Positions 1 to 64,000 of a DNA stretch of 64,000 bases are shown piece after piece. Under the pieces are notes generated by a model. It worked only from the letters and a program-made list of their open reading frames with translations, did no database searches and was not told the DNA's origin. The number at the start of each line of letters is the position of its first letter. Position 1 is the stretch's first letter. The position numbers and the translations under genes are program-made. Source of the DNA: Earliella scabrosa (Eukaryota; Basidiomycota; Agaricomycetes; Polyporales; Polyporaceae); the NCBI GenBank assembly GCA_022605405.1, contig JABYQQ010000001.1, positions 4,464,001 through 4,528,000 on the forward strand, read 5' to 3'.

Positions 1-225
1 CCTCCGGGGCAGACCTGGACACGATTCGGGATCACTAAGCGCCGGTCCTGGTCGCGTGGCAGAGATGGTAATCATTGAGATTCGGTACTACACTGTGATA
101 CACTGAGGAGCAAGATTATGGAGGTACGGTGGGTCTGATCCGTTCGTTGAATGTGGGATACTGAATGTGAGTAGTAGTAGGAGCAGGGGTTGACATGCAG
201 AATGGGTGGGACGTTGAGGGACGGT

Positions 226-3200
226 TCACGCGCCACAACACTCTGTACGCGGTGTACATTCTTCAAGAGGAGGAGGGAGGTCGTCGTCCTCGTCACTGCT
301 GTCAGTGTCAGGGTCTGGGGCAGGCCTTGCCAGACCATATGAGATTGGATAAGACGGTGCCTTAGTGCGAAGATAGTATAGTCCGGTCTTGAGGCCACTC
401 TCCCACGCGCGGAGCTGCAGGTTCATCTACGAGGGAGACATGAGTCGTTATTGTAAGGTAAAATAGTGTAGATGGACGAACGAGGAGAGGGGTTGTCGGC
501 GCTGCGATGCTGAGAGACATCGACTGACTTTGTTCAATGTATGGAGCGCGGTCGATAGCCATGTCTACGAGGGCGAATGGATCGATTTCCCAGGCAGTTC
601 TGTATATGTCTTTCAAGTCGTCTGGGATTTCTGCGATGGCCTGTACTGAACCTGTACTGAATGAGCGGTCAGGAGATAAGGGATCGTGTGAATATGCGTA
701 CCGTGATTGAGTAGAATTGCGCGGCGTAGATCGTCGGTCCAGAGGTTGCGTTTGACGAGGTCGTGGACCAGCCATGGGCAGATCTGAGTGTAGTCGCCGC
801 TCAGGATCTGGTGTGTGACGACATTGCTGCACGTGGATGGTTTGCATGAGGATTTGGTGCTTATCATAAGAGGGACTCGCCTGGGGTAAGGGTCGACTCC
901 TTCGGAGTTGCCAAGAATGTAAGCGGTGGACGCGGTTGGCATCTGGGCAGTGAGCAGAGAATTCCGAAGTCCGTGTTGCGCGATCATCGTGCGGAGTGCG
1001 TCGAAATCGTACCGGTGCCTTGAACCTGCGGGCCACATGTCGGAGTACAAGATCCCGTCTGCTGCCAGGGAGCCGGTCCAGGCCGGGTACGGCCCTTTGA
1101 CTTTGGCTAGTTCGCAGCTAGTCTCCAATGCTGCATGATAGATGGTCTCAAATATATCGACGTTGAGGTCTCTGGCCCTCTGGGAAGCATACGGCATTCC
1201 CATCATCATGAATACGTCCGCGAGTCCTTGGACTCCGACGCCAATGGCTCTGGCGCGGTTTGCAGCCGCGGCCGCCGCGCCGGTGGGGTACTTTGCAACG
1301 TCGAGGAGGCGGTCGGTGTTGCGAACTGCGAGCTTGGTGACGGAATGGAGCATGTCGAAGTCGAATTGGCCGTCCGGCCGGATGAAGCGGGGAAGCGCGA
1401 TAGAGGCAAGGGTGCACACAGCGGGTTCGGTGGAGTTGGAGTACTGGACTACTTCGGTGCAGAGGTTGGAGGACTGGATGATGCCCATGTGCTTCTGATT
1501 GTTGCGTCCTGATACACGGGTAAGTCTCCACAAACTACAAGTGTTAGCCGACGTACGATTGACGTTGTCCTGGTACATGATGAAGGGCGCGCCGGTTTCT
1601 GTTTGCGCCTCGCATATGGAGCGCCAGAGGTCGGCTGCCCTGATCTGGGCGACGGGGCGGATGTTCTGTAGACAATGTTCATATAGTTGAGTAAATTGGT
1701 CTCCATACACGGCGTTCAGATCCGGCGTGTCCGCGGGATCGAACAAGTACCAATCTGCATTGTCACGAAGTTTCTTCATGCTAGTGCATAGAGTCAGTCG
1801 CGGCGCGGAGTATTTATCAAGGCGGTCGATGTAGCGTACAATATGTCCGGGATCCACAGGGCAGGAAAAACGTGGCGAACTTTGTCATCAGGCGCAGCGC
1901 GAGCGGTGCGGCATGTGACAAAGGATATGATGTCGCCGTGCCATATCGGAAGGTAGACGGTGAGTGCGGACGGCCGTCGGTCGCGACTGAGGATGCAGAA
2001 GTTGGCATGGCTGTCATATATGCGCATGAGTGCGAGAACACCGGGTTGCCGTCTGGGTTGGATACTGGCGGTGGGATCAGAGGGTGAACAATTGTATCGT
2101 GAAGACACCGTACCGGCGACAGGGGACCGTCCCGAGAGAAATGCCGACGCCTCCGTCTGCCATCCAGAATGCATCGAGATCTGACACGCTGCGTAGAACT
2201 GTTCGCGGAGAGTGGACATCTGGCTGCGTGAGGAAGCAGGAGGCGTAATAAGGGGACCGTGTGCCGGCATTGAATAGAGTAGGGGTAGCGTGGGTGTATA
2301 GTTGCCTGGAAAGGGCATTGTAGGTGTCGATGACGCGCGGGATATCGTTACCATGAATAGCGATGGCGGTTCGCATATACATGAACTGTGGTCTTTCAAC
2401 ACGGTCGGCGTCCACGTGAATGAGGTACGACTTCACCAGTGTCTGCACTGCAGGGCTAGACGATTATGATGAGAGTGTTGTAGATGACCGGTAATGACAT
2501 TGTAGCTCACTACGACATATTGTAGTCACGGGAATGTCTGACCGCGTCATCCAAGACGGTGTAGTTATCCTCCACCACTCTCACAAGACTGGGGTCGAGG
2601 TTGGCAACGGACGCTGTTGTAGATTAGATGAGCTTTGAGCCACGGGGGAAATCTGGAATGGAATGATTGCAGCGAACCGTTGGCGTGCACCCAGGTGCTG
2701 AACGACCGGCCAACCCCTTTGTGAATGTCGGCGATGTACATCCGACCAGCGAGGAGGAGGTACGCGGGGTCCTTGGAGCTGAATGCAGCGACAGTGGAGG
2801 CGGTATGCATCTGGGGAAAGGTGAGTTGATGAGCTGGGAAGAATCTCTCGACATACGACGAGGTCGTGAGCGGTGATCTCGATCGGAAGGCTGCAGTGAA
2901 CTCGAGTGACGATACTGTATGGGGACGTGCGTTTAGTGAGAGTTCGTATGGCCGGTTCGGGGAGGTGTACGCACGCGGGCAAGTCGAGGTGAGCGTCCTG
3001 CATGTCCCAGGAAAGCTGCGAATTGAAGGTATTAGTTATAGTCACAGTGTGAGTATGCGGAACATACAGTAGCGAGGCATCGTTGTAGCTAGAGTTTGTT
3101 AGTCAATGTGTACAGCAAGCGTGTCGAAGAAATGCTCACCTTAAGGGGATCGAAGGGCTGTAACTTGCTATGTGATACGTCAGAAAGCTGGATTGGAGTA

Positions 3201-3325
3201 AGGTGTAGGAACGATGAGGATGCGTACCCATCTGGCAAGAGTCAGAGTCATTGACAACGGCAGTCGACATGGATTAACTTACCTCGTTTGATGACTGTGG
3301 AGAAGGGGGAAGGCTGTGCGTCCAT
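226..3325 (-). CDS. Ribonucleotide reductase large subunit, divergent, catalytically intact (RNR1-A)
   Basis: Class I R1 subunit, which reduces NDPs to dNDPs in the cytosol with an R2 partner. I assembled 15 exons (43, 4, 28, 21, 41, 55, 133, 103, 342, 225, 224, 628, 125, 170, 201 nt) that sum to 780 codons plus stop, close to the usual 760-890. The start at 3325 precedes an ATP-cone motif VIKRDG. Visible: Cys in YYASCFL (~216), Asn/Cys/Glu in NLCTEVV (~422), Cys in AVCTLAS (~436), phosphate-binding PTAST (~600), radical-transfer Tyr pair in GLYYLRT (~731) and a C-terminal CTPRTECC redox tail. Odd: loop 2, normally like TNGTSNG, is replaced by the short IQPRRQPG; one intron (880-827) has a GC donor; exon 2 is the 4 nt at 3228-3231. 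Family assignment is very sure; wild-type activity is less certain. Confidence 0.93.
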
Positions 3326-4510
3326 GTGGAGTGGCTTTGCGGTGAGTTAGATAGTAGGGACTATGGTGAGAAGGAGAGAAACGTGATGGTGGGGATGGTT
3401 GATGAGGATGGACGCTGTGCAGTAGATATATGGAGTCCGGGGACGATGCTATCCTGAAGAGGGAACTATGACGCTGGTGACTTCGTCCATGGGAAGCCAG
3501 TCATGAGGGGTTTACGCGGCGTAGTCTTCGGCGGAGAAGACGCGGTGACAGGCAGGCAAGTGGACTGACGAAAGACCAGGCCGGTACCTAGTGGTTGGAG
3601 GGTCGGTCGGGTTGGAAGAGGCGAGATTGATCGGGGAAAGACTGCAAAGGCGGTGCGATAACGTTGGATACGTCATGTACGGACAATGTCACAATGGAAG
3701 TGCATCTAAGAACCATCGTCCAGGAATCGCTGATGATAGTTCGTTGGGATCGTTCGTGCTTGTGGGATGATGTCATAGACTGGGTACTCACTGCGGCGGG
3801 TGTCCGATGTCTGAGATCGGTCGGATCTCGGGGAACCTGCGTCACGGAACAAGTGCATATCTGTTCTTGGACATGATGACGAAGGAGGAGGCCGGACGAG
3901 GTGCGAGGGGTTGATGACGTCGTGACGTAGTAGAGTAACACTGCTAGAAACAGAGAGATGACATCAAAGCATTTATGAGAGTATGAGGTGATGACACACA
4001 GGCGACTTTAGGACTTGTGCGGGTCGTCGGGTGGTGATGACGATGGAACTCTGTCATCTCAAGTACGCTGAGTACGTATGGAACAGGAGGCACAGGGACG
4101 TTCTGAACGGGGTGGGGGAAACGTGGATGGAAGAGGGAATTCGATCTAGGAAAGTGGGGAAATCGGGATCGAGGGGTGCGAGGTTACTATGAAAATTTGA
4201 TGCGGTGTCGGAATTCACAATGGGAGACGAGCCGTCATACGAGGTCATCGTCGGAGGTGCGGGGGACGTGTGTGGTGTTGAGGTATGAGGTATGAGGTAG
4301 GATTGGTTTGAGGTGCCGTGACATTGGGACGATGAGGTGTAGGGGAGCAGTTACGTATAGACGTGACCGGGGCGGGTTATGTGAGTGAGGAGTGTGGATG
4401 ATGGTTAGTAATGCACTTACTTGGAGTGTGAGGGTCGAACGCATCGTAGGTGAGGAGAGACAGGGTCTGAGTGAGGTCATAGATGTCTGAGGAGGGTGTA
4501 TAAGTAGCTG
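3326..4510. other. Intergenic, shared upstream region of two divergent genes
   Basis: This lies between the starts of RNR1-A (minus) and the 4.5 kb gene (plus), so it should hold both promoters. Short ORFs occur on both strands but show no recognisable motif. I saw no clear ACGCGT cell-cycle box, the element that drives RNR genes in ascomycete yeasts. Confidence 0.4.
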
Positions 4511-6174
4511 ATGGATGGACTGGAACGAATAATCAGATTGCTCCGCTCAGTGTTGATTGTGGTTGGTTACAGGATGACTTCCCCCGTTCAGCAAGCAGTT
4601 AGTCGGTGGAAGTTCCAGGCATTCCGTCGCGATGATTTACCTTACGGCGCGGCCGTTAACTCATTGACGACGGGAGAACCGATGATAGAGGCGAAACGCA
4701 CTGGTCCGAATGAATGGGTGGTGAGTGTTCGACGGCAAGCGGGGTTTGGTATTGCTGATTGGGTTTGGGGGCAGTTGTGTCGATGGGGGACCAATGTCCC
4801 TGCGGTGTTCTCGTATGCAGGGGTATTTGCGGACGCCGATGATTACTTGAGCGGGAACTTGGTGATGGGAGATAATGAGATCCCGGCGAGCCTAGAGGAG
4901 AGCAGGGTGTGAGTGGTCCAGTCTGATTGAGCCCGGGGTACGCTGACAGAGTGACAGGGAGAGGTACGCGAATTGGAAGTGCGCGTATTCGTATGCGTTC
5001 AACACGGTGGAGGACCCGGATTTCTACCTGATTCAGAAGGTTGGGCTGTTAAAAAATATGGTAGAGCGCGGCTCATGTGAACTGGGGGACAGGAGCTGGA
5101 AGCGTATATGGTCAAGGTACCTGGTTTCAACCCTGGGGACTTTGACAGGCGGCCCTGGCAGTCCGGTAGTCTGGACTACAGCAACTCCATCTTTTGGATG
5201 AACGTCCCTATGTTCATCCGTAGGAAGGACGGGGAGCGAAAGCCGAAGGCGCCTACACACCTTCATCCATGGGTGCTGCAGGCGGAGAGAAAGTCCCGTC
5301 GTTACAGGGCGAATCCGGCGCGCCCTGCGGTCCGTGCCATCGAGCAAGGTCGTCTCTGCGACATTTCTCAAGCCAAACCGAGTATCTTGAAGCAAGGAGA
5401 CGCGGTGGCGGTACGGTTCAAGATAGCATACATCGAAGCCGATAGGGATTGGTACCCACAGTTCTTGTTGACCGACATAGTCCGGGTGTGCGTCGGAAAA
5501 AGGCGGGCATCGGAGGACTCCAGACTGTATGTGGCAACCAGTGTGGGGGATGAGAATGCATTGGAAAACGGGGAGATTGTGGACGGTGAGTCCCGTGGAG
5601 TCTTGACTTATGGTAGTTATTGATGTCTATCTGATATTGAACAGAGGACGAGGCCGTGGACGACTCGGTTGGAGAAATTGGGAAGGTCGTGGTGGAGACG
5701 GCGGTTGAGATGACGGCGGTTGCGGGAGAGAGGGTTTTCTCGAAACGAGAGAGTCTGATCTCTGGGGCGGATGGGCGCATGTCAGATGTATCCTGCGGAC
5801 AACGGCAGTCTGGGACGCGCCTGTTCAACAATGCCAGTGACGACACCGGTTCTGGCGGTACTGGTTCGTTCGAGATGGTTCAGATCCCTGTGGATGCGAA
5901 GAGTCAATCCGGGTGTGGACCTGTTGACATGGAGGTGGACGAGGTCGCGTCGTCTCAGGAGTACTGGGGCACCGAAGACTTCGTGGATCTTGGAGCGCCG
6001 GAGGCCCGCGTTCAGGATGACGACAGCTCTCTAGACGGCGTCTCGGAGTCCGCGGACCGGAAGGATGGCTCCCCGGAGGCTGTGCGGATGAGCGGCAAAC
6101 AGAAGGTGGAAGACGAAGATGACGCCGGGCATATCCCCTTGAAGAGGCGCCGTGGAACGCGAGGCCGTCGGTGA
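4511..6174 (+). CDS. Uncharacterised nuclear-looking protein, four exons
   Basis: Not recognised by name. Splicing at donors 4910 (GTGAGT), 5040 (GTTGGG) and 5586 (GTGAGT) joins four in-frame exons of about 500 residues. The N-terminal part contains GFGIADWVWGQLCRWG. The middle has a segment GDAVAVRFKIAYIEADRDWY followed by a hydrophobic stretch ending VRVCVG; from memory this resembles an anonymous agaricomycete family with a GD-V-x-F...W-P...IVRV pattern, but I cannot verify it. The C-terminal third is acidic and Ser/Gly-rich and ends in a basic cluster PLKRRRGTRGRR, a likely nuclear localisation signal. An alternative start is the ATG at 4574. It is divergent from RNR1-A. The coding model is good; the function is unknown. 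Confidence 0.7.
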
Positions 6175-6621
6175 AGGTGAGGAAAGAAGTACCCAAGATC
6201 GCAGATGTGCACTGACGCGGATTTATAGAATATGTCCAGCAGGGCTGGTGACACAGTAGTCTGAAGAATGAATCTAGCTGTTGAATGGATTGATCAAAGA
6301 ATGAATGACTAGTAGCTACGATAGGTACGGCACTATAGGTACGGAACGATACATACAGTTGATAGGCACGTCAGTACAGTTGTTGATAAAGAGAGAAAGA
6401 TGTACGACCTGGGGAAATGTTGTAGTTGGCATGCGGATGTCTGTAACATCGACGGAGTGGATTCGGCGGTCTCCGTCACGGTGCATCAAGAAGTCCGGAT
6501 GGGATTGCATATGAGTATGTAGTGTCAACGCAGGCGTGCTACAGTGGTTCAGAGGAAAATGTATGTAAAGGTGTGGTGTTGAAGTTGGTCTGGAGACATA
6601 GAGCAATGACATAACATGTGG

Positions 6622-8584
6622 TCACGAAACCGGAGAAGGAGAACTCATGATGATCTTGTAACAGGCTCGGGCGTCGGCCAGTGTAATCGGTGCTGATGAG
6701 ATGGTGCAAGAAGAGGGAGGCGGTGTGACGGTTGTGGTACTACAATATATAGCCATAGATGCAGTAACGCGGTGTACAACACGGGATGCAGTGGTGCAGA
6801 CATTAAGAAGTTGCAGGAAGTGAGCCGGCCGGCTCGGTGCGAGTCTTGTATCTGGTAGATTGGAGTCAGGGATGACGACCGGGTAAGTGGACATAAATGT
6901 CACGCACTTGATGTTATGAAGGAACTTCTGTCCGTCCTGCAGCAAGGTGCGGCGCCACCTGAGGCCGCATGCGTTGCAGAGCGATTGAAAACCATATGGT
7001 CCCTCGTGGATGGAAACTTGTCAGTCGACCAACGGAGGGCAGCAGGCGATGTACGAGTACACACCGATCTCCACTCTGGGCTCTCTCGTACTCCGCAAGA
7101 CGTGCATCCGTCGAGATCGTCTGTCTGTAGTCGGAGTGAGATCGTCGGTGTTATGTAATGCCAGGCTGGAGGAGACATGCATACCGGGCCACCATGTACA
7201 AGGGAATTGTAAAACGGTGGAGTCACGGATCGGTCTGTTGGGACTCCTGAAGGAGAACGCAGAGGGTAGATGAAGATGCGTACCTCGACCCTGAGGGTGG
7301 TGCGATGCACCTTGTCCTGGTATCGACGCAATAGCATTAGGGAGGGAGACTGAGAGGAGATGTATCCTCAGGCGGTGGCCGGAGGTTGAGAGTGCTTACC
7401 TGGAGTCATAAATTTGATCACAAATGACCGTGGCGACTCGCGCGGATCGGAGAGATCGTTGGAGGTCGGTAGTACGGGGTTCCTTCGTGAGCGCCGGTGA
7501 CGCTTGTTCTATCGTGGAGGTCGGGTTAGAGTGGTCGGGGGAACGGCAATGAGGACGGATGACTACCTTTGCGCGACGAGGTGCACGGGGACTTGCGCCT
7601 GCATCGTGTTGGCTTGAGTCACCTGAGAGCTGGGAACCGAGAGGAGGGGAAGGGGCAAAGGGGCGCGAAGTGCCTGATGTAGGATCGTCCCTCGCCTGTC
7701 CTTCGTCAATTGGGGTCAAGGTTGTAGGCTGCAGTGATGTTAATCGAGAATCAACTAAAACATCCGCGCTGCGCACCGGTTCGTATCGAATGGAAGACGT
7801 GGGCCAGCGAATGTGAAGAGTTTCGGGGGGAAGGTCGTCGAGGGGAGGATTATTGAATGTGGAAGTTAGAACGGGGCTGGCCATTTGCAGTGGAGAGGGT
7901 GGTGGTGCGGCGTGGTCGGGTTGAGACCATGCGTAGCGAGGTTGATATTGCGTTTCTCGGGCAGGTGGCACGTCGGATGTGCAGTTTAAGGGCTGTGCAA
8001 TGAAGGTAATGAGGGTCGGCTTATGTACAGACAGAGTAGGCGCACAGCGTAAGGACAGAAGTAATCCATTGCCCGATGTGGCGTAGCTTGGGGGTGGAAG
8101 CGGGCGTCGGAGGCAACGGCATTGGCATTGGGTGTAAACCCGGATAGCGGTATGTCGTAACGGTGGGTGACGGAAACATCTTGAGAGTGCTGGGGTGTAG
8201 ATGGAAAGGATGTGAGGATGCGACGTGGGTGAGAATAGTAGATGCAGACCGGCGAGGGAATGGCCACAGCACCGTGCAGGGCGGTGTCATGACGTGGTGC
8301 TCGAAACAGAGAACTGAGAGGAGGAAGTGTCGTCTATATGTGGATTAGCGGAGAGCGGAGGGTGGTTCAAATGGACTTACGTGGGCTGGTCCGGGACCAG
8401 TGGTCGGGGGTACAAACTGTTGAGTACACTCGGTGTCGACTCCTAGGGTAGAGCCGTTGGTGGTCGAGTAGAAGCCGCCTGTAGCGAGGTGTGAGGTGAG
8501 AAGACGCTGAGACATGCTTGGGAGTGAGATTGAATGACTGGGAGCAGTAGCTGTTGACGGTGGGTTGAGATTGAAGAGAGTCAT
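6622..8584 (-). CDS. GATA-type zinc-finger transcription factor
   Basis: Predicted DNA-binding regulator of GATA motifs in the nucleus. After removing an intron inside the finger (donor GTGTGT, acceptor CACGAG), the finger reads CTSCGVRESPEWRS then GPYGFQSLCNACGLRWRR, a C-x2-C-x18-C-x2-C GATA finger of the white-collar-2/fungal class. The N-terminal exons (8584-8381, about 8169-8022, 7990-7390) encode Pro/Ser/Thr-rich, probably disordered sequence, with the GATA finger at the C-terminal end. The last stretch (6900-6622) may be coding or UTR, so the stop is uncertain. A palindromic TGACGTCA lies about 85 bp upstream of the start. The target pathway cannot be told from sequence. Confidence 0.8.
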
Positions 8585-8668
8585 ATATGTAGCAGGGCGG
8601 GCAGCGAACAGTCAGATTGATGTTATCGTGACGAAGGTGTGGTCACGTCACGGTGTTACGTTCAGTTA

Positions 8669-8676
8669 TGACGTCA
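8669..8676. promoter_or_regulatory. CRE/ATF-like palindrome TGACGTCA
   Basis: Perfect 8-bp bZIP (CREB/ATF class) site, about 85 bp upstream of the GATA-factor ATG, with related GTCACGTCAC half-sites 20-30 bp away. The sequence match is seen; regulation of the GATA gene is inferred from position. Confidence 0.4.
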
Positions 8677-8961
8677 CGGCAGGAAAGTGACGATGGTAGG
8701 GTAGGCGGTGGAGCGGTAATGAGGGTCCCGGAACGGGTGGGTGAGTGCGTGGCAACATGAGGGGTCCTACTTCCTGGTAAACGTACTTGGATAGACAGAG
8801 TGCGATGTCATACACGGCGGCCGGCGTGGTCTGCCGGTGAACAGCGAACGAGGTGTTGGGGTTCTCATGCTACGGACGGTGTTTGCCGACGGACACAGGG
8901 GCACTGGTGACATTGCATCGAAATGTTATACAGGAATGAGAAGTTTCTCGTGATACTTGGT

Positions 8962-9865
8962 TCAGGAAACGAGAGGAATCATCCTGTTGACGACAAGTCG
9001 GAGTTGTCTCCAGATGCTCTGGAAGAGAATCAGTGAGGTAATGGAAGGGGAACAACAGAAGGCATGTACGTACGGAGATACGGGGAAAGGGAAGCTTGAT
9101 CCGCCATCCGCGCTTGGTCCGCACGATCGGCATTGAATGGAGTTCGTCCCGGAGGCGGAGGCGATATGGGAGCACGATGGCGTCGATGTCGCCGAAGTAG
9201 TCAACGTCCCACGTCGAAGGGTCGGAGAGTGAGCGAGACCAGGGTCCGCCGGTGAAATGGAAGCCGCGTTCTGCATACTTGTCGGCCGCGACGCGGTCCT
9301 TCTCCACATTGAGTTCACCCCGGACGGCGCCTCGGCGGTCGAGAGTTCCGCGAGGGAATCCACAGGCGCAGCCGTCGGGTGTGATGAAGTTCATCACCAG
9401 GGTAGACCAGAATGCCCGGATTGGGGTGACGGGGGAGCTCATGGAGCTCCGGATGACGTCAACGTATCGGCCTGTGGGGGTGCGGAAGCGATGGACCTCG
9501 CGGATCCCGGCGATGCCGACTGGGCCGGAGCGGCGGACAGGTTGGTCTTCGTTAGGGAGGAACTCGAACGCAATCTTGGGATCCTTGCACACAACGGCGA
9601 CGAAGGTCTCAAACATTCTGTCTGAGAGGTAGATATCTAGGTCGCCGGGCACCCAGGATTCATCCGGGAGGAAGAAGCGGAGGGCGACGGAACCAGAAAT
9701 CACTCCGCCGCACGCCCGCAGTACGTGGTTGAAGGATTCTAAGTTCGACACGAAGGGAGAGACGCACATGGCGTATCTATCCCTGAGAACCGTGGCGACA
9801 ACTGTGTAGTATGCACGACATGTACGGCGCCAGCTGCATAGAGCAGACACGCTACTTCTTTGCAT
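8962..9865 (-). CDS. F-box-like / nucleotidyltransferase-like family protein, copy 1 (DxD retained)
   Basis: Two exons (9865-9074 and 9018-8962, donor GTACGT) give 282 residues. The N-terminus has an F-box-like WRRTCR segment. Residues ~58-85 read GSVALRFFLP then PGDLDIYL, matching the GS...D-x-D pattern of minimal nucleotidyltransferases. Later come FWSTLVMNFITPDGCACGFP and a YFGD block near the C-terminus. This is a large anonymous family in Agaricomycetes. Among the six copies here, this one alone keeps a clean DLDIY acidic pair and is the most diverged from the others. An upstream exon completing the F-box is possible. Substrate and activity are unknown; NTase fold membership is inference. 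Confidence 0.75.
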
Positions 9866-10827
9866 TATGAGAACATGTATGTCTTCATGGACGCTGCAGG
9901 ATGACAGTCAGTTGGAGAGTGTACATGTAGTCACAGAGACGCACATAATGGGTCCCGTGAGGCCCTGGAGTTGAACAGGAACAGGACGTGGAAGACCCGA
10001 TCGGTCCTGAGGTGGATTTGTGGAGGAAATAGAGTTGAACTCGGGTGACAAGATGACGTGGTCGTCAAAGGAGGACATGGTGCGTGTAGGTTGCTCTGTC
10101 GAGGTGGTCCGGGCGGTGCTGGCCTCGGTAGAAGGCGAGTTCGGGCACTTTTATGGGCGAAGGAAGGGTAACGACGTCCCCGATGAGCGATGAGCGATGA
10201 CATACGGTCGACGGCCCTGGGGTAATGCATGAGGCGTTGGGAAGATAACTAAAGGGAAGCGATCGGGAGGTGCGACAGGGGGAAATGACGGTCTGGATGA
10301 CCATGTTGGAGGACCGAGGCGGTGAGTTGTGGTCGATGAGTAACCTTAACGAGTGATGGTTGAATCTGGTGGCGTGGGAAGTTTTGCAGGGCGCTCTGAG
10401 GCCAGTCATGGCGGGCATCAGGGATGCTTCGTCACGATGCGTAGATGCTGCAATACAGTGAGTGCGTTCATAGTACCCGGGGCGCCACTGTAGAGGAGTA
10501 TGCTGATCTATCGGTTTAGACCGTTGTTCTGTATAGGGATTCCGGCACAAGAGCACACGTCATCTCGAATCCCGCGGCCCGAAATTTGTTCTGCCATACC
10601 AAGTGCGTCAGTGTCTGTCTTAGGGAAGTGGAGTTCTCCGTCCGTTGTGAATGAGGTCCTTCTCTGGACGTAGATGAGGCGGCTGGTCCGGGAAGCGGTG
10701 GGATTAGATGGCCGTGAGGACGGAGCCTAGAAGTCCACGGGCCGTGTGGGAGTTCGGAACTTGCCCGCAGGTATATGAGCATCGGAACTAATGCGTGTGG
10801 AGGAACCGTGTAGATCTCAGTACAACT
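9866..10827. other. Intergenic, no supported gene
   Basis: Only short overlapping ORFs on the minus strand (for example 10516-10782) with no recognised motif or convincing splice structure. It probably carries the promoters of the flanking divergent genes. Confidence 0.4.
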
Positions 10828-11414
10828 ATGTCCGACGCTATCGACTTCGATCCCGAGTTCGGTAGGAATGGTGGACAGGACTCTATCGCTGGTCCGGTGG
10901 CGCCTTCAGGCAGTACAATGGTGCGCAACCCTTACGATGGTCATGAGGTAAGAGAGCATAACGCGTGTTTGTCGTTTGGGTAATGGAAGCTAACGAGACA
11001 CAAGGTCGTTATCGGCTACATGTTGTCGCAGACATGATACACTGGCGTCGGGGAAGCTCCCAGGTTTCCGATGTATTCGGCTGCACATGGAGATCTGTGT
11101 GCAATCATGAGCCGGACTGCTGAGTACGGCGTCGTGAGTATCCTCAACAGAGAACGTTTGACGGAACGCTGACAAAGTATCAGGTACGATTCGTACTAGA
11201 ACACATCGTTGAAACACCCGCTCGAGGATTCCCGAGCGTGTTCATCAGACTCAGATGCGAGAGTGCATCTGGACGACACCCTCCCGATGTAATGGAGTTC
11301 TGGGAGCGGGTTTGCCGAGACGTGGGGTACATCTTTGTAGCGCAGACGACGGATTCCATTGTGAGGGTCGCTGATAGCATGTTCTCTCTTGCTGGCGATA
11401 GGTGGGGGATGTAA
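10828..11414 (+). CDS. Small uncharacterised protein, spliced
   Basis: Not recognised. A four-exon model using donors GTAAGA (after GHE), GTTGTC and GTGAGT keeps one frame from ATG 10828 to TAA 11412-11414 and yields about 145 residues. The N-terminus is Asp/Gly/Ser-rich. The remainder looks globular, with segments VVIGYMFPMYSAAHGD and FPSVFIRLRCES, then PPDVMEFWERVCRDVGYIF. No signal peptide or membrane segment is seen. It sits between two minus-strand F-box/NTase-like genes. The long open final exon has no ATG of its own, so an unspliced ORF search misses it. The model is plausible, not certain. Confidence 0.5.
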
Positions 11415-11608
11415 CAGTGAATGGGCGATTGGTGACACGGGACCGGGGATGTGCATGTGCCTGTGGAGCAGAGAGCAGACGTCTCTCTTGTGGTAGAGTC
11501 AAACAGCGTCACGTTCGAGAGTGTAGGCAGAAACGTATAGAAATTTGGGTACTGTGGCGCGGAATACATATCATGAAGGGAACTCTCCAAGTCTGTGGTG
11601 TTTAAGTA

Positions 11609-12680
11609 TTATATAGTAACGGTACGCCTGTGACGTCGAACAGTGGAAGGTTGGAATGTATAAGCGGACCTAAGGACTTCGTCGTCGCTCGGAATATCAG
11701 GAATGTCGAAGAGCGGGTCTGTAACCAACATCGCGGGCATGGAGATAACTCCTTGCGGTAATATGGGGTCATTGACGGCACATCCATGGGTGCATACCCG
11801 CGTCCCCCACAGACGCCAGACGGCCATGTGACAATAGGGAGGGTGCCTATGGTGGTGGGCGGATTGATAATTATCAGCGAGGGGGTCGATGAAAGCCGAA
11901 AGAGTGCCTCTGTCGGCGAAGTGCCGTCCTTGGTCAGGGCACAGGAATAGATGTCGAGTACAGGGGTAAATCCAGGCGGTAGATGGTGACGGAGCGCCAG
12001 GTGCATACTCTTGCCATCGAGTAGGGTCGTTGGCGAAGGTAAGTCCGGATATGAGCATGGCGGTCAAAGCGTTGACATCGGCATCCGTCAGGATACTGAG
12101 TGCGAGGTCTGAAATGACGCCTCGCCGTGCGAAGGTGAGGGGGGGATAGGCGCAGGCGAAGGACTTCTCCGTGACGAAATTCATCAAGGCAGTCGTCCAC
12201 GTCCGACTAATCGGAGAAAGAGCACTGACTGTACTGGATTCGTAGATGCGGATCTGACGGCCCTCTGTTCCTGTGAAGACCGCACGTCGGCGAATATCGC
12301 GTCGGATACGAACGGGTGTGGCACATTCGGCGACTCCTTTGAACGCGAGGTGGGGACAGATGGAGGGACAGTATATCAGATATTCCACTAGGACCTGGAA
12401 GGAGGCGTCGGTGGTGTAGACGTCGATGACGTGGGAGTCCAGGGTGGGATCTCGGAGGAGGAAGGAGAGTGCGAAGATGCCTCCGATAAGTGCGCGACAT
12501 TCGGTCAGGACACGCAGAAACTCTCTCGCAGTGGGGATGTACTGCTGGAGCATGGACCGTAAAGTCAGTCTGTGGCTCCGGGTAACGTCGGCGCAATTTG
12601 CGCGACATGTAGCTTGCCAACGCAGCATAGAAGGTACGTCCATATGCGACATGATGGACCACACGAGGCTAGGATCGCAT
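11609..12680 (-). CDS. F-box-like / NTase-like family protein, copy 2
   Basis: The main exon runs from acceptor CTCAG at 12681 to the stop at 11609. It begins with an F-box-like helix pair (LVWSIMSHMDVPSMLRWQATCR region), then a GG-x2-AL-x-FLLRDP motif where family members have the NTase-like GS motif, a degenerate acidic site (VIDVYTT), FACAYPPLTFARRG, and the C-terminal signature LCPDQGRHFADRGT then a WRLW...GCA block. The phase-2 intron just upstream matches the intron position in copies 3, 4 and 5; the short first exon was not resolved, so the true start is upstream. By its C-terminus it is closest to the 36 kb copy. Function unknown. Confidence 0.75.
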
Positions 12681-13396
12681 CTGAGAATAGTTAATTAACA
12701 ATGTCAGGAGACGAAGGTTCGTGTTGTAACGTACAAGACGCGCGTAGTTTGCGACTGGGGAAACTGGAGCAAAGCGATGGATCGGGTTGTGGCGTGGCGC
12801 GGCATTGTAGGACACAGTAGTCTTGGTACAGCACGAGTAGTACGTTGTACGGAGTCAGGGGAGTTCTACGACACCTGTATCCTCCATACCGACGTTCTTA
12901 TCGTCATAGATAGTTGCGAAGGTGACGTCAGTCGAAGACTTCTCTGTATACTCTGTGTTGAAGGTAGTCGAGAGATAGACGGTGGGTCCGGCCGACCGAA
13001 GTGGATGACGCGGTAGACGAGGTCTGGCTCTGCAGATGCACGGTGACGCGAGGTTGGTCAGAAGGCGCAATTTGTCATCCCGACCGGTGACGCTCATACG
13101 AGATGGTCCTGATCGAGTAGAAATGGTCGAGAATGACGATAGGTCGGGGTCCTCCAGATGACGACACCGAATAGTCTGTGTCAGTGGAAGCTTGTGCAGC
13201 GTGCTTTGCGCTAGGCTGGAGACACGGTGATCAGGACCGAGTTGTGCGATGACGGAATTGACTTACGGCAGGATATGGGTGTGCCGTGTTTTAAAAGCGG
13301 AAGAGGCAGAGTCCGAGGGCGCGTTTACGATTACAATGGAGGTTAGCTGCATGGGAAACAAGTGTACGCAGGTTATAATGAATATCGGAAGACGTA
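12681..13396. other. Intergenic with one unexplained ORF
   Basis: Contains a 79-codon plus-strand ORF (12777-13016) with no family signature and the unresolved 5' exons of the flanking genes. Nothing here can be called confidently. Confidence 0.35.
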
Positions 13397-14647
13397 GTGG
13401 CTGATCGATCTTTCCCAGACGAGTTAAAGGATGTATTGGGATACGGCCGGACGGGCACTGTGTATCGCGCTATGGAGCAGAACACGGGCATGGCAGTCGC
13501 GGTGAAAGTGTCTCAATCGTGCAAAGAGGAGGAGGAGTCCTTGGAGAATGAGTCAGTTCTTCTTCGGGAACTGAGTACCGGGTGCGAAGAGGGGCACAAG
13601 TAAGCGGAGAGATTTGTGACGAGGTAGCGTTCTGATCGCGTCATTAGACATGTGGTACATTGGATTGGGTGCGAGATGAAGACATACGCTTCATGTATCG
13701 TATTTCCTCTGCTTGGAATGACGTTGCAGGAAATGTCGCGGTACGGTGGCAAGGGCTTCTTCGGGGATGTCGGTGCGAGGAAAGTAGCCATGCAGGTTGC
13801 ATCAGGCATCGATTGTGAGTGGGCTAGTACTCTCGGGAAAATGATTCTGATTAGGAGAGCAGTCCTGCACGGGAAAGGAATAGTTCACACAGATATCAAG
13901 ACAGAGAACATTGTTTTCACTCAACGTAGTGCTGTGGAGACGAGGAAAAAGATTTCGAGTACTACATGGACACCGAATGATGTAAGTGCGTCTTGTCGTG
14001 AAGGACGTGGTGGACGCGCTGAACTCACGATCCAAAGTGCGCTCAGCTTCACGTAGTGATCATTGACTTGAGTGATGCATGTCACGTTATACAGCACGGT
14101 TTCGGCCTGGTTGGGTCGAACCAATATCGTGCGCCGGAGGTGTCCTTAGGTCAGCCTGTACATGCGACTGCCACTCACTTGCTGACGTTGGTCGTAGGGC
14201 TTCCCTGGGACAAGGGAATCGATGCATTCGGGTTGGGGTGTGTAATGGCGGAAATCTGGATCGGTACAGCTATCTTTCCGTTGACGGACTCAGTCGTGGA
14301 GAGAATCGCTGCTGTAGAACGTGTGGTGGGGAGGGTTTCACCTCAGTTGGTTCGTCGAGCGGGGTCGTCATTTGCGGACATGTTCAGAGTCAGTGACGAT
14401 GAGATCTCCATCGTGTTCACCCGACGAAATGTCGCAGACGCCATTCGGCACCGCAGAGTCCGGTCTCTGAAGCACATTCTGGTGAGCTTATGTCGATATA
14501 CGAGTGTGCGTGCATGATGACTGACCTAGGCAGGATATCATTGTCGACAAGGGCTTCGCCACGACGTGCCTGCGTCTTCTCTGTCCGGATCCAGATGACA
14601 GAATGTCGGTTGAGAGTTTCTTGACGGAGATCGCGCGGAGTTGGTGA
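13397..14647 (+). CDS. LAMMER/CLK-like protein kinase, compact and divergent
   Basis: Ser/Thr kinase-like domain without the long N-terminal extension typical of CLK/LAMMER kinases. Visible in order: glycine loop GYGRTG, AVAVKV lysine, HTDIKTEN catalytic loop, IIDLSDA replacing the usual DFG, YRAPEV, then WDKGIDAFGLGCVMAEIW-x2-TAIFPL and a degenerate LAMMER region (IAAVERVVG). Introns begin at 13601 (GTAAGC), 13981 (GTAAGT), 14151 (GTCAGC) and 14482 (GTGAGC); the final exon ends at 14645-14647. The segment before HTDIK reads through about 15 extra residues that contain a donor-like GTGAGT. Position 13397 is GTG, probably an exon edge after the acceptor GTAG; the first exon is unresolved. Catalytic Asp residues are present, so activity is possible. 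Confidence 0.8.
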
Positions 14648-15038
14648 ACGGAGAAAACGAGAACGGTGAGATCATATTGATGCCACGAGAGCACTGAGTT
14701 CAGTTTAGCCAGATCGTCTCAGTGACAGAGTTGCGGCAAAACAGTCGTATCGATCCGCCCCACGTGATCCACTATTTGGCCCTGCGTCTCCGCGTGCAAC
14801 GTATGGGGTTACTTTGTACGGGATGCGTCTCTTGAATTATAGGACTCACTCTCAAAAAAACTTATAGGTCATGCGATGTCTGACATTTCCAGCCTAGTGG
14901 AAGTCCAGCGTTCTTAGAGCGTGGAATGCGCAATGATATTTGAATGCGAAATCATTAAGGCTGCGCGTTAATTCAGATGCAAGGTCGACAATGGGAAATC
15001 CCGAGACACGCTGAGCGTTCGGTGTAAACACCACCGCA
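14648..15038. other. Intergenic, no feature seen
   Basis: Downstream region of the kinase gene. No ORF or repeat of note. Confidence 0.4.
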
Positions 15039-15569
15039 CTACGCGTACCGCGTACTGGCGCCCTCAACCACGCTCGTGGTCATGTCTGCATAAGCGTGGA
15101 CGTCTTCCAGAAGCCCTTCCTCGCCATCCTCATCGTCGAGCACCGTGTGCCGGTCGTCTGTGACGGAGTTGCCGAACCAATGAGGGCGCTGTGGCCATGT
15201 GAGTGCGTAGACGTTAACGACGGGTTGTTCGATCTTCACCACACTGATCAGGTCGTCGAGGACAGTAGCAGTGGTGGGGAGATTGCGGGGTGACGCGGGG
15301 AACTGGCACCACAGGCGTGGAGAGGTGGGTGTGCGCGACGACAGCGGACTCACGCGGTTCATGTGCGACGGGACTGACGTGGCCTCGGTCACCGAGACTA
15401 TGAGAAGTCCTCGTGGGAGAGAACGATGTGCGCCATGGTTCCTTATGATTACTGCGTCAGGTTGGCGATAGGAGGAGATACAGGACGCCGTCCACCTGTA
15501 CAGGAGGTGCAGAGCTGTGGACCTGGTCCCAATGAGATTGGGAGACAGTCGGCGTCGTGTGGACTCCAT
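15039..15569 (-). CDS. Possible C-terminal coding fragment, unknown
   Basis: Open frame on the minus strand whose last ~70 residues look like real protein: hydrophobic LDDLISVVKIEQPVVNVYAL, then a Pro/Trp-rich turn, then an acidic tail with DDEDGEEGLLEDV. The 5' part is low-quality Ser/Arg sequence and probably contains introns. No family recognised. It lies between the kinase gene and the vigilin pseudogene, and could equally be a decayed fragment. Confidence 0.3.
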   Translation of the reverse strand: MESTRRRLSPNLIGTRSTALHLLYRWTASCISSYRQPDAVIIRNHGAHRSLPRGLLIVSVTEATSVPSHMNRVSPLSSRTPTSPRLWCQFPASPRNLPTTATVLDDLISVVKIEQPVVNVYALTWPQRPHWFGNSVTDDRHTVLDDEDGEEGLLEDVHAYADMTTSVVEGASTRYA

Positions 15570-15849
15570 CCGGTTGGTTCGATCGAACAGGTTGGGGAGG
15601 GAGGTTTGGGTTGGGGTGTGCGGGAACGCGATGATTGGGAATGGGTCCGTTAAAGAAGTTTCATTTGTAGAGGCCGTAGAGTTGGACCGTCAGTACATAG
15701 TCCTTCGAGATGTGCGCGGTGACCTGTTGGGGTCTGTCGTTGCTGCGGACGAACTACAGTCGACGCGTTGAGTGTACTCACAGATGCGTTGGTCAGAAAT
15801 GTTCTTGCACAGTGTCTATCGTGACGTATCCATCCGCACGGAAGCGTGT

Positions 15850-18628
15850 AAGGAGGCTTGATCTGGGCCTTCAGTTCCTGGATAGCTTTGTCACAGCCTG
15901 CACGACCTGATACCTTAACGATGTTGTCTGGATGGACACCGGCGTGGTCGGCAGGATGCGCAGGCTGGTCAAGTTGCGTGTACGACCGAGAGCAGGGGAA
16001 CTAGATCCGTGCGCCAGTGCGGTTCTGGAGGTCGTTCAGGTGCTTGTCACTGCGGCCGATGAGGGCATTGTGCTGGCCAACGGGGACCTCAACAATGAGA
16101 ACAACGCGGTCCCTGAGGTCCGCGGCGACCTTCTCAAGCTCCGCCTTGAGCTTGGCGATGAGGTTTGGCTCGCCACGCAGACGAACGTCGTCCGAAGGCT
16201 CTTCTTGACGAGGGCTCCACACGCATAGAACATAAGTACCACTCTGCACTCGAATACACTGACCTAAACACGCACAATCTAATAAACCCGGTCTGGGCGT
16301 TGGAGTCGGTGGGCCATCTGCAGCGAGCGATGAGGTCGTTGAGGCCCTGACCACCGGCATCGGTGATAGAGCGGTGGAACTTGCTGGGCACGTCGACAGT
16401 CGCGCTCGTCTCTTCGGTGACCTGCTACGCAACGGCCGGGATGGCGGCCTTCGCCTCAGGGACGGCCTTCTTGGTCTTGCAAACGGTGATGCTCGCATTG
16501 TCTTTGTCCTCGGCAGCCTTGCTAACATCGATTTGGACGCCAACGGAGTCCGTAATGCCGGTAATCATCGAGCCGGTTTTGCCCAAAATGCGTGCCACGG
16601 ACCGGGCTGGGACGGTCGTTGTTCGCCTCCTTCTCGAACTCGACGACCTGTATGAATGTTCCTCAGCACTGCACATACACACGAGCAGGGATAGCACCTA
16701 CCCCGAGCAATCCCTGCCTGGCGCCGGCGACACCCTCGTGGCCACCCTTGACAAAGCCCTCGTTAGGCTTGAGCGCCTCGCGGGTCTTGCGCTCACCGTC
16801 GGCGGACCACTGGCGGGAATATAACCTTCATACCGTACTTCTCCTCTAGCCGGATGACACACTTGTCGCGCAGACTGATCAGCGACGAGTGATACTGGTG
16901 CGGGATTTTGAGGACCTTCGACGTGTCGTCAGCAAGGCGTTGCGCCTGAGCCAGAATCCGGCGCTTCTCCTCCTCGAAGTTCTCCTTACGGCCGACGATG
17001 TTGACCATGGAATTGAGGTGGGTGGGCTTCTTCTTCTTGGTGCTGTCTTCTCCTTCGCTTCGTCCTCGTCAGAGAATTCGACTTTGACGCCGAGCGTAAC
17101 TCGAAGCTCGTTGACCCTAGTGCGGCCGGAGTCAAGGATGCGCCCGACGTACTCGCTGTCGATGTTGAAGTCGACTGCGTAGCTGCTCATGGTCTCGTCG
17201 TTCTTGGCGTCCTCGACGACCTTGCGGATCTCCACGGGAACACGGTTGACGTCCGTAGAGATACCACGGAGGACGATGACATCCTCCAATGCCTGACGAG
17301 ACTCAGTCCCCAACTTGATCGAGAGCGTCTTGTCCTCGCCGACGGTCGCGTTGAGACACCGCGGCCGGCGACAGCATCGTGCCACTTCTTCTCGACCTCC
17401 ATGGTCTCAGTCTTCACGTCCGAGGCGTCGCGCGCCATCTTTGAGATCTCCTTGTCCACGTCCTCAACGATCTTCGTCCTGTCGAGTGATGAGGGAGAAG
17501 TGTTGGACGAGTTCGGGTCTGAAATTAGGAGCACATACGACTGCTCGGCAGACTGCGGCGGGAAGAAGACACGCATGTTGTGCGCACCGTGGCAGCCCTC
17601 GATCCTTCAATGCAAGTCAGCATGTATGAAGAATATCAGCGGAAAACAACTCACTTCTTCGCGTTCTTGTGCGAGTTGATGAACCGGTGGAGCAGCCGGT
17701 CGGTCGGAGGTTCCTTCGTCCCGTCGTAGAGCTTATCAAGGAGCGGAGATACCTGGTTGACCGCGGCATCGATCTTGGGTTTCTCGCTGACAATGTCGAC
17801 ATTCAGGACGGTTGCATGGTCGGCGGTCGACAGATGAGGCAAAAAGACCTTGGCACCGGGGTTCGCGTCCGCGAGTGTCTTGCCGAAACCGACATGGGAC
17901 ATGTACGTCAGAAACTGCGGAGACACAGGAAGGGGGCTGGGGAGGGGGAACTCGTGGATGTATGCGGAGTTAGTCTTTTCCATAACCGCCTGGACAGCAC
18001 CTCCGACGTTCGTAGGCTTGCCCCAGAGAACGATCTCCTCGGTCGCCTCGTCGGCCTCCAGGAGAATGACAGCGCAGCGCGCGGTAACCATGATATCATC
18101 GGCATTCTTGCCAGTGAGGAGACGGTGCTGGCGCCTCGGCAGAGAGAGCTTGAGGGAGATCGTCTCGGTCGTGAAGTAGTTCACCGCGGACTTGATGGAC
18201 TTCATGACGGGGGTGACGAGCTCAAGATCGCCGCTGACGGTAACGTTGCGTACAGCGACATTCAACGGCAGAGTCACATAGCTACCCTCTGCGGCGGCTT
18301 CGAAGGTCGCGCGGCGCGGAAGGATGAACGGCGAGGGATGTTCGGGAATGTCGCGCATGCTCTGGGTCGTGTTCGAGCACCTGGAAGGGATGACTTCGTT
18401 GAGTATCGTCTGTGCCTCGTACGCGGTAGGAGGAAGAAGGATTTCTGCGGTTTCGAAGCAGCATCGTCCGCCACCGAAGGATGCGGACTGGTTGTTCCTT
18501 GGGATTGTACGATCAACCTGTAGCTGCGAGAGGGAGCCTTCGTCGCGCCTGGAGCGGAATGTAGACTGGAGCACGGTCGGGATGGTAAAGGCCACAGACT
18601 GGCCAGAGAGAGTAGAGTTTGTGAGCAT
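15850..18628 (-). pseudogene. Vigilin/SCP160 multi-KH-domain RNA-binding protein, decayed
   Basis: Vigilin-type proteins are ~1,200-residue ER/polysome-associated RNA binders made of tandem KH domains. The best piece (18628-17651) shows vigilin-like text, for example PRRQHRLLTGKNADDIMV and NSAYIHEFPLP. Further KH pieces continue downstream in changing frames: TLSIKLGTESRQALEDVIVL, SEYVGRILDSGRTRVNELR, VARILGKTGSMITGI and DAGGQGLNDLI. Breaks seen: frame changes near 17360 and 17030, an in-frame TAG near 16423, and the reading splits again below 16000. Splicing could explain some frame changes but not the stop inside a KH domain. A second intact copy elsewhere would be expected, since vigilin is usually single-copy and conserved. 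Confidence 0.8.
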
Positions 18629-19504
18629 TCAGGCGGAGCTTGAAGATATGTGAATATCCGTGACGCCCCAACACTTGCCTCTCCCTGGATGCCTCTCTGT
18701 ACACCTCAGTACGTCCCTCTGCCACATTCGCTCCTCCCTGCAACATGACGAAGTCAACATACGCCCGTGGAGATAAGCTCGTTGAAGGATAAAGCATGCG
18801 AACGATAGGTGGGTGTTGTGAGTGCTCGCTTCGGCAGTAGTCCTAACGAACATTTGCTCGACAGGTCGTCATCGGGTCTCCCCTGTCCTCACCCGATGTG
18901 CAAGTTCTGCATTCAGCTTGATGCGTCCGGCTGTCTTATTGTCTCTTACGACCTACTCAACACGGCAAGGTTGTTCTGGACGTGCCGGACGATGGCTTTC
19001 GTCGTCCTCACCCGGTATGTGCCATTTTCCATGCGTCTTGAATCATTTCGACGATGTTGGGCTGCCTCAAGATGTGTGCTTCGTCTGACGCAGGTCTGCA
19101 CACAGGTGCACTGGTCGGTCCTCTTCGACCACAGTCGTCGCTTCGATAATCCGGCAGCCTTGATGTGTATCCGCAGTGGAGGAGCTATCCCGACACCACG
19201 CACATCGTCACGCGTACCCGAGCCATCGGCCCTTCAACATAACGTTCTATCCTGGACGACAGGATGCCGGGGTCATGATAGACCTTTCACCTTCGCCTCC
19301 ACCGTTTGTCCGAGTGCCAGGCCATGCACGATTAGGTCTACTATGTGCATTTATCCGATCAGCTCAGTGCAGATGATCGCGAGATGTGTTGGACCAGTAA
19401 GTCATCTCATGCCTGGCGCCGTTAGTGCTGATTCATCCTCCACCAGATTCGTATATGACGTTTGTGGTCAAACAGCCGCTTCTCCTCCGTCCAGGATGCG
19501 CCGA

Positions 19505-20262
19505 GTATGGCTCTCGCGCCCTTACAACACTGAAGACTCGATCCGGGCCTTCGCACACTCATCGTTCAAGATGGCATTGCAGAAGCTTCTGCCTCTGGTG
19601 GGCAGCGCGTGCCCCCCTGGTAGCACATTCCCGCTGACAGCGTCTCGCAGCTCATGTTGACGAAGAACACGATCCTGAAGAACTACGACGGACGGTTCAA
19701 GGACATCTTCCAGGGGATCTACGACGCAGCGTACAAGGCCGCATTCGACGCAGCAGGGATTTACTACGAGGACCGGCTGATCGACGACATGGTCACGCAA
19801 GCGATCAAGTCCTCTGGCGGGTTCGTCTGGGCGTGCAAGAACTACGACGGGGACGTGCAGTCGGACATCCTCTCGCAGGGCTGCGGCTCGCTCGGGATGA
19901 TGACCTCGGAGCTGATCACGCCCGACGGGGAGGTGATCGAGAGCGAGGCCGCGCACGGGACGGCGACGTGGCACTACCGCGAATGGCAGAAGGGCAGGGG
20001 GACGTCCACGAACCCGGTCGCGTCGATCTTTGTGTGGACGCGTGGGCAGCCGCACCGTGCGAAGCAGGACGGGAACGAGTCGCTGAACGCGTTCTGCCGC
20101 GAGCTCGAGGCGGCGTGCGTGGAGGTTATTGATAAGGATGGGGTGATGACGAAGGACCTTGCGTTGGCGATTCATGGGAAGGAGATGAAGCGCGAGCATT
20201 GGGTTGTTACGGATGTGTACATGGACAAGGTCAACGTGAATGGTTTGGATTGTGTGTCTTGA
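19505..20262 (+). pseudogene. NADP-dependent isocitrate dehydrogenase, 5'-truncated copy
   Basis: IDP-type isocitrate dehydrogenase makes NADPH and 2-oxoglutarate. The C-terminal half is present: YNTEDSIRAFAHSSFKMAL, a 53-nt GT-AG intron (19598-19650), then [72 protein letters not shown] and [10 protein letters not shown]. Family text is usually GT-V-TRHYR-x-HQKG, so Arg and His are changed to Trp in this copy. The last residues (NGLDCVS) do not match the family end. The N-terminal ~200 residues are not convincingly found upstream (18800-19500). Codons here are markedly GC3-rich compared with neighbours. The 202-codon frame itself is open, so a truncated expressed protein cannot be excluded. 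Confidence 0.75.
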
Positions 20263-20818
20263 TTCAGTGGTTGGGTGCTTACGGATTGTCCGTTGCTCGG
20301 AGACGGCCTACCTGCGTTCATGAGACCCACGATCGTTCGTTGTCACTAGCGACATGCCGAAGAACGCGTCCAGGACACGTCTCTATCAACCTCAATGGGG
20401 CGATGCAGGTCGGGGATGGGTCAGATATGTGAATGGGGTGAGACGCTTTATCGAGGAGCGGCAGGGATGTGTGCGAGGGACCGTCACAAAGAGTGGGTCT
20501 TTGAAGGGTACAGTGCAATGGTGAGTAAATATCAATGGTTCGATCTACTGCAAGACGGGGGTAGATACATTCAAGATTGAAGGACGCGGAGGCAGAGGGA
20601 GCAGTGGGTGTAGGGCGACAACATTGATGAGAGCTTGAGTAAACTCTCGTGTACCCGAGCGGTAAACCTATGAACTATGATAGGGGAGAAGGCATGTTGT
20701 AAAGACGATGCCTTAGACAGGATTGTGATCGAGGAAATGTTGGTACGTTGTACGCGGGAGGTGAGATGAGCAATGCGAATACTGGACGAGGTGAACTACG
20801 TAGTGGGTGAGACAGCTT
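20263..20818. other. Intergenic, no feature seen
   Basis: Only short ORFs. It lies between the 3' ends of the IDH fragment and the MYND gene. Confidence 0.4.
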
Positions 20819-21716
20819 CTACTGCACGTATATGAAGAATTCCCGGATGTCGGCGACATCCGAACTCTCGACATTGATGTAGTCCGCTAATGTTACACAA
20901 GAGGTCTTGAGAACGACAACAATACCAGGCCACGGCTTGGGCGGTGGAAATGCACCGCGGGTGAGTCTCTGGATCGCTCTGTTTGGGAACTGGTCATTGA
21001 TATAGGAATCGACGCAGTAGAATATGTGGAGTGGCTTCGAGCGAAATTCCATATGCGTCCCAAACTGGAGTAAAATTCTTCCATACGAGCCAGAGAAGAA
21101 AGCACCCAGAGCTGGGACGGGGTACGGAGAGAGCGGGTTGATGTTATCGCGAACCAGCCGTATCTGTACAAGCTGGGGGTACTCTGAATGCATGCAGCAA
21201 CGTGCTAAGTCATCCAAGGTGTACTTGAGAGAGGGAAGAATATGAGAGGGAACGTACCCAGGACGGGGTGGGCGAGGAATCCCACGACCATGGAGACCGT
21301 GTCCTCCAATGGAGGGGTGGGTAGATGATCGGTGGCATCGTCCACGACGGAGTCACGGACTTCGTCGCGAGTTGTCTCAGGTGCTAGATGCAACAGCGAA
21401 GGAACATCTTCGCATCTCTGGAGCGCGCTCCCATCACAATGTCTGCTATGGCGTTGCCAGTCCTGAAAGACGACGATGAGACAACGTTGATCCACACGGG
21501 GCATAGAGGAACTGTAAGTACCATCATAAAATGTTGTGGTGAGCAGTACGGAGGTCCTTCATGGCACCGCGAGCACTGGAACATGGTCGGGGTAGAGCAT
21601 ACGACGCACAAAGGCAACTTCATAATGCGGAGTGAGGTGAGCGGATGCGGCGTGCGGTCGGGAGTAGCATTCTCCGGTCCGGGTGTGTCAACTGAGACTG
21701 TCGGAGGCGATGTCAT
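20819..21716 (-). CDS. MYND zinc-finger protein, copy 1
   Basis: Three exons (21716-21522, 21462-21258, 21204-20819) sum to exactly 262 codons. The finger is completed by splicing: LCVVCSTPTMFQCSRCHEGP, then YCSPQHF, then exon 2 starting DWQRHSRHC. This gives the C-x2-C...C-x2-C...YC-x3-H...W-x2-H-x3-C pattern of MYND fingers, which are protein-interaction modules. The C-terminal part (NRAIQRLTRG, PWPGIVVVLK, SSDVADIREFF) matches, from memory, a large agaricomycete family with this MYND plus C-terminal layout. A paralogue lies at 55.9 kb on the same strand. The cellular role of the family is unknown. Confidence 0.82.
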
Positions 21717-22894
21717 GATGACTGAGCGCAAAGTGGAAGAAATCGGTCCCACCTCCTGGAAGACAATCCTATATATGTGTGTAAGTGGACAGTGTGAGAT
21801 GTGCGCCACTGTCTGCGATTTCCGTGACGTACATTGTGGCGCGTACTGTTCCAGGAGTTTCAACGACGATCGTCGACCGCTGGCCCGGAGACTTATGATT
21901 AATCTGTTAGGTAATGTTCATCTGAGAATATATACTCGATACAGACTGCGTTAAGGGTCGGCGGGCTCTGCCGGGGTGGTCGTCCGAGGAGGAAGGTGAC
22001 GGCTGGACGAGAACAAGGCTCGTTTAATTCGACATGCAGACTGAATGGCGGGAGGGCACTTACAGCGCACAGAGCGATTCTATGGTCACGTCTCTTCGTT
22101 CCTGGAAGCGGCTCTTCCTTGTAGGAAGCGACACACATGGTGCAGCGGACGATGTTCAAGCAACCGGAGACCATTCTCAACGTAGCGGGATGCCGCCCGC
22201 GGACCCATATGGCCGGGTGGGTTGGAATCAGTAAGTGGGTGCAGTCAGAATGTCGTCATGGCGCTGTCTATATCGGTTACAGTGTGCAGAAGATCTGTTG
22301 GCCGTCAGTATGACGTAGGGAGAAGAAGTGATTGTATAAACTCGTACTGAAACACTGACTCAAGTAATCTTAATCAGAGAGTCCCTTCTCTAAGGGTGTG
22401 CGGAGCGTGTCCCGGTCACTTCTCATGAAGTCCGCACCCCTGATCTGGAATGTCGGCGCCGAAGACAACGCCAACCGTCCTGGCGCCATCGGATGGGCCG
22501 TCAGTATTGCACAGACGGTATACCAAAAACCTGCAATGGAACGCGTGGGACGTGGAGTAGTGACGTAGTTGAAGTCTATGGATGAAATGTAGCGTTAAGA
22601 TCAAGCACGGCGAGTGAGTGTGTGAGCAGGAGGTCCGACGACCGTATTGGTGGAGTGTACGAAACCTCCTCGTGCTCAAATTAGCCAGACAGGCGTTCGC
22701 GGTAGGATGCCATTGATGTTGGTAGTTAATAACAAGGACGAAGGGTGTGGACCGTAGGTTCAGGTGCAGAGCACCGACTGGAAGCGGAGTATGCGGAAAT
22801 GGGATGGTAGTGCGGAAAGAAGGAACGAGAATGCGAACTGAGAATCATTCAGAGAGAAGAGTGTAAGTATGCAACAAAGAGATGCCGACTGAAA
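21717..22894. other. Intergenic, no supported gene
   Basis: Downstream of the RNR2-like gene and upstream of the MYND gene. ORFs on both strands (for example 22034-22234 and 21899-22180) have no motif. If RNR2-like has a further 3' exon with the R1-binding tail it would lie around 22760-22894, but I found none. Confidence 0.4.
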
Positions 22895-24037
22895 TCAGGG
22901 ACAGTCAATCCCGCTTCGGTAGTCGCTCGGAGGCCGTTCAAAGAAATTCGTCTTCGTGGAGGCGGCGATCGACTCCATGAAGGGGAACTATGAGCGGTGG
23001 AGTCAGTTCGGTTGGCATAAGAGACTGAGAGACTGCGCGCACAGGGTTAGGCTTGCCGTAGAGGACAGGGAACCCGAGACTCATGAGAAGAACGTCTGCG
23101 ATATGCCGCACGTAATCTCCCATGAGATCGGAGTTCATGCCGATGAGGGGACGCGGCAGTGCGGCTTGCAAAGGAGTCAATGAATGAGTATGCCAGGATG
23201 ATGGAGTGCGTACCGCCGAAGAAAGCTATCTCAATGCGCACTGCTTCGTCCACCATACCGTAAACCACGTCCTTGGGAACGGTGGCATGAAGGAGCTTGT
23301 ATAAGAGACAGGCAAACTGCACGTGAGTGCCCTCGTCCCGTGCAATCATCACGTTGGCTTGAACCAGGCCTGGCATTAGACCGCGCATGCGTAGCCAAAA
23401 GATTGCAGCGAAGGAGGAAGAAAAGAATATTCCTTCCACGATACTGAATGCAACGAGCCGGGTTGGAAAGCCGACGACGGAAGACTCAATCCATTTAGTG
23501 CACCAATCGCATTTGGCCTGCACGACCGGATTGTGCGTGATGGACGAGAACAGGCGACGCTGGTCTGAGATATTCGGCACCAGCTCTTGTACCATGCGAC
23601 TGTAGACCTCTGCATGGACATTCTCTCTAACAGAATCTGAGCATGAGGATGAAGGATCACAGGAGGACTTACATCATGATTTGAACACCATAGAAACAAC
23701 GCGCCTCTGGTATTTGGATCTCTGCGCAAAATCGCTGGGCGAGATTCTCCACAACCAAACCATCCGCGGCGGTGAAGAAACCCAGAACAACAGAGAGAAA
23801 GTCCCGCTCGTCCTCAGAGAGGTCTGCGCTCCATTGGTCGCGATCCTTCGATAGGTCTATGTCTGTAGGAGACCATATCGACCGGTGCGCATCTTTGTAT
23901 GCATTCCATATCTATTCAGAGGCGACGGTGAGTGAGATATAGAGTGTAGTAGTGAGGAAACGTGCCTCTGGATACTGGATGGGAAACAGCACGTAACGCG
24001 ACCGATCGCACTCAAGCAGTGGTTCGCACTGGGACAT
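22895..24037 (-). CDS. Ribonucleotide reductase small subunit (RNR2-like), metal centre intact
   Basis: R2 subunit, which houses the di-iron/tyrosyl radical cofactor for R1. Five exons (24037-23966, 23911-23673, 23626-23214, 23164-23043, 22987-22895) sum to 312 codons plus stop; the first intron has a GC donor (GCACGT). Cofactor residues seen: Asp in AADGLV, Glu in PEARCFYG, Glu-x2-His-x3-Tyr in ENVHAEVY (radical Tyr), Glu in VEGIFFSSSFAAIFWL and Glu-x2-His in RDEGTHVQF. Also LIGMNSDLM and TNFFERPPSDY. It is shorter than usual (about 390-410): the N-terminal ~60 residues are absent, and the protein stops at RSGIDCP without the acidic/aromatic C-terminal R1-docking tail. An undetected last exon is possible. 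Homology is certain; partner binding is open. Confidence 0.92.
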
Positions 24038-24461
24038 GGGGGGCGAGGATAGATTGGAGAGAGGTGAGAGAACGTGGCATACCAAGGCGCAGGGCTATAT
24101 GACGAAATAGACGCACGCGGTGTCTGGGGTCCCACGTGCAAGAGTCCACGAGGACTTCGTACACCCGTATGAAATGTCCCTTCTGTCCGGCCGTGTCTTA
24201 CGTGGGTGGTTACAGAACAAGTCGACCAGGTATGTAAGTATAATACGTCACTAGGAGACATGGAATTGACGTCAGACTGCAACCTGAGGAGGCCGTTTCA
24301 CGTCACAGGAAAATTTCATGGCAGTGCGAATGCTCCGCCCTCGCTGACGTGTGCATGGTGCTACCCGATCTGTTGTACTATGACGCGTTGCTGAGTGGTG
24401 TTGGTGCTTCATACTTATATTCGTGGCTTCGGAAGCTGATCTCCGCACCTACACCACACAA
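24038..24461. other. Intergenic between divergent RNR2-like and Helitron genes
   Basis: No recognised gene. A Helitron 5' terminus (TC start) would be expected in or near this interval, but no diagnostic sequence was identifiable by eye. Confidence 0.35.
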
Positions 24462-27400
24462 TGCATCACGAAGCGTTAGAAGCGTTTGCTTCAGACATTG
24501 ATGCCGCGCGCGCACTTAACATACTGAACAATGAAGATAGTAAGTTCGAAGTGTTGAGCGAAGGGCTTCTGACATTAATGAGGGTCCTTTCATTTGACAG
24601 GCGTACTTGAGAGCGGACCCATTGCAGGGCCGTCTCACACACGCGCCGCATATGCGCGAGAATCCGAACGTGAGTGTGATGAACGGCACTGTGGGGTTTG
24701 AAGTACTTAGGATGGTCTGTAGAAGTTTGGGATGCACTCACAGGATCTCGCGCCAACGTAGATCGAACACTGTTAGGTTAGTGACACTCTGATCTTCAAG
24801 AGAAATGTCAACTGACTCTTGCCATAGGACGAGTTAATTGCGTACAGCACGACCGCCCTCTGTTTGAGTGGTGTGCAGAAGGTGATGTCGAGCTAGACAG
24901 GTCACATGAATTCGTGGCGGTTCTCTCCGCATGGGAACGTCTGTCACCGTGCTGCATGACCTTGCACTGCGACGATGTACTGATCAACGCCACTACTGAC
25001 AAATTGTTCACGATATATAGCATGTGGAGGACCGGGGACCTCCGGGAACTTGCCCACGCCCACAGTATATCTCTGATGGCACAGGAAACCAAACAGGGTC
25101 TTCGAGTGAAGATCCTGGAACATGTTTGTACGGAGGACTGCCCCACACTGGTACTCGTATTTAGCACCCTCCATGTGATGCGGTCCGAAGAGAAAGTTGC
25201 GCTCGGTCGGTCGACATTCAGTATACTTCACCACAAAGGAGATGAGTCGAGGTCTTTCATGGAGGTGGTCGACGACGATCTGCGCCGCTCGATCATACGT
25301 GAGTACCAGGAATTCATGTCTACGGCTAACTTTACAGAGCTAGTATGTGCGGTGTGTGGACGAGGAGTTCGTGAAAACGTGGCGAAGCGAATCCACGCGT
25401 CTCACGTCAAGTTGTCCTTACTCAGGAACGAAGGTTTACCTGACAAGGTGCGCCCGTCCACCTATGATTTCAATCTCTATGGCGGAGCTTTGCTGTGCCC
25501 AGATGGCCTGTCAGAGCGGTGGATGCTCGGAGAGCTGACAATGTGCGGCGTGTGTTATCGAGAAGTAGTTGAGGTGGAGAGGATGCCAAAATTGTCCCTG
25601 GCCAATTGGCTATATTATGGACGGGATGAGCTACCGGCGCCGGTGCGAGATGCCTTTAGGTGCAGCACTCAGTGCGATCGTCTATTGGTGGCAAGAGCTC
25701 GGGGTAGCAGAATATCGTTCCGATTCACAGAGCTCCAGGCGAAGAAGAAGGGGAAGGGACAGAAGGAGGAATCACGTCGTGGACATTGTGCGGCCGACCA
25801 GCGTTTCGTGAAAGGTAACGTCCTGGTGATGCCTCAGAACTCGACTACGTTCAACCAAGTATTACCGCCTCCCCCGTCTGTCATCCGTGATACTGTGTGC
25901 GCGGTCTTCATTGGGCAATCACCTCCCACCAAAGACACCATCGAGGGCCTGGGACCAATACTAGCGCGGAAGTCAAGGGTGAGTACAATCATTCAGTTTC
26001 TGGTTCAGGAGAACGACCACTACATGTGCGATACGTCGTTTCATGGGTATTCAGCGCGGAATATGGACCTGTTATTCGAAGGGCAGATGTTAGAGAACGA
26101 CGAGGGCGTCCCGTGCGCGATGGAGATAGGGTATGTGAGGGACGCTGATGGGACACGCAGTGTAGGCTCAGACTACACGAACCGTGGACGTATGCCGGAG
26201 CCGCCACTCACGGGCAACGAGGTCCTTATGGAGAATGTTGGTTATACGTCCGGGGATGACTCGCCGGTCTCGTATAGGGATATGAAAATGAAGGCACTCA
26301 TGCACTGCTTGGCAGGAGGCAAGTTCGTACAGTCCAGGGCGGGAGATAGATTTATACCTGACTTCGAGAATCCAAGTCTCATGACATGGATGTTCCCCCA
26401 TCTGGATCCATGGGGTATCGGTGGATTTCATCAAGAAGAGCGGCTGATACCTCTGTCGATGGAGGAGCAGCTGCGCTATCTGTTGGAGCTGCACAAGAGT
26501 CCTTTTGCCAAGGACGCAGACTTTGCATTCGTCTACTATAACATCTTGCAGAAGAAGCAGGTATGTGATTCTGTGAAGTTCAAGGTCAAAGCCTCCCAGC
26601 AACGGGAGATCGTCAATCGCCTACTGAGTGTGGATAGAGATCTATTGGGGAGGCTAATCGAGAGTTACAGAAGGAACCCAGGTTACGAACCAAGTAGTAT
26701 GGATGAGAAGTCATTACTTGCCTTGGTGAACAAGGTAGGCGCAGTTCTCCATGATATACCTGGCACTTCTGGGTACAAGATCAAGATGCGTAACGAAATC
26801 CGTGGGCTTGTGACTCATCTGGGTACCCCCGCCTTCTTCATTACACTGAACCCCTCAGACATACACCATCCTCTCGTGAGGCTATTCGCCGGAGAGAATA
26901 TTCAATTAGAGGACATCGAATCGGGCGAGGAGTTGAGCGAGTGGGGTCGACGATTGCTCGTAGCTCGTAATCCAGGGGCGTGTGCTAAATTCTTCCATAC
27001 AGTTATCTCTTCATTCATCAGCGTCATTCTTCGTTACGGACGGAAAGATCGAGGCCTACTGGGTGTGTGTTCGGGATACTACGGTACGGTGGAGACTCAG
27101 GCCCGGGGAACGTTACATTGCCATTTCTTGATTTGGATCAAGGGTCACCCTTCCCCTCAAAAAATGCGGGATCTAATGGTGAATGACGAAGAATATCAGA
27201 AGGACATGTTCGTCTGGTTGGAGAGCTTAATCAAATGTGAGCTCATTGGTTCTACTGGCGTTGTCTCGGAGCACAGCGGTCAGACATTGCAGCGCCCGAG
27301 ATACTCCGAGGGAGATGGATATGTACACCCAGGAATGCGACCAGGACCGATGGTCCATGAGTACACACCAACACAATTCAAAGTCATGTATGATGATTTT

Positions 27401-30400
27401 GTGAATGAGCTGGTGCAGCAGTTCAATTGGCACGAGCACGCCGATACTTGCTGGAAGTACCTGAGGAAAGGACAGTCTAAAACCGATGCAAACTGTAGGA
27501 TGCGCATGGACGGGTCTACTAGGGCAACAACAGTCATCGACGATGAAACTGGTTCGATAATGCTGCGGCGCCTGCATCCATGGATCGCAAGTTACAACGA
27601 CTTGATCATGTTCGCTGTCAGATCGAACATGGACATAAAGCATATCGGTTCAGGTGAAGGTGCGAAGGCTCTCATATACTACATCACAGACTATATTACG
27701 AAGGCCAATCTGCCTACTGAACTGGGTCTTGCCGCCCTTCTATACGCAATCAATAGAACATCGGAGAAGTACAAGGGTGTAAGTGAATGGGAGAAGAAGA
27801 GCACAGCGGGCGCTGTCACGATTCTGATCAACAGTATGCTGAGCAAACAAGAGATGTCGCATCCCCAGATTATGAGTTATCTAGTTGGGGGTGGCGATCA
27901 CTATACAAGTCATAGATATCGTGTGCTGCACTTCGGGGCGTTCGAACGTACTGTCGTGAACTTCTGGAGGGAACATTCACCAATCATAGATGTGCATGGT
28001 GAGCGGACCGCTGAGGACGAGGTTACCGATCGCATAGACGTCGATAACGACCAGGACGATCGTTCAGTCCGTGGTGCGGCAGTTGGACGGGACAATGACG
28101 AGAATATAACGCTTGCTTTGGGGGCAGGGTCAATCTCGGCCATTAACCAGCAACAGGACTATGTATACCGTCCCTCTGATAGCGAGTTTGTCGATATGTG
28201 TCTGTATGAGTTTGTGGGATTGACCGAGAAGATCACTGTGAAGGCGGAGGAGCGCAGACTAGCAGGGAGAGTTGAGAGACAGTCGTTTGATGCGAGACGT
28301 GGCCGACCCGAGGAAGCGCGAGGGAAATTCATAGATGGGCATCCACAGTGTGAGACGCATGTACTGAGGAAGCGGGTGTTATGGGTGGTTCCGGTGATAC
28401 TAGGGGACAGAATACCGCGGCGCGACAGGTCAGAAGATGAGAAGGAGCTGTGGGCGCGGACCATGATCATGTTCTTCTTGCCATGGAGATGTCCCGGGGA
28501 CATGAGACGAGCGACTGAGACGTGGTCCGAAGCGTACGACCGAAAAGAACACCTCATAAAAGAGGGTTATAAGAGTATAATGGAGAACATGAATGTGTTG
28601 TCTGAGTGCAAAGATGCGCGGGATCGAGTCAGTAGGATGCGAGCCGCGAGATTGAACGGCTCACCTAGAGAAACTGGGTCTGTATCTTGTCCTCATATCA
28701 ATAGGGATGGAGATGAGCCGGGAAATGAACCGACGGGGATTGAATTAGACGGAGAGCCGGAGGAGCCGACCGAAGAAGATGCACTGGGGAGCTTAGACGC
28801 TTTGGTGACTCTGCCAACCCGGTTATCGCTGGACTTGTGTTATGCCGCAGGGGAGCAGTCAATCGTGGAGCCGGCGTACGGAAGTGCCACAGTCACTAGT
28901 GACGCCGATAGAGCTTCTCTCGCAGACGAGCAACGGCGTATGATTGACTTGAAGCGCAAGCGGCGACCAGAACCGGAGGACGACGGTGGAGATAGCCACA
29001 GACACACTCGGCGCCGAGGAAATCAGGATCCCGTTATGGAGATAGGAAGTCTAGCTGAGTCTGATGATGTCGGAACGAGCAGTGGAAGGCACATGGCAAC
29101 AGACCCAGACTATATCCTAGGGTTCGCTAGCCACATCGTGTCGGAGTTTGGCCTAGATGGGAATGAAGAACAGCGTCGAGCATTCGATATAGTGGCTCGA
29201 CATGTGGCGGACGGCGACAACCAGCTTCTAATGTATATTGGTGGTGTAGGTGGAACAGGGAAATCCCACGTCGTGAATGCCATTCTAAAACTCTTCGAGT
29301 TGACCGGACGGCGAGAGGAAATCCAGGTGGCTGCGCCTACGGGCGCGGCGGCAATCCTCATTGGTGGATATACGATCCATTCATTGGTGATGTTGCCAGA
29401 CCGGAAGGGATTCGACTGTGGAGAGCTGCAGAGTTTATGGGCAAAAGTGACATACCTGATTATAGACGAGGTGTCTATGATAGGTGCGAGACTCATGAGT
29501 CAGATTTCCAACAGACTACAACGAGCCAAAGGGATGTCGGCAACAGCCGGGGACCTACCATTCGGGGGCGTCAACGTAATATTTACCGGCGACTTCGGAC
29601 AACTTCGGCCGGTGCACGACAGCCCTTTGTTCAAACACGAACTTGTCCGCAGCCCTGAACTTCAGAGGGCAAGTACCTTGGCCGACGTCAGTCCGTTAAA
29701 GGGTGTGTACCTGTGGAGGTTGGTGAACACAGTTGTGTTGCTGACGAAGAACCAGAGGCAAAAGGAAGATGCTGAGTACGCAGAGCTGTTATGTCGAGTG
29801 AGAATTGGCACACAGAGGTCAGGACGGGATCGAGCAGCGGACAAGGACTTCTCTAAGTTACAGGAGAGGCTCTTACAGAACATCAGGAGACGTCACGGTA
29901 GGCATGAGCTACGGAAATTCAAGGATGCGCCTATTATCGTAGGAACAAGGCGCCTCCGCAACCTCCTCAATGCTCGGCTTCTCCGTCACCACGCAGCTCG
30001 CATTGGTGCTATTCTTGGTGAGTATCGCTCAAGAGACTATGTGCGAGGAGATGATCCTTGTACTGCTGACAAGAAGGCGTTGTGGCAATTGCAGAACACA
30101 TCAACTATGGACTGTCCGGGGCGTTTAGAGTTGTTTCCAGGGATGCGGGTCATGGTTCAGGAGAACTTAGCGTTCACCAATAACGTGGTCAACGGTGCCA
30201 TCGGAACAGTTCGTGACATCAAGTACGAGGAGGAAGATGGCATTCGGTATCCAACAGTGGTGTATGTGGAGATTACCGGAGCTGGGCGGATCTGCGGACG
30301 CGGTGATGATGATATAGTCCCAATTTTCCCCGAGCGGCGCACCTTCGACTGGATAAGGACGACAGGAAGGGACGGGAACCGCGTGGATGTAGTCAAGGTA

Positions 30401-30703
30401 ACACGTATGCAGTTACCTATTTTACCTGCTTACTGTTTCACAGATTACAAGGCCCAAGGACGATCCTTGGAGTACGCGATACTGGATCTCAAGAGTGTGA
30501 AATCACTACAAGGGGCTTACGTGATGCTGTCTAGGGTGAAGAACTTACGGGGAATGGCGATCATGCGCAGCTTCCACCAGAGGAAAGTGTTTCGATGCCT
30601 TACAGGAGAAGTCAGAGAAGAATTTGCAAGATTGGATTCCCTGGATAGGCAAACCGAGCGCCGCCATCGCAGGAACGTCATGGAGTCACAGTTGAACTTG
30701 TAA
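24462..30703 (+). CDS. Helitron Rep/helicase (HUH endonuclease plus Pif1-type helicase)
   Basis: Rolling-circle transposase. The main exon is open from about 24829 to the stop at 30703, over 1,950 codons. Small upstream exons starting at ATG 24462 are plausible but tentative. Domains in order of the main exon: SAP-like LRELAHAHSISL; Cys-rich DUF6570-like region (GALLCPDG, MCGVCY); Helitron Rep domain with FFITLNPSDIHHPL, the HUH motif GTLHCHFLIW and the two-Tyr motif YYITDYITK; then Pif1 helicase with GGVGGTGKS (Walker A), LIIDEVSMIG (Walker B), GDFGQLRPV, PGMRVMVQENLAF and the C-terminal YKAQGRSL...AYVMLSRV block. All key motifs are intact with no stop or frameshift, so this may be recently active. 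Confidence 0.92.
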
Positions 30704-30761
30704 CGTCAATAACGGAAGTTCCAGAGGTCCCAAGCACGCCAGATAAGGCAATCTCCCTATG

Positions 30762-30785
30762 CACACGCCTGTGGTTCGTCCCTAG
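30762..30785 (+). other. Candidate Helitron 3' terminus
   Basis: A short hairpin CACA-CGCC-TGTG (30762-30773) is followed 8 nt later by CTAG and then T. Helitrons end in a small hairpin near CTRR and insert before T. The 4-bp stem is weak, so this is a candidate only. Confidence 0.25.
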
Positions 30786-31229
30786 TGGAAATCGGTGAAC
30801 GATGGGAGGATAGAGCAGTGTCTACCGATCGAAGCGCCACAAATATCGATCTGGGCAAGGCGAAATCGTCATCCGTCGTCACAAAAGGGGGTATTGCATC
30901 ATGGATACTTATGACGAACGGTCCGGCATGGATCAATGGGAACGTCCCCCGATCGAGCCTGGCGTGATACGTCCCTCTCTAAAGGTGAGTACTCAGACAT
31001 TAGCAGGACTACAGATGTGGAGCTACATCCTCGCATATATGAATCTGCCCGGGGACAGACACCGTGTTGGATGGCCAAGAGCAGCCGCGCTCTTCACGTC
31101 TGTTTCTATCTCTCAGCATGACCACGGTATGAGCCGACCATAGGCACATTAAGACGTTATTGATTGTTGGGTTCTTAGGTTGCACCTTTTTCCTCGACGT
31201 ACTCGGCTGAACGTGTCGAAGTGGACTCG

Positions 31230-32388
31230 ATGTCGTCCAGATCGTCGTCTACTGGAAGGAACATTACGACGTACGGAATCCTATCCTCTTCCTGTATCAT
31301 CACAACTAATCGTCTGCAGTCTTGTCGCTGAATTGCAGGGGATGTTCGCCGACGAGATGGACATAGTATCTCTGCTACAGTGGCGCGCCGCCTGCCGAGT
31401 GAACTACGAGAACGCGGTTGGTTCACTAAGGCGGTTCCTGATGAAGGTCATCGGGCACTTCTTCAAGCACCCATCGGTCATCCTTTCGCAGCTATCGGCG
31501 TCTCGCGCTGTCGTCGGAGGGATCGCGGCGCTGCGGTTCATCCTTCGAGATGCCTCCGTCGTGAGCGATACACTCCAGATTTACACCACCGGCATGTGGT
31601 ATCACCGTCTTCTCGACATGGTCAAGCATCATTCCAAGACTCGAGAAGACGTTGTCGCGAGCTGGAGTCCTGGCGTTCGACCGACCCATGTTTCAGAGCG
31701 CGACATCCGGGCGCAGACCTTCATGACCCTTCACAACGGCCGAACGGTTGTGGTTTACCAGACCGCTGCTGCTAGTCCGTGTTCTGCGATCTGCCGGTCG
31801 CCGGTCTCTGCGTTAATGACATTCGTCACGGAGCACACCTTTGGGTGTGCGTACCCTCGCCTCACACTCCGACGCCGCGCTTTGCTATGCGATCTACGTC
31901 TCACAAATCCAATGGCAGGCGATCGTGCGGCTTTCGATGCACTGGGCGCGGCTGGCTTCAATTTTGCACTTCGTGCAGGGGTGTGGGAGGATTTGAGGCG
32001 GTCCGCACGTCGAGAAGGCGAGGATGATCCAGATATGTGCCTTCGTCGACTGTACCTATGCCCACAGCAAGGAAGGTACTTTGGAGACCGAGGTTCCTTC
32101 GTCGGTTTCTTAGATCCTCTCTCGTCTCCCCCTTCGAGTCTCTCCAGAAGAGCCATCCCACCGTTCGGGCCCATGATCGCTTGGCGTCTATCCTCATCAT
32201 TCAACTGCTCCGAACATTGTGATAGAGCAGATCCGGTGCTGCACGAGTGGTTGGTGTCAACACCCACGATGTTATTACACGACTCGCGGAACGGTATTTC
32301 GTATGCTGGCGTCCGCATACAGAATAAAAGAACCGATGAGAACGAACGCCGGGCCAGAGGCAGAGGAAAACGAGGGACATCGGTGTGA
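31230..32388 (+). CDS. F-box-like / NTase-like family protein, copy 3
   Basis: Two exons (31230-31270; 31320-32388) joined by a 49-nt phase-2 intron sum to 370 codons including stop. Features in order: F-box-like LVAELQGMFADEMDIVSLLQ then WRAACR; GGIAALRFILRDAS; a degenerate acidic site LQIYTT; FVTEHTFGCAYPRLTLRRR; C-terminal signature LCPQQGRYFGDRGSFVGFLD; and a final DPVLHEWLVSTP block. The last ~35 residues are basic (RRARGRGKRG). It is closest to the 47.6 kb copy, sharing both the FADxMD and the HEWLVSTP text. Only 0.5 kb separates it from the Helitron stop; a separate short ORF at 30901 may be an alternative first exon. Confidence 0.82.
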
Positions 32389-35300
32389 GGGAGCCATGCA
32401 TGGCGAGGTGAGTGCTGCTTACCGATCGGTAGCGGTGTAGGTATCTGACGCGGATCTAGGAAGTAACGGTATTGCGAGCTTGTGACTACGCATGTAATAC
32501 ACCCAGAGCGACATAGGCCCGTATTGTGCATCACCCTCAGAGATCGGGACTACTGACATGATATGTATTTACTTTCCATTGATGTTGTCGGACTTTGTGA
32601 TACCGACTATATTAGAGATCCGAGGTCAGAGGTGGACTCGGTGACATCGCACGAACGAGCTGCGCACCTTAGACGCCTCCATGGTTTATGAGTTGCACAA
32701 GTCCTCGCCGAATCCACCGTCACCACGCCGTCCGGTGCGCCGCCCACTGCTCGTTGCCGGCTTCAGCCTGTCGGCGCTCCTCGGCTGCGCGCGCCTCTCC
32801 TTTTCTAGGGCGCTTCTTCGCTTCGGCGGCGGCGCGTTGTTTACTGCGGCGTTGCTCGATTCGCTCTGCGTCCTTGCAGCGCGACTCCTCAAAGGCGCGG
32901 CCGTGGTCGGTGCGCAGGGCACGCTCGCAATCGTGTTCGGCACCCTAGGCATGGAGCGTCAGCAGGAAGGAGCTGACGCGGGACAGAAGCTGCTCACCAA
33001 GATGCCTGACGAACGTTCGCACAGTGGTGGGTGCGAAGGTTGAAAGGTCGGAGAGACCCTGATAGCGCTAGAGAATGGTCATCGTGAGCGATGGGGGGGT
33101 TGCTGATGCTGGAGCACGACGGCGTTGCAGTGCGATGAACACGACGAACAGATGCGTCGTCGCCTGCAGTTTCTGCAGTTTCTGGGGAGCTGCACAAGAC
33201 AGTCAGAGTCAGCGGAATGTCCTCAGTCATAGCCTGCATGCGTACCTCGTCGCGGATGTCATAGTTCTCCTAAATGCCCCACGTAGACGTGTCAGAGTAA
33301 GCAGGGAGAGCGACCAAGAGTGCGATAACGAGTAGGGTAGACGGGGTATCTTGGTGTCCACAGGAATGGGCGTCGCCCCTTGTCCTTCTGCAGCATGCCA
33401 ACAAGGCGTGGACGGTACTGACGTATTAGTTACACGATCAATAGAGGTCAGCGAAAATTTATAATGCCTTAAGAGAACGAGCTCACAGATATAATGGGCT
33501 CTACATCATCTCTTCGGTACCGCTGGACAGGCTGACGAAGAAATTATCCTGCCGCGATGCACACGGGGGACTACGTCCTCTGTCAAGGTCTACCATGACA
33601 AAGGCGTCATCGGCGCCGAAAAACCCGGATGACGACGAGAGTACACGTTCTAGACCGTGAGGAGAGCGAAGGAAGACGGAGGGGATGTGGTTGACACTGG
33701 GAAAACAGCCGTGTTGACGCTAGTCGCGGGTGACGGCCATGATCGTAGAATCACGCGCAGGTGGACGGCGAATTAGAGGCATCCACCGAGCGCGCGACGA
33801 TCCCTCGTCGTCCGTAAGGCCTAAACCGATGATCGAGATCAGACATCGTGATGTCTAGAGAAGACAGTGCGCCCGGGACATACCTTGGAAAGAATCGGGT
33901 ATGACACCATGAGCACCATCGACGGCAAATTCTTCATGCGGTGCTCCTCATCCTGACTCCTGAACGGTGACCTCGGCCAGCGCATTGCATGCTGATCGAT
34001 GCGGACGGATGGTGCATCCAAGCTTGGAGGGATTCCTAAGGTACGCGTCTCCACAATCGAGACAGAGCGACGCGGAGAAGGAACCGGTGGGTAACGTACT
34101 AGGTAAACACGGGTTCCCTGTGTATAGAGTCGCCACTAAACTTGCCATAATCAGGAGGTTGCGCATGGGGCGGCGGACAAAGATAATGAAGCTTTATCAA
34201 TGTTAAAGATGACTGCGGGAGAACCCGAGTGTTCATGAGCATGGTCGAGAGCAAGGCAGGAGTGCAGGATGATATTTCTAGAGCAGAACACCAGTATCAT
34301 TTTGACAGGAAAAGAATAGAGACGAGACAACAATGAGACTTACCTTGTGGACGGGTTCGACACGAGTCACACGACGACAAGGAGAAAGACGAGGTGGAGA
34401 AGGAAGGCGACGTCCCGATCTTGTAGACAGTCGATGGTACGGAGGGAAGAGGTCACGAAGAGGGCTGGTCGAGTTCCTTGTCATCGTATGTGCAGAGCGC
34501 ATCGAGATAGAGCGTGGACGCTCTGTGAGACAGGAAGAGTGGATGAGTTGTGTAAAGAGACATTGCTCTGCGGCCGTGCTGCGGAGACAGCTGAACCGTG
34601 TGAATCGGTTGCCCACGGAACCAAACACTGTCTAACTGGCCACGTTCGGCTGACGCCGAGACCTCGGCAAACAAGCGGCGGCGTCCCTTCTCTTCGCGGC
34701 CTCCCACTCTTCGCGGTCTCCCACTCTTCGCGGCCTCCGTCTCGTCCCTACTCCAGACGAGTCTGCCCTCGCAACTCGCACGAGTAGAAGTATCGCGTGC
34801 CGAACAACATCACGCTGCGCGCACAACGCGAGACACGTCTCGTGCTGTGATATGTCTTCGTACTGTAAATACTGTGCGCGGACGCAATGATGGGGCTGCG
34901 CGCGAGGGGCGCGCCGTGATGTGCGGCTATCTGAGTTGCGCAACTTGTCCGTGAACCATCAGCACTGTTCTGGTATTAAATACTATCACTAGTTCTTACT
35001 CCCAAAACCAACCCAAGACAGACGCGATTGGCTGCAAAGCTATTGCGCGAGTAGTACTAACTGAGCAATTAAGAACAACGTCAATTCAGGCAGTCAGCCT
35101 CAGCGCCGCTGAATGAACTTCGGTTCAGATACAGATGTTAGTCTTGAGGCCTCGGGGGACGTCGCGGGAGGCCACTGTCACCTATTCGCTGAGAGCTCAG
35201 GATCGATCGAACAGGATATATCCAGTCCACACTCCCGGCACTGCTCATTGTTGTATCACGGTGACGCCACCATCGGTTCGGGGCCCGGATCGACTGCACA

Positions 35301-35876
35301 GCAATAGCAAACAATCGGAGGCTGTGCGACGATCGCAGACTACGCACCAGATAAAGTGGCACGTACAGGCCTCTAAGTAATTCCAGTGCTTGTTTGTTCT
35401 CGGACTAAGCCTAATTTCATCTCCGCCCGGAGATCCGAGATTCCGCGCGATCAAGACAAATTGACACGGACCGCAACAATGAAGGTCCAGGAACGAAAGT
35501 CTTACGAAATGATGTACTATTCAGTGTGACATACAGGTTTCATCTAAAGCAGAGCAGCCACTCTGACCGACTCCGTCAAGGAAATTCTTACCTATCTTGT
35601 GAGTATCTGCACATTAGCACAAGGGTAGATAAATACAAGCGAGCAACATAGGGATGCAGGCGCCTTGCGTTTGGCCTCAGTCCTTGGAGTGATGACGTCA
35701 GCGAAAGGATCACGCGGTCTTCTCACGCCATGTCCTTAAGAAGGCTTGATCAGTTGCGCCGACAGCCCCAGTCCTCCTCGTCCGTGATCTTCCGCATAAC
35801 AGGTGCATTTCTTCGCTAGCCACCTCCGCAAGCCATTCCTCACGTACTACCACTCTTTGTTAGAGGCTAATCGAGT
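32389..35876. other. Long gene-poor interval
   Basis: No convincing complete gene in about 3.5 kb. A GC-rich patch at 32700-32960 has a minus-strand frame rich in Arg, Ala and Glu (for example KDAERIEQRRSKQRAAAEAK), which could be a coiled-coil fragment of an unknown gene; its ends are undefined. A short 17-nt tandem repeat lies near 34.69 kb. The remainder shows only unsupported short ORFs. Confidence 0.4.
34689..34738. repeat. 17-nt tandem repeat, three units
   Basis: Unit like TCTTCGCGGCCTCCCAC repeated three times with one or two substitutions. It lies in non-coding sequence. Small simple expansion. Confidence 0.7.
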
Positions 35877-37040
35877 ATGGGGACCACGATGCAGGACACC
35901 GCCGTCAAACGTGCGATGTGAGTCCAAAACCCTATGTCGGAATAACCGTCAATGACCTTCTGCACCAGGGACAACGACGATTTGCTGGCACACATGTCCC
36001 GCTCAATGGACCTCGTGTCGCTGCTACACTGGCGCGCAACTTGTCGCGTTGCCTACGACGGGGTCGTGAAAGACCTCGGAGAAAGTCTCCGCAAGATTCT
36101 TCTGCCCATCATCCCATGTGCATCGGAGTTCCTTCGCACGTTGACCAAGTGTGGAGGTGTACTTGGAGGAGAGGCTGCGCTGTCGTTCTTCCTGCGGGAT
36201 CCCTGCTTCGAGGTGTCTCAGATCGAGATATTCGTCACCGACCACGGTTTCCCTATCCTAATCGACTTCTTCTCATCATCTCCGTTCCTAGCACAACGCG
36301 CCACCCTGGAGTCCATCACTACGCCGAGCGCTGCTTTCATTTCTCAACGTGAAATCGCTCGCTACGCCACCATCTACACTGCAGATGGAGGTATCATCAT
36401 AATCAACGAATCAGTCACCATGAGCCCCTGTTCGCCCATTGCGCGGAGCTGGACCAGTGCTCTCATCAACTACGTTTCTCCGCACTCCTTCGGTTGTGCG
36501 TACCCACCGCTCACATTCAATCGCCGCACGGTCGTATCGGACATGTCCCTCGAGAACCTGACCAACCAAGACGTGTGGACCATGGCCGAAATGACCAGTT
36601 ATGGCTTTTCATTTGCCCTGGATCCTTCGCGTTGGCCAGAGTACCGTCACCCACGCTCAAAGTTCGTCTCTCCTGGCATATTCCCCTGTATGAGGAAGCG
36701 ATTCTTGTGCCCAGACCAGGGTCGCTACTTTGGCGATCGTGGCTCCCTCGTCGACTTCTTCCGACCACTATCGGATGGCCCCACCTTTCTCAAAGAGCGG
36801 AGACTCCCTCCATATGGCCCCATGGCCACTTGGAGGTTGTGGATCACTCGAGTATGCGACTCCGGCTGCGCGCGAGACGACCCGCTTCTAGACGCGGGCC
36901 TCATATCTATTCTCACACTCATCGTCGATGATCCCTTGATTGTGAGCTGCCCGCCCCCAATCACACGGCCCACTTCCATGCCTGCTGTGTCGATGAGGTC
37001 ACGGCCGCTCCCCGGACGGAGAAGAGCAGATAGCGTCTGA
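35877..37040 (+). CDS. F-box-like / NTase-like family protein, copy 4
   Basis: Exons 35877-35917 and 35969-37040 flank a 51-nt phase-2 intron and sum to 371 codons including stop. Contains the F-box-like MDLVSLLHWRATCR, GGEAALSFFLRDPC, degenerate acidic site IEIFVTD, SFGCAYPPLTFNRR, C-terminal LCPDQGRYFGDRGSLVDFF and a RVCDSGCARDDPLL block. It is closest to the 11.6 kb copy on the opposite strand. The first exon is 41 nt, exactly as in copy 3. The C-terminus is Arg/Pro-rich. Function unknown. Confidence 0.82.
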
Positions 37041-38773
37041 GAATGACGTTGGCGAGCATGGTTCCGAGACTGCGCGTGTGTACCGCTATGTGGCCCTGCT
37101 TCTTGTGGCTCTCTGTTGTAATTCCCAGACATCTAGTTCGCGAGTAGAGGTATCTATATCGAGCCATGTACCACCCGCCAGGCCCAATTCTTGTCGAAGC
37201 CAATACAGAAGTACCCTTCACGCTTCCACGTCTTCGACATGTTAGTCATACGGTCCTTGGTCCTTGCCCATTGTGCTGCGAAGTGTGCAATCACCGCCGG
37301 TTCTCCAACTTCTTCCCCGGCCGTAAGTAGTGCTGTCGCCGGCCCTGCCGTACACTTCGGGCCGAAGTCTGAAGCGCCGGAAGTCTACATCTCCACGATC
37401 CACGGAGATCTTGCCGGGAGTGATCCCCTGCCTAGTTAGGGCATCCCGATCCGTAGGGATGGCACCTCGACACCACCGCCCTTACTATGTGGGCACCGAC
37501 TAACGCCCATCTTATCTTTCACTGACGGTTACTCTCGTGTTATACCACCTACGATATGTTCCTTGGATTTCGGAGTGCCGCGTGCTACGAGTCATGCATC
37601 CAGATCGCCAACGCCATGCTCGAGCCCTCTCCGTGCCAGTTATCGAGAAATGAACCAATGACGTGGCATGCATGGGTCGCGGTCCGTGGAGTGCACTTCC
37701 GCACCGGCCCCGGCGACGACTGCCTCGGGCGGAGTATTCGGAGTCAGGCCACACGAACTTACTATAGCGGAATCCCTGTGAAGAGGACGGACCAGCTATC
37801 TACAGTGCAAACAGACCAAAGCAGACAGAACTCACCGGGAGGTACATACACGCACATCAACTTCGAGGATGTCGCTAACCTCTATGCACCATGCGGACAG
37901 TGCTCTCGGCAACTCCATATCCAGAACAGGTGTAGACCCACGTTCAATGACATACATGGAGAGCGGAGGCATGGTGAATTCCTCGGCGACCAGACCGACA
38001 TGCTGTAAACGCCGCAAAGAAGACTGAGAACTGCAGCAAAACAAGGAAAGCGAACTTCGTCAGCAGTGCACAGATGACGACACCCAGGACCCTGAATCAC
38101 GCCCGACGTCTGAAGCCTAGCTCGCGAATTCATCGATGGTCTCTCCACCGGCGAGGAGGCCGTTAATGCGCGTCGACGATGTGGGCAGAAGTCCGTAGAT
38201 CAGAGCTACGACGTTGCCTTCCCGGGGCTGGCATCATGGTGTCCTCCAGTAAGACTCCACACGTGCAATATCAGCCGCGGTGCGGACCCCTTTGCAAGGA
38301 AGGTCTCCGGCCGTAGAGGCCGCATCTCACAAGCGACGTAATTCTCGAAAATTGACTAACGGCGGAGTCCGCCACCTCATCGAACTTTAAATCCACAGAT
38401 CTGCATCGACAAGAGGGATGCTAGTCATTCTCGTGTGGGAACTTGGCTCAAAGGCGCAGACGTCCCGAGTAAGTCGAACACCGCGCGCTGCGACTCTTTT
38501 GAGAGCGCTTCCGACCTAAGGCCTTCCTCTCCTCTGCCCAACCCCACCTCCCAGACGTGTCTTACCTTCTGCGCTCGCTTCACCCACTTACACGCTGTCT
38601 AGATCCACACAACCCCCCAACGCGCTCACGTCGATCCTCATCTCTGTGCTGCGCTCGTTCGATCCCACTTCCTCGTCTTTTGGCCAACTTGAAGCACTTG
38701 TGCCCATCCCACGTCCCGGACACCCTCCCTCTGCTCTGAAGACCTCCGGGAGACACGTCGAAAACGTCGTACG
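37041..38773. other. Intergenic, only weak ORFs
   Basis: Plus-strand ORFs at 37191-37439 and 37556-38008 have Cys-containing but unrecognised translations. I could not build a convincing spliced gene. A pyrimidine-rich stretch at 38520-38740 precedes the Zn2Cys6 gene and resembles a promoter region. Confidence 0.35.
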
Positions 38774-40799
38774 ATGACCTACAGGCCGGTGAGTTCTTGT
38801 TTAGTGCGTACCTTGACGGTGCAGGGACTGTACTTACGTCCAGCGTGAACGTCGGACTCCGCGACTCGAACAGCAGCCCTCAAACGTCCCTCAGGGTTGG
38901 CAACTCCACAGGAAGGCGTGCGCGAGATGTGTGGGCAAAGGACAACAGGTACGCACCTACATAATCCGCCCCCTCTTCCGCGTTACTTCATCCCTCGTCC
39001 TCAAGTGCTTCGGCGCTGTCCCTTGCGAGGCGTGCCGCGCTCAACGTGCGCTGTGCCGCATGAACATGCCCCATCAACTAGACCTGCGAGATCAGCTCAT
39101 GGTCCCGCTTGAGTACATGGTCAATACGTACCCACCGAATATGGGTCACCCGTTTGCACCTCAAGTGCCTCAAGCAGAGGGCTACGTCTTCACCAACAAT
39201 GTACGACATGGTCCGTCATCGCCACGACTACATTCAGCTGACTGGATTTATCGTAGGCGACCTCGACGAATGCAGAAATGACTTCATCCCCCTCTACATC
39301 GCTCTCGACGCCGGTCATTCGGTTCAACATGACAAGGTCCGCCGTCGCGCGAGCGAACTCTGCAGTGCGCTCGATCCAAATGGCCGCGGTCCCTTCGTCC
39401 GAGATCCCTCCATCATCCCCATCGTCTGTCAGTAGCGCACAAGCCCTATCATCACCGAGAGTAGACTGATGATTCGTCAGACGCAGCGAATGTCGTACCC
39501 GAACTCGGCGCTATCGCGCCATGGCCCTGCACGTCAGCTATTCCACCAACTGTATTCGCGCGACGAGGAAGCCCCGCATGGATCGGCGTTGCGCACGACG
39601 AACGCGTCCCTCCTCCCAAGCGCGCTGCCGCCAGACGGTTACTCGCGGAACGTCACACAAGAGCGCGAGCGAGGGTTCGCGACACCTACTCTCGTGACCG
39701 CGACCACAGAGGCGCGCGTCGGCTCTCATCCCCGTCGTGCCAATAGAGAGCTCCCTCTGGCTCTCGACTACTCCGCGGTGCCCTCTTCGTATCAGAATTC
39801 CTCACCGGACACTGGCTTTCCGCGCGCGACCCCGTACGCTGGTGGTAACAGACAAAACGAACCTGCCACGTCTTCGAACGTCATCGTAAGTACGACGAGC
39901 AGAGCTCATCAAACAAGTAACCATGACATTGTATGACTCATAGACATCAACCAATCGGTCTCTTCAGCTCATGGAGACGCGGCCACAGCCTCTGCCTGGT
40001 CCAAGTCGCCATCAATCACGGCGATCTCGCAATATGTCCACGACGCAACTCGGGACCCGAAGGCGACCGTCGCGTGAGTAACTTCGTGCCGCCGTTATAG
40101 CACACCAATGAGTTTGACCCCAGCCTGTTTTGTTGTGCAGACTTGTCCAATTCGGCGCGTCCGCCGGCTCCGCAAGTGGAGTCGTCAGGACGCTCGTTGT
40201 CGATGTTTGGATCCGTGCAGACCCCGGGTTCATCCATGACGATGCCTAGGTCGATCAACCCTCCGCCCGTCCACGTCGGGAGCCCTCCCGCAGTCCTTCA
40301 ATTCGGCCTTGAGTCACAGGGACTGTCATTCTCCCTTCCTCTTTCTGCCGGTCCTACTACGCCGCCCTCGTTCATCCACATCAGTCATAACACTCTGCCA
40401 GCAGACCCGGACGTCGTGAGTCCAATCACAGCCCCCTCTCCTGGACGCGCTCTTCAGTCAAGAGAGGCGTCCGCTCTGTCAAATTCCTTCGTCGAGAGCC
40501 AGTCGTCGTTGATGATTGAAGACCGCGAGGCTGTCGCTCCCACCCCTTCCTCTCAGACGCAGGACGCAGAGGTCGATTCCCCGAGCTCGTCGACTAGTTC
40601 TTATCACCACCCGCCTACATTCTACCCTGTGACTGAGACGTCCAACCAATCGGCGGCCACACCTATCACTCGCATTCGCACGACCATGAACCTGTCATCG
40701 TCGTCGTTGGCAAACGCACTCGGCGACTCCGCCAGCCCAACGGGAGGCGCTTCGACATTTTCAGGAGGTGCAGGGCACCCGTTCCGTGTACCGTCCTAG
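38774..40799 (+). CDS. Zn(II)2Cys6 fungal-type regulator, Ser/Pro-rich
   Basis: Predicted nuclear transcription factor. After splicing out an intron that starts GTACGC and ends CCTCAAG near 39005, the text is KACARCVGKGQQ followed by CFGAVPCEACRAQRALC. This gives C-x2-C-x6-C-x5-C-x2-C-x6-C, the canonical binuclear zinc cluster; the intron falls inside the cluster. The middle contains LTGFIVGDLDECRNDFIPLY. The last ~220 residues (exon from ~40140 to TAG 40797-40799) are Ser/Thr/Pro-rich and likely disordered, a usual activation-domain composition. At least five introns; some middle boundaries, including a 37-nt one near 39200, are tentative. Target genes unknown. Confidence 0.68.
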
Positions 40800-41420
40800 T
40801 CGTTGCCGTCCACGACGTCGTCAATCCCTCAGGCGATGGACATCGATGAATGAGGTGCACAGGCTCGGTTCGTAAGTGCATTGTTTCTTCAACTCACTCC
40901 CGTCCACTGACACTGAGCTGTACCTAGAACAGTCGTCCAACATCTTGTCCAGCCCTATGTACTAACAGCATGTAGGATCGTTTCTTGACTTGTGCCGCCA
41001 TCCGTGATCATCACATATCCAAGCCGAAAGAACGACTTTTAAAATGCTTACACGATGTTTTTTCTTGGTACGACGGGAGGAAATGTCTCTTCGGAGAGTT
41101 CAGAGTGCCATACCACTGTAGCTCGTTCCACCGGTCTCTCTGCTGTACAGTAATGACCGAGTAATCTGGTGTACACCAAATTACCATCCCGTCTTTATGA
41201 CTGATTCAGACTGGATTTGTATGCTTTGTGTTCGTTAGTATGTACCGTACAGGTGTATATAAACACGTCGAGCATTCTCCCCATGATCATTTGCTGCCCT
41301 GGTACTGTACGACAAGTCGCCCGAGATGCCCGAGCACCGGTCCGGATCTGACCGTCTCGTGACAGGCGTCTCTTCTAAGTTGACATCTCCACTTCAGTGC
41401 CACGTACTACTTAAACCAAC
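40800..41420. other. Intergenic, no feature seen
   Basis: Downstream of the Zn2Cys6 gene. It contains a TATA-like TATATAAAC at ~41258, about 160 bp upstream of the next gene's ATG, and nothing else recognised. Confidence 0.4.
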
Positions 41421-42077
41421 ATGGCCTGGCGCATCCGTGTCCAGCGCGCCGACCCGGTCACAAACGGTGATTTACGTTCGCAAGTAAGTCCGAGCGTCGT
41501 CGCAGGTACTAATGATCGCTTACGGCGCAAACTAGCGCTTTCAAACATGTCCGAGACTCGCCTCAGCACCTACAAAGCCATCAACACATGGAACCGTGAA
41601 GCCCGAGTGAAGGCATATGAGGTATGTCGTCTATACACACTTAGTTATCAAGAAACAACCCTCAACCTTCAGTTCTAACAGTCAACTGGCGGCAAGCTGA
41701 TTAAAGGACTCCTCTACGGAGTGTCGTCGACGAGGCCCCGCACGATTCTGTTTCCAGTGCACACGCAGCCCGACGATGATCACAGCGCCTTCGGGTGGAT
41801 TGACGACCTCGACGTGGCGCACTGGTTTCCATACGGTCACCGTCGCCGCTCGATCGGGCGTGTCCCCACAACCAATCTCCCCCTTCGGAACGCATATACC
41901 GTCATCTCAGCTGCCGACCCGGACCGCGGAGCCGTTAACGCGGCTCTGGAGCAACGGGTGCACATCCACACCCGTGGCAACGTCATTGTATTCCGGCACG
42001 ACGCTCGTCATCCGCTCAAGGCCACAAACATAGCCAATGCAGAAACCCCTCTCATCGATCTCATCGTTCGGAGGTGA
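41421..42077 (+). CDS. Uncharacterised protein
   Basis: Not recognised. ORF from ATG 41421, spliced over an intron starting GTATGT at ~41623 into a long exon ending at 42077. The last exon looks like real globular protein: GKLIKGLLYGVSSTRPRTIL, then FGWIDDLDVAHWFPYGHRRR, then GNVIVFRHDARHPLK and a terminal TPLIDLIVRR. An additional GTAAGT...CTAG pair inside exon 1 would break the frame, so it was not used. The TATATAAAC box upstream fits an expressed gene. It is followed closely by another plus-strand unknown gene and RNR1-B. Confidence 0.5.
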
Positions 42078-42596
42078 GTTCTTCCACACGTCACCATGTA
42101 GATCGCAGAACTCACCAAACGGAAAGTGAGCTCGGCAAGACGCAGGGGAAGCAGCCATCCAGATCGCGCATGACTCATCGTCGAGGTACTTGAACTCTCT
42201 CGATGCATCTCGCACTCGATTGTGTTGTCATGCCCGCCTCGTCCGCCAAATTTTGTACTTAACTAAGCGCTGTTGATCGAGCAAAGAGCTCCACCGTCCC
42301 GATACGCTCAGGACGTCATCCAAGACCGAACCGACGGCATGGGCGATGCCAGAACCACACCTACGAATGCGCGTCATCATATATATAGTTGATCTCCCGA
42401 TCTAGACACCGCCCGGCCGATATGCGTCTGAAGGTGGCTGTGTGGGACGGGACAAGCTGTCAACGTCACTTTCTCCAGATACCCACACAGACGCCACAGA
42501 ATGCAAAGACCGTGGCACGCCGAGTGAGTGACATCACCTGCAGAACCACTTCATATGCGCAGCGTGGCCTTCCATTCTCACTGACTGAATCCGCAG

Positions 42597-43392
42597 TCAC
42601 CGCCGCACTCCAGCACGCGAGTGCTACGCCGCAACGACCAAGAACATTGATCTGCACGAGGATTCCATGCAGGCCTCCGACGAACGCAGCACCGCCTACT
42701 CACAAGAGCCGCAGCCTTCACCGATTGTCTTTCCGGACTGGGTACCCACCGTAATTCGCCGGTAATGGACTCCTCTTCACTCGATTAAGCGGTACTCTCA
42801 TCAGAAGGTTACAGGCGGATTCTGAGGCATGTCGTGTATTCATGTGACGCCGACGTCACCTACGCCATCGGAGCGTTGCCGCTTAACGCTACTCGATGGA
42901 TCTCCGTGTCTGCCATAGAAGATCGCGCCTTGGCAGTCGACAGTCGAATAGTCACGGTGCACGCGATCGGGCTACTTTCCGCTGCCAGATTCACCGTCAG
43001 TACTGGAGCGCCGCCATCCTTCGAGGTCGCAGTTGATCTCTTGCGGCACGAAGACGCGGTCGTACTGAACGCACTACGTGGCTCTGATGAGAGACACCAG
43101 GCATCATCCGAGCCTTTCATAGCTTCCAGAACACTCGATCATCACGCAGAAGTTCGTGCATCTCATTCACTCCCCCATCGACACTAATCATGTGAGCAGA
43201 TCTTCGCACTGGCCTACGATGCAAGTCAGCGCATCCGACCAGGTCACCAGTGCATTGCATTCTCATCCGTCCGGTCGGGCGACGTAGTGCTCGCAAAATG
43301 TACAGCGCGCATGGACCCCCAGGGAAATATGTCATTCACGTTAGACGCACTCTATGTAATGTACAGGACACCCAGGATCCGACTCGCTCGAT
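42597..43392 (+). CDS. Uncharacterised protein, 5' exon unresolved
   Basis: Not recognised. Three exons read continuously: an acidic segment (KNIDLHEDSMQASDERSTAY, ending FPDWVPTVIRR), a beta-rich segment with TYAIGALPLNATRWISVSAI and SRIVTVHAIGLLSAARF, and a last exon from ~43200 with SGDVVLAKCTARMDPQGN. Introns start at the GTAATG after VIRR and the GTTCGT after HHAE. The last segment loosely recalls the GD-V-x-F stretch in the 4.5 kb protein, suggesting an OB-like or other small beta domain; this is weak inference. The first exon lies somewhere in 42380-42523. The gene ends 355 bp before the RNR1-B start. Confidence 0.45.
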
Positions 43393-43747
43393 AATGAATT
43401 TCAAGTTCGGCACACCGCAGTGGGAATACAGCCGACCAAAAATCTCACCCTCCACCGCTCGAAGTACGTACCCCTTCGTCATGGATCGATGACGGCCCTC
43501 CGTCATTCCCAAGAGCATCTGGATCAACTGTCCTCGACCCGACACCGCACCACAGTCGTGATCGACACAGATATCAATTACTGCATCCGGACACTCTCGT
43601 TCAACGACACACCGGCCTACGAGCATAGACTATCACATCATCAGCAGAGGATGACGCACCCCACAATACAAAGGTCCGTCCCTATTTATTATGCTCTCTC
43701 CGTCACGAAGACAGACTACAGTCGCGACATTATTCGGACGCAGTCAG
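43393..43747. promoter_or_regulatory. Presumed upstream region of RNR1-B
   Basis: About 350 bp between a TAA stop and the RNR1-B ATG. An ORF runs through it in a different frame, but it lacks any motif. No ACGCGT box seen. Confidence 0.3.
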
Positions 43748-46710
43748 ATGTCTACTCTCAACAACGACCTCACGATTATCAAACGAAGTAAGTGGTCCAT
43801 ACATTCGTGTACGACAAGATGACGTGACCAATCCCGTACATAGACGGGTATGGTCATCCAAGGGACGGCATCATCTGTGTCTAATCGGGTTACCCTCAGG
43901 TTACGCGAGTTATTCGATGCTGCCAAGGTCAGGACATTAGCTGGATTACTCTGACGGTGCACGCGTTGAACCATATGCTCACCTCAGTACACACGGTTCA
44001 TTCGTCGGGTTAGTGATCATTCAGGAGAGCACTTGCGGTTACCAGTGACATCTTGCATCAGTTGTCTGGCGATCTGGTCAAGGTGCTAGGCTGTATAGAC
44101 ATGTAAGTGTCGAGGACCGGTCAAGACACATGTTGCTGATTGCGATATGGCCCTTAGGCTGTGCACAACAGTTCAAGCTCGACTCGGGCAAGAGACGCGC
44201 TCTGAGGACTTGCTGGTGTGTCATCAAGATCACCTCTCACCACCAAGCACGCTCAAATCAGTGTGCGCACAGATTCTCGCTGCCCCACTCTTCGCCGACA
44301 TGGGCAAGTACCATCACGACTACCTATTGCTAGGGGGCAGAATCTATGCAGTTTACCTCCACCGTTCCATTGCTATGAAATTCAGTGCGTGGATGGAGCG
44401 CACGATGGAAGGTAACACAGTGCCCAACTCACTGCGCTCGTTGCTGTATGTCGTGCTGACAAATTATATCTAGCCCGAGTCATTCCGTTTGACCATGACA
44501 TTGTGGACGCCGTCCGGGCATCTCCCGACGTAATAGATTCAACCATCGACCATTCGCGGGACTACAACCTTACCTAGTAAGTCAGTCCCTGCACTACGAC
44601 AACCACTTTGCTAATGCGCCAAAGCCCGGAGCTACACGGTTTCGTGGCAGCGTGCGCTCGTCATCATGCTGACCGGCCAATTGAACTGCCGCAATTCGTC
44701 TACATGCGCATGGCTCTCACCATCCATCGGAATGATCTCCCTATGATCATAGAGACGTACCGCGCGCTCTCTCGACGAGATATCTTGTACCCCGCGAAAG
44801 TCATGCACGCCGCTGCTACTACCGATGGCATCTATCCAAGCACATTCATCTACCAACCGTCACAGCCTGCGAGCCGTCTTTATTCTTCTACGAGCGAGCT
44901 CGACGACATATGGAGCAACGGTGGAGCAGCGGGGATCTCCCTGTCAGGGGTTCCTGCGCGAAGGCAAGTACCAGACGGAGCTGATTACCCCATACTAACG
45001 CCGCAATGCATAGAATGAAGCCTACCAAAGAAGCCGGCGTGATGTCTGTTCTCCAGGGCTACGACGCACACGCGGGCTATCACGCAACAAGGTTCGACAG
45101 GAGAACCCCGATCGGGACCGCATACCTCCCTGTGTGGCATGCAGAGGTGGAGAACTTCATACAGTGCAAGACGGAGGACGCAGTTGCCGGCGAGCGCATT
45201 CTTCATCTCGCGACTGTGGTCTCATTGCCGGATATCTTGTAAGTCAACTCATCGCCGCGCACACACCTGACTCACACACCTGCAGCATGGAGAGAGTTGA
45301 CTCTCGGAGGCCGTGGTCACTCTTCGATCCTGTTGATGTACCAGATCTACAGACGACATACGGGGACCGGTTCTCTGCTGCGTACACAGCCTATGAGTCA
45401 CAAGGGATCGCAGTCAGCGAGGTTCAGGCAGAAGAGCTTTGGTACTCGGTCTGCGATGCTCAGCGGCGGTCGAAGTACCCGCTCTGCGTCTTCCACTGCG
45501 CTCTCAACGGTGGGATGCCTCAACTCCATCACTTTGCATGTACTCACCTGTCCTCAGAGAAGAATACGCAGGCACATTTGGGCGTTATCCACGCCGCGAA
45601 CGACACGACAGGTCTCGTGCAACATGCCTCTACCTCCGAGACTCCCGCCACAATACCCGCGACCGTCGCACTCCAGAACTTCGTGGATTCCAATGGAATC
45701 TACGACTTCGCCAAGTTACATCGCGCGGTCAAGCTCGCCGTGTATGGATGTGACCGTCTCATCGAAGAAACGACGTATACATCTCACAACTGCATCACCA
45801 CGGTCCTTCGTACTCGCGGACTCTCAATAAACACAGTCGGGCTAGCGGACGCCTTCATAGCCTCGCGGTTCCGATACGGAGATGCAAATTCCCGGTTGCT
45901 GAATGTGGACATATTCGCGACAGTGTACCACGCAGCACTGGATGCCAGCTGCGATCTCGCGCAGAAACATGGCCCATACCCGAGTTGGACTGGCTCGTGT
46001 GCTCGTCTCGGCATCCTCCACATGGACATGTGGCCGGCCTTCCCTGAGGCGCGATTTGACTTCGACGCCCTTAGACTCAGGATCGCACGCTTTGGCCTTA
46101 GGAACTCTGTGGTAACGGCGCAAAGCTGTGACATCTCGAGCGACTATGTTGGACAGCACACCGTCGGCGCGGGACCTCAGCACAGGTATGGTATCACGTT
46201 CGATGACGTACATTGCACTAACGCCTTGTAGCAATGTCATTGTCTATCGAGACGGTGAAAAAGAGTATACAGAAGTCCGTCCGTCATTAGTACGAGAACT
46301 CACGAACCTCGGAATGTGGAATGCAGTCACGAGGACGTCTATTGAATGGACAGGTGGTAAGTCCCGTCGTCCCCCGACGTTCGTTCGAACGGCTCACATA
46401 TGTGACGGCGTTCCTCGCGGTTCACGACAGGCTCCGTTCTCCACCTCCCGGACCTCCCGAACGAAGTCATGGACATTTACTACACCGCCCGGGAGATAAA
46501 CCCTGTCATAGCTCTCGATATGGCGGCTGAGCGTGCTCCATACATAGAGCAAGCAGAATCCATGAGCATCGATATGCCCGGAGCCACTGTTCGGACTCTG
46601 GTACGCGCCCCTTCAGATTTGCCAGAATCCCGTTGACAGGCGATGTATAGCATATCCTTCAATGTCGCGCGTGGGACGCGGGCATGAAGACTGCAGTCTA
46701 CCGGCCGTAA
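43748..46710 (+). CDS. Ribonucleotide reductase large-subunit pseudoenzyme (RNR1-B)
   Basis: R1-fold homologue with 15 exons (40, 4, 28, 21, 41, 58, 139, 103, 339, 225, 224, 628, 125, 170, 60 nt) summing to 734 residues plus stop. Ten exon lengths equal those of RNR1-A, including the 4-nt exon at 43844-43847; all introns are GT-AG except a GC donor at 44964. Homology is clear in HHDYLLLGGRIYAVYLH, IIETYRALSRR, LNVDIFATVYHAALDASCDL and ERAPYIEQAESMSI. Catalytic sites are lost: SCF becomes STF; NLCTEVV becomes NDTTGLV; the third cysteine (CTLAS region) is gone; PTAST is gone; the Tyr pair becomes YR; the protein stops at VYRP before any redox tail. It therefore cannot work as a normal R1. An intact frame across 14 introns argues that the protein is maintained. 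Confidence 0.92.
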
Positions 46711-47440
46711 CTAAATGTACCTCCTCCTGACCGTCCCCACTGCACGCCCTCTATGGACATTCTTCTCGCTCATCAACTTCGTATCCTGACACGGCGACGT
46801 TGTCAGGTGGCTTCGTTTACGTGACGCATCCTCGATAGTTTTGGGGAAGAATACACAGAGTCGGACGAGAACCGTCCCGGCCATGATTACCGTTCGAGGT
46901 GATCGAACACCCCGCCTCCGGTGACAAAAGGAACCTCAGGATGCCAACATCATGACCTCCATCCCTTCACACGCGTCATAGAAGAACATGTACATAGGTC
47001 ACTCTGAGATGATGACATCGCCTCCGGCGGATCTCCTTCCGCGGCCACACCGACCGACACTCGGCGCCACCAGAGCATATCGATTTGCCTAAGTGATCGA
47101 AGGGACAGTCCCCAGTTATTGCCTCGTTCACAGGCGAGGGGTCCCGATCGTGACCCGCATCTAGATGGCAAGCTACACCGGTGTCCTTCACTTCCATTCA
47201 CACAAGGGACCCGCGTCCTCTATGACTTCATCCGACACCGATGAAGTCATAGTGTACTGAACCGGTCGTGGTAGATAAGGCGGTCTGCCGTGCTGGTCGT
47301 CAACGAGTTTCGCCTCCAAGTCCTCTCGTCTAAGACGCTCTCTCGCCACCATGTCCTCGAACGACGACCACAACCATGCCCTTTCCGTCCACATGGATGA
47401 AACGACGACCGTACGTGCAAGATCCACCTGAACTACAGAC
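46711..47440. other. Intergenic, no supported gene
   Basis: Minus-strand ORFs up to ~90 codons without motifs. It provides the promoter for the next F-box/NTase-like gene. Confidence 0.4.
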
Positions 47441-48671
47441 ATGGTACTCGATGATAACTCCACTGCCGTGCAGGATACAGTTACCCAGCAGGCGGGTGCA
47501 ACTCAAAACATTGTCATAACTCAACCCAATCCCCTCACAGCGGACAATATACTAGAGTGAGTATGCCCCTTCCGTCGCACCGGTAAAGTTCATGGACTGA
47601 TAGACTTGTTCCAGCATCGTCTCTGAGATTCAGGCTATGTTTGCCGACGCAATGGACATGCCGTCCCTCGTCAACTGGCGGTCCGTCTGTCGCCAGACGT
47701 ATGAAGAGTCTACAGGTTCACTCAGGCGTGCAGTCATCGCCATCCTCACGCCATTCTTCCCACACACCGCGTCCTTTCTCCGTATCCTCACAAAACACCG
47801 GGCAGTTGTTGGAGGAGTTTCTGCCATCAGCCTCGTTCTCCGCGACCCATCGATAACGTGCGATGTCCTTCAAGTCTACGCGGGGTGCTTCACGTACCAG
47901 TCCCTGGTCAACAACCTAGAACAATGCCCGCAAACCGCAGCCATGATCACCTTCCGGGACACATGTGATGCCCCCGAACGTTTCGTTCTGGACCGAGACA
48001 TCACCTCCATCACCACCTTCTACCTCCGAACTGGGAAATTCCTAGTCGTCTACAAGTCCAGCGTCGTCAGCGCATGCTCGACGATCAGTCGCTCGCCCAC
48101 GACAGCTCACATGACGTTCTTCACAGAGCACACCTTTGCGTGTGCATACCCGGCACTCACCTTTTCCCGTCGCGCCATCATGGCAGATCTTCGCATGGAC
48201 AGTCGCTGCGAGACGGATCCAGTAGTGATGGAGGCACTGACTCGTGCCGGGTTCGAGTTCACGGTGAACCCAGCTCATTGGCCGGAGTACAAGATGCCCG
48301 AGGGGTCGGTGAACCCTTCGAACACGTACGCTTGCCTGCGAGAGCGGTTCCTCTGTCCCGTACAAGGGAGATATTTTGGCGATCGCGGCTCCTTCGTCGG
48401 GTTTCTCGATCCACTCGCGCGGGACCCACGATCCATCCGCGCTGCCAATGTGCCGCCATTCGGATCCATGGTCGCGTGGCGGCTGTTCACGAGCTACGAC
48501 TGTGCCGAATCCTGCGATATTCTTGATCCAATCCTACACGAATGGCTCGTCTCAACTCCCATACTTATACTCCCAGATCCGTTCCGCAAGAAGTCACCCC
48601 AAATTCGCATTGTCTCCGCCCGCGAACAGGGCGCATCTCGCCCTCGGCGGTCTCGTTCATTCTCGATCTGA
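47441..48671 (+). CDS. F-box-like / NTase-like family protein, copy 5
   Basis: Exons 47441-47556 and 47615-48671 flank a 58-nt phase-2 intron and sum to 391 codons including stop. Order: a Thr/Gln/Asn-rich N-terminus, F-box-like IVSEIQAMFADAMDMPSLVN then WRSVCR, GGVSAISLVLRDPS, degenerate acidic site LQVYAG, FFTEHTFACAYPALTFSRR, C-terminal signature LCPVQGRYFGDRGSFVGFLD, and DPILHEWLVSTP. The end is Arg/Ser-rich. It is closest to the 31 kb copy, with a longer first exon. It sits immediately after RNR1-B on the same strand. Confidence 0.82.
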
Positions 48672-48797
48672 CCACCCCTCTCATTTTTCATCATACGCAG
48701 ACCACTCCGCCGGCTCTAGTACGTAGGACAACACATCATGGCTTGGATGTACCAGCCCAAGTAGCAATGTACTGTACCGAACTTCTTGCCTCCGAAA

Positions 48798-49400
48798 CTA
48801 TGCCATCACGTGTGCTCCCTCAACAGACAAACGTCCTGTGGCCTTTACCGGACACGGGAGGACGCGTGCCGCGTGGATGACGCCGTCCGGGTCAATGAAG
48901 CAAGTGCGGGACACTTGAGCCAGCGTATTGAGTGGGAGACTGGACTCTCGTCCGCGCCCGATGGGGACCTCTGCGTGGTGGAAAGTGTCAGCGACCCATC
49001 CGAGCGTTGTGTCTATGTCGGGGTCGTACCTCGGGAGCCGCGGGACCGACGAGACAGGCCAAACGCGCTCGGCTCGGTGGGCCAATCTTCGTCCTCCAGA
49101 TCTTCATCGTCCTCGACATTCGTTTGCCTCTGCGGGCTCCGCAACGTCCAGAGGCAGACGTACCCTCCCGGACACCTGCAAACAAGGGTGGAGAAGGGTA
49201 CTTGACGAGCTCGATGGGTGCGGAACGACTCTCGATCATGCTCCACTGCGACAGCAGCATGCTGCGTGCGGACAGCAGAAAGTGTTCGAAGTCACTCTCA
49301 AAGCGAGTTATCAACCGGACCGAGTAGAGAGGGGTGTCGCACCCACTGTCGACTGCAGAGGACGTGGTAGGGATGGTGAGAAACCGCGGGGAGGAGGATA
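48798..49400 (-). CDS. Possible gene fragment, minus strand
   Basis: Two good-looking stretches in different frames: 49330-49200 with RFESDFEHFLLSARSMLL and SPIELVKYPSPPL-like text, and 48980-48798 with RTCFIDPDGVIHAARVLPC near the stop. Between them is an acidic run NVEDDEDLEDEDW. The FIDPDGVI-x-A...LP motif recalls, from memory, an anonymous agaricomycete family whose C-terminus reads F-x-DPD-x-VIR-x2-H-x-IP. Introns could join the pieces, but I found no clean model. It may be a degraded copy. Confidence 0.3.
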
Positions 49401-49961
49401 GAAGGGGCGGGTAAGCAATATCGATCTTGCGCGGGTATCCAGGCCTGACGACTGCATAGATGCAGTCAGTTTCGATGCAAGTAATAGATGCTCATAGCCG
49501 TACCTGTAACCGCGACTCCGTGGGGGTCCGCTTTGCTATAGCGCTTTGAACGTCGAATTGCTCAAGTATCGCGACGGTCTTGCGACGACCTCGAGTAGGT
49601 CGTTGCATTTGTGCTTTGCCTTCGACGTTGTGCTCTTGAGCGTCGCAATGCAGCGTCCGTCGTGCACTTCAAGGGGGGAGTGTCAACCATGGCGAGGGCA
49701 AAGGCGGAGGGTTGAGGCAAAGGGAGCGAGGGCGCAGACGGGAGCAAGGACGTGGCAGAAAAGGCCAGAGGCGCGTGAGACCCCGAGCCGGAGGCCGGCC
49801 GCGCGGTCGCGTTGCGCATTCATCATGTGAGCGCAGTCTCGCGCGCGCCTGGAGGCCTGACGGCCCAGACTCCAGCGCGTACAGATACTATAACAGGCAA
49901 TGTATTGACGAGGTCCAATAGCTCAGTGGATGTGCAGGAGTAAGGTAGTGCTGTCGACCGA

Positions 49962-51941
49962 CATCAGGAAAAACCCCCCTAGCCAATTAGCGCTAATTGT
50001 GTTCCATTATCAGACATTGACTGCTAGTTGTCTAATCTCCTGTCCATTATCACGACTCGACCACAAATTAGTGCTATTTGCTTATTGAGCCTCGCATTTA
50101 GAGCATTGTTGTTATCATTTGATCGCACATTAACTGTACCAGTAGCTATTACTAATGGAAAGATCAATACTTCGAGAGGGCGTTGATATGTGTGCGTCAC
50201 AAGCACTCCGTTCTAGTCTGTACATCATATCAATGATACATGATGTAGTAAGCGCCTCACGGAGCCGGGCGCTACCAGGTGATAATGATCAAAAAATGCG
50301 AAGTCCTTTATTTGTCTGTGTTTACAATGCCGCAGTTGCGGCGCTTAGTAAGTTACAGACACGTCACTTGCTTTCCTTCCTCTTTCGCCGCTCTCTTGCC
50401 TCTCTCCTCCTGGATCCTCCACTACCTCTCAACGGGCACGTCCTCAAGCCACAACTCAAGGTCACTCTCACATTGCGGCGGTCTGGGTGCCGAACGGTGG
50501 GATTCTCATGGAGCGGGTGAAGGGTGTGGAGGTGAAAACCGACGAGGGGTGGGCGTTCCTTGAGAAGGTCATCGTTGGGTTGTTGGTAAGTGCTTCACCC
50601 CTACGCCAGTGTGCTGACGACCTCGTATTCTACGATGCCAACGCCCTCTCTAGCAGCTCAGTTTCCACGCCCTCCATCGGCTTGAGCCCCATCCCCCAGC
50701 CCTCCCTGTCCCACGGAACACGCCAGCTGTCAGCATCGCCCGCGAGCTGCTACGGCTCTGTCGGGGCATCTGCCGCCATCTGAGTAGCAACAGCGTCCGA
50801 CTTGCGCACAAGGCCTCGAGTGGAGCAAGGCATTGAGGATGCTTGGTGCGGCAAGGCCGTGAGCGCAAGGTCCGACGTCCCGGAGACGACGTCCGTCCAG
50901 GCTCCCGCCGCGTTCGCCGTGTTCCCGGTGACAAGACACGCCCCTGCTGCTGATACTCGACACTTATGGGAGTACGTCTGCTGTCCCCGCCCCAACTCCG
51001 ACTGATGCTTCTCCAGCTTGACGCATATGGGCCGCCGCCTGCCTTTCTCGGCAGCCCTCGCTCTCGTCGGTTTGTTCCTCTTCAGGACCCTTCCACTGTG
51101 ACCATGTCCGCTGAGCTCCTTTGTCACCCATCGAGACCGCTGCTCGCCCGTCTGCCCGCGCCCGTAACCGGCCTCCTTCCTTCACTTCCACCGCACGTTC
51201 CCTTCCCTTCCACTGCACGTTCCCTTCTCTTCCCCCACGGGGACCCACCACCCCACGCCTCCCCTCGCCGCGATGAGCCGGGTCTTCTCTACCCGACCCG
51301 TCCTCGTCCCGCCCAACCCGCCAACAGCTTCAATACGACTACCATCCGACCTCCACCTTAGCCCCCACTTCCTCCTACGTCCTCCTCGGCATCAACATCC
51401 CTGCCTTCCTCGTCCTGACCCTCCCTCCAGTACCTCGACCGCAACCGGAGCCTCCGAGAGAGGTGAGTATCCTCTCTGTGATCCATTTGAACGACGCTGA
51501 CTTGTTTATGATTGACGGACATTGACGTGCTGGGTACGCAACGGGCTCATGTTGGGCAATGTGTGCTTGCTCCTCGCGCGAGCAGCGTTGCCCGGCTTCG
51601 CAGGTAAGGGCTGTAGGCGCGTCTGTCTTTTGTCTGAGTAGATACTTGTAGCGAGTATGGTCTCTGATACTGTTTCCTATGTGCTGAGCAATATACTTCA
51701 TCTCCTATATCATCGGGTCAGGAATGCGTGAAATTGAGAGTCAATTCCGTGTCTATTAGTCTGTACATTATCGGTAATTGTTAAAACATTAGTGGCAAAT
51801 AGCTGCTTATTACCGCAACTTGTGCTACTTTAGCACCCCACCTTTACAAAACTGTCAAAGTGTTATACTGTGAGATTTAGCTCTATTATCAGCTCAATAG
51901 CAACAATTAACTCTAATCAGCTGGGGGGGTTTTTCCTGATG
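49962..51941. mobile_element. TIR DNA transposon, non-autonomous, with GC-rich cargo
   Basis: Imperfect terminal inverted repeats of about 40 bp. Left begins CATCAGGAAAAACCCCCC at 49962; right is its reverse complement ending at 51941. Homology continues inward (AGC-x2-ATTAG-x-G-x-TAATTGT). Subterminal ~180-300 bp on both sides is AT-rich, whereas the interior (about 50.3-51.6 kb) is clearly GC-rich with short ORFs such as ERVKGVEVKTDEGWAFLEK. No transposase is present. I saw no clear long target-site duplication; an AT dinucleotide flanks a core CAGG...CCTG. The layout is that of a Pack-type element carrying host sequence. The superfamily is undetermined. Confidence 0.75.
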
Positions 51942-52066
51942 GAGTTCGGTTCCCGTGCAATACAGTGATCCTTCTATTCTCCAATAGTTAAGTGGCGGTT
52001 TAACTTTTTTGTATTCAGAGTAATCACCCGTTCTCTGTTAAAAGTTTGCACAGGGGTGAACAACTA

Positions 52067-52245
52067 CAGTCATCACCCACTCAGTGAGTGGGCACCGTCC
52101 AGTGAGTTGTTACCATATATGGTGAATGGTTGATCATTTTATCCAAGCACGTGTCCAGATTTAGGAGCCTCTGTCCCCTAAAATTGCCATATCAAGGCAC
52201 ACGCACCCACTGGACGGTGCTCACTCACCGAGCGGGGCATGACTG
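52067..52245. mobile_element. MITE, Tc1/mariner-pogo type, TA-flanked
   Basis: 179-bp foldback element. The terminal inverted repeats begin CAGTCAT and extend about 38 bp (including GTGAGTG-x-GCACCGTCCAGTG) with a few mismatches. Both ends are flanked by TA (52065-52066 and 52246-52247), the target-site duplication of Tc1/mariner-like transposons. No coding capacity. Nearly the whole element folds into a hairpin around ~100 bp of unique centre. Confidence 0.8.
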
Positions 52246-52247
52246 TA

Positions 52248-55091
52248 TGTTACCACTAGCACCTAGCTTTCCAGCTGATACCACTACACCCAACAGCTGC
52301 TCTGTGCAGGATAATGAATGTGCTTCAGCTTTGCCTACAGCAAGACATCAATGAATTAGTCTGAGAAGAAATAATGCTAAGGAGAGAATATAGGTACGGA
52401 GGTGTAGCAGTCAGGTGGCTGGAGATCTGGACAATTTCAAAGTGACAATCTGTTTTGCCTGATTCAGACATCCCATATATCTTTTAATGCTTCTACGTTA
52501 ACCTGCAATGTATGTCATTACATATGCTGTTCATTCAGCAGTACTATCACAGAGTACGTACTTCATTCCTGATTACACTCTATAGAACCTACGTAAAGTA
52601 CAAGAAAACCCTCTCATAAACCCGACTGAATGAACTAGTCATCAGCAGAATCTAGTTTTTCCTGAATCTACTTAGTCGTCTTGTCATCTTGTATAAGACC
52701 ATAAGTAGACTAAGTAGAGGACCCAGCTTATCTACTCAGTGTCCCAGACTGTCTTACCAATTTTAATAAGGCAGTCAAAACCCAATAAGTAGATTAAGTC
52801 ACATTAGAAAATTGGTCATGAGTCTGTGGTATCTAATGGGGCATATATAGAGAAATATAGTCACAGTTGTGTTTGATGGTACCGGCCTATGGGCCATATC
52901 ACCCTATAGCATACTCTAGCTGCATTGTATGGACCATACTATCCTGTTGCATATTATAGCTACATTAGTTTCTACCGTAGTTACTATTGTATGGTGTTGT
53001 GAAGTTGCAGCACAGTAGCTGTAGTGAATCTGAAGAACTATGTGTGCGAGAGTTGCTCAAGTCATGTATATTACCTCACACTCGATGTCATTAACTTATC
53101 TGCTGACAAGTAGAGCTTGTTTGACCATGGATTCAGTACAGATCTTGCATTCTAAGATTGGTACACCCTCTGCGACCCCAGTACATCCTGTATACATGCG
53201 GGGCATCCAGTGGACGCGACAGTGCATTCATTCAAATATGCTTGAGTCAATTATTAGACTGGCAGAATGTCACTACTGTATTTGGTCTCAAACCTAAATT
53301 GATGTGACACAGTGGTCCTGATCACCTGGGTCAGACACTAATGGAAGGTCCTTGGTTCAACCCCTGCTCATGACAGGTCTAGGAAGTGTGCCATTAAATA
53401 GAGGGAACACACTAGTAAGTAATAGAAATAAGGAACTAGATTTTTTCTTATACACCTGGTGTCATGTTAGTATATTTTCTGCGGGCATAGACTGGCTACC
53501 ACCATTCAATAATGTTATTAGTGTGTGCTACAGTGTGCAATGGAATTGACCGGTGGTGCTACAGGTTGCTACAGAAAGTGGTGGCTACAACAGTGCAACA
53601 GCAACTATATAGACTACAAAGTGCTGTACCTGTCGGCAATTTATTGCTGATGCAGTTGTTCTACGATAAATATGTAGAATTGAGTACAGACAAGATTTTA
53701 CCACACGCCCAGGTGTGTGCCGGGAGCCTGGAATATTTGGTCGGAAATTATCTGTGGATGCAATTTTGGATATTGGCTGGTGATCTGGCGGCCGACGCAT
53801 AGTCATCAAGCCCATATCACTTTGCCCGATCTCTGTTTGATGTCTGGCCCATGACCTTTCAGTATTGAAGCACTGGTCAGAAATTATCTGGCAGCCCCGA
53901 ATTCCCAGATACCGGAACCGACCCATGGCTCACCTGAGCGTGTAATGCTAGAGGAGAAGAGTTACAAAAGATGCAAGGTCATCAATGTTACAGACTGCAA
54001 ACATCATACATGAAAAACGACAGGATAGGAACGAAGAATTGCTACAATGATGAAAGTCATGACAGGTCTCTGTGGCTGCAATACAGAACTGTACTACACT
54101 GCTTGTAACTACAGAAATTAAAACATCACTGGTTTAAAGTCTAGACCGCAACAATGGGTATGCACCAGCCTTTATGCAACGTGCTGGATCATCAGAAAAT
54201 TCAGAATAGCAGAAAACCAAAAATGAAAGAGAAGAGACACACCTGTGGTTGAATGCTTGATCATGTTCACCTGTGATAAACTTATAAGGAAAAAAATCAA
54301 TGTGAACACATCAGGCCTAAGTGTGTAACAGGATGTAGTTCTCTAGTGCACATAATACCAATAGATTCCAGACAGATACCATGGAATCTAGAGGGATTGA
54401 GACAGGAAAGAGAGAAGCAGAAGATAGTGGCAGACTTGAGAGAACCAGAAGATAGTGGCAAAGTCTGCCACTATCTTCTGGTTCTCTCTTTTCTGAGTGG
54501 ATAAAGCGACAGAGATTAAATCTCAGTGATGTGTGCACTTTGTCTCTAGTCACAAAATGTGCAAGAGAGAATCTCAAAATAATCTGGCCAAAACACAAAT
54601 CTGATCCTGGTTTCTGATAAGTCAACAGTCAGCTAAAGGCAATGACTGTGAAATACCTCATGAACAACAGCGGTGAACAACAAAGAGAGCGGATGTAGTG
54701 TCAAAGGACAATTTTGAGAAGTAAAACTGGAGTTATATATGACAACTGCAACTATGTTGTAGTGTTGCAGCGTTGCAAATTACATTGGGCCTCCATCATC
54801 AGCCTCAAGCATGATGAGACCTCTGGAGCCAAAAGATACAAAAAATGCAACACAGTATGTTCTACAGCGACGAGCTCTTAGATACAAGAGCTGAATCTGC
54901 ACTCTAAATGCTATGGAAGAAACTACACTTCAGATGTAAGTCTGTAGACAAAAATCTACACACGTGTCACTAGACAACTTTTAATTGAGACCCACACATA
55001 CTGTGAATCAAGATTCACGTGATGCATCTATTACATAATAATCAAACCAATCAGACGTCATCAGTACAGCACATCATTGTATCCAACAGTC
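52248..55091. other. AT-rich gene-poor interval
   Basis: Visibly AT-richer than the rest of the window, with no spliced gene or recognisable protein. Short ORFs at 53040 and 53512 lack motifs. A polymerase-III B-box-like GGTTCAACCCC lies near 53354. Near-direct repeats around GAAATTATCTG occur at about 53743 and 53881. It contains the perfect hairpin listed separately. Probably old transposon remains. Confidence 0.5.
54438..54488. repeat. Perfect 23-bp inverted repeat with 5-nt loop
   Basis: Arms 54438-54460 and 54466-54488 are exact reverse complements (core AGAAGATAGTGGCA), with loop AAGTC. A third direct copy of the core sits just upstream at 54417-54431. It could be a MITE terminus, a palindromic replication scar or a small-RNA hairpin. 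Confidence 0.85.
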
Positions 55092-55676
55092 ATGATGAGC
55101 ACATCTTATGATCTCCCACCCAACATTCGGAACGCTGTTCATCTTCAGAACGGACACCAACACATCACTCGCTGTCCAGTTCGACAACATCCTGGCTCGC
55201 CTCACCTCTACTTCGATGTTGCTGCATATGAACTCAGTCAAACGACACTCACACCCCACCACGACTTACCACAGACGCCGATAACATTCTACGGACTTGT
55301 TCCCAAACCAACTCAGATCTGTTGGCTCATCATGGAGAAACAAAGATTCTGTGGACGAGTCGTTGGCGTTGCAGACATACAAAAATCCAGAGTCATCATC
55401 CGCATTGAACACATTCATTCCCCTGCTACACTCAGTCTTGCCGTCCCATACCACTACTACGCTGGCCTTCCCCTGCCCATTCATCCTATAATCAAGATCA
55501 TTCAAATGTTCAAGCAAGACTATGAACAACCGATACGAGGCATGTTCAATTATTTTAAATTGGCAATGTCAACACCAATAAACACTGTCTCTATTTTAGG
55601 CATCTCTCTCCATGCCGGACTCGACCCATGGGAGATTGACGATGCCGTCCAAGCAACTTACGACTGCGTAACCTAA
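55092..55676 (+). CDS. Uncharacterised 194-residue protein
   Basis: Single open exon from ATG 55092 (a second ATG follows directly) to 55676. No family recognised. The translation looks globular: HLYFDVAAYELSQTTLT, then QICWLIMEKQRFCGRVVGVA, then IKIIQMFKQDYEQPIRGMFN and a final HAGLDPWEIDDAVQATYDCV. No signal peptide or obvious membrane segment. It is AT-richer than most genes here, matching the surrounding transposon-rich DNA, so it may be a young or transposon-related gene. Confidence 0.5.
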   Translation: MMSTSYDLPPNIRNAVHLQNGHQHITRCPVRQHPGSPHLYFDVAAYELSQTTLTPHHDLPQTPITFYGLVPKPTQICWLIMEKQRFCGRVVGVADIQKSRVIIRIEHIHSPATLSLAVPYHYYAGLPLPIHPIIKIIQMFKQDYEQPIRGMFNYFKLAMSTPINTVSILGISLHAGLDPWEIDDAVQATYDCVT

Positions 55677-55867
55677 ACGTTTATCTACTGCAGCGATATA
55701 CATAAATTCACATACTCTTGGTGAGTACTATTAGTGTCTTGCATAGCAACTACTAATGATCTAATAGATCTTTTGAATGAACACTCACAATTGAATGATA
55801 GTATCAGTGTCAGTGGATATGGATTTACAGAGCAGCTGAAGCTTGGAATTTTTCTATAGTAATATAT

Positions 55868-56586
55868 CTACATCAGGGTTCGTGCGTATGCAGCCAATGT
55901 GCCTATATCTCTACTACAGATCTCAGTATAATGTCTCATTCTACATCCACTATATTTTAGCAAAACAACAGGACCATACCATGCACGATATTGGCCCTGC
56001 CCAACAAGACGATCCATCGCCCGATTGCGATTTGCTCCAGACTGAAATGAAAAACTACAGTACCATAGGCTCAAAGGATGTCGCAGGACCCCTCCAGTCA
56101 TACCAGTATCCAAAAGCACCTCGTTCGATGACCCAGGTTGAAATATTCCAGACAACTGTGGAATTGCCCGAGAGTTCTGGTTACTGAGGGCACCGAAAGG
56201 AATATAATGAATTCGTGTCAAAATAGGTAAATCTTCCCCCACCAATATATAAATACAGACGTGAATTTGTGGCTGAAGACACTACTTACCTTCAGTTGGC
56301 CAGAAGACATATCCAATGGATGCCTCTTGACCAACAGGAACAAGGGCCACTGTACCCTCTAAAGAGGGGTAAACAGTGTATGCCACACACCACGCACGGT
56401 GACGATTCCAGTCCTGCAGAAACAAATAAACGTCATTAATGTTCTAACGACTGTTCGCCGCAAAACACGTACAGTGTGCATATGTTCCCGAGAACAGTAC
56501 CATGAAGATCGACAGCGCGAACACCACGTATATGATACAGCACCACAATAAGTGCAGGGATGGGGGTGCACAATGGAGTCAGACAT
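55868..56586 (-). CDS. MYND zinc-finger protein, copy 2
   Basis: Three exons (56586-56473, 56413-56290, 56232-55868) sum to exactly 201 codons. The finger is split by the first intron: PCTYCGAVSYTWCSRCRSSW, then YCSREHMHT, then exon 2 DWNRHRAWC, giving a complete MYND cysteine/histidine set. The C-terminal part (HPLSLWYC, NRAMDRLVGQG, WYGPVVLLKYSG, SRDIGTLAAYA) aligns with the 20.8 kb copy (NRAIQRLTRG, PWPGIVVVLK, SSDVADIREFF). It is shorter than copy 1 because the region after the finger is reduced. Likely a protein-interaction module; role unknown. Confidence 0.82.
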
Positions 56587-56744
56587 TGAAGTGCCACGAA
56601 AAGGAATATAATGAAAGGTTTATATACACTCATCATCTGCAATGACGACACCAAATTGATCTGTAAAAATTTCTAGCGCGCACTTATGTAATGCTCCAAG
56701 TTCATACTATTACATGTGCTCTCTCCAATGAAAATTTCGGTTGA

Positions 56745-56767
56745 GACGTCATAGATCCTTGACGTCA
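56745..56767. promoter_or_regulatory. Paired CRE/ATF-like sites
   Basis: GACGTCAT at 56745-56752 and a perfect TGACGTCA at 56760-56767, about 160-180 bp upstream of the MYND copy 2 start. The same 8-mer precedes the GATA gene. Regulatory role inferred. Confidence 0.35.
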
Positions 56768-57827
56768 GAAGCCACAACCGTATTGATCCAGCCTTGAAAG
56801 TCTAGAAAACAGGTCACCTGCATGCACTTCCGAGTTAGCATTCAAATCACACCTTAGAAGCATGAGACCATATGCATAAAGCTGATTTGAATTGTCAGCA
56901 ATCTGTAACTCCACCCGATATCAATAACAACCCACACAGTATAGTTATCGACCCATAGAGGATGTCTCCATAGACTTGTTTCATATTTCATAACCCTTTC
57001 TGATTAAGCCTAAAGTCAATGTACGTTAGCAAGGAAACTCATTGTAAATTGATCATAAACAGACACATTACCTGTGGCATAAACGTCGGCATAGAACCTT
57101 AGCGGCGACAAGACAAAAGCGCGAACAAAGGGCCCTCACCCACCGGGTATATATATAGGGACCAGCAGACGACATTGACTAAGTGACAATTACAAACTCG
57201 TCCACTGCATCACCAGTCTCACCATAGCATCACCAAGGTCCCATCAATCCACAGTCGCCAAGTCTGCCTACCGTGATGGTAAATAATTAATCAGCGCCCA
57301 CGAGCGCCACCGCGTACTGCCCGACACGACGACCAGCTAGGTATGCGCGGACCACCGCTCTGGCACACAAATTCAATCCAAGCCATCACTACTTACCAAT
57401 ATTGTCGATGCACTACTGATACTCAATAGCATACCTCCGAAGACGACTGCGCGACCAGTACCTACCAGTATTATTGATGAGTAATAGCCGACAATGCACC
57501 TTGGAAAACGACTGCGCCACCAATGACACACAATGACGCCATCCCCGGACCGTCGGACACCACGGCGTCCGATCCCCGATTCTGCCGTCATCTCATCCAT
57601 GTCATGCACGTCATAAACGGTCCGAATAACCGCCAACATGCCGCGCCCAACATCCGTCCATTTGTTCGACCGGCACTACGTCACGTCCCCTCAAAAGTCA
57701 CGATCGGCCGATTGACTTGAGCATCGCCAAACATAAGTAAGGGCCGTCTGGTGAGGTAGTCACCTCCACACACTGCTCACCACGCAATCCCTTACTCACC
57801 CCGCTCCAAGACACTTAATCCGCGACC
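56768..57827. other. Intergenic, no supported gene
   Basis: Contains a TATATATAGG box near 57160 and a loose duplication around 57390-57530 (segments with CCAATATTGTCGATGCACTA and CAGTATTATTGATGAGTA-like text). No protein-coding support. Confidence 0.35.
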
Positions 57828-59994
57828 ATGACCCCGCATTCTGACACGCCCACGGCGGCGAAGATCACTCGACCTTGTTACATTGTCAATAGGCCAGTCA
57901 TCCGTGCATCTCTTCACCAACGCGACGCTGATCTGACGTCGAACGCCCCCAGGTTACCCCCTGAGCTCACCGAGTTTATCACGGACGATCTCAACATATT
58001 GGACGTTCTAGCATGGAGGGCTACATGTCGCTCGACGTATCGGAGAGTAGCGGAATCACTCCGGAGCTTTCTGCGCCGCTCCCTGACACCTGCACACGAC
58101 ACCCCCAGTACTCTCCTCTCTCTCCTCTACAAGTACAGGATCCTCATAGGAGGCGAAGTGGCCCTCAACTTTGTTCTTCGAGACCCTTCCTACCAATACA
58201 GCTCCCTCGAACTCTATGCACCCTGCCCATGGTACCCACCGTTCGTAGACGCTCTGCGCGAACTCCTCGGTACCTCAATCGCAAGAGAAACCTACATCAA
58301 CCGCGCTCGTTACGGCTTCATCGACTGGCATGAATGTGCTTATATCACCCTCCAGAATGGGTTCAAAATTGCGGTGTACCAGTCCCCAACCCCGAGCGCG
58401 CTGTCCGCACTCTGCCGCCAGCCATGCAGTCTCCTTATTAACTATGTCACGACCTACTCCTTCGGATGCGCCTACCCACACCTCACCCTCCAACGACAAG
58501 GACTACTCGCGGACTGGGCGCTCCACGTCACAACACCCCTCGACTTTCAGATCATGAACTCCCTCAGCGACCAAGGGTTCAATATCTCATGGAAGCCTGC
58601 CGACCTCGAACTTGCCGACTCTCCTCGAACCTCCGGCGCTCTTCGTCTCCGATCGGTATCAGACTCCGCCGCTCTCCACACCCACACTCCGTCCTACCCA
58701 GAGCACTCCTCACCAGTCAACGAAGCGACCGATGCCACGGACATGCATATCACCCCCCAAACCGAGGATGACGTGGCACACAATACCAACCCCGACCTGG
58801 CAGCCTCTACGGACGACGATCGTTATCGGCCGATTGCATCTTACTCCCCATTTCAATTCTCCGACACCGGACGCGCCCTCCCTTACGCCGTGCACCAACG
58901 CGGACACATGCACCCCTCCGTCCTTCCAATTTTCCCAAGATCCATACCTAAACAACCTCACACAGCTGTCTCTGCTCCCCCACGTCACCTCCCTTTCCAG
59001 CAACCGGTAGATACCCGCACGAAGACACCGACCTCTAATCCTCCTGACCGCACTGGCACTCTGTCCAGATCTCAGTCTGCGCCTCCGCTCTCACCGCCAA
59101 TGAACCACACACTCCCCTCCACCGACGTCCTGCACACCGAAACTATCGCCCACACAACTCAGCATCTCCTTCAATCGTCATCGACCGTAACGATTCCTGA
59201 ACACCCGTCTCTTCCTTCAACACCTATACCCAACGGTCACAGCCCCCTCCCTTCGCTCCACACGCAAGATGCCCTTGGTGACCGAACCCCTGGCTCAGCC
59301 TCGACCCATTCTAACGACATTGCGCCGACGACTGACTACGATCACGACCGTATACACATGCCGATCCCGACATATGCTCTCGCAACCCCTGTACTGCATC
59401 CACCTATCGGTGAGTTCAATCGACGTCCTGCTCGTTGCATCTCGCCTACTGATATCATTCCTCCGCGACACAGAAGACGACAACAACAACGACATGTTTT
59501 CGGCATCCACCCCTTCTTCCAACTCGGCCGATGATATCGACATCTACTCTGACCTCCATTCTCCAGTGTACGAACTTCCCGCAACACACAGCCACCGCTT
59601 CCGCTCCTCGTGGGGAGCCCCGCCGTCATGGGAGTCCGGCATGTGGGATTACCAACGGCCCAAGCGCCCGTGCTACGTCGAACAGAACATGTGCCCACAG
59701 CAATTCCGTTACTTCGGCGACCCCCCTTCACTCATAGACTTCATCGACCCGCTCTCCGGCGACCGAGAGCGGGTGGAGGAACAATGCATGCCCCCGATGG
59801 GCACTGTCGTTATTTGGAAACTGTTCAGCTCATACCAGTGTTGTCACAAAGGTCTATGCGGCTGCATCGTCCCCAGCTACTCATACGAGAGGGACAACAA
59901 CCTCTATCTCGCATCCATGCCCGGACAGAATACGTTTGACCGTTCCGATCCTCGTAAACACCCTCCCATCACCACTCACTGGTGGGAATACTGA
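57828..59994 (+). CDS. F-box-like / NTase-like family protein, copy 6, with long disordered insert
   Basis: Two exons (57828-59409; 59474-59994) around a 64-nt intron give exactly 701 codons including stop, almost twice the other copies. Order: F-box-like LPPELTEFITDDLNILDVLA then WRATCR; GGEVALNFVLRDPS; acidic-site position LELYAP; YSFGCAYPHLTLQRQG; then roughly 300 residues rich in Pro, Ser, Thr and His without homology to the paralogues; then the family C-terminus CPQQFRYFGDPPSLIDFIDP and a WKLFSSYQCC block. Unlike copies 2-5 it lacks the intron before the F-box but has its own intron near the end of the insert. Function unknown. Confidence 0.82.
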
Positions 59995-60029
59995 CCACAC
60001 GACTTCACGCCTCACCATGACCTTCCTGT

Positions 60030-60165
60030 ACTCGTATACACTCGTATAGCCACGTTGTGTGCACTCTGTCCTCATATATACACGTATAGCCACATTACAT
60101 GCACTCTGTCCTCGTATATACTCGGATAACCGCATTATATGCACTCTGTCCTCCTATAGCCACGT
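60030..60165. repeat. Minisatellite, ~40-nt unit, about 3.4 copies
   Basis: Units contain CACTCGTATAGCCACGTT and GCACTCTGTC with small differences. It lies just downstream of the copy 6 stop, probably in its 3' UTR or flank. Confidence 0.8.
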
Positions 60166-60858
60166 TCGAATCCAGACGCAAGCAACACCCACTACGAAGA
60201 CCACATGTAAATACTTATCCCGACACAATCATATCAGTGATCTCCGCACCCACAGCTCACCGCACCGCTCCATAGCCCGCACAGACAAGGAGGCTTACTT
60301 ACAACCGGTGAATTCCCATCGGCTACCCCATGCATCAGCCTAAGTGCCTCGACTGCGCGAACCCCTCTTGTACTCCCCAACCATACACCGTGGCTTATCC
60401 AACGACTGCTCCACGCACGCAGAGCGCACTGCGGCTTAACCTCTCCGACCATAACCACGGGGTATAACCAGGGGGTATGCGGTAATACCGTTTCGCCGTC
60501 ACCAAGTAAGTGTAAAGTGTACCGTATACAGGTGCTGGTGTGATGATTACAAGGATTTACAACGGTGGAGCCCTCCACAAACGCCGGCCAGGGGTGCCAG
60601 GTGTCCCGTGCGAAAAGTCTTCCGCCTCAAGCGACCTGAAACATCAGACCACGTGGACTCTACCCCGGACGGACTCATCTTTACTCCCGTCGAGACCTGG
60701 CTCACTTTCGTGTCCAGGAATTAAATTCGTTACAGTAGTCTATGGCCGGAGTCCGCACGGAAGGAAAGATACAGGAGCGCAGGTACACTTCGAAGTTCGT
60801 GAGGCGTTCATGGTCCGGTCAAGTGGACGGTCGGTGGAAATGGCGGAGGTGAGTGGAT
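60166..60858. other. Intergenic, no feature seen
   Basis: Between the convergent ends of copy 6 and Ohr1. Only short ORFs. Confidence 0.4.
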
Positions 60859-61562
60859 TTACATCTTCGTGACGGTGACCTCCACGCCATGTTTCAGTGC
60901 GCGACTGTACGGGCAGAACTATGCGGTAATCAGCATCGTACGTTGCGTACTCCACGTTGAACGGAGGACACACCTCATGCGCTTCAGCAATGATAGCATC
61001 GTCTGGGCATCCGTCGACGTTGATCTCGGCGCGGAGACCGAATCCGTCCAGATTCGGGTCAGTCGGGTGGCCGAGGAAGACGTTTGCAGTAACCTTCGCA
61101 TTCTCGCCGAGCTCCTTCTTGTTCGCGCGCGCCGCGGCAAGTTGGAGTGCACCGAGGAAGCAGGCTGGCGCATACGTCAATTTTGACCCAACGGTTTCAT
61201 CACAGACGCGAAGACTTACAAGCGTACCCCATGGCGAAGAGCTGTTCAGGGTTATGCCCGTCACCCTTCCCGCCAGCAGTCCGGGGCATGGACATCTTCA
61301 ACTCCAGCGGCGAGTCTCCGTTAGACTTGACCAAGCCGTTACGTCCCGGACCTTCGGCTGTGGCCTTGGAAAAGTACTGCGGAGGGCAGGTTGAGCGCAT
61401 CACCAGTCGACATATGGGTAGGAAACGTACCACATGGTCTTTCAAGGTGAGCATGCTGCGTTTGTGCATGGTACGCGGCTCCACATTGCGCGCATAGCGG
61501 ACCCCAGCGCCAGTGAGAACACGGTGAGAAAGCGGGCGAAGGACGGCGGGAGTAGGATGCAT
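60859..61562 (-). CDS. OsmC/Ohr-family organic hydroperoxide reductase, copy 1
   Basis: Thiol peroxidase that detoxifies organic hydroperoxides. Start at 61562 gives a leader MHPTPAVLRPLSHRVLTGAG with Arg/Leu/Ser and no acids, typical of mitochondrial targeting. Then GRNGLVKSNGDSPLEL (catalytic Arg), NPEQLF (Glu), YASCFLGAL (peroxidatic Cys, formed across an intron with donor GTAAGT), DGFGLRAEINVDG and HEVCPP (resolving Cys). The C-terminal exon encodes RALKHGVEVTVTKM; its acceptor CCGTACAG is clear but the donor is ambiguous (two options), so residues around VCPP are uncertain. The sister gene lies 545 bp upstream on the same strand. Confidence 0.87.
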
Positions 61563-62106
61563 GTTGGTAGGGACGAGTTGTCGTAGACGATAGCACGGAC
61601 GATTACTGATGCGTGTAGCGTTGTTTTGAAGGTGAAAGGTCGGGAGGTACAATGAATTATAGTGGGAAGGAGGCGTTTAGCTCGGCGAGAGTGAGCGGGA
61701 GTGTGAGTTGCGTAAAAGGGGTCGGAAGAAGTGACGAGATGTGTGTTATGAGAACCGAGCTTTCGCCTACCGTTATATGGTAACGCACGAGTAAAGGGCA
61801 TAGCCGACTCCAGAGAATACTCCAACATTGCGCCAGCGCTGTCGTCGTCAGCTCAGGCAACATACATCATCGGTGAGCTGCGCCATTACGTCGGTTACTC
61901 CGACCGCCCCATTTGGCCGGTGCAATATGCACCGACATCTGGACCTACAGTTCTCACCAGATCTCGGGTCTACTTACCGCACAGCGCCAAAGCCAGCGTT
62001 TGTCCAACGGCTTTGGAAAGACCCTTCCAGGAGGCTTCCGGCTCCATTGAGCCAAGGTAGTACTGGGGCATTTTCGCTTCACGTTCCGTACTTCATGTCT
62101 AGGCAA

Positions 62107-62817
62107 CTACACCTTCAAGTTGCGGACATTGACGACTGCGCCGTGGTGCAGGGCTCGGCTGTACGGACAAGCCTGCGGTGGCGATGGAGTTTCAGCTTGG
62201 GCTCCAAGGCCGTCAAGTAGACCGGGTCGAGTTGGGCCCACTCACCTGGTGCGCTGCCTGGATGAGCTCCGAATCATCCACGCCATCGACCTGTATATCG
62301 ACCTCCAATCCGAAACCTCCCAAGTCCTTCGGCTCGCCTATGTGGACCTGCGTGTGCACCATAGCGTTCCGCGCCCTGTCGGTCTTACCCGTCTGTCCGG
62401 CCACCATTTGAAGAGCGCTTAGGAAACATGCTAGGGTATCGGACGATTGAGTCGTCGAACAGACCATGAAAGATGAGACGCATATATGCACACCTGCGTA
62501 GCCCATGGCGAACAGCTGCTCGGGATTCTGGCCGTCTCCCTTACCGCCGAGGGAGCGAGGCATCGCGAGGCGCAGTTCTAGCCCGCAGTCGTCGTCAGAT
62601 TTGACTTGGCCGTTGCGTCCTTGACCTTGCGCCGTAGCATGCGCCGTGTACTGACTTTCGCGGTCAGGCGGCCCCAGATGGATGATACCGAAATTCAGGT
62701 TGGACGCACCTTATGGTCCTTCAAGGTCATGATGGAGCGAGTTGGCAAACGATTGACGGGACGAAACGCGGCATGGGCCACTCGTTGCACGACGGTACGT
62801 GTGAGGATGGAGGACAT
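62107..62817 (-). CDS. OsmC/Ohr-family organic hydroperoxide reductase, copy 2
   Basis: Complete four-exon gene. The leader begins MSSILTRTVVQRVAHAAFRP, basic and acid-free, a likely mitochondrial presequence. Family residues: GRNGQVKSDDD (Arg), NPEQLFAMGYA (Glu), YAACFLSAL (peroxidatic Cys across an intron with donor GTGTGC), GGFGLEVDIQVDGVDD, HQ then ACPYSRALHHGAVVNV (resolving Cys; intron donor GTGAGT, acceptor CCGCAG). The stop is TAG at 62107-62109. It has the same intron positions as copy 1, so the pair is a tandem duplication. Confidence 0.92.
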
Positions 62818-63727
62818 GGAGCTGCCTGTGAGAGAGAGGTAGGGTGAACGGCGGGGGAAAGAGGCAAAACCGCATGGTTAGTCCCAGTTCCGAGCTATAA
62901 GGCTCTCCGCGCTGACGTCCAACGACGCGTTGAGGAGCTCGTCGAGGGATCAATCGGGTTGCGAGACAAATGGGACCCATATATGGTCTTAGGGTTGCCA
63001 TCTATGACCAAACGATGTCGCAAGAGCGATCCTGAGCAGCTCTCCGCGGACGCGAATCCGAGGACGGCACGATTGGGGAGACACGGTCAGGTGATGGGAG
63101 TGTAGTACGTGGTGGACTCGGTTGCACTCGCGCGCTTTCCTCTCCTGCGTATCCATATGCATGATCCCCGTGGCCTGACCAATGGAAGAAGATGTGGTTA
63201 GAAAGGTCCCAGCGACGCGCGCGCTCGGGATCCGAGACACAGTGCGCAGCCAGGACCAGCGCTGTATTACAGCTCATGAATAGGGATATACGTGCCTAAG
63301 GTAGCCCAAGGCCGCGTACTGGCAGGATGTACTATACTACTAACACTACGAAAAGTCCGAACCCCGGATCTAAAACGAGCGGCAGCCTGTGTACTCGGAG
63401 ACGAGAATGCGGCTATAGGTGGGGGATGAGGGGATGGGGGGGATGAGAGTCCGTGCGTGGAGCGTGGCTAGCTAGCTACTAGTGGACAACAAGTCACTAT
63501 GGATCGATGCACAAAGTCTGAGCGTGGGGAGAATATGTAAGAAGCAGTGTCCGGTAGGTTAAGTCGTGATCAAGCTCGTAACTCATAAAGACTGTCAATA
63601 TCGAACAAACAAACAAACGAATCGGAAGTCGAAACCAGAGGTCCGTGGGAGAGCGAGACGCGAAAGCATCGGAAAGTCCAAGCAATAGTGAGGTAGAGGT
63701 AGAGGTAGGGGCGGTGTAGGTGTGCGC
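62818..63727. other. Intergenic, no supported gene
   Basis: Minus-strand ORFs around 63000-63280 lack motifs. Likely the promoter of Ohr2 and the 3' flank of the next gene. Confidence 0.4.
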
Positions 63728-64000
63728 TCATAGCAGCGCCGACAGCAGAGTGAGTGAGGCGGCCGCAGCGACGAGGAGCGAGGGCGCAGAGGCAGCGAGC
63801 GCAGCGTTATCGTCGCCCTGGTCCGCGTTGCCGTCGCCGCTGCTCGAGTTGTCAGAGGAGCGGGTAGCGATGACCGACGAAGGGAGGTCCGGCGCGTTGC
63901 CCACCGGCTGCTTCTCGATCTTGCCAGAACCAATCATGACCTGCACGCCGACGGACGGGACGCCGTCCACGACAACGAAGACAACTGTTGCAAGTCCAGT
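63728..64000 (-). CDS. C-terminus of a GPI-anchor-like surface or secreted protein, partial
   Basis: The frame is open from the window edge to TGA at 63728. After a beta-like segment (GVPSVGVQVMIGSGKIEKQP) comes a Ser/Asn/Asp/Gly linker and then a hydrophobic Ala/Leu tail (LLVAAAASLTLLSALL) with small residues ahead of it, the form of a GPI-attachment signal. The catalytic or binding domain lies beyond the window, so the protein type cannot be named. Confidence 0.6.
   Translation of the reverse strand, partial: TGLATVVFVVVDGVPSVGVQVMIGSGKIEKQPVGNAPDLPSSVIATRSSDNSSSGDGNADQGDDNAALAASAPSLLVAAAASLTLLSALL

Follow-up and report, generated by a model that had tools for sequence, protein, structure and literature searches.

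Gene content and termini of the element

The window analysed is a stretch of 64,000 nt from Earliella scabrosa, in which RNR1-A (A), R2 and RNR1-B (B) form part of a large Helitron-like element. RNR1-A (226..3325, minus strand) has 15 exons, with two variants of exon 10 and a GC donor at one intron, and codes for about 777-781 aa ending in ECCGA, a Cys-Cys tail; by sequence, it is predicted to be the catalytically complete ribonucleotide reductase (RNR) large subunit, R1, of the element. The gene for the small RNR subunit, R2 (22916..24019, minus strand, several exons), was recognised by Pfam PF00268, alignment to an R2 of known structure and synteny with C10. It is intact in the aligned part, with iron ligands and the radical Tyr present at what we take to be their positions. 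The RepHel gene (24785..30703, plus strand) is one ORF of 1972 aa containing DUF6570, Helitron_like_N and a PIF1 helicase, with Pfam matches PF14214 and PF05970 and the motifs HUH (LHCHF), YYITDY and Walker A. R2 adjoins RepHel head-to-head, as it does at 22 of the 24 listed RepHel loci, and C10 shows the same synteny; on these grounds a chance insertion of a Helitron between A and B was rejected. RNR1-B (43748..46710, plus strand) and RNR1-A are on opposite strands with 40 kb between them. The first-pass annotation had treated A, B and R2 as an ordinary fungal RNR gene set; this was not borne out, since they belong to a Helitron-like element with about two dozen copies and the host's own R1 lies elsewhere (C9:77974-81198, 12 exons, CLMCSG tail).

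The remaining genes of the window include a spliced gene immediately upstream of B (41679..43373, plus strand), recognised by tblastx from similar sequence in C10, with its 41679-42095 portion also similar to sequence in eight other fetched loci. A conserved spliced gene adjoining A (4574..5275) was assigned to the plus strand from the better tblastx frames, and a minus-strand ORF is present at the same place. A paralogous ORF family with no Pfam domain (F family) has members at 8870..9907 and 11609..12694 on the minus strand and at 31153..32388, 35946..37040 and 47604..48671 on the plus strand. The last is immediately downstream of B, and its relatives adjoin B in C9, C1:5022k and C5 too. A long F-related ORF (57819..59534, plus strand) has its best other match in C10, about 19 kb past the B of C10. 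No credible structural relative of the F family was found (best E 0.17). Among 19 window ORFs scanned with Pfam, with spliced genes scanned in part, there was no match to the Starship DUF3435 tyrosine recombinase or to capsid, DNA polymerase or packaging genes.

The A-side terminus starts at 1..20 (minus strand) with the hairpin sequence GTCCAGGTCTGCCCCGGAGGGCCC..CCTAT, which runs about 12 bases past the window edge, as read across the edge in L007. A 20-mer related to this terminus occurred 117 times genome-wide versus 22 for the reversed control. Of the 20 modelled A copies, 13 have the hairpin end no more than 0.6 kb from the A stop, namely window A and 12 of the 19 full A loci that were fetched. 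In one fetched A locus the distance is 2.1 kb, and at six others the hairpin was not found within the 2.3-3.5 kb of flank searched. Sequence identity among L026, L027 and L014 ends immediately past the hairpin motif. The A-side ends read ...CTAT or ...TTAT, and the left boundary of the C9/C1:5022k pair reads about GATGTATATYGGTCG; canonical Helitron1 ends (5' TC, 3' CTRR) were seen neither at the A-side ends nor at this left boundary. The left-end motif of that pair is absent from the window and is not family-wide, being exact only at its two source loci, with other matches at 3 mismatches and near control level. The best-bounded element copy is about 41.4 kb. A RepHel with an HUH nuclease and a PIF1-type helicase, together with a hairpin near one end at which identity stops, places the element with Helitrons. 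By sequence, the Helitron-like element carries RepHel, R2 and A, an R1 with its catalytic residues complete; one lineage of elements carries B as well.

The element resembles HELPO1 and HELPO2 of Pleurotus ostreatus, which contain RepHel, a subterminal hairpin and extra genes (PMC4289320). HELPO1 copies hold one to four extra genes, with the word "reductase" absent from the available text (PMC4289320), and the Earliella element differs from HELPO1 in its 41-kb class with R1, R2 and a pseudo-R1. Fusarium FoHeli, which is Helitron2-type, also has non-canonical ends with hairpins, and its ORF orientation can become reversed (PMC5148889). FoHeli lengths are about 5-11 kb and "reductase" is again absent from the text available (PMC5148889), whereas the Earliella element is about 41.4 kb and carries RNR genes. 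Neither an RNR-carrying Helitron nor a fungal R1 pseudoenzyme was found among the matches listed in open-licence PubMed Central titles and abstract openings.

Gene structure and active-site residues of RNR1-B

RNR1-B is predicted to encode an R1 pseudoenzyme of 733 aa, based on the spliced frame, GT-AG introns, Pfam and the site table. Exons 1-8 are at 43748-43787, 43844-43847, 43900-43927, 43988-44008, 44062-44102, 44158-44215, 44273-44411 and 44474-44576, and exons 9-15 are at 44625-44967, 45021-45238, 45286-45509, 45558-46185, 46232-46356, 46431-46600 and 46651-46710. The final spliced model has a coding length of 2202 nt (734 codons including the stop) and 14 introns of 46-74 nt each, with GT...AG in 14/14. 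It confirmed the initial description of fifteen exons in one 734-codon frame, ten of them (4, 28, 21, 41, 58, 103, 224, 628, 125 and 170 nt) of exactly the same length as in RNR1-A; the 4-, 28-, 58- and 224-nt exons are common to B, A and the host R1 gene. The site table, pairwise dN/dS and tree used an earlier window-B model (exon 5 off by 10 nt, variant exons 8-10) with the same catalytic region.

The barrel of window B matched Pfam PF02867 at positions 2-522 of 523 (317.8 bits) and its alpha domain matched PF00317 at 31.1 bits, above the cut-off of 28, while the ATP-cone scored 14.4 bits, below the cut-off of 25.8. A C-terminal profile of 7 B copies aligned, at positions 1-400 of 401, to the R1 of yeast and of human. 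The Pfam scan found no N-terminal extension or extra domain in B.

Compared with host R1, window B has Thr in place of the first Cys, NDTTG in place of NLCTE (second Cys to Thr, Glu to Gly), Thr in place of the third Cys, a replaced PTAST and Tyr-Arg in place of Tyr-Tyr. The C-terminus of window B, ...AVYRP, is without the Cys-containing redox tail, and window A retains the tail ...TECCGA. The first-pass statement that all recognisable catalytic residues are substituted thus stands for the three Cys, the Glu, PTAST, the second Tyr and the redox tail, but not for the Asn of N-x-C-x-E and the first Tyr of the pair, which are still present.

The same sites are erased in the other B copies. None of the 9 modelled copies retains any of the three catalytic Cys or the Tyr pair; the first Tyr survives in 4, the Asn in 3 and the Glu in 1 (L038). 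The further B loci C17 and C25, read across the C-terminal part without the first Cys, have also lost the second and third Cys. The A-type copies kept the three Cys, Asn, Glu and Tyr pair in 19 of 20 modelled, the sole exception being L016 with Ser in place of the first Cys. Local models had suggested that A lacks the redox tail; this was rejected because models run to the stop gave a C-terminal CxxC or CC in 17 of 20 (exceptions L010, L016 and L018). The host loop-2 sequence RATGSYIAGTNGYSN is missing from A and B copies alike. The site table and tree leave out L029, L030 and L031 (partial or damaged A loci), and P0001 and P0002 were left out as duplicates of window B and L036.

A Cys found only in B occupies the host Asp410 position in 9/9 B rows, in the two further loci C17 and C25 and in the annotated B protein P0124. 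Of 22 A-type, Cerioporus, Ganoderma and Trametes rows, 21 have Asp here. In 7/9 B rows there is another Cys four residues N-terminal to the first. Such a gain might point to a new activity of B itself, for example thiol or metal chemistry. This seems improbable, as just two sites are fixed differently between A and B by the criterion of the test (L016, L009 and P0006 outside its A set) and a lone Cys may be structural.

Across the protein, with L016 outside the A set, A-invariant residues are most heavily lost in B at host positions 200-224, 425-449 and 600-649 (kept 0.17-0.33) and are kept at 0.5-0.9 in most of the barrel. Only 0.32-0.44 are kept at host positions 225-299, which we take to be the R1 dimer interface, specificity site and loop 2, and a canonical A:B dimer in the element R1 is doubtful because this region is poorly conserved in B. 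The alignments show that residues assigned to substrate, radical and redox functions are lost from B, and that the predicted barrel, alpha domain, frame and exons are kept along with one invariant B-only Cys.

Distribution, descent and selection of B

B-type genes were found at 14 loci, or 12 if a tandem trio on C1 is counted as one; 9 were modelled and C17 and C25 were read in part. Of 28 tabulated A loci, 20 were modelled and the remainder were assigned to A by score and place. RepHel lies within 40 kb of B at 11/12 loci (tandem trio counted once). The 9 modelled B copies form one group in the tree, as expected if B arose once from an A-like gene. The group joins one A clade with support of 92/90 when host R1 is the outgroup; this value is below the level that the tool marks with a star, and the B branches are long. 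B is present for 9/11 A rows of one clade and 0/9 other A rows (Fisher p 0.0003). The two A copies without a nearby B inside the B-bearing clade are L020, on C37, and L016, the neighbour of L017. A and B distances correlate across 8 elements, drawn from 8 of the 12 B loci (Mantel test, r 0.88, 5/40320 permutations as high). B protein distances in these elements are 0.39-0.73 versus 0.29-0.44 for A, so that B evolves faster.

Among the matches listed in two protein searches, the best outside Earliella are A-type, ordinary or separately degenerate R1, the last being Ganoderma sinense P0006, and one metagenome fragment, P0125, resembles B. Which genome benefits cannot be read from purifying selection alone, and B could have been co-opted for a host function with its place in the element incidental. 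Its 14 loci, the nearby RepHel and the co-divergence with element A make this highly improbable, as do the outside matches listed.

B is under purifying selection. The omega values (MGK/GY) were 0.052/0.042 for B1 (4 sequences, 386 codons), 0.067/0.049 for B1b (3 of the 4 B1 sequences), 0.079/0.072 for B2 (4 sequences, 355 codons) and 0.040/0.027 for the four A partners (403 codons); these are the last values printed per log, with an earlier, somewhat higher value in each log of at most 0.092. The lnL with free omega versus omega = 1 (MGK, with kappa set to 2 where omega was 1) was -5103.7 vs -5360.3 for B1, -3910.9 vs -4086.9 for B1b, -4026.7 vs -4249.1 for B2 and -4496.8 vs -4908.1 for A. 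The codon models leave out L039 (long branch, irregular exons), as well as L018, L024, L026 and L031, whose automatic splice models bridge interrupted or diverged parts of the gene with small false introns. L026, which is 99 percent identical to L027, was included in the pairwise dN/dS. The B pair L033/L034 (562 codons), the one with clearly unsaturated silent sites, gave dS 0.63, dN 0.045 and a ratio of 0.072. A finite dS was obtained in just 4/36 B pairs (ratios 0.07, 0.12, 0.14 and 0.29), and window B is saturated at silent sites against its nearest relative (pS 0.78, pN 0.30).

The first-pass annotation had proposed a maintained non-catalytic R1 in place of a neutral pseudogene, and had named a dN/dS near 1 as the outcome against it; omega came out at 0.04-0.08 in the three B sets, B1b being part of B1, with the L033/L034 ratio in the same range, and the proposal held. 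A decaying pseudogene with its frame kept by chance would fit the missing catalytic residues, the incomplete N-terminal models of L032-L035, L038 and L039 and the irregular exons of L032-L034 and L039. Its probability is nevertheless negligible, as the codon models rule out neutrality, lnL rising by 176-257 when omega is freed from 1 (MGK), the 628-nt exon is an uninterrupted ORF in 9/9 modelled B copies and both further loci, and window B retains its 14 GT-AG splice pairs. Because of the 14 B loci in element context, the shared erased sites and the purifying selection, B is judged to be an R1 pseudoenzyme that mobile elements maintain and not a decaying host gene, and very probably the maintained non-catalytic R1 of the element.

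Possible roles of B in the element

B is like the eukaryotic class Ia R1 (RNR1/RRM1) in fold family, domain order and exon pattern and differs in lacking the three Cys, Glu, PTAST, Tyr pair and redox tail. Against the features of a catalytic class I R1, the barrel and alpha domains were found in window B, and the three Cys, the Glu, the full Tyr pair and the redox Cys pair were not. In the proposed mechanism, A and R2 would supply the element's own dNTPs for rolling-circle replication, and B would be a non-catalytic subunit of the element RNR, binding A and/or R2 (its own or the host's) and setting the assembly or activity of the enzyme. Judged from the sequences, the chances of such a partner or regulator role are about evenly balanced.

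The main rival is that B is a host-facing scaffold or decoy, its R1 fold binding and neutralising a host factor such as an RNR regulator or a silencing or DNA-damage component. The closest functional parallel is the inactive herpesvirus R1: cytomegalovirus UL45 is termed an inactive homologue of cellular R1 in a paper whose title names inhibition of RIP1-mediated signalling (PMC5469499), and the HHV-6B RNR is no longer enzymatically active and, by the title, sequesters NF-kB p65 (PMC11772975). Betaherpesvirus R1 (HCMV UL45, MCMV M45, HHV-6B RNR) is, like B, a catalytically inactive R1 relative kept by a genetic parasite. Unlike these proteins, B occurs in one element together with R2 and an R1 that looks active, and it carries no extra N-terminal domain. 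It branches with fungal element R1 copies in a tree without herpesvirus rows. The faster evolution of B than A and the poor conservation at host positions 225-299 also suit a decoy. This role appears rather unlikely, as B has gained no N-terminal extension or Pfam domain, no host target is known and the overall omega is low.

With the partner or regulator role of B retained as the preferred reading, a fuller proposal can be made tentatively, at somewhat below an even chance: giant rolling-circle transposons of Polyporaceae would carry their own R1 and R2, with the host-type loop 2 replaced and R2 head-to-head with the replicase, and the pseudo-R1 of one lineage, with its new invariant Cys, would control the element or host RNR.

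A transposon family with its own RNR, as in large DNA viruses, would blur the line between virus and transposon. RNR genes are common in large DNA viruses, where they feed replication, and the RNR-carrying element leads to the prediction that rolling-circle transposition of a 41-kb element is limited by dNTP supply. To our knowledge, the known parallels to a maintained pseudo-R1 are herpesvirus proteins acting on animal immunity. About a dozen elements of this genome keep a pseudoenzyme R1 under selection next to an R1 that looks active, and they may serve as a natural experiment on what R1 can do without catalysis.

The RNR1-B gene and the R1 family

RNR1-B (B), the R1 pseudoenzyme, lies at 43748-46710 of the window, and the frame of 15 exons and 734 codons proposed for it in the first-pass annotation was recovered, with all 14 introns being GT-AG and 46-74 nt in length. 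Ten of its exons have the same lengths as those of RNR1-A (A; 226-3325, minus strand), the catalytically complete R1, as had also been claimed. The listed substitutions of B were present, but the claim that all recognisable catalytic residues are replaced was too broad: the window copy still has the second-motif Asn and, of the Tyr pair, the first residue. The annotated Earliella scabrosa protein corresponding to this gene, obtained by protein search, has 592 aa.

Earliella scabrosa is a polypore of the family Polyporaceae. A genome search with PF02867 gave at least 99 exon matches at no fewer than about 45 places (82 of 125 candidates scored), and A and B are therefore two members of a large family. 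The host's ordinary R1 gene is at C9:77974-81198, and its protein ends in CLMCSG. The two strongest R2 (small RNR subunit) genes sit together on contig C5, at a distance from the elements, and probably belong to the host. Among the best 120 of 7918 protein matches, A-type R1 proteins, assigned by eye, were also seen in Lentinus brumalis, Cerioporus squamosus, Polyporus arcularius, Ganoderma leucocontextum and Daedaleopsis nitida. Ganoderma sinense has two R1-like genes with consecutive numbers, GSI_12238 (P0006) and GSI_12239 (P0004), the former with its first Cys replaced by Ser and Tyr-Tyr by Tyr-Cys. Since GSI_12238 groups with GSI_12239 and not with B in the tree, it may have set out on the same route independently.

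The Helitron-like element and its enzyme set

The window and a C10 locus in reverse orientation align in colinear homologous stretches between window 328 and 46704, in the order A, the gene next to it, F-family ORFs, R2, RepHel, F-family ORFs, the gene upstream of B, and B. The replicase/helicase ORF RepHel contains DUF6570, Helitron_like_N and PIF1 domains with HUH, YYITDY and Walker A motifs. A genome search with it gave 31 matches merging into at least 24 loci, a lower bound with 24 of 128 candidates scored. R2 was less than 10 kb from RepHel at 22 of the 24 loci, head-to-head in all 22 and with a gap of 812-1035 bp in 20. RepHel was also less than 40 kb from B at 11 of 12 B loci (about 4 percent expected at random), and less than 60 kb from A at 22 of 28 tabulated A loci. 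Matched stretches were 47-65 percent identical to the window RepHel and free of stops at 20 of 24 loci, so the elements appear to be old and diverged, yet largely intact.

Further Helitron lineages inhabit the genome, which contained 68 PF14214 matches. Two of the 24 RepHel loci (C2:323461-329391 and C8:1868448-1873868; 47 percent identity to the window RepHel) had no R2 within 100 kb and apparently represent a related, RNR-free lineage. The F family comprises paralogous ORFs of about 360 aa without a Pfam domain, several per element (window 8870-59534), with 77 genome matches, mostly at RNR-bearing elements; the best match in a search for a structural relative had an E of 0.17. Several element pieces lie no more than about 10 kb from a contig end (C3:1674-3070, C7:2595586-2596982, C5:582-1901, C10:1774-2663 and C1:2912-10364; the C3 and C7 pieces are seemingly identical), and a subtelomeric bias is therefore possible.

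Three related copies cease to match immediately beyond a hairpin that lies a few hundred bases 3' of A. Of the 19 full A loci that were fetched, 12 have the hairpin motif no more than 0.6 kb from the A stop and one has it at 2.1 kb; in the other six, scanned over 2.3-3.5 kb beyond A, it was not found. The motif was also present in all three partial or damaged A loci and at the window A. There the terminus begins at minus-strand base 20 and extends beyond the window edge by about 12 bases. Allowing up to 3 mismatches, the genome contains 117 occurrences of the motif's 20-base core, compared with 22 of the reversed control. Many of these are not near R1 genes, which would be expected of an end shared with shorter elements; those far from any listed R1, such as C2:726750 and C6:1207734, may mark small non-autonomous elements. 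On the B side, the alignment of the C9 and C1:5022k copies continues through B and ends at C9:1732959 and C1:5021902. With the C9 hairpin at C9:1774337, this puts the length of the C9 element at about 41.4 kb. In the C1:5060798-5083553 element, about 20 kb of other DNA seems to interrupt the A gene, whose front part reaches to about 5061943 and whose matching end, with the terminus, lies at 5082283-5083553. The element is called only Helitron-like, because the left-end motif of the C9/C1:5022k pair was not found at other copies, the termini do not read TC/CTRR, and the hairpin end is the one that RepHel faces away from. The portions of PMC5148889 consulted describe non-canonical fungal Helitrons and a route by which an ORF can end up facing the other way.

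Catalytic residues were kept in 19 of 20 modelled A-type copies, and 17 had a C-terminal CxxC or CC. The exception in catalytic residues is the A copy L016 (C25:324500-333000), which has Ser at the position of the first Cys. It also lacks a Cys tail, and in its 3' part it shares 92 percent identity with L017, its neighbour. In its aligned part, R2 retains ENVHAEVY, VEGIFFS and RDEGTH, which we take to be the sites of the iron ligands and radical Tyr. The loop-2 stretch of host R1 (RATGSYIAGTNGYSN) was lost from all modelled A and B copies alike, most of which have a VPxxR..QPGV-type stretch in its place; feedback control is thus probably altered in the element R1, and A, which looks active, probably lacks normal specificity control as well.

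Descent of B and selection on it

B-type genes were found at 14 loci, including a tandem trio on C1 (C1:2418576-2449965; copies about 15.2 kb apart, each beside an F-family ORF). The three catalytic Cys were lost in all nine modelled B copies and none had the Tyr pair, while the Asn survived in three, the Glu in one and the first Tyr in four; the C17 and C25 copies, read in their C-terminal part, lack the second and third Cys. The nine copies formed one group (support 100/99), joining at the node between an 11-row A clade and the rest, host R1 included; the branch from that node to the rest had 92/90, below the tool's star. Elements with B made up 9 of the 11 rows of that clade versus 0 of 9 other A rows (Fisher p 0.0003; rows not fully independent, e.g. 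the near-copies L026/L027). Protein distances of A and B over eight elements correlated with an r of 0.88, and 5 of 40320 permutations were as high. The clade restriction and this correlation indicate that B and A most likely travelled together. A metagenome fragment from ENA (P0125, on a 1273-base contig) showed 89 percent identity to the C9 B over 37 percent of the query; it stays open through the greater part of the 628-nt exon and seems to be out of frame at the end.

For B, codon models gave final omega (dN/dS) values of 0.04-0.08, compared with 0.03-0.04 for four A partners; earlier values ran up to 0.092 and 0.052, respectively. A free omega gained 176 to 257 log units (MGK) over omega = 1 across three B sets, one being a subset of another and kappa being kept at 2 where omega was set to 1. 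Silent sites were clearly unsaturated in one B pair, whose dN/dS was 0.072; three other pairs with finite dS, all near saturation, gave 0.12, 0.14 and 0.29, and the remaining 32 of 36, window B's included, were saturated. Close A pairs gave 0.05-0.10, save L016/L017 (0.19) and the near-identical L026/L027 (0.47, dS 0.01).

Of 318 A-invariant sites (at least 9 of 10 rows), 84 were kept in eight or nine of the nine B copies and 58 in none. The surroundings of what was once the active site (host 200-224, 425-449 and 600-649) had the lowest retention, and that of host 225-299 was also low. Host Asp410, Asp in 21 of 22 comparison rows, was Cys in all nine B copies, in the C17 and C25 loci and in the annotated B protein P0124. 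Neutral decay of B, which the codon models reject, would yield neither patterned retention nor a fixed Asp410 to Cys change.

Proposed role of B

Helitrons and R1 pseudoenzymes are both known kinds, and their combination was not found described: the titles and abstract starts listed by searches of open-licence text showed no RNR-carrying Helitron or fungal R1 pseudoenzyme. In the parts consulted, PMC4289320 reports fungal Helitrons with extra genes and PMC12730594 those with TET/JBP dioxygenase genes; "reductase" is absent from the main text of both.

Trp728 and Lys733 of the last R1 helix, which presumably takes part in R2-tail binding, were kept in at least eight of nine B copies. This retention, together with common descent, co-divergence and retained domains, favours a partnership of B with RNR, while the poor retention at host 225-299 disfavours a canonical dimer. 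B could instead be a decoy facing the host, which would suit its faster evolution and has a precedent in the inactive herpesvirus R1, as far as the excerpts consulted go; we regard this as the main alternative, less likely than the partnership. Judged from gene content and codon models, the element brings an R1, an R2 and a replicase of its own, along with a pseudo-R1 that selection maintains. A and R2 would supply dNTPs for replication of the element, and B may modulate the A and R2 enzyme or capture a host RNR subunit.
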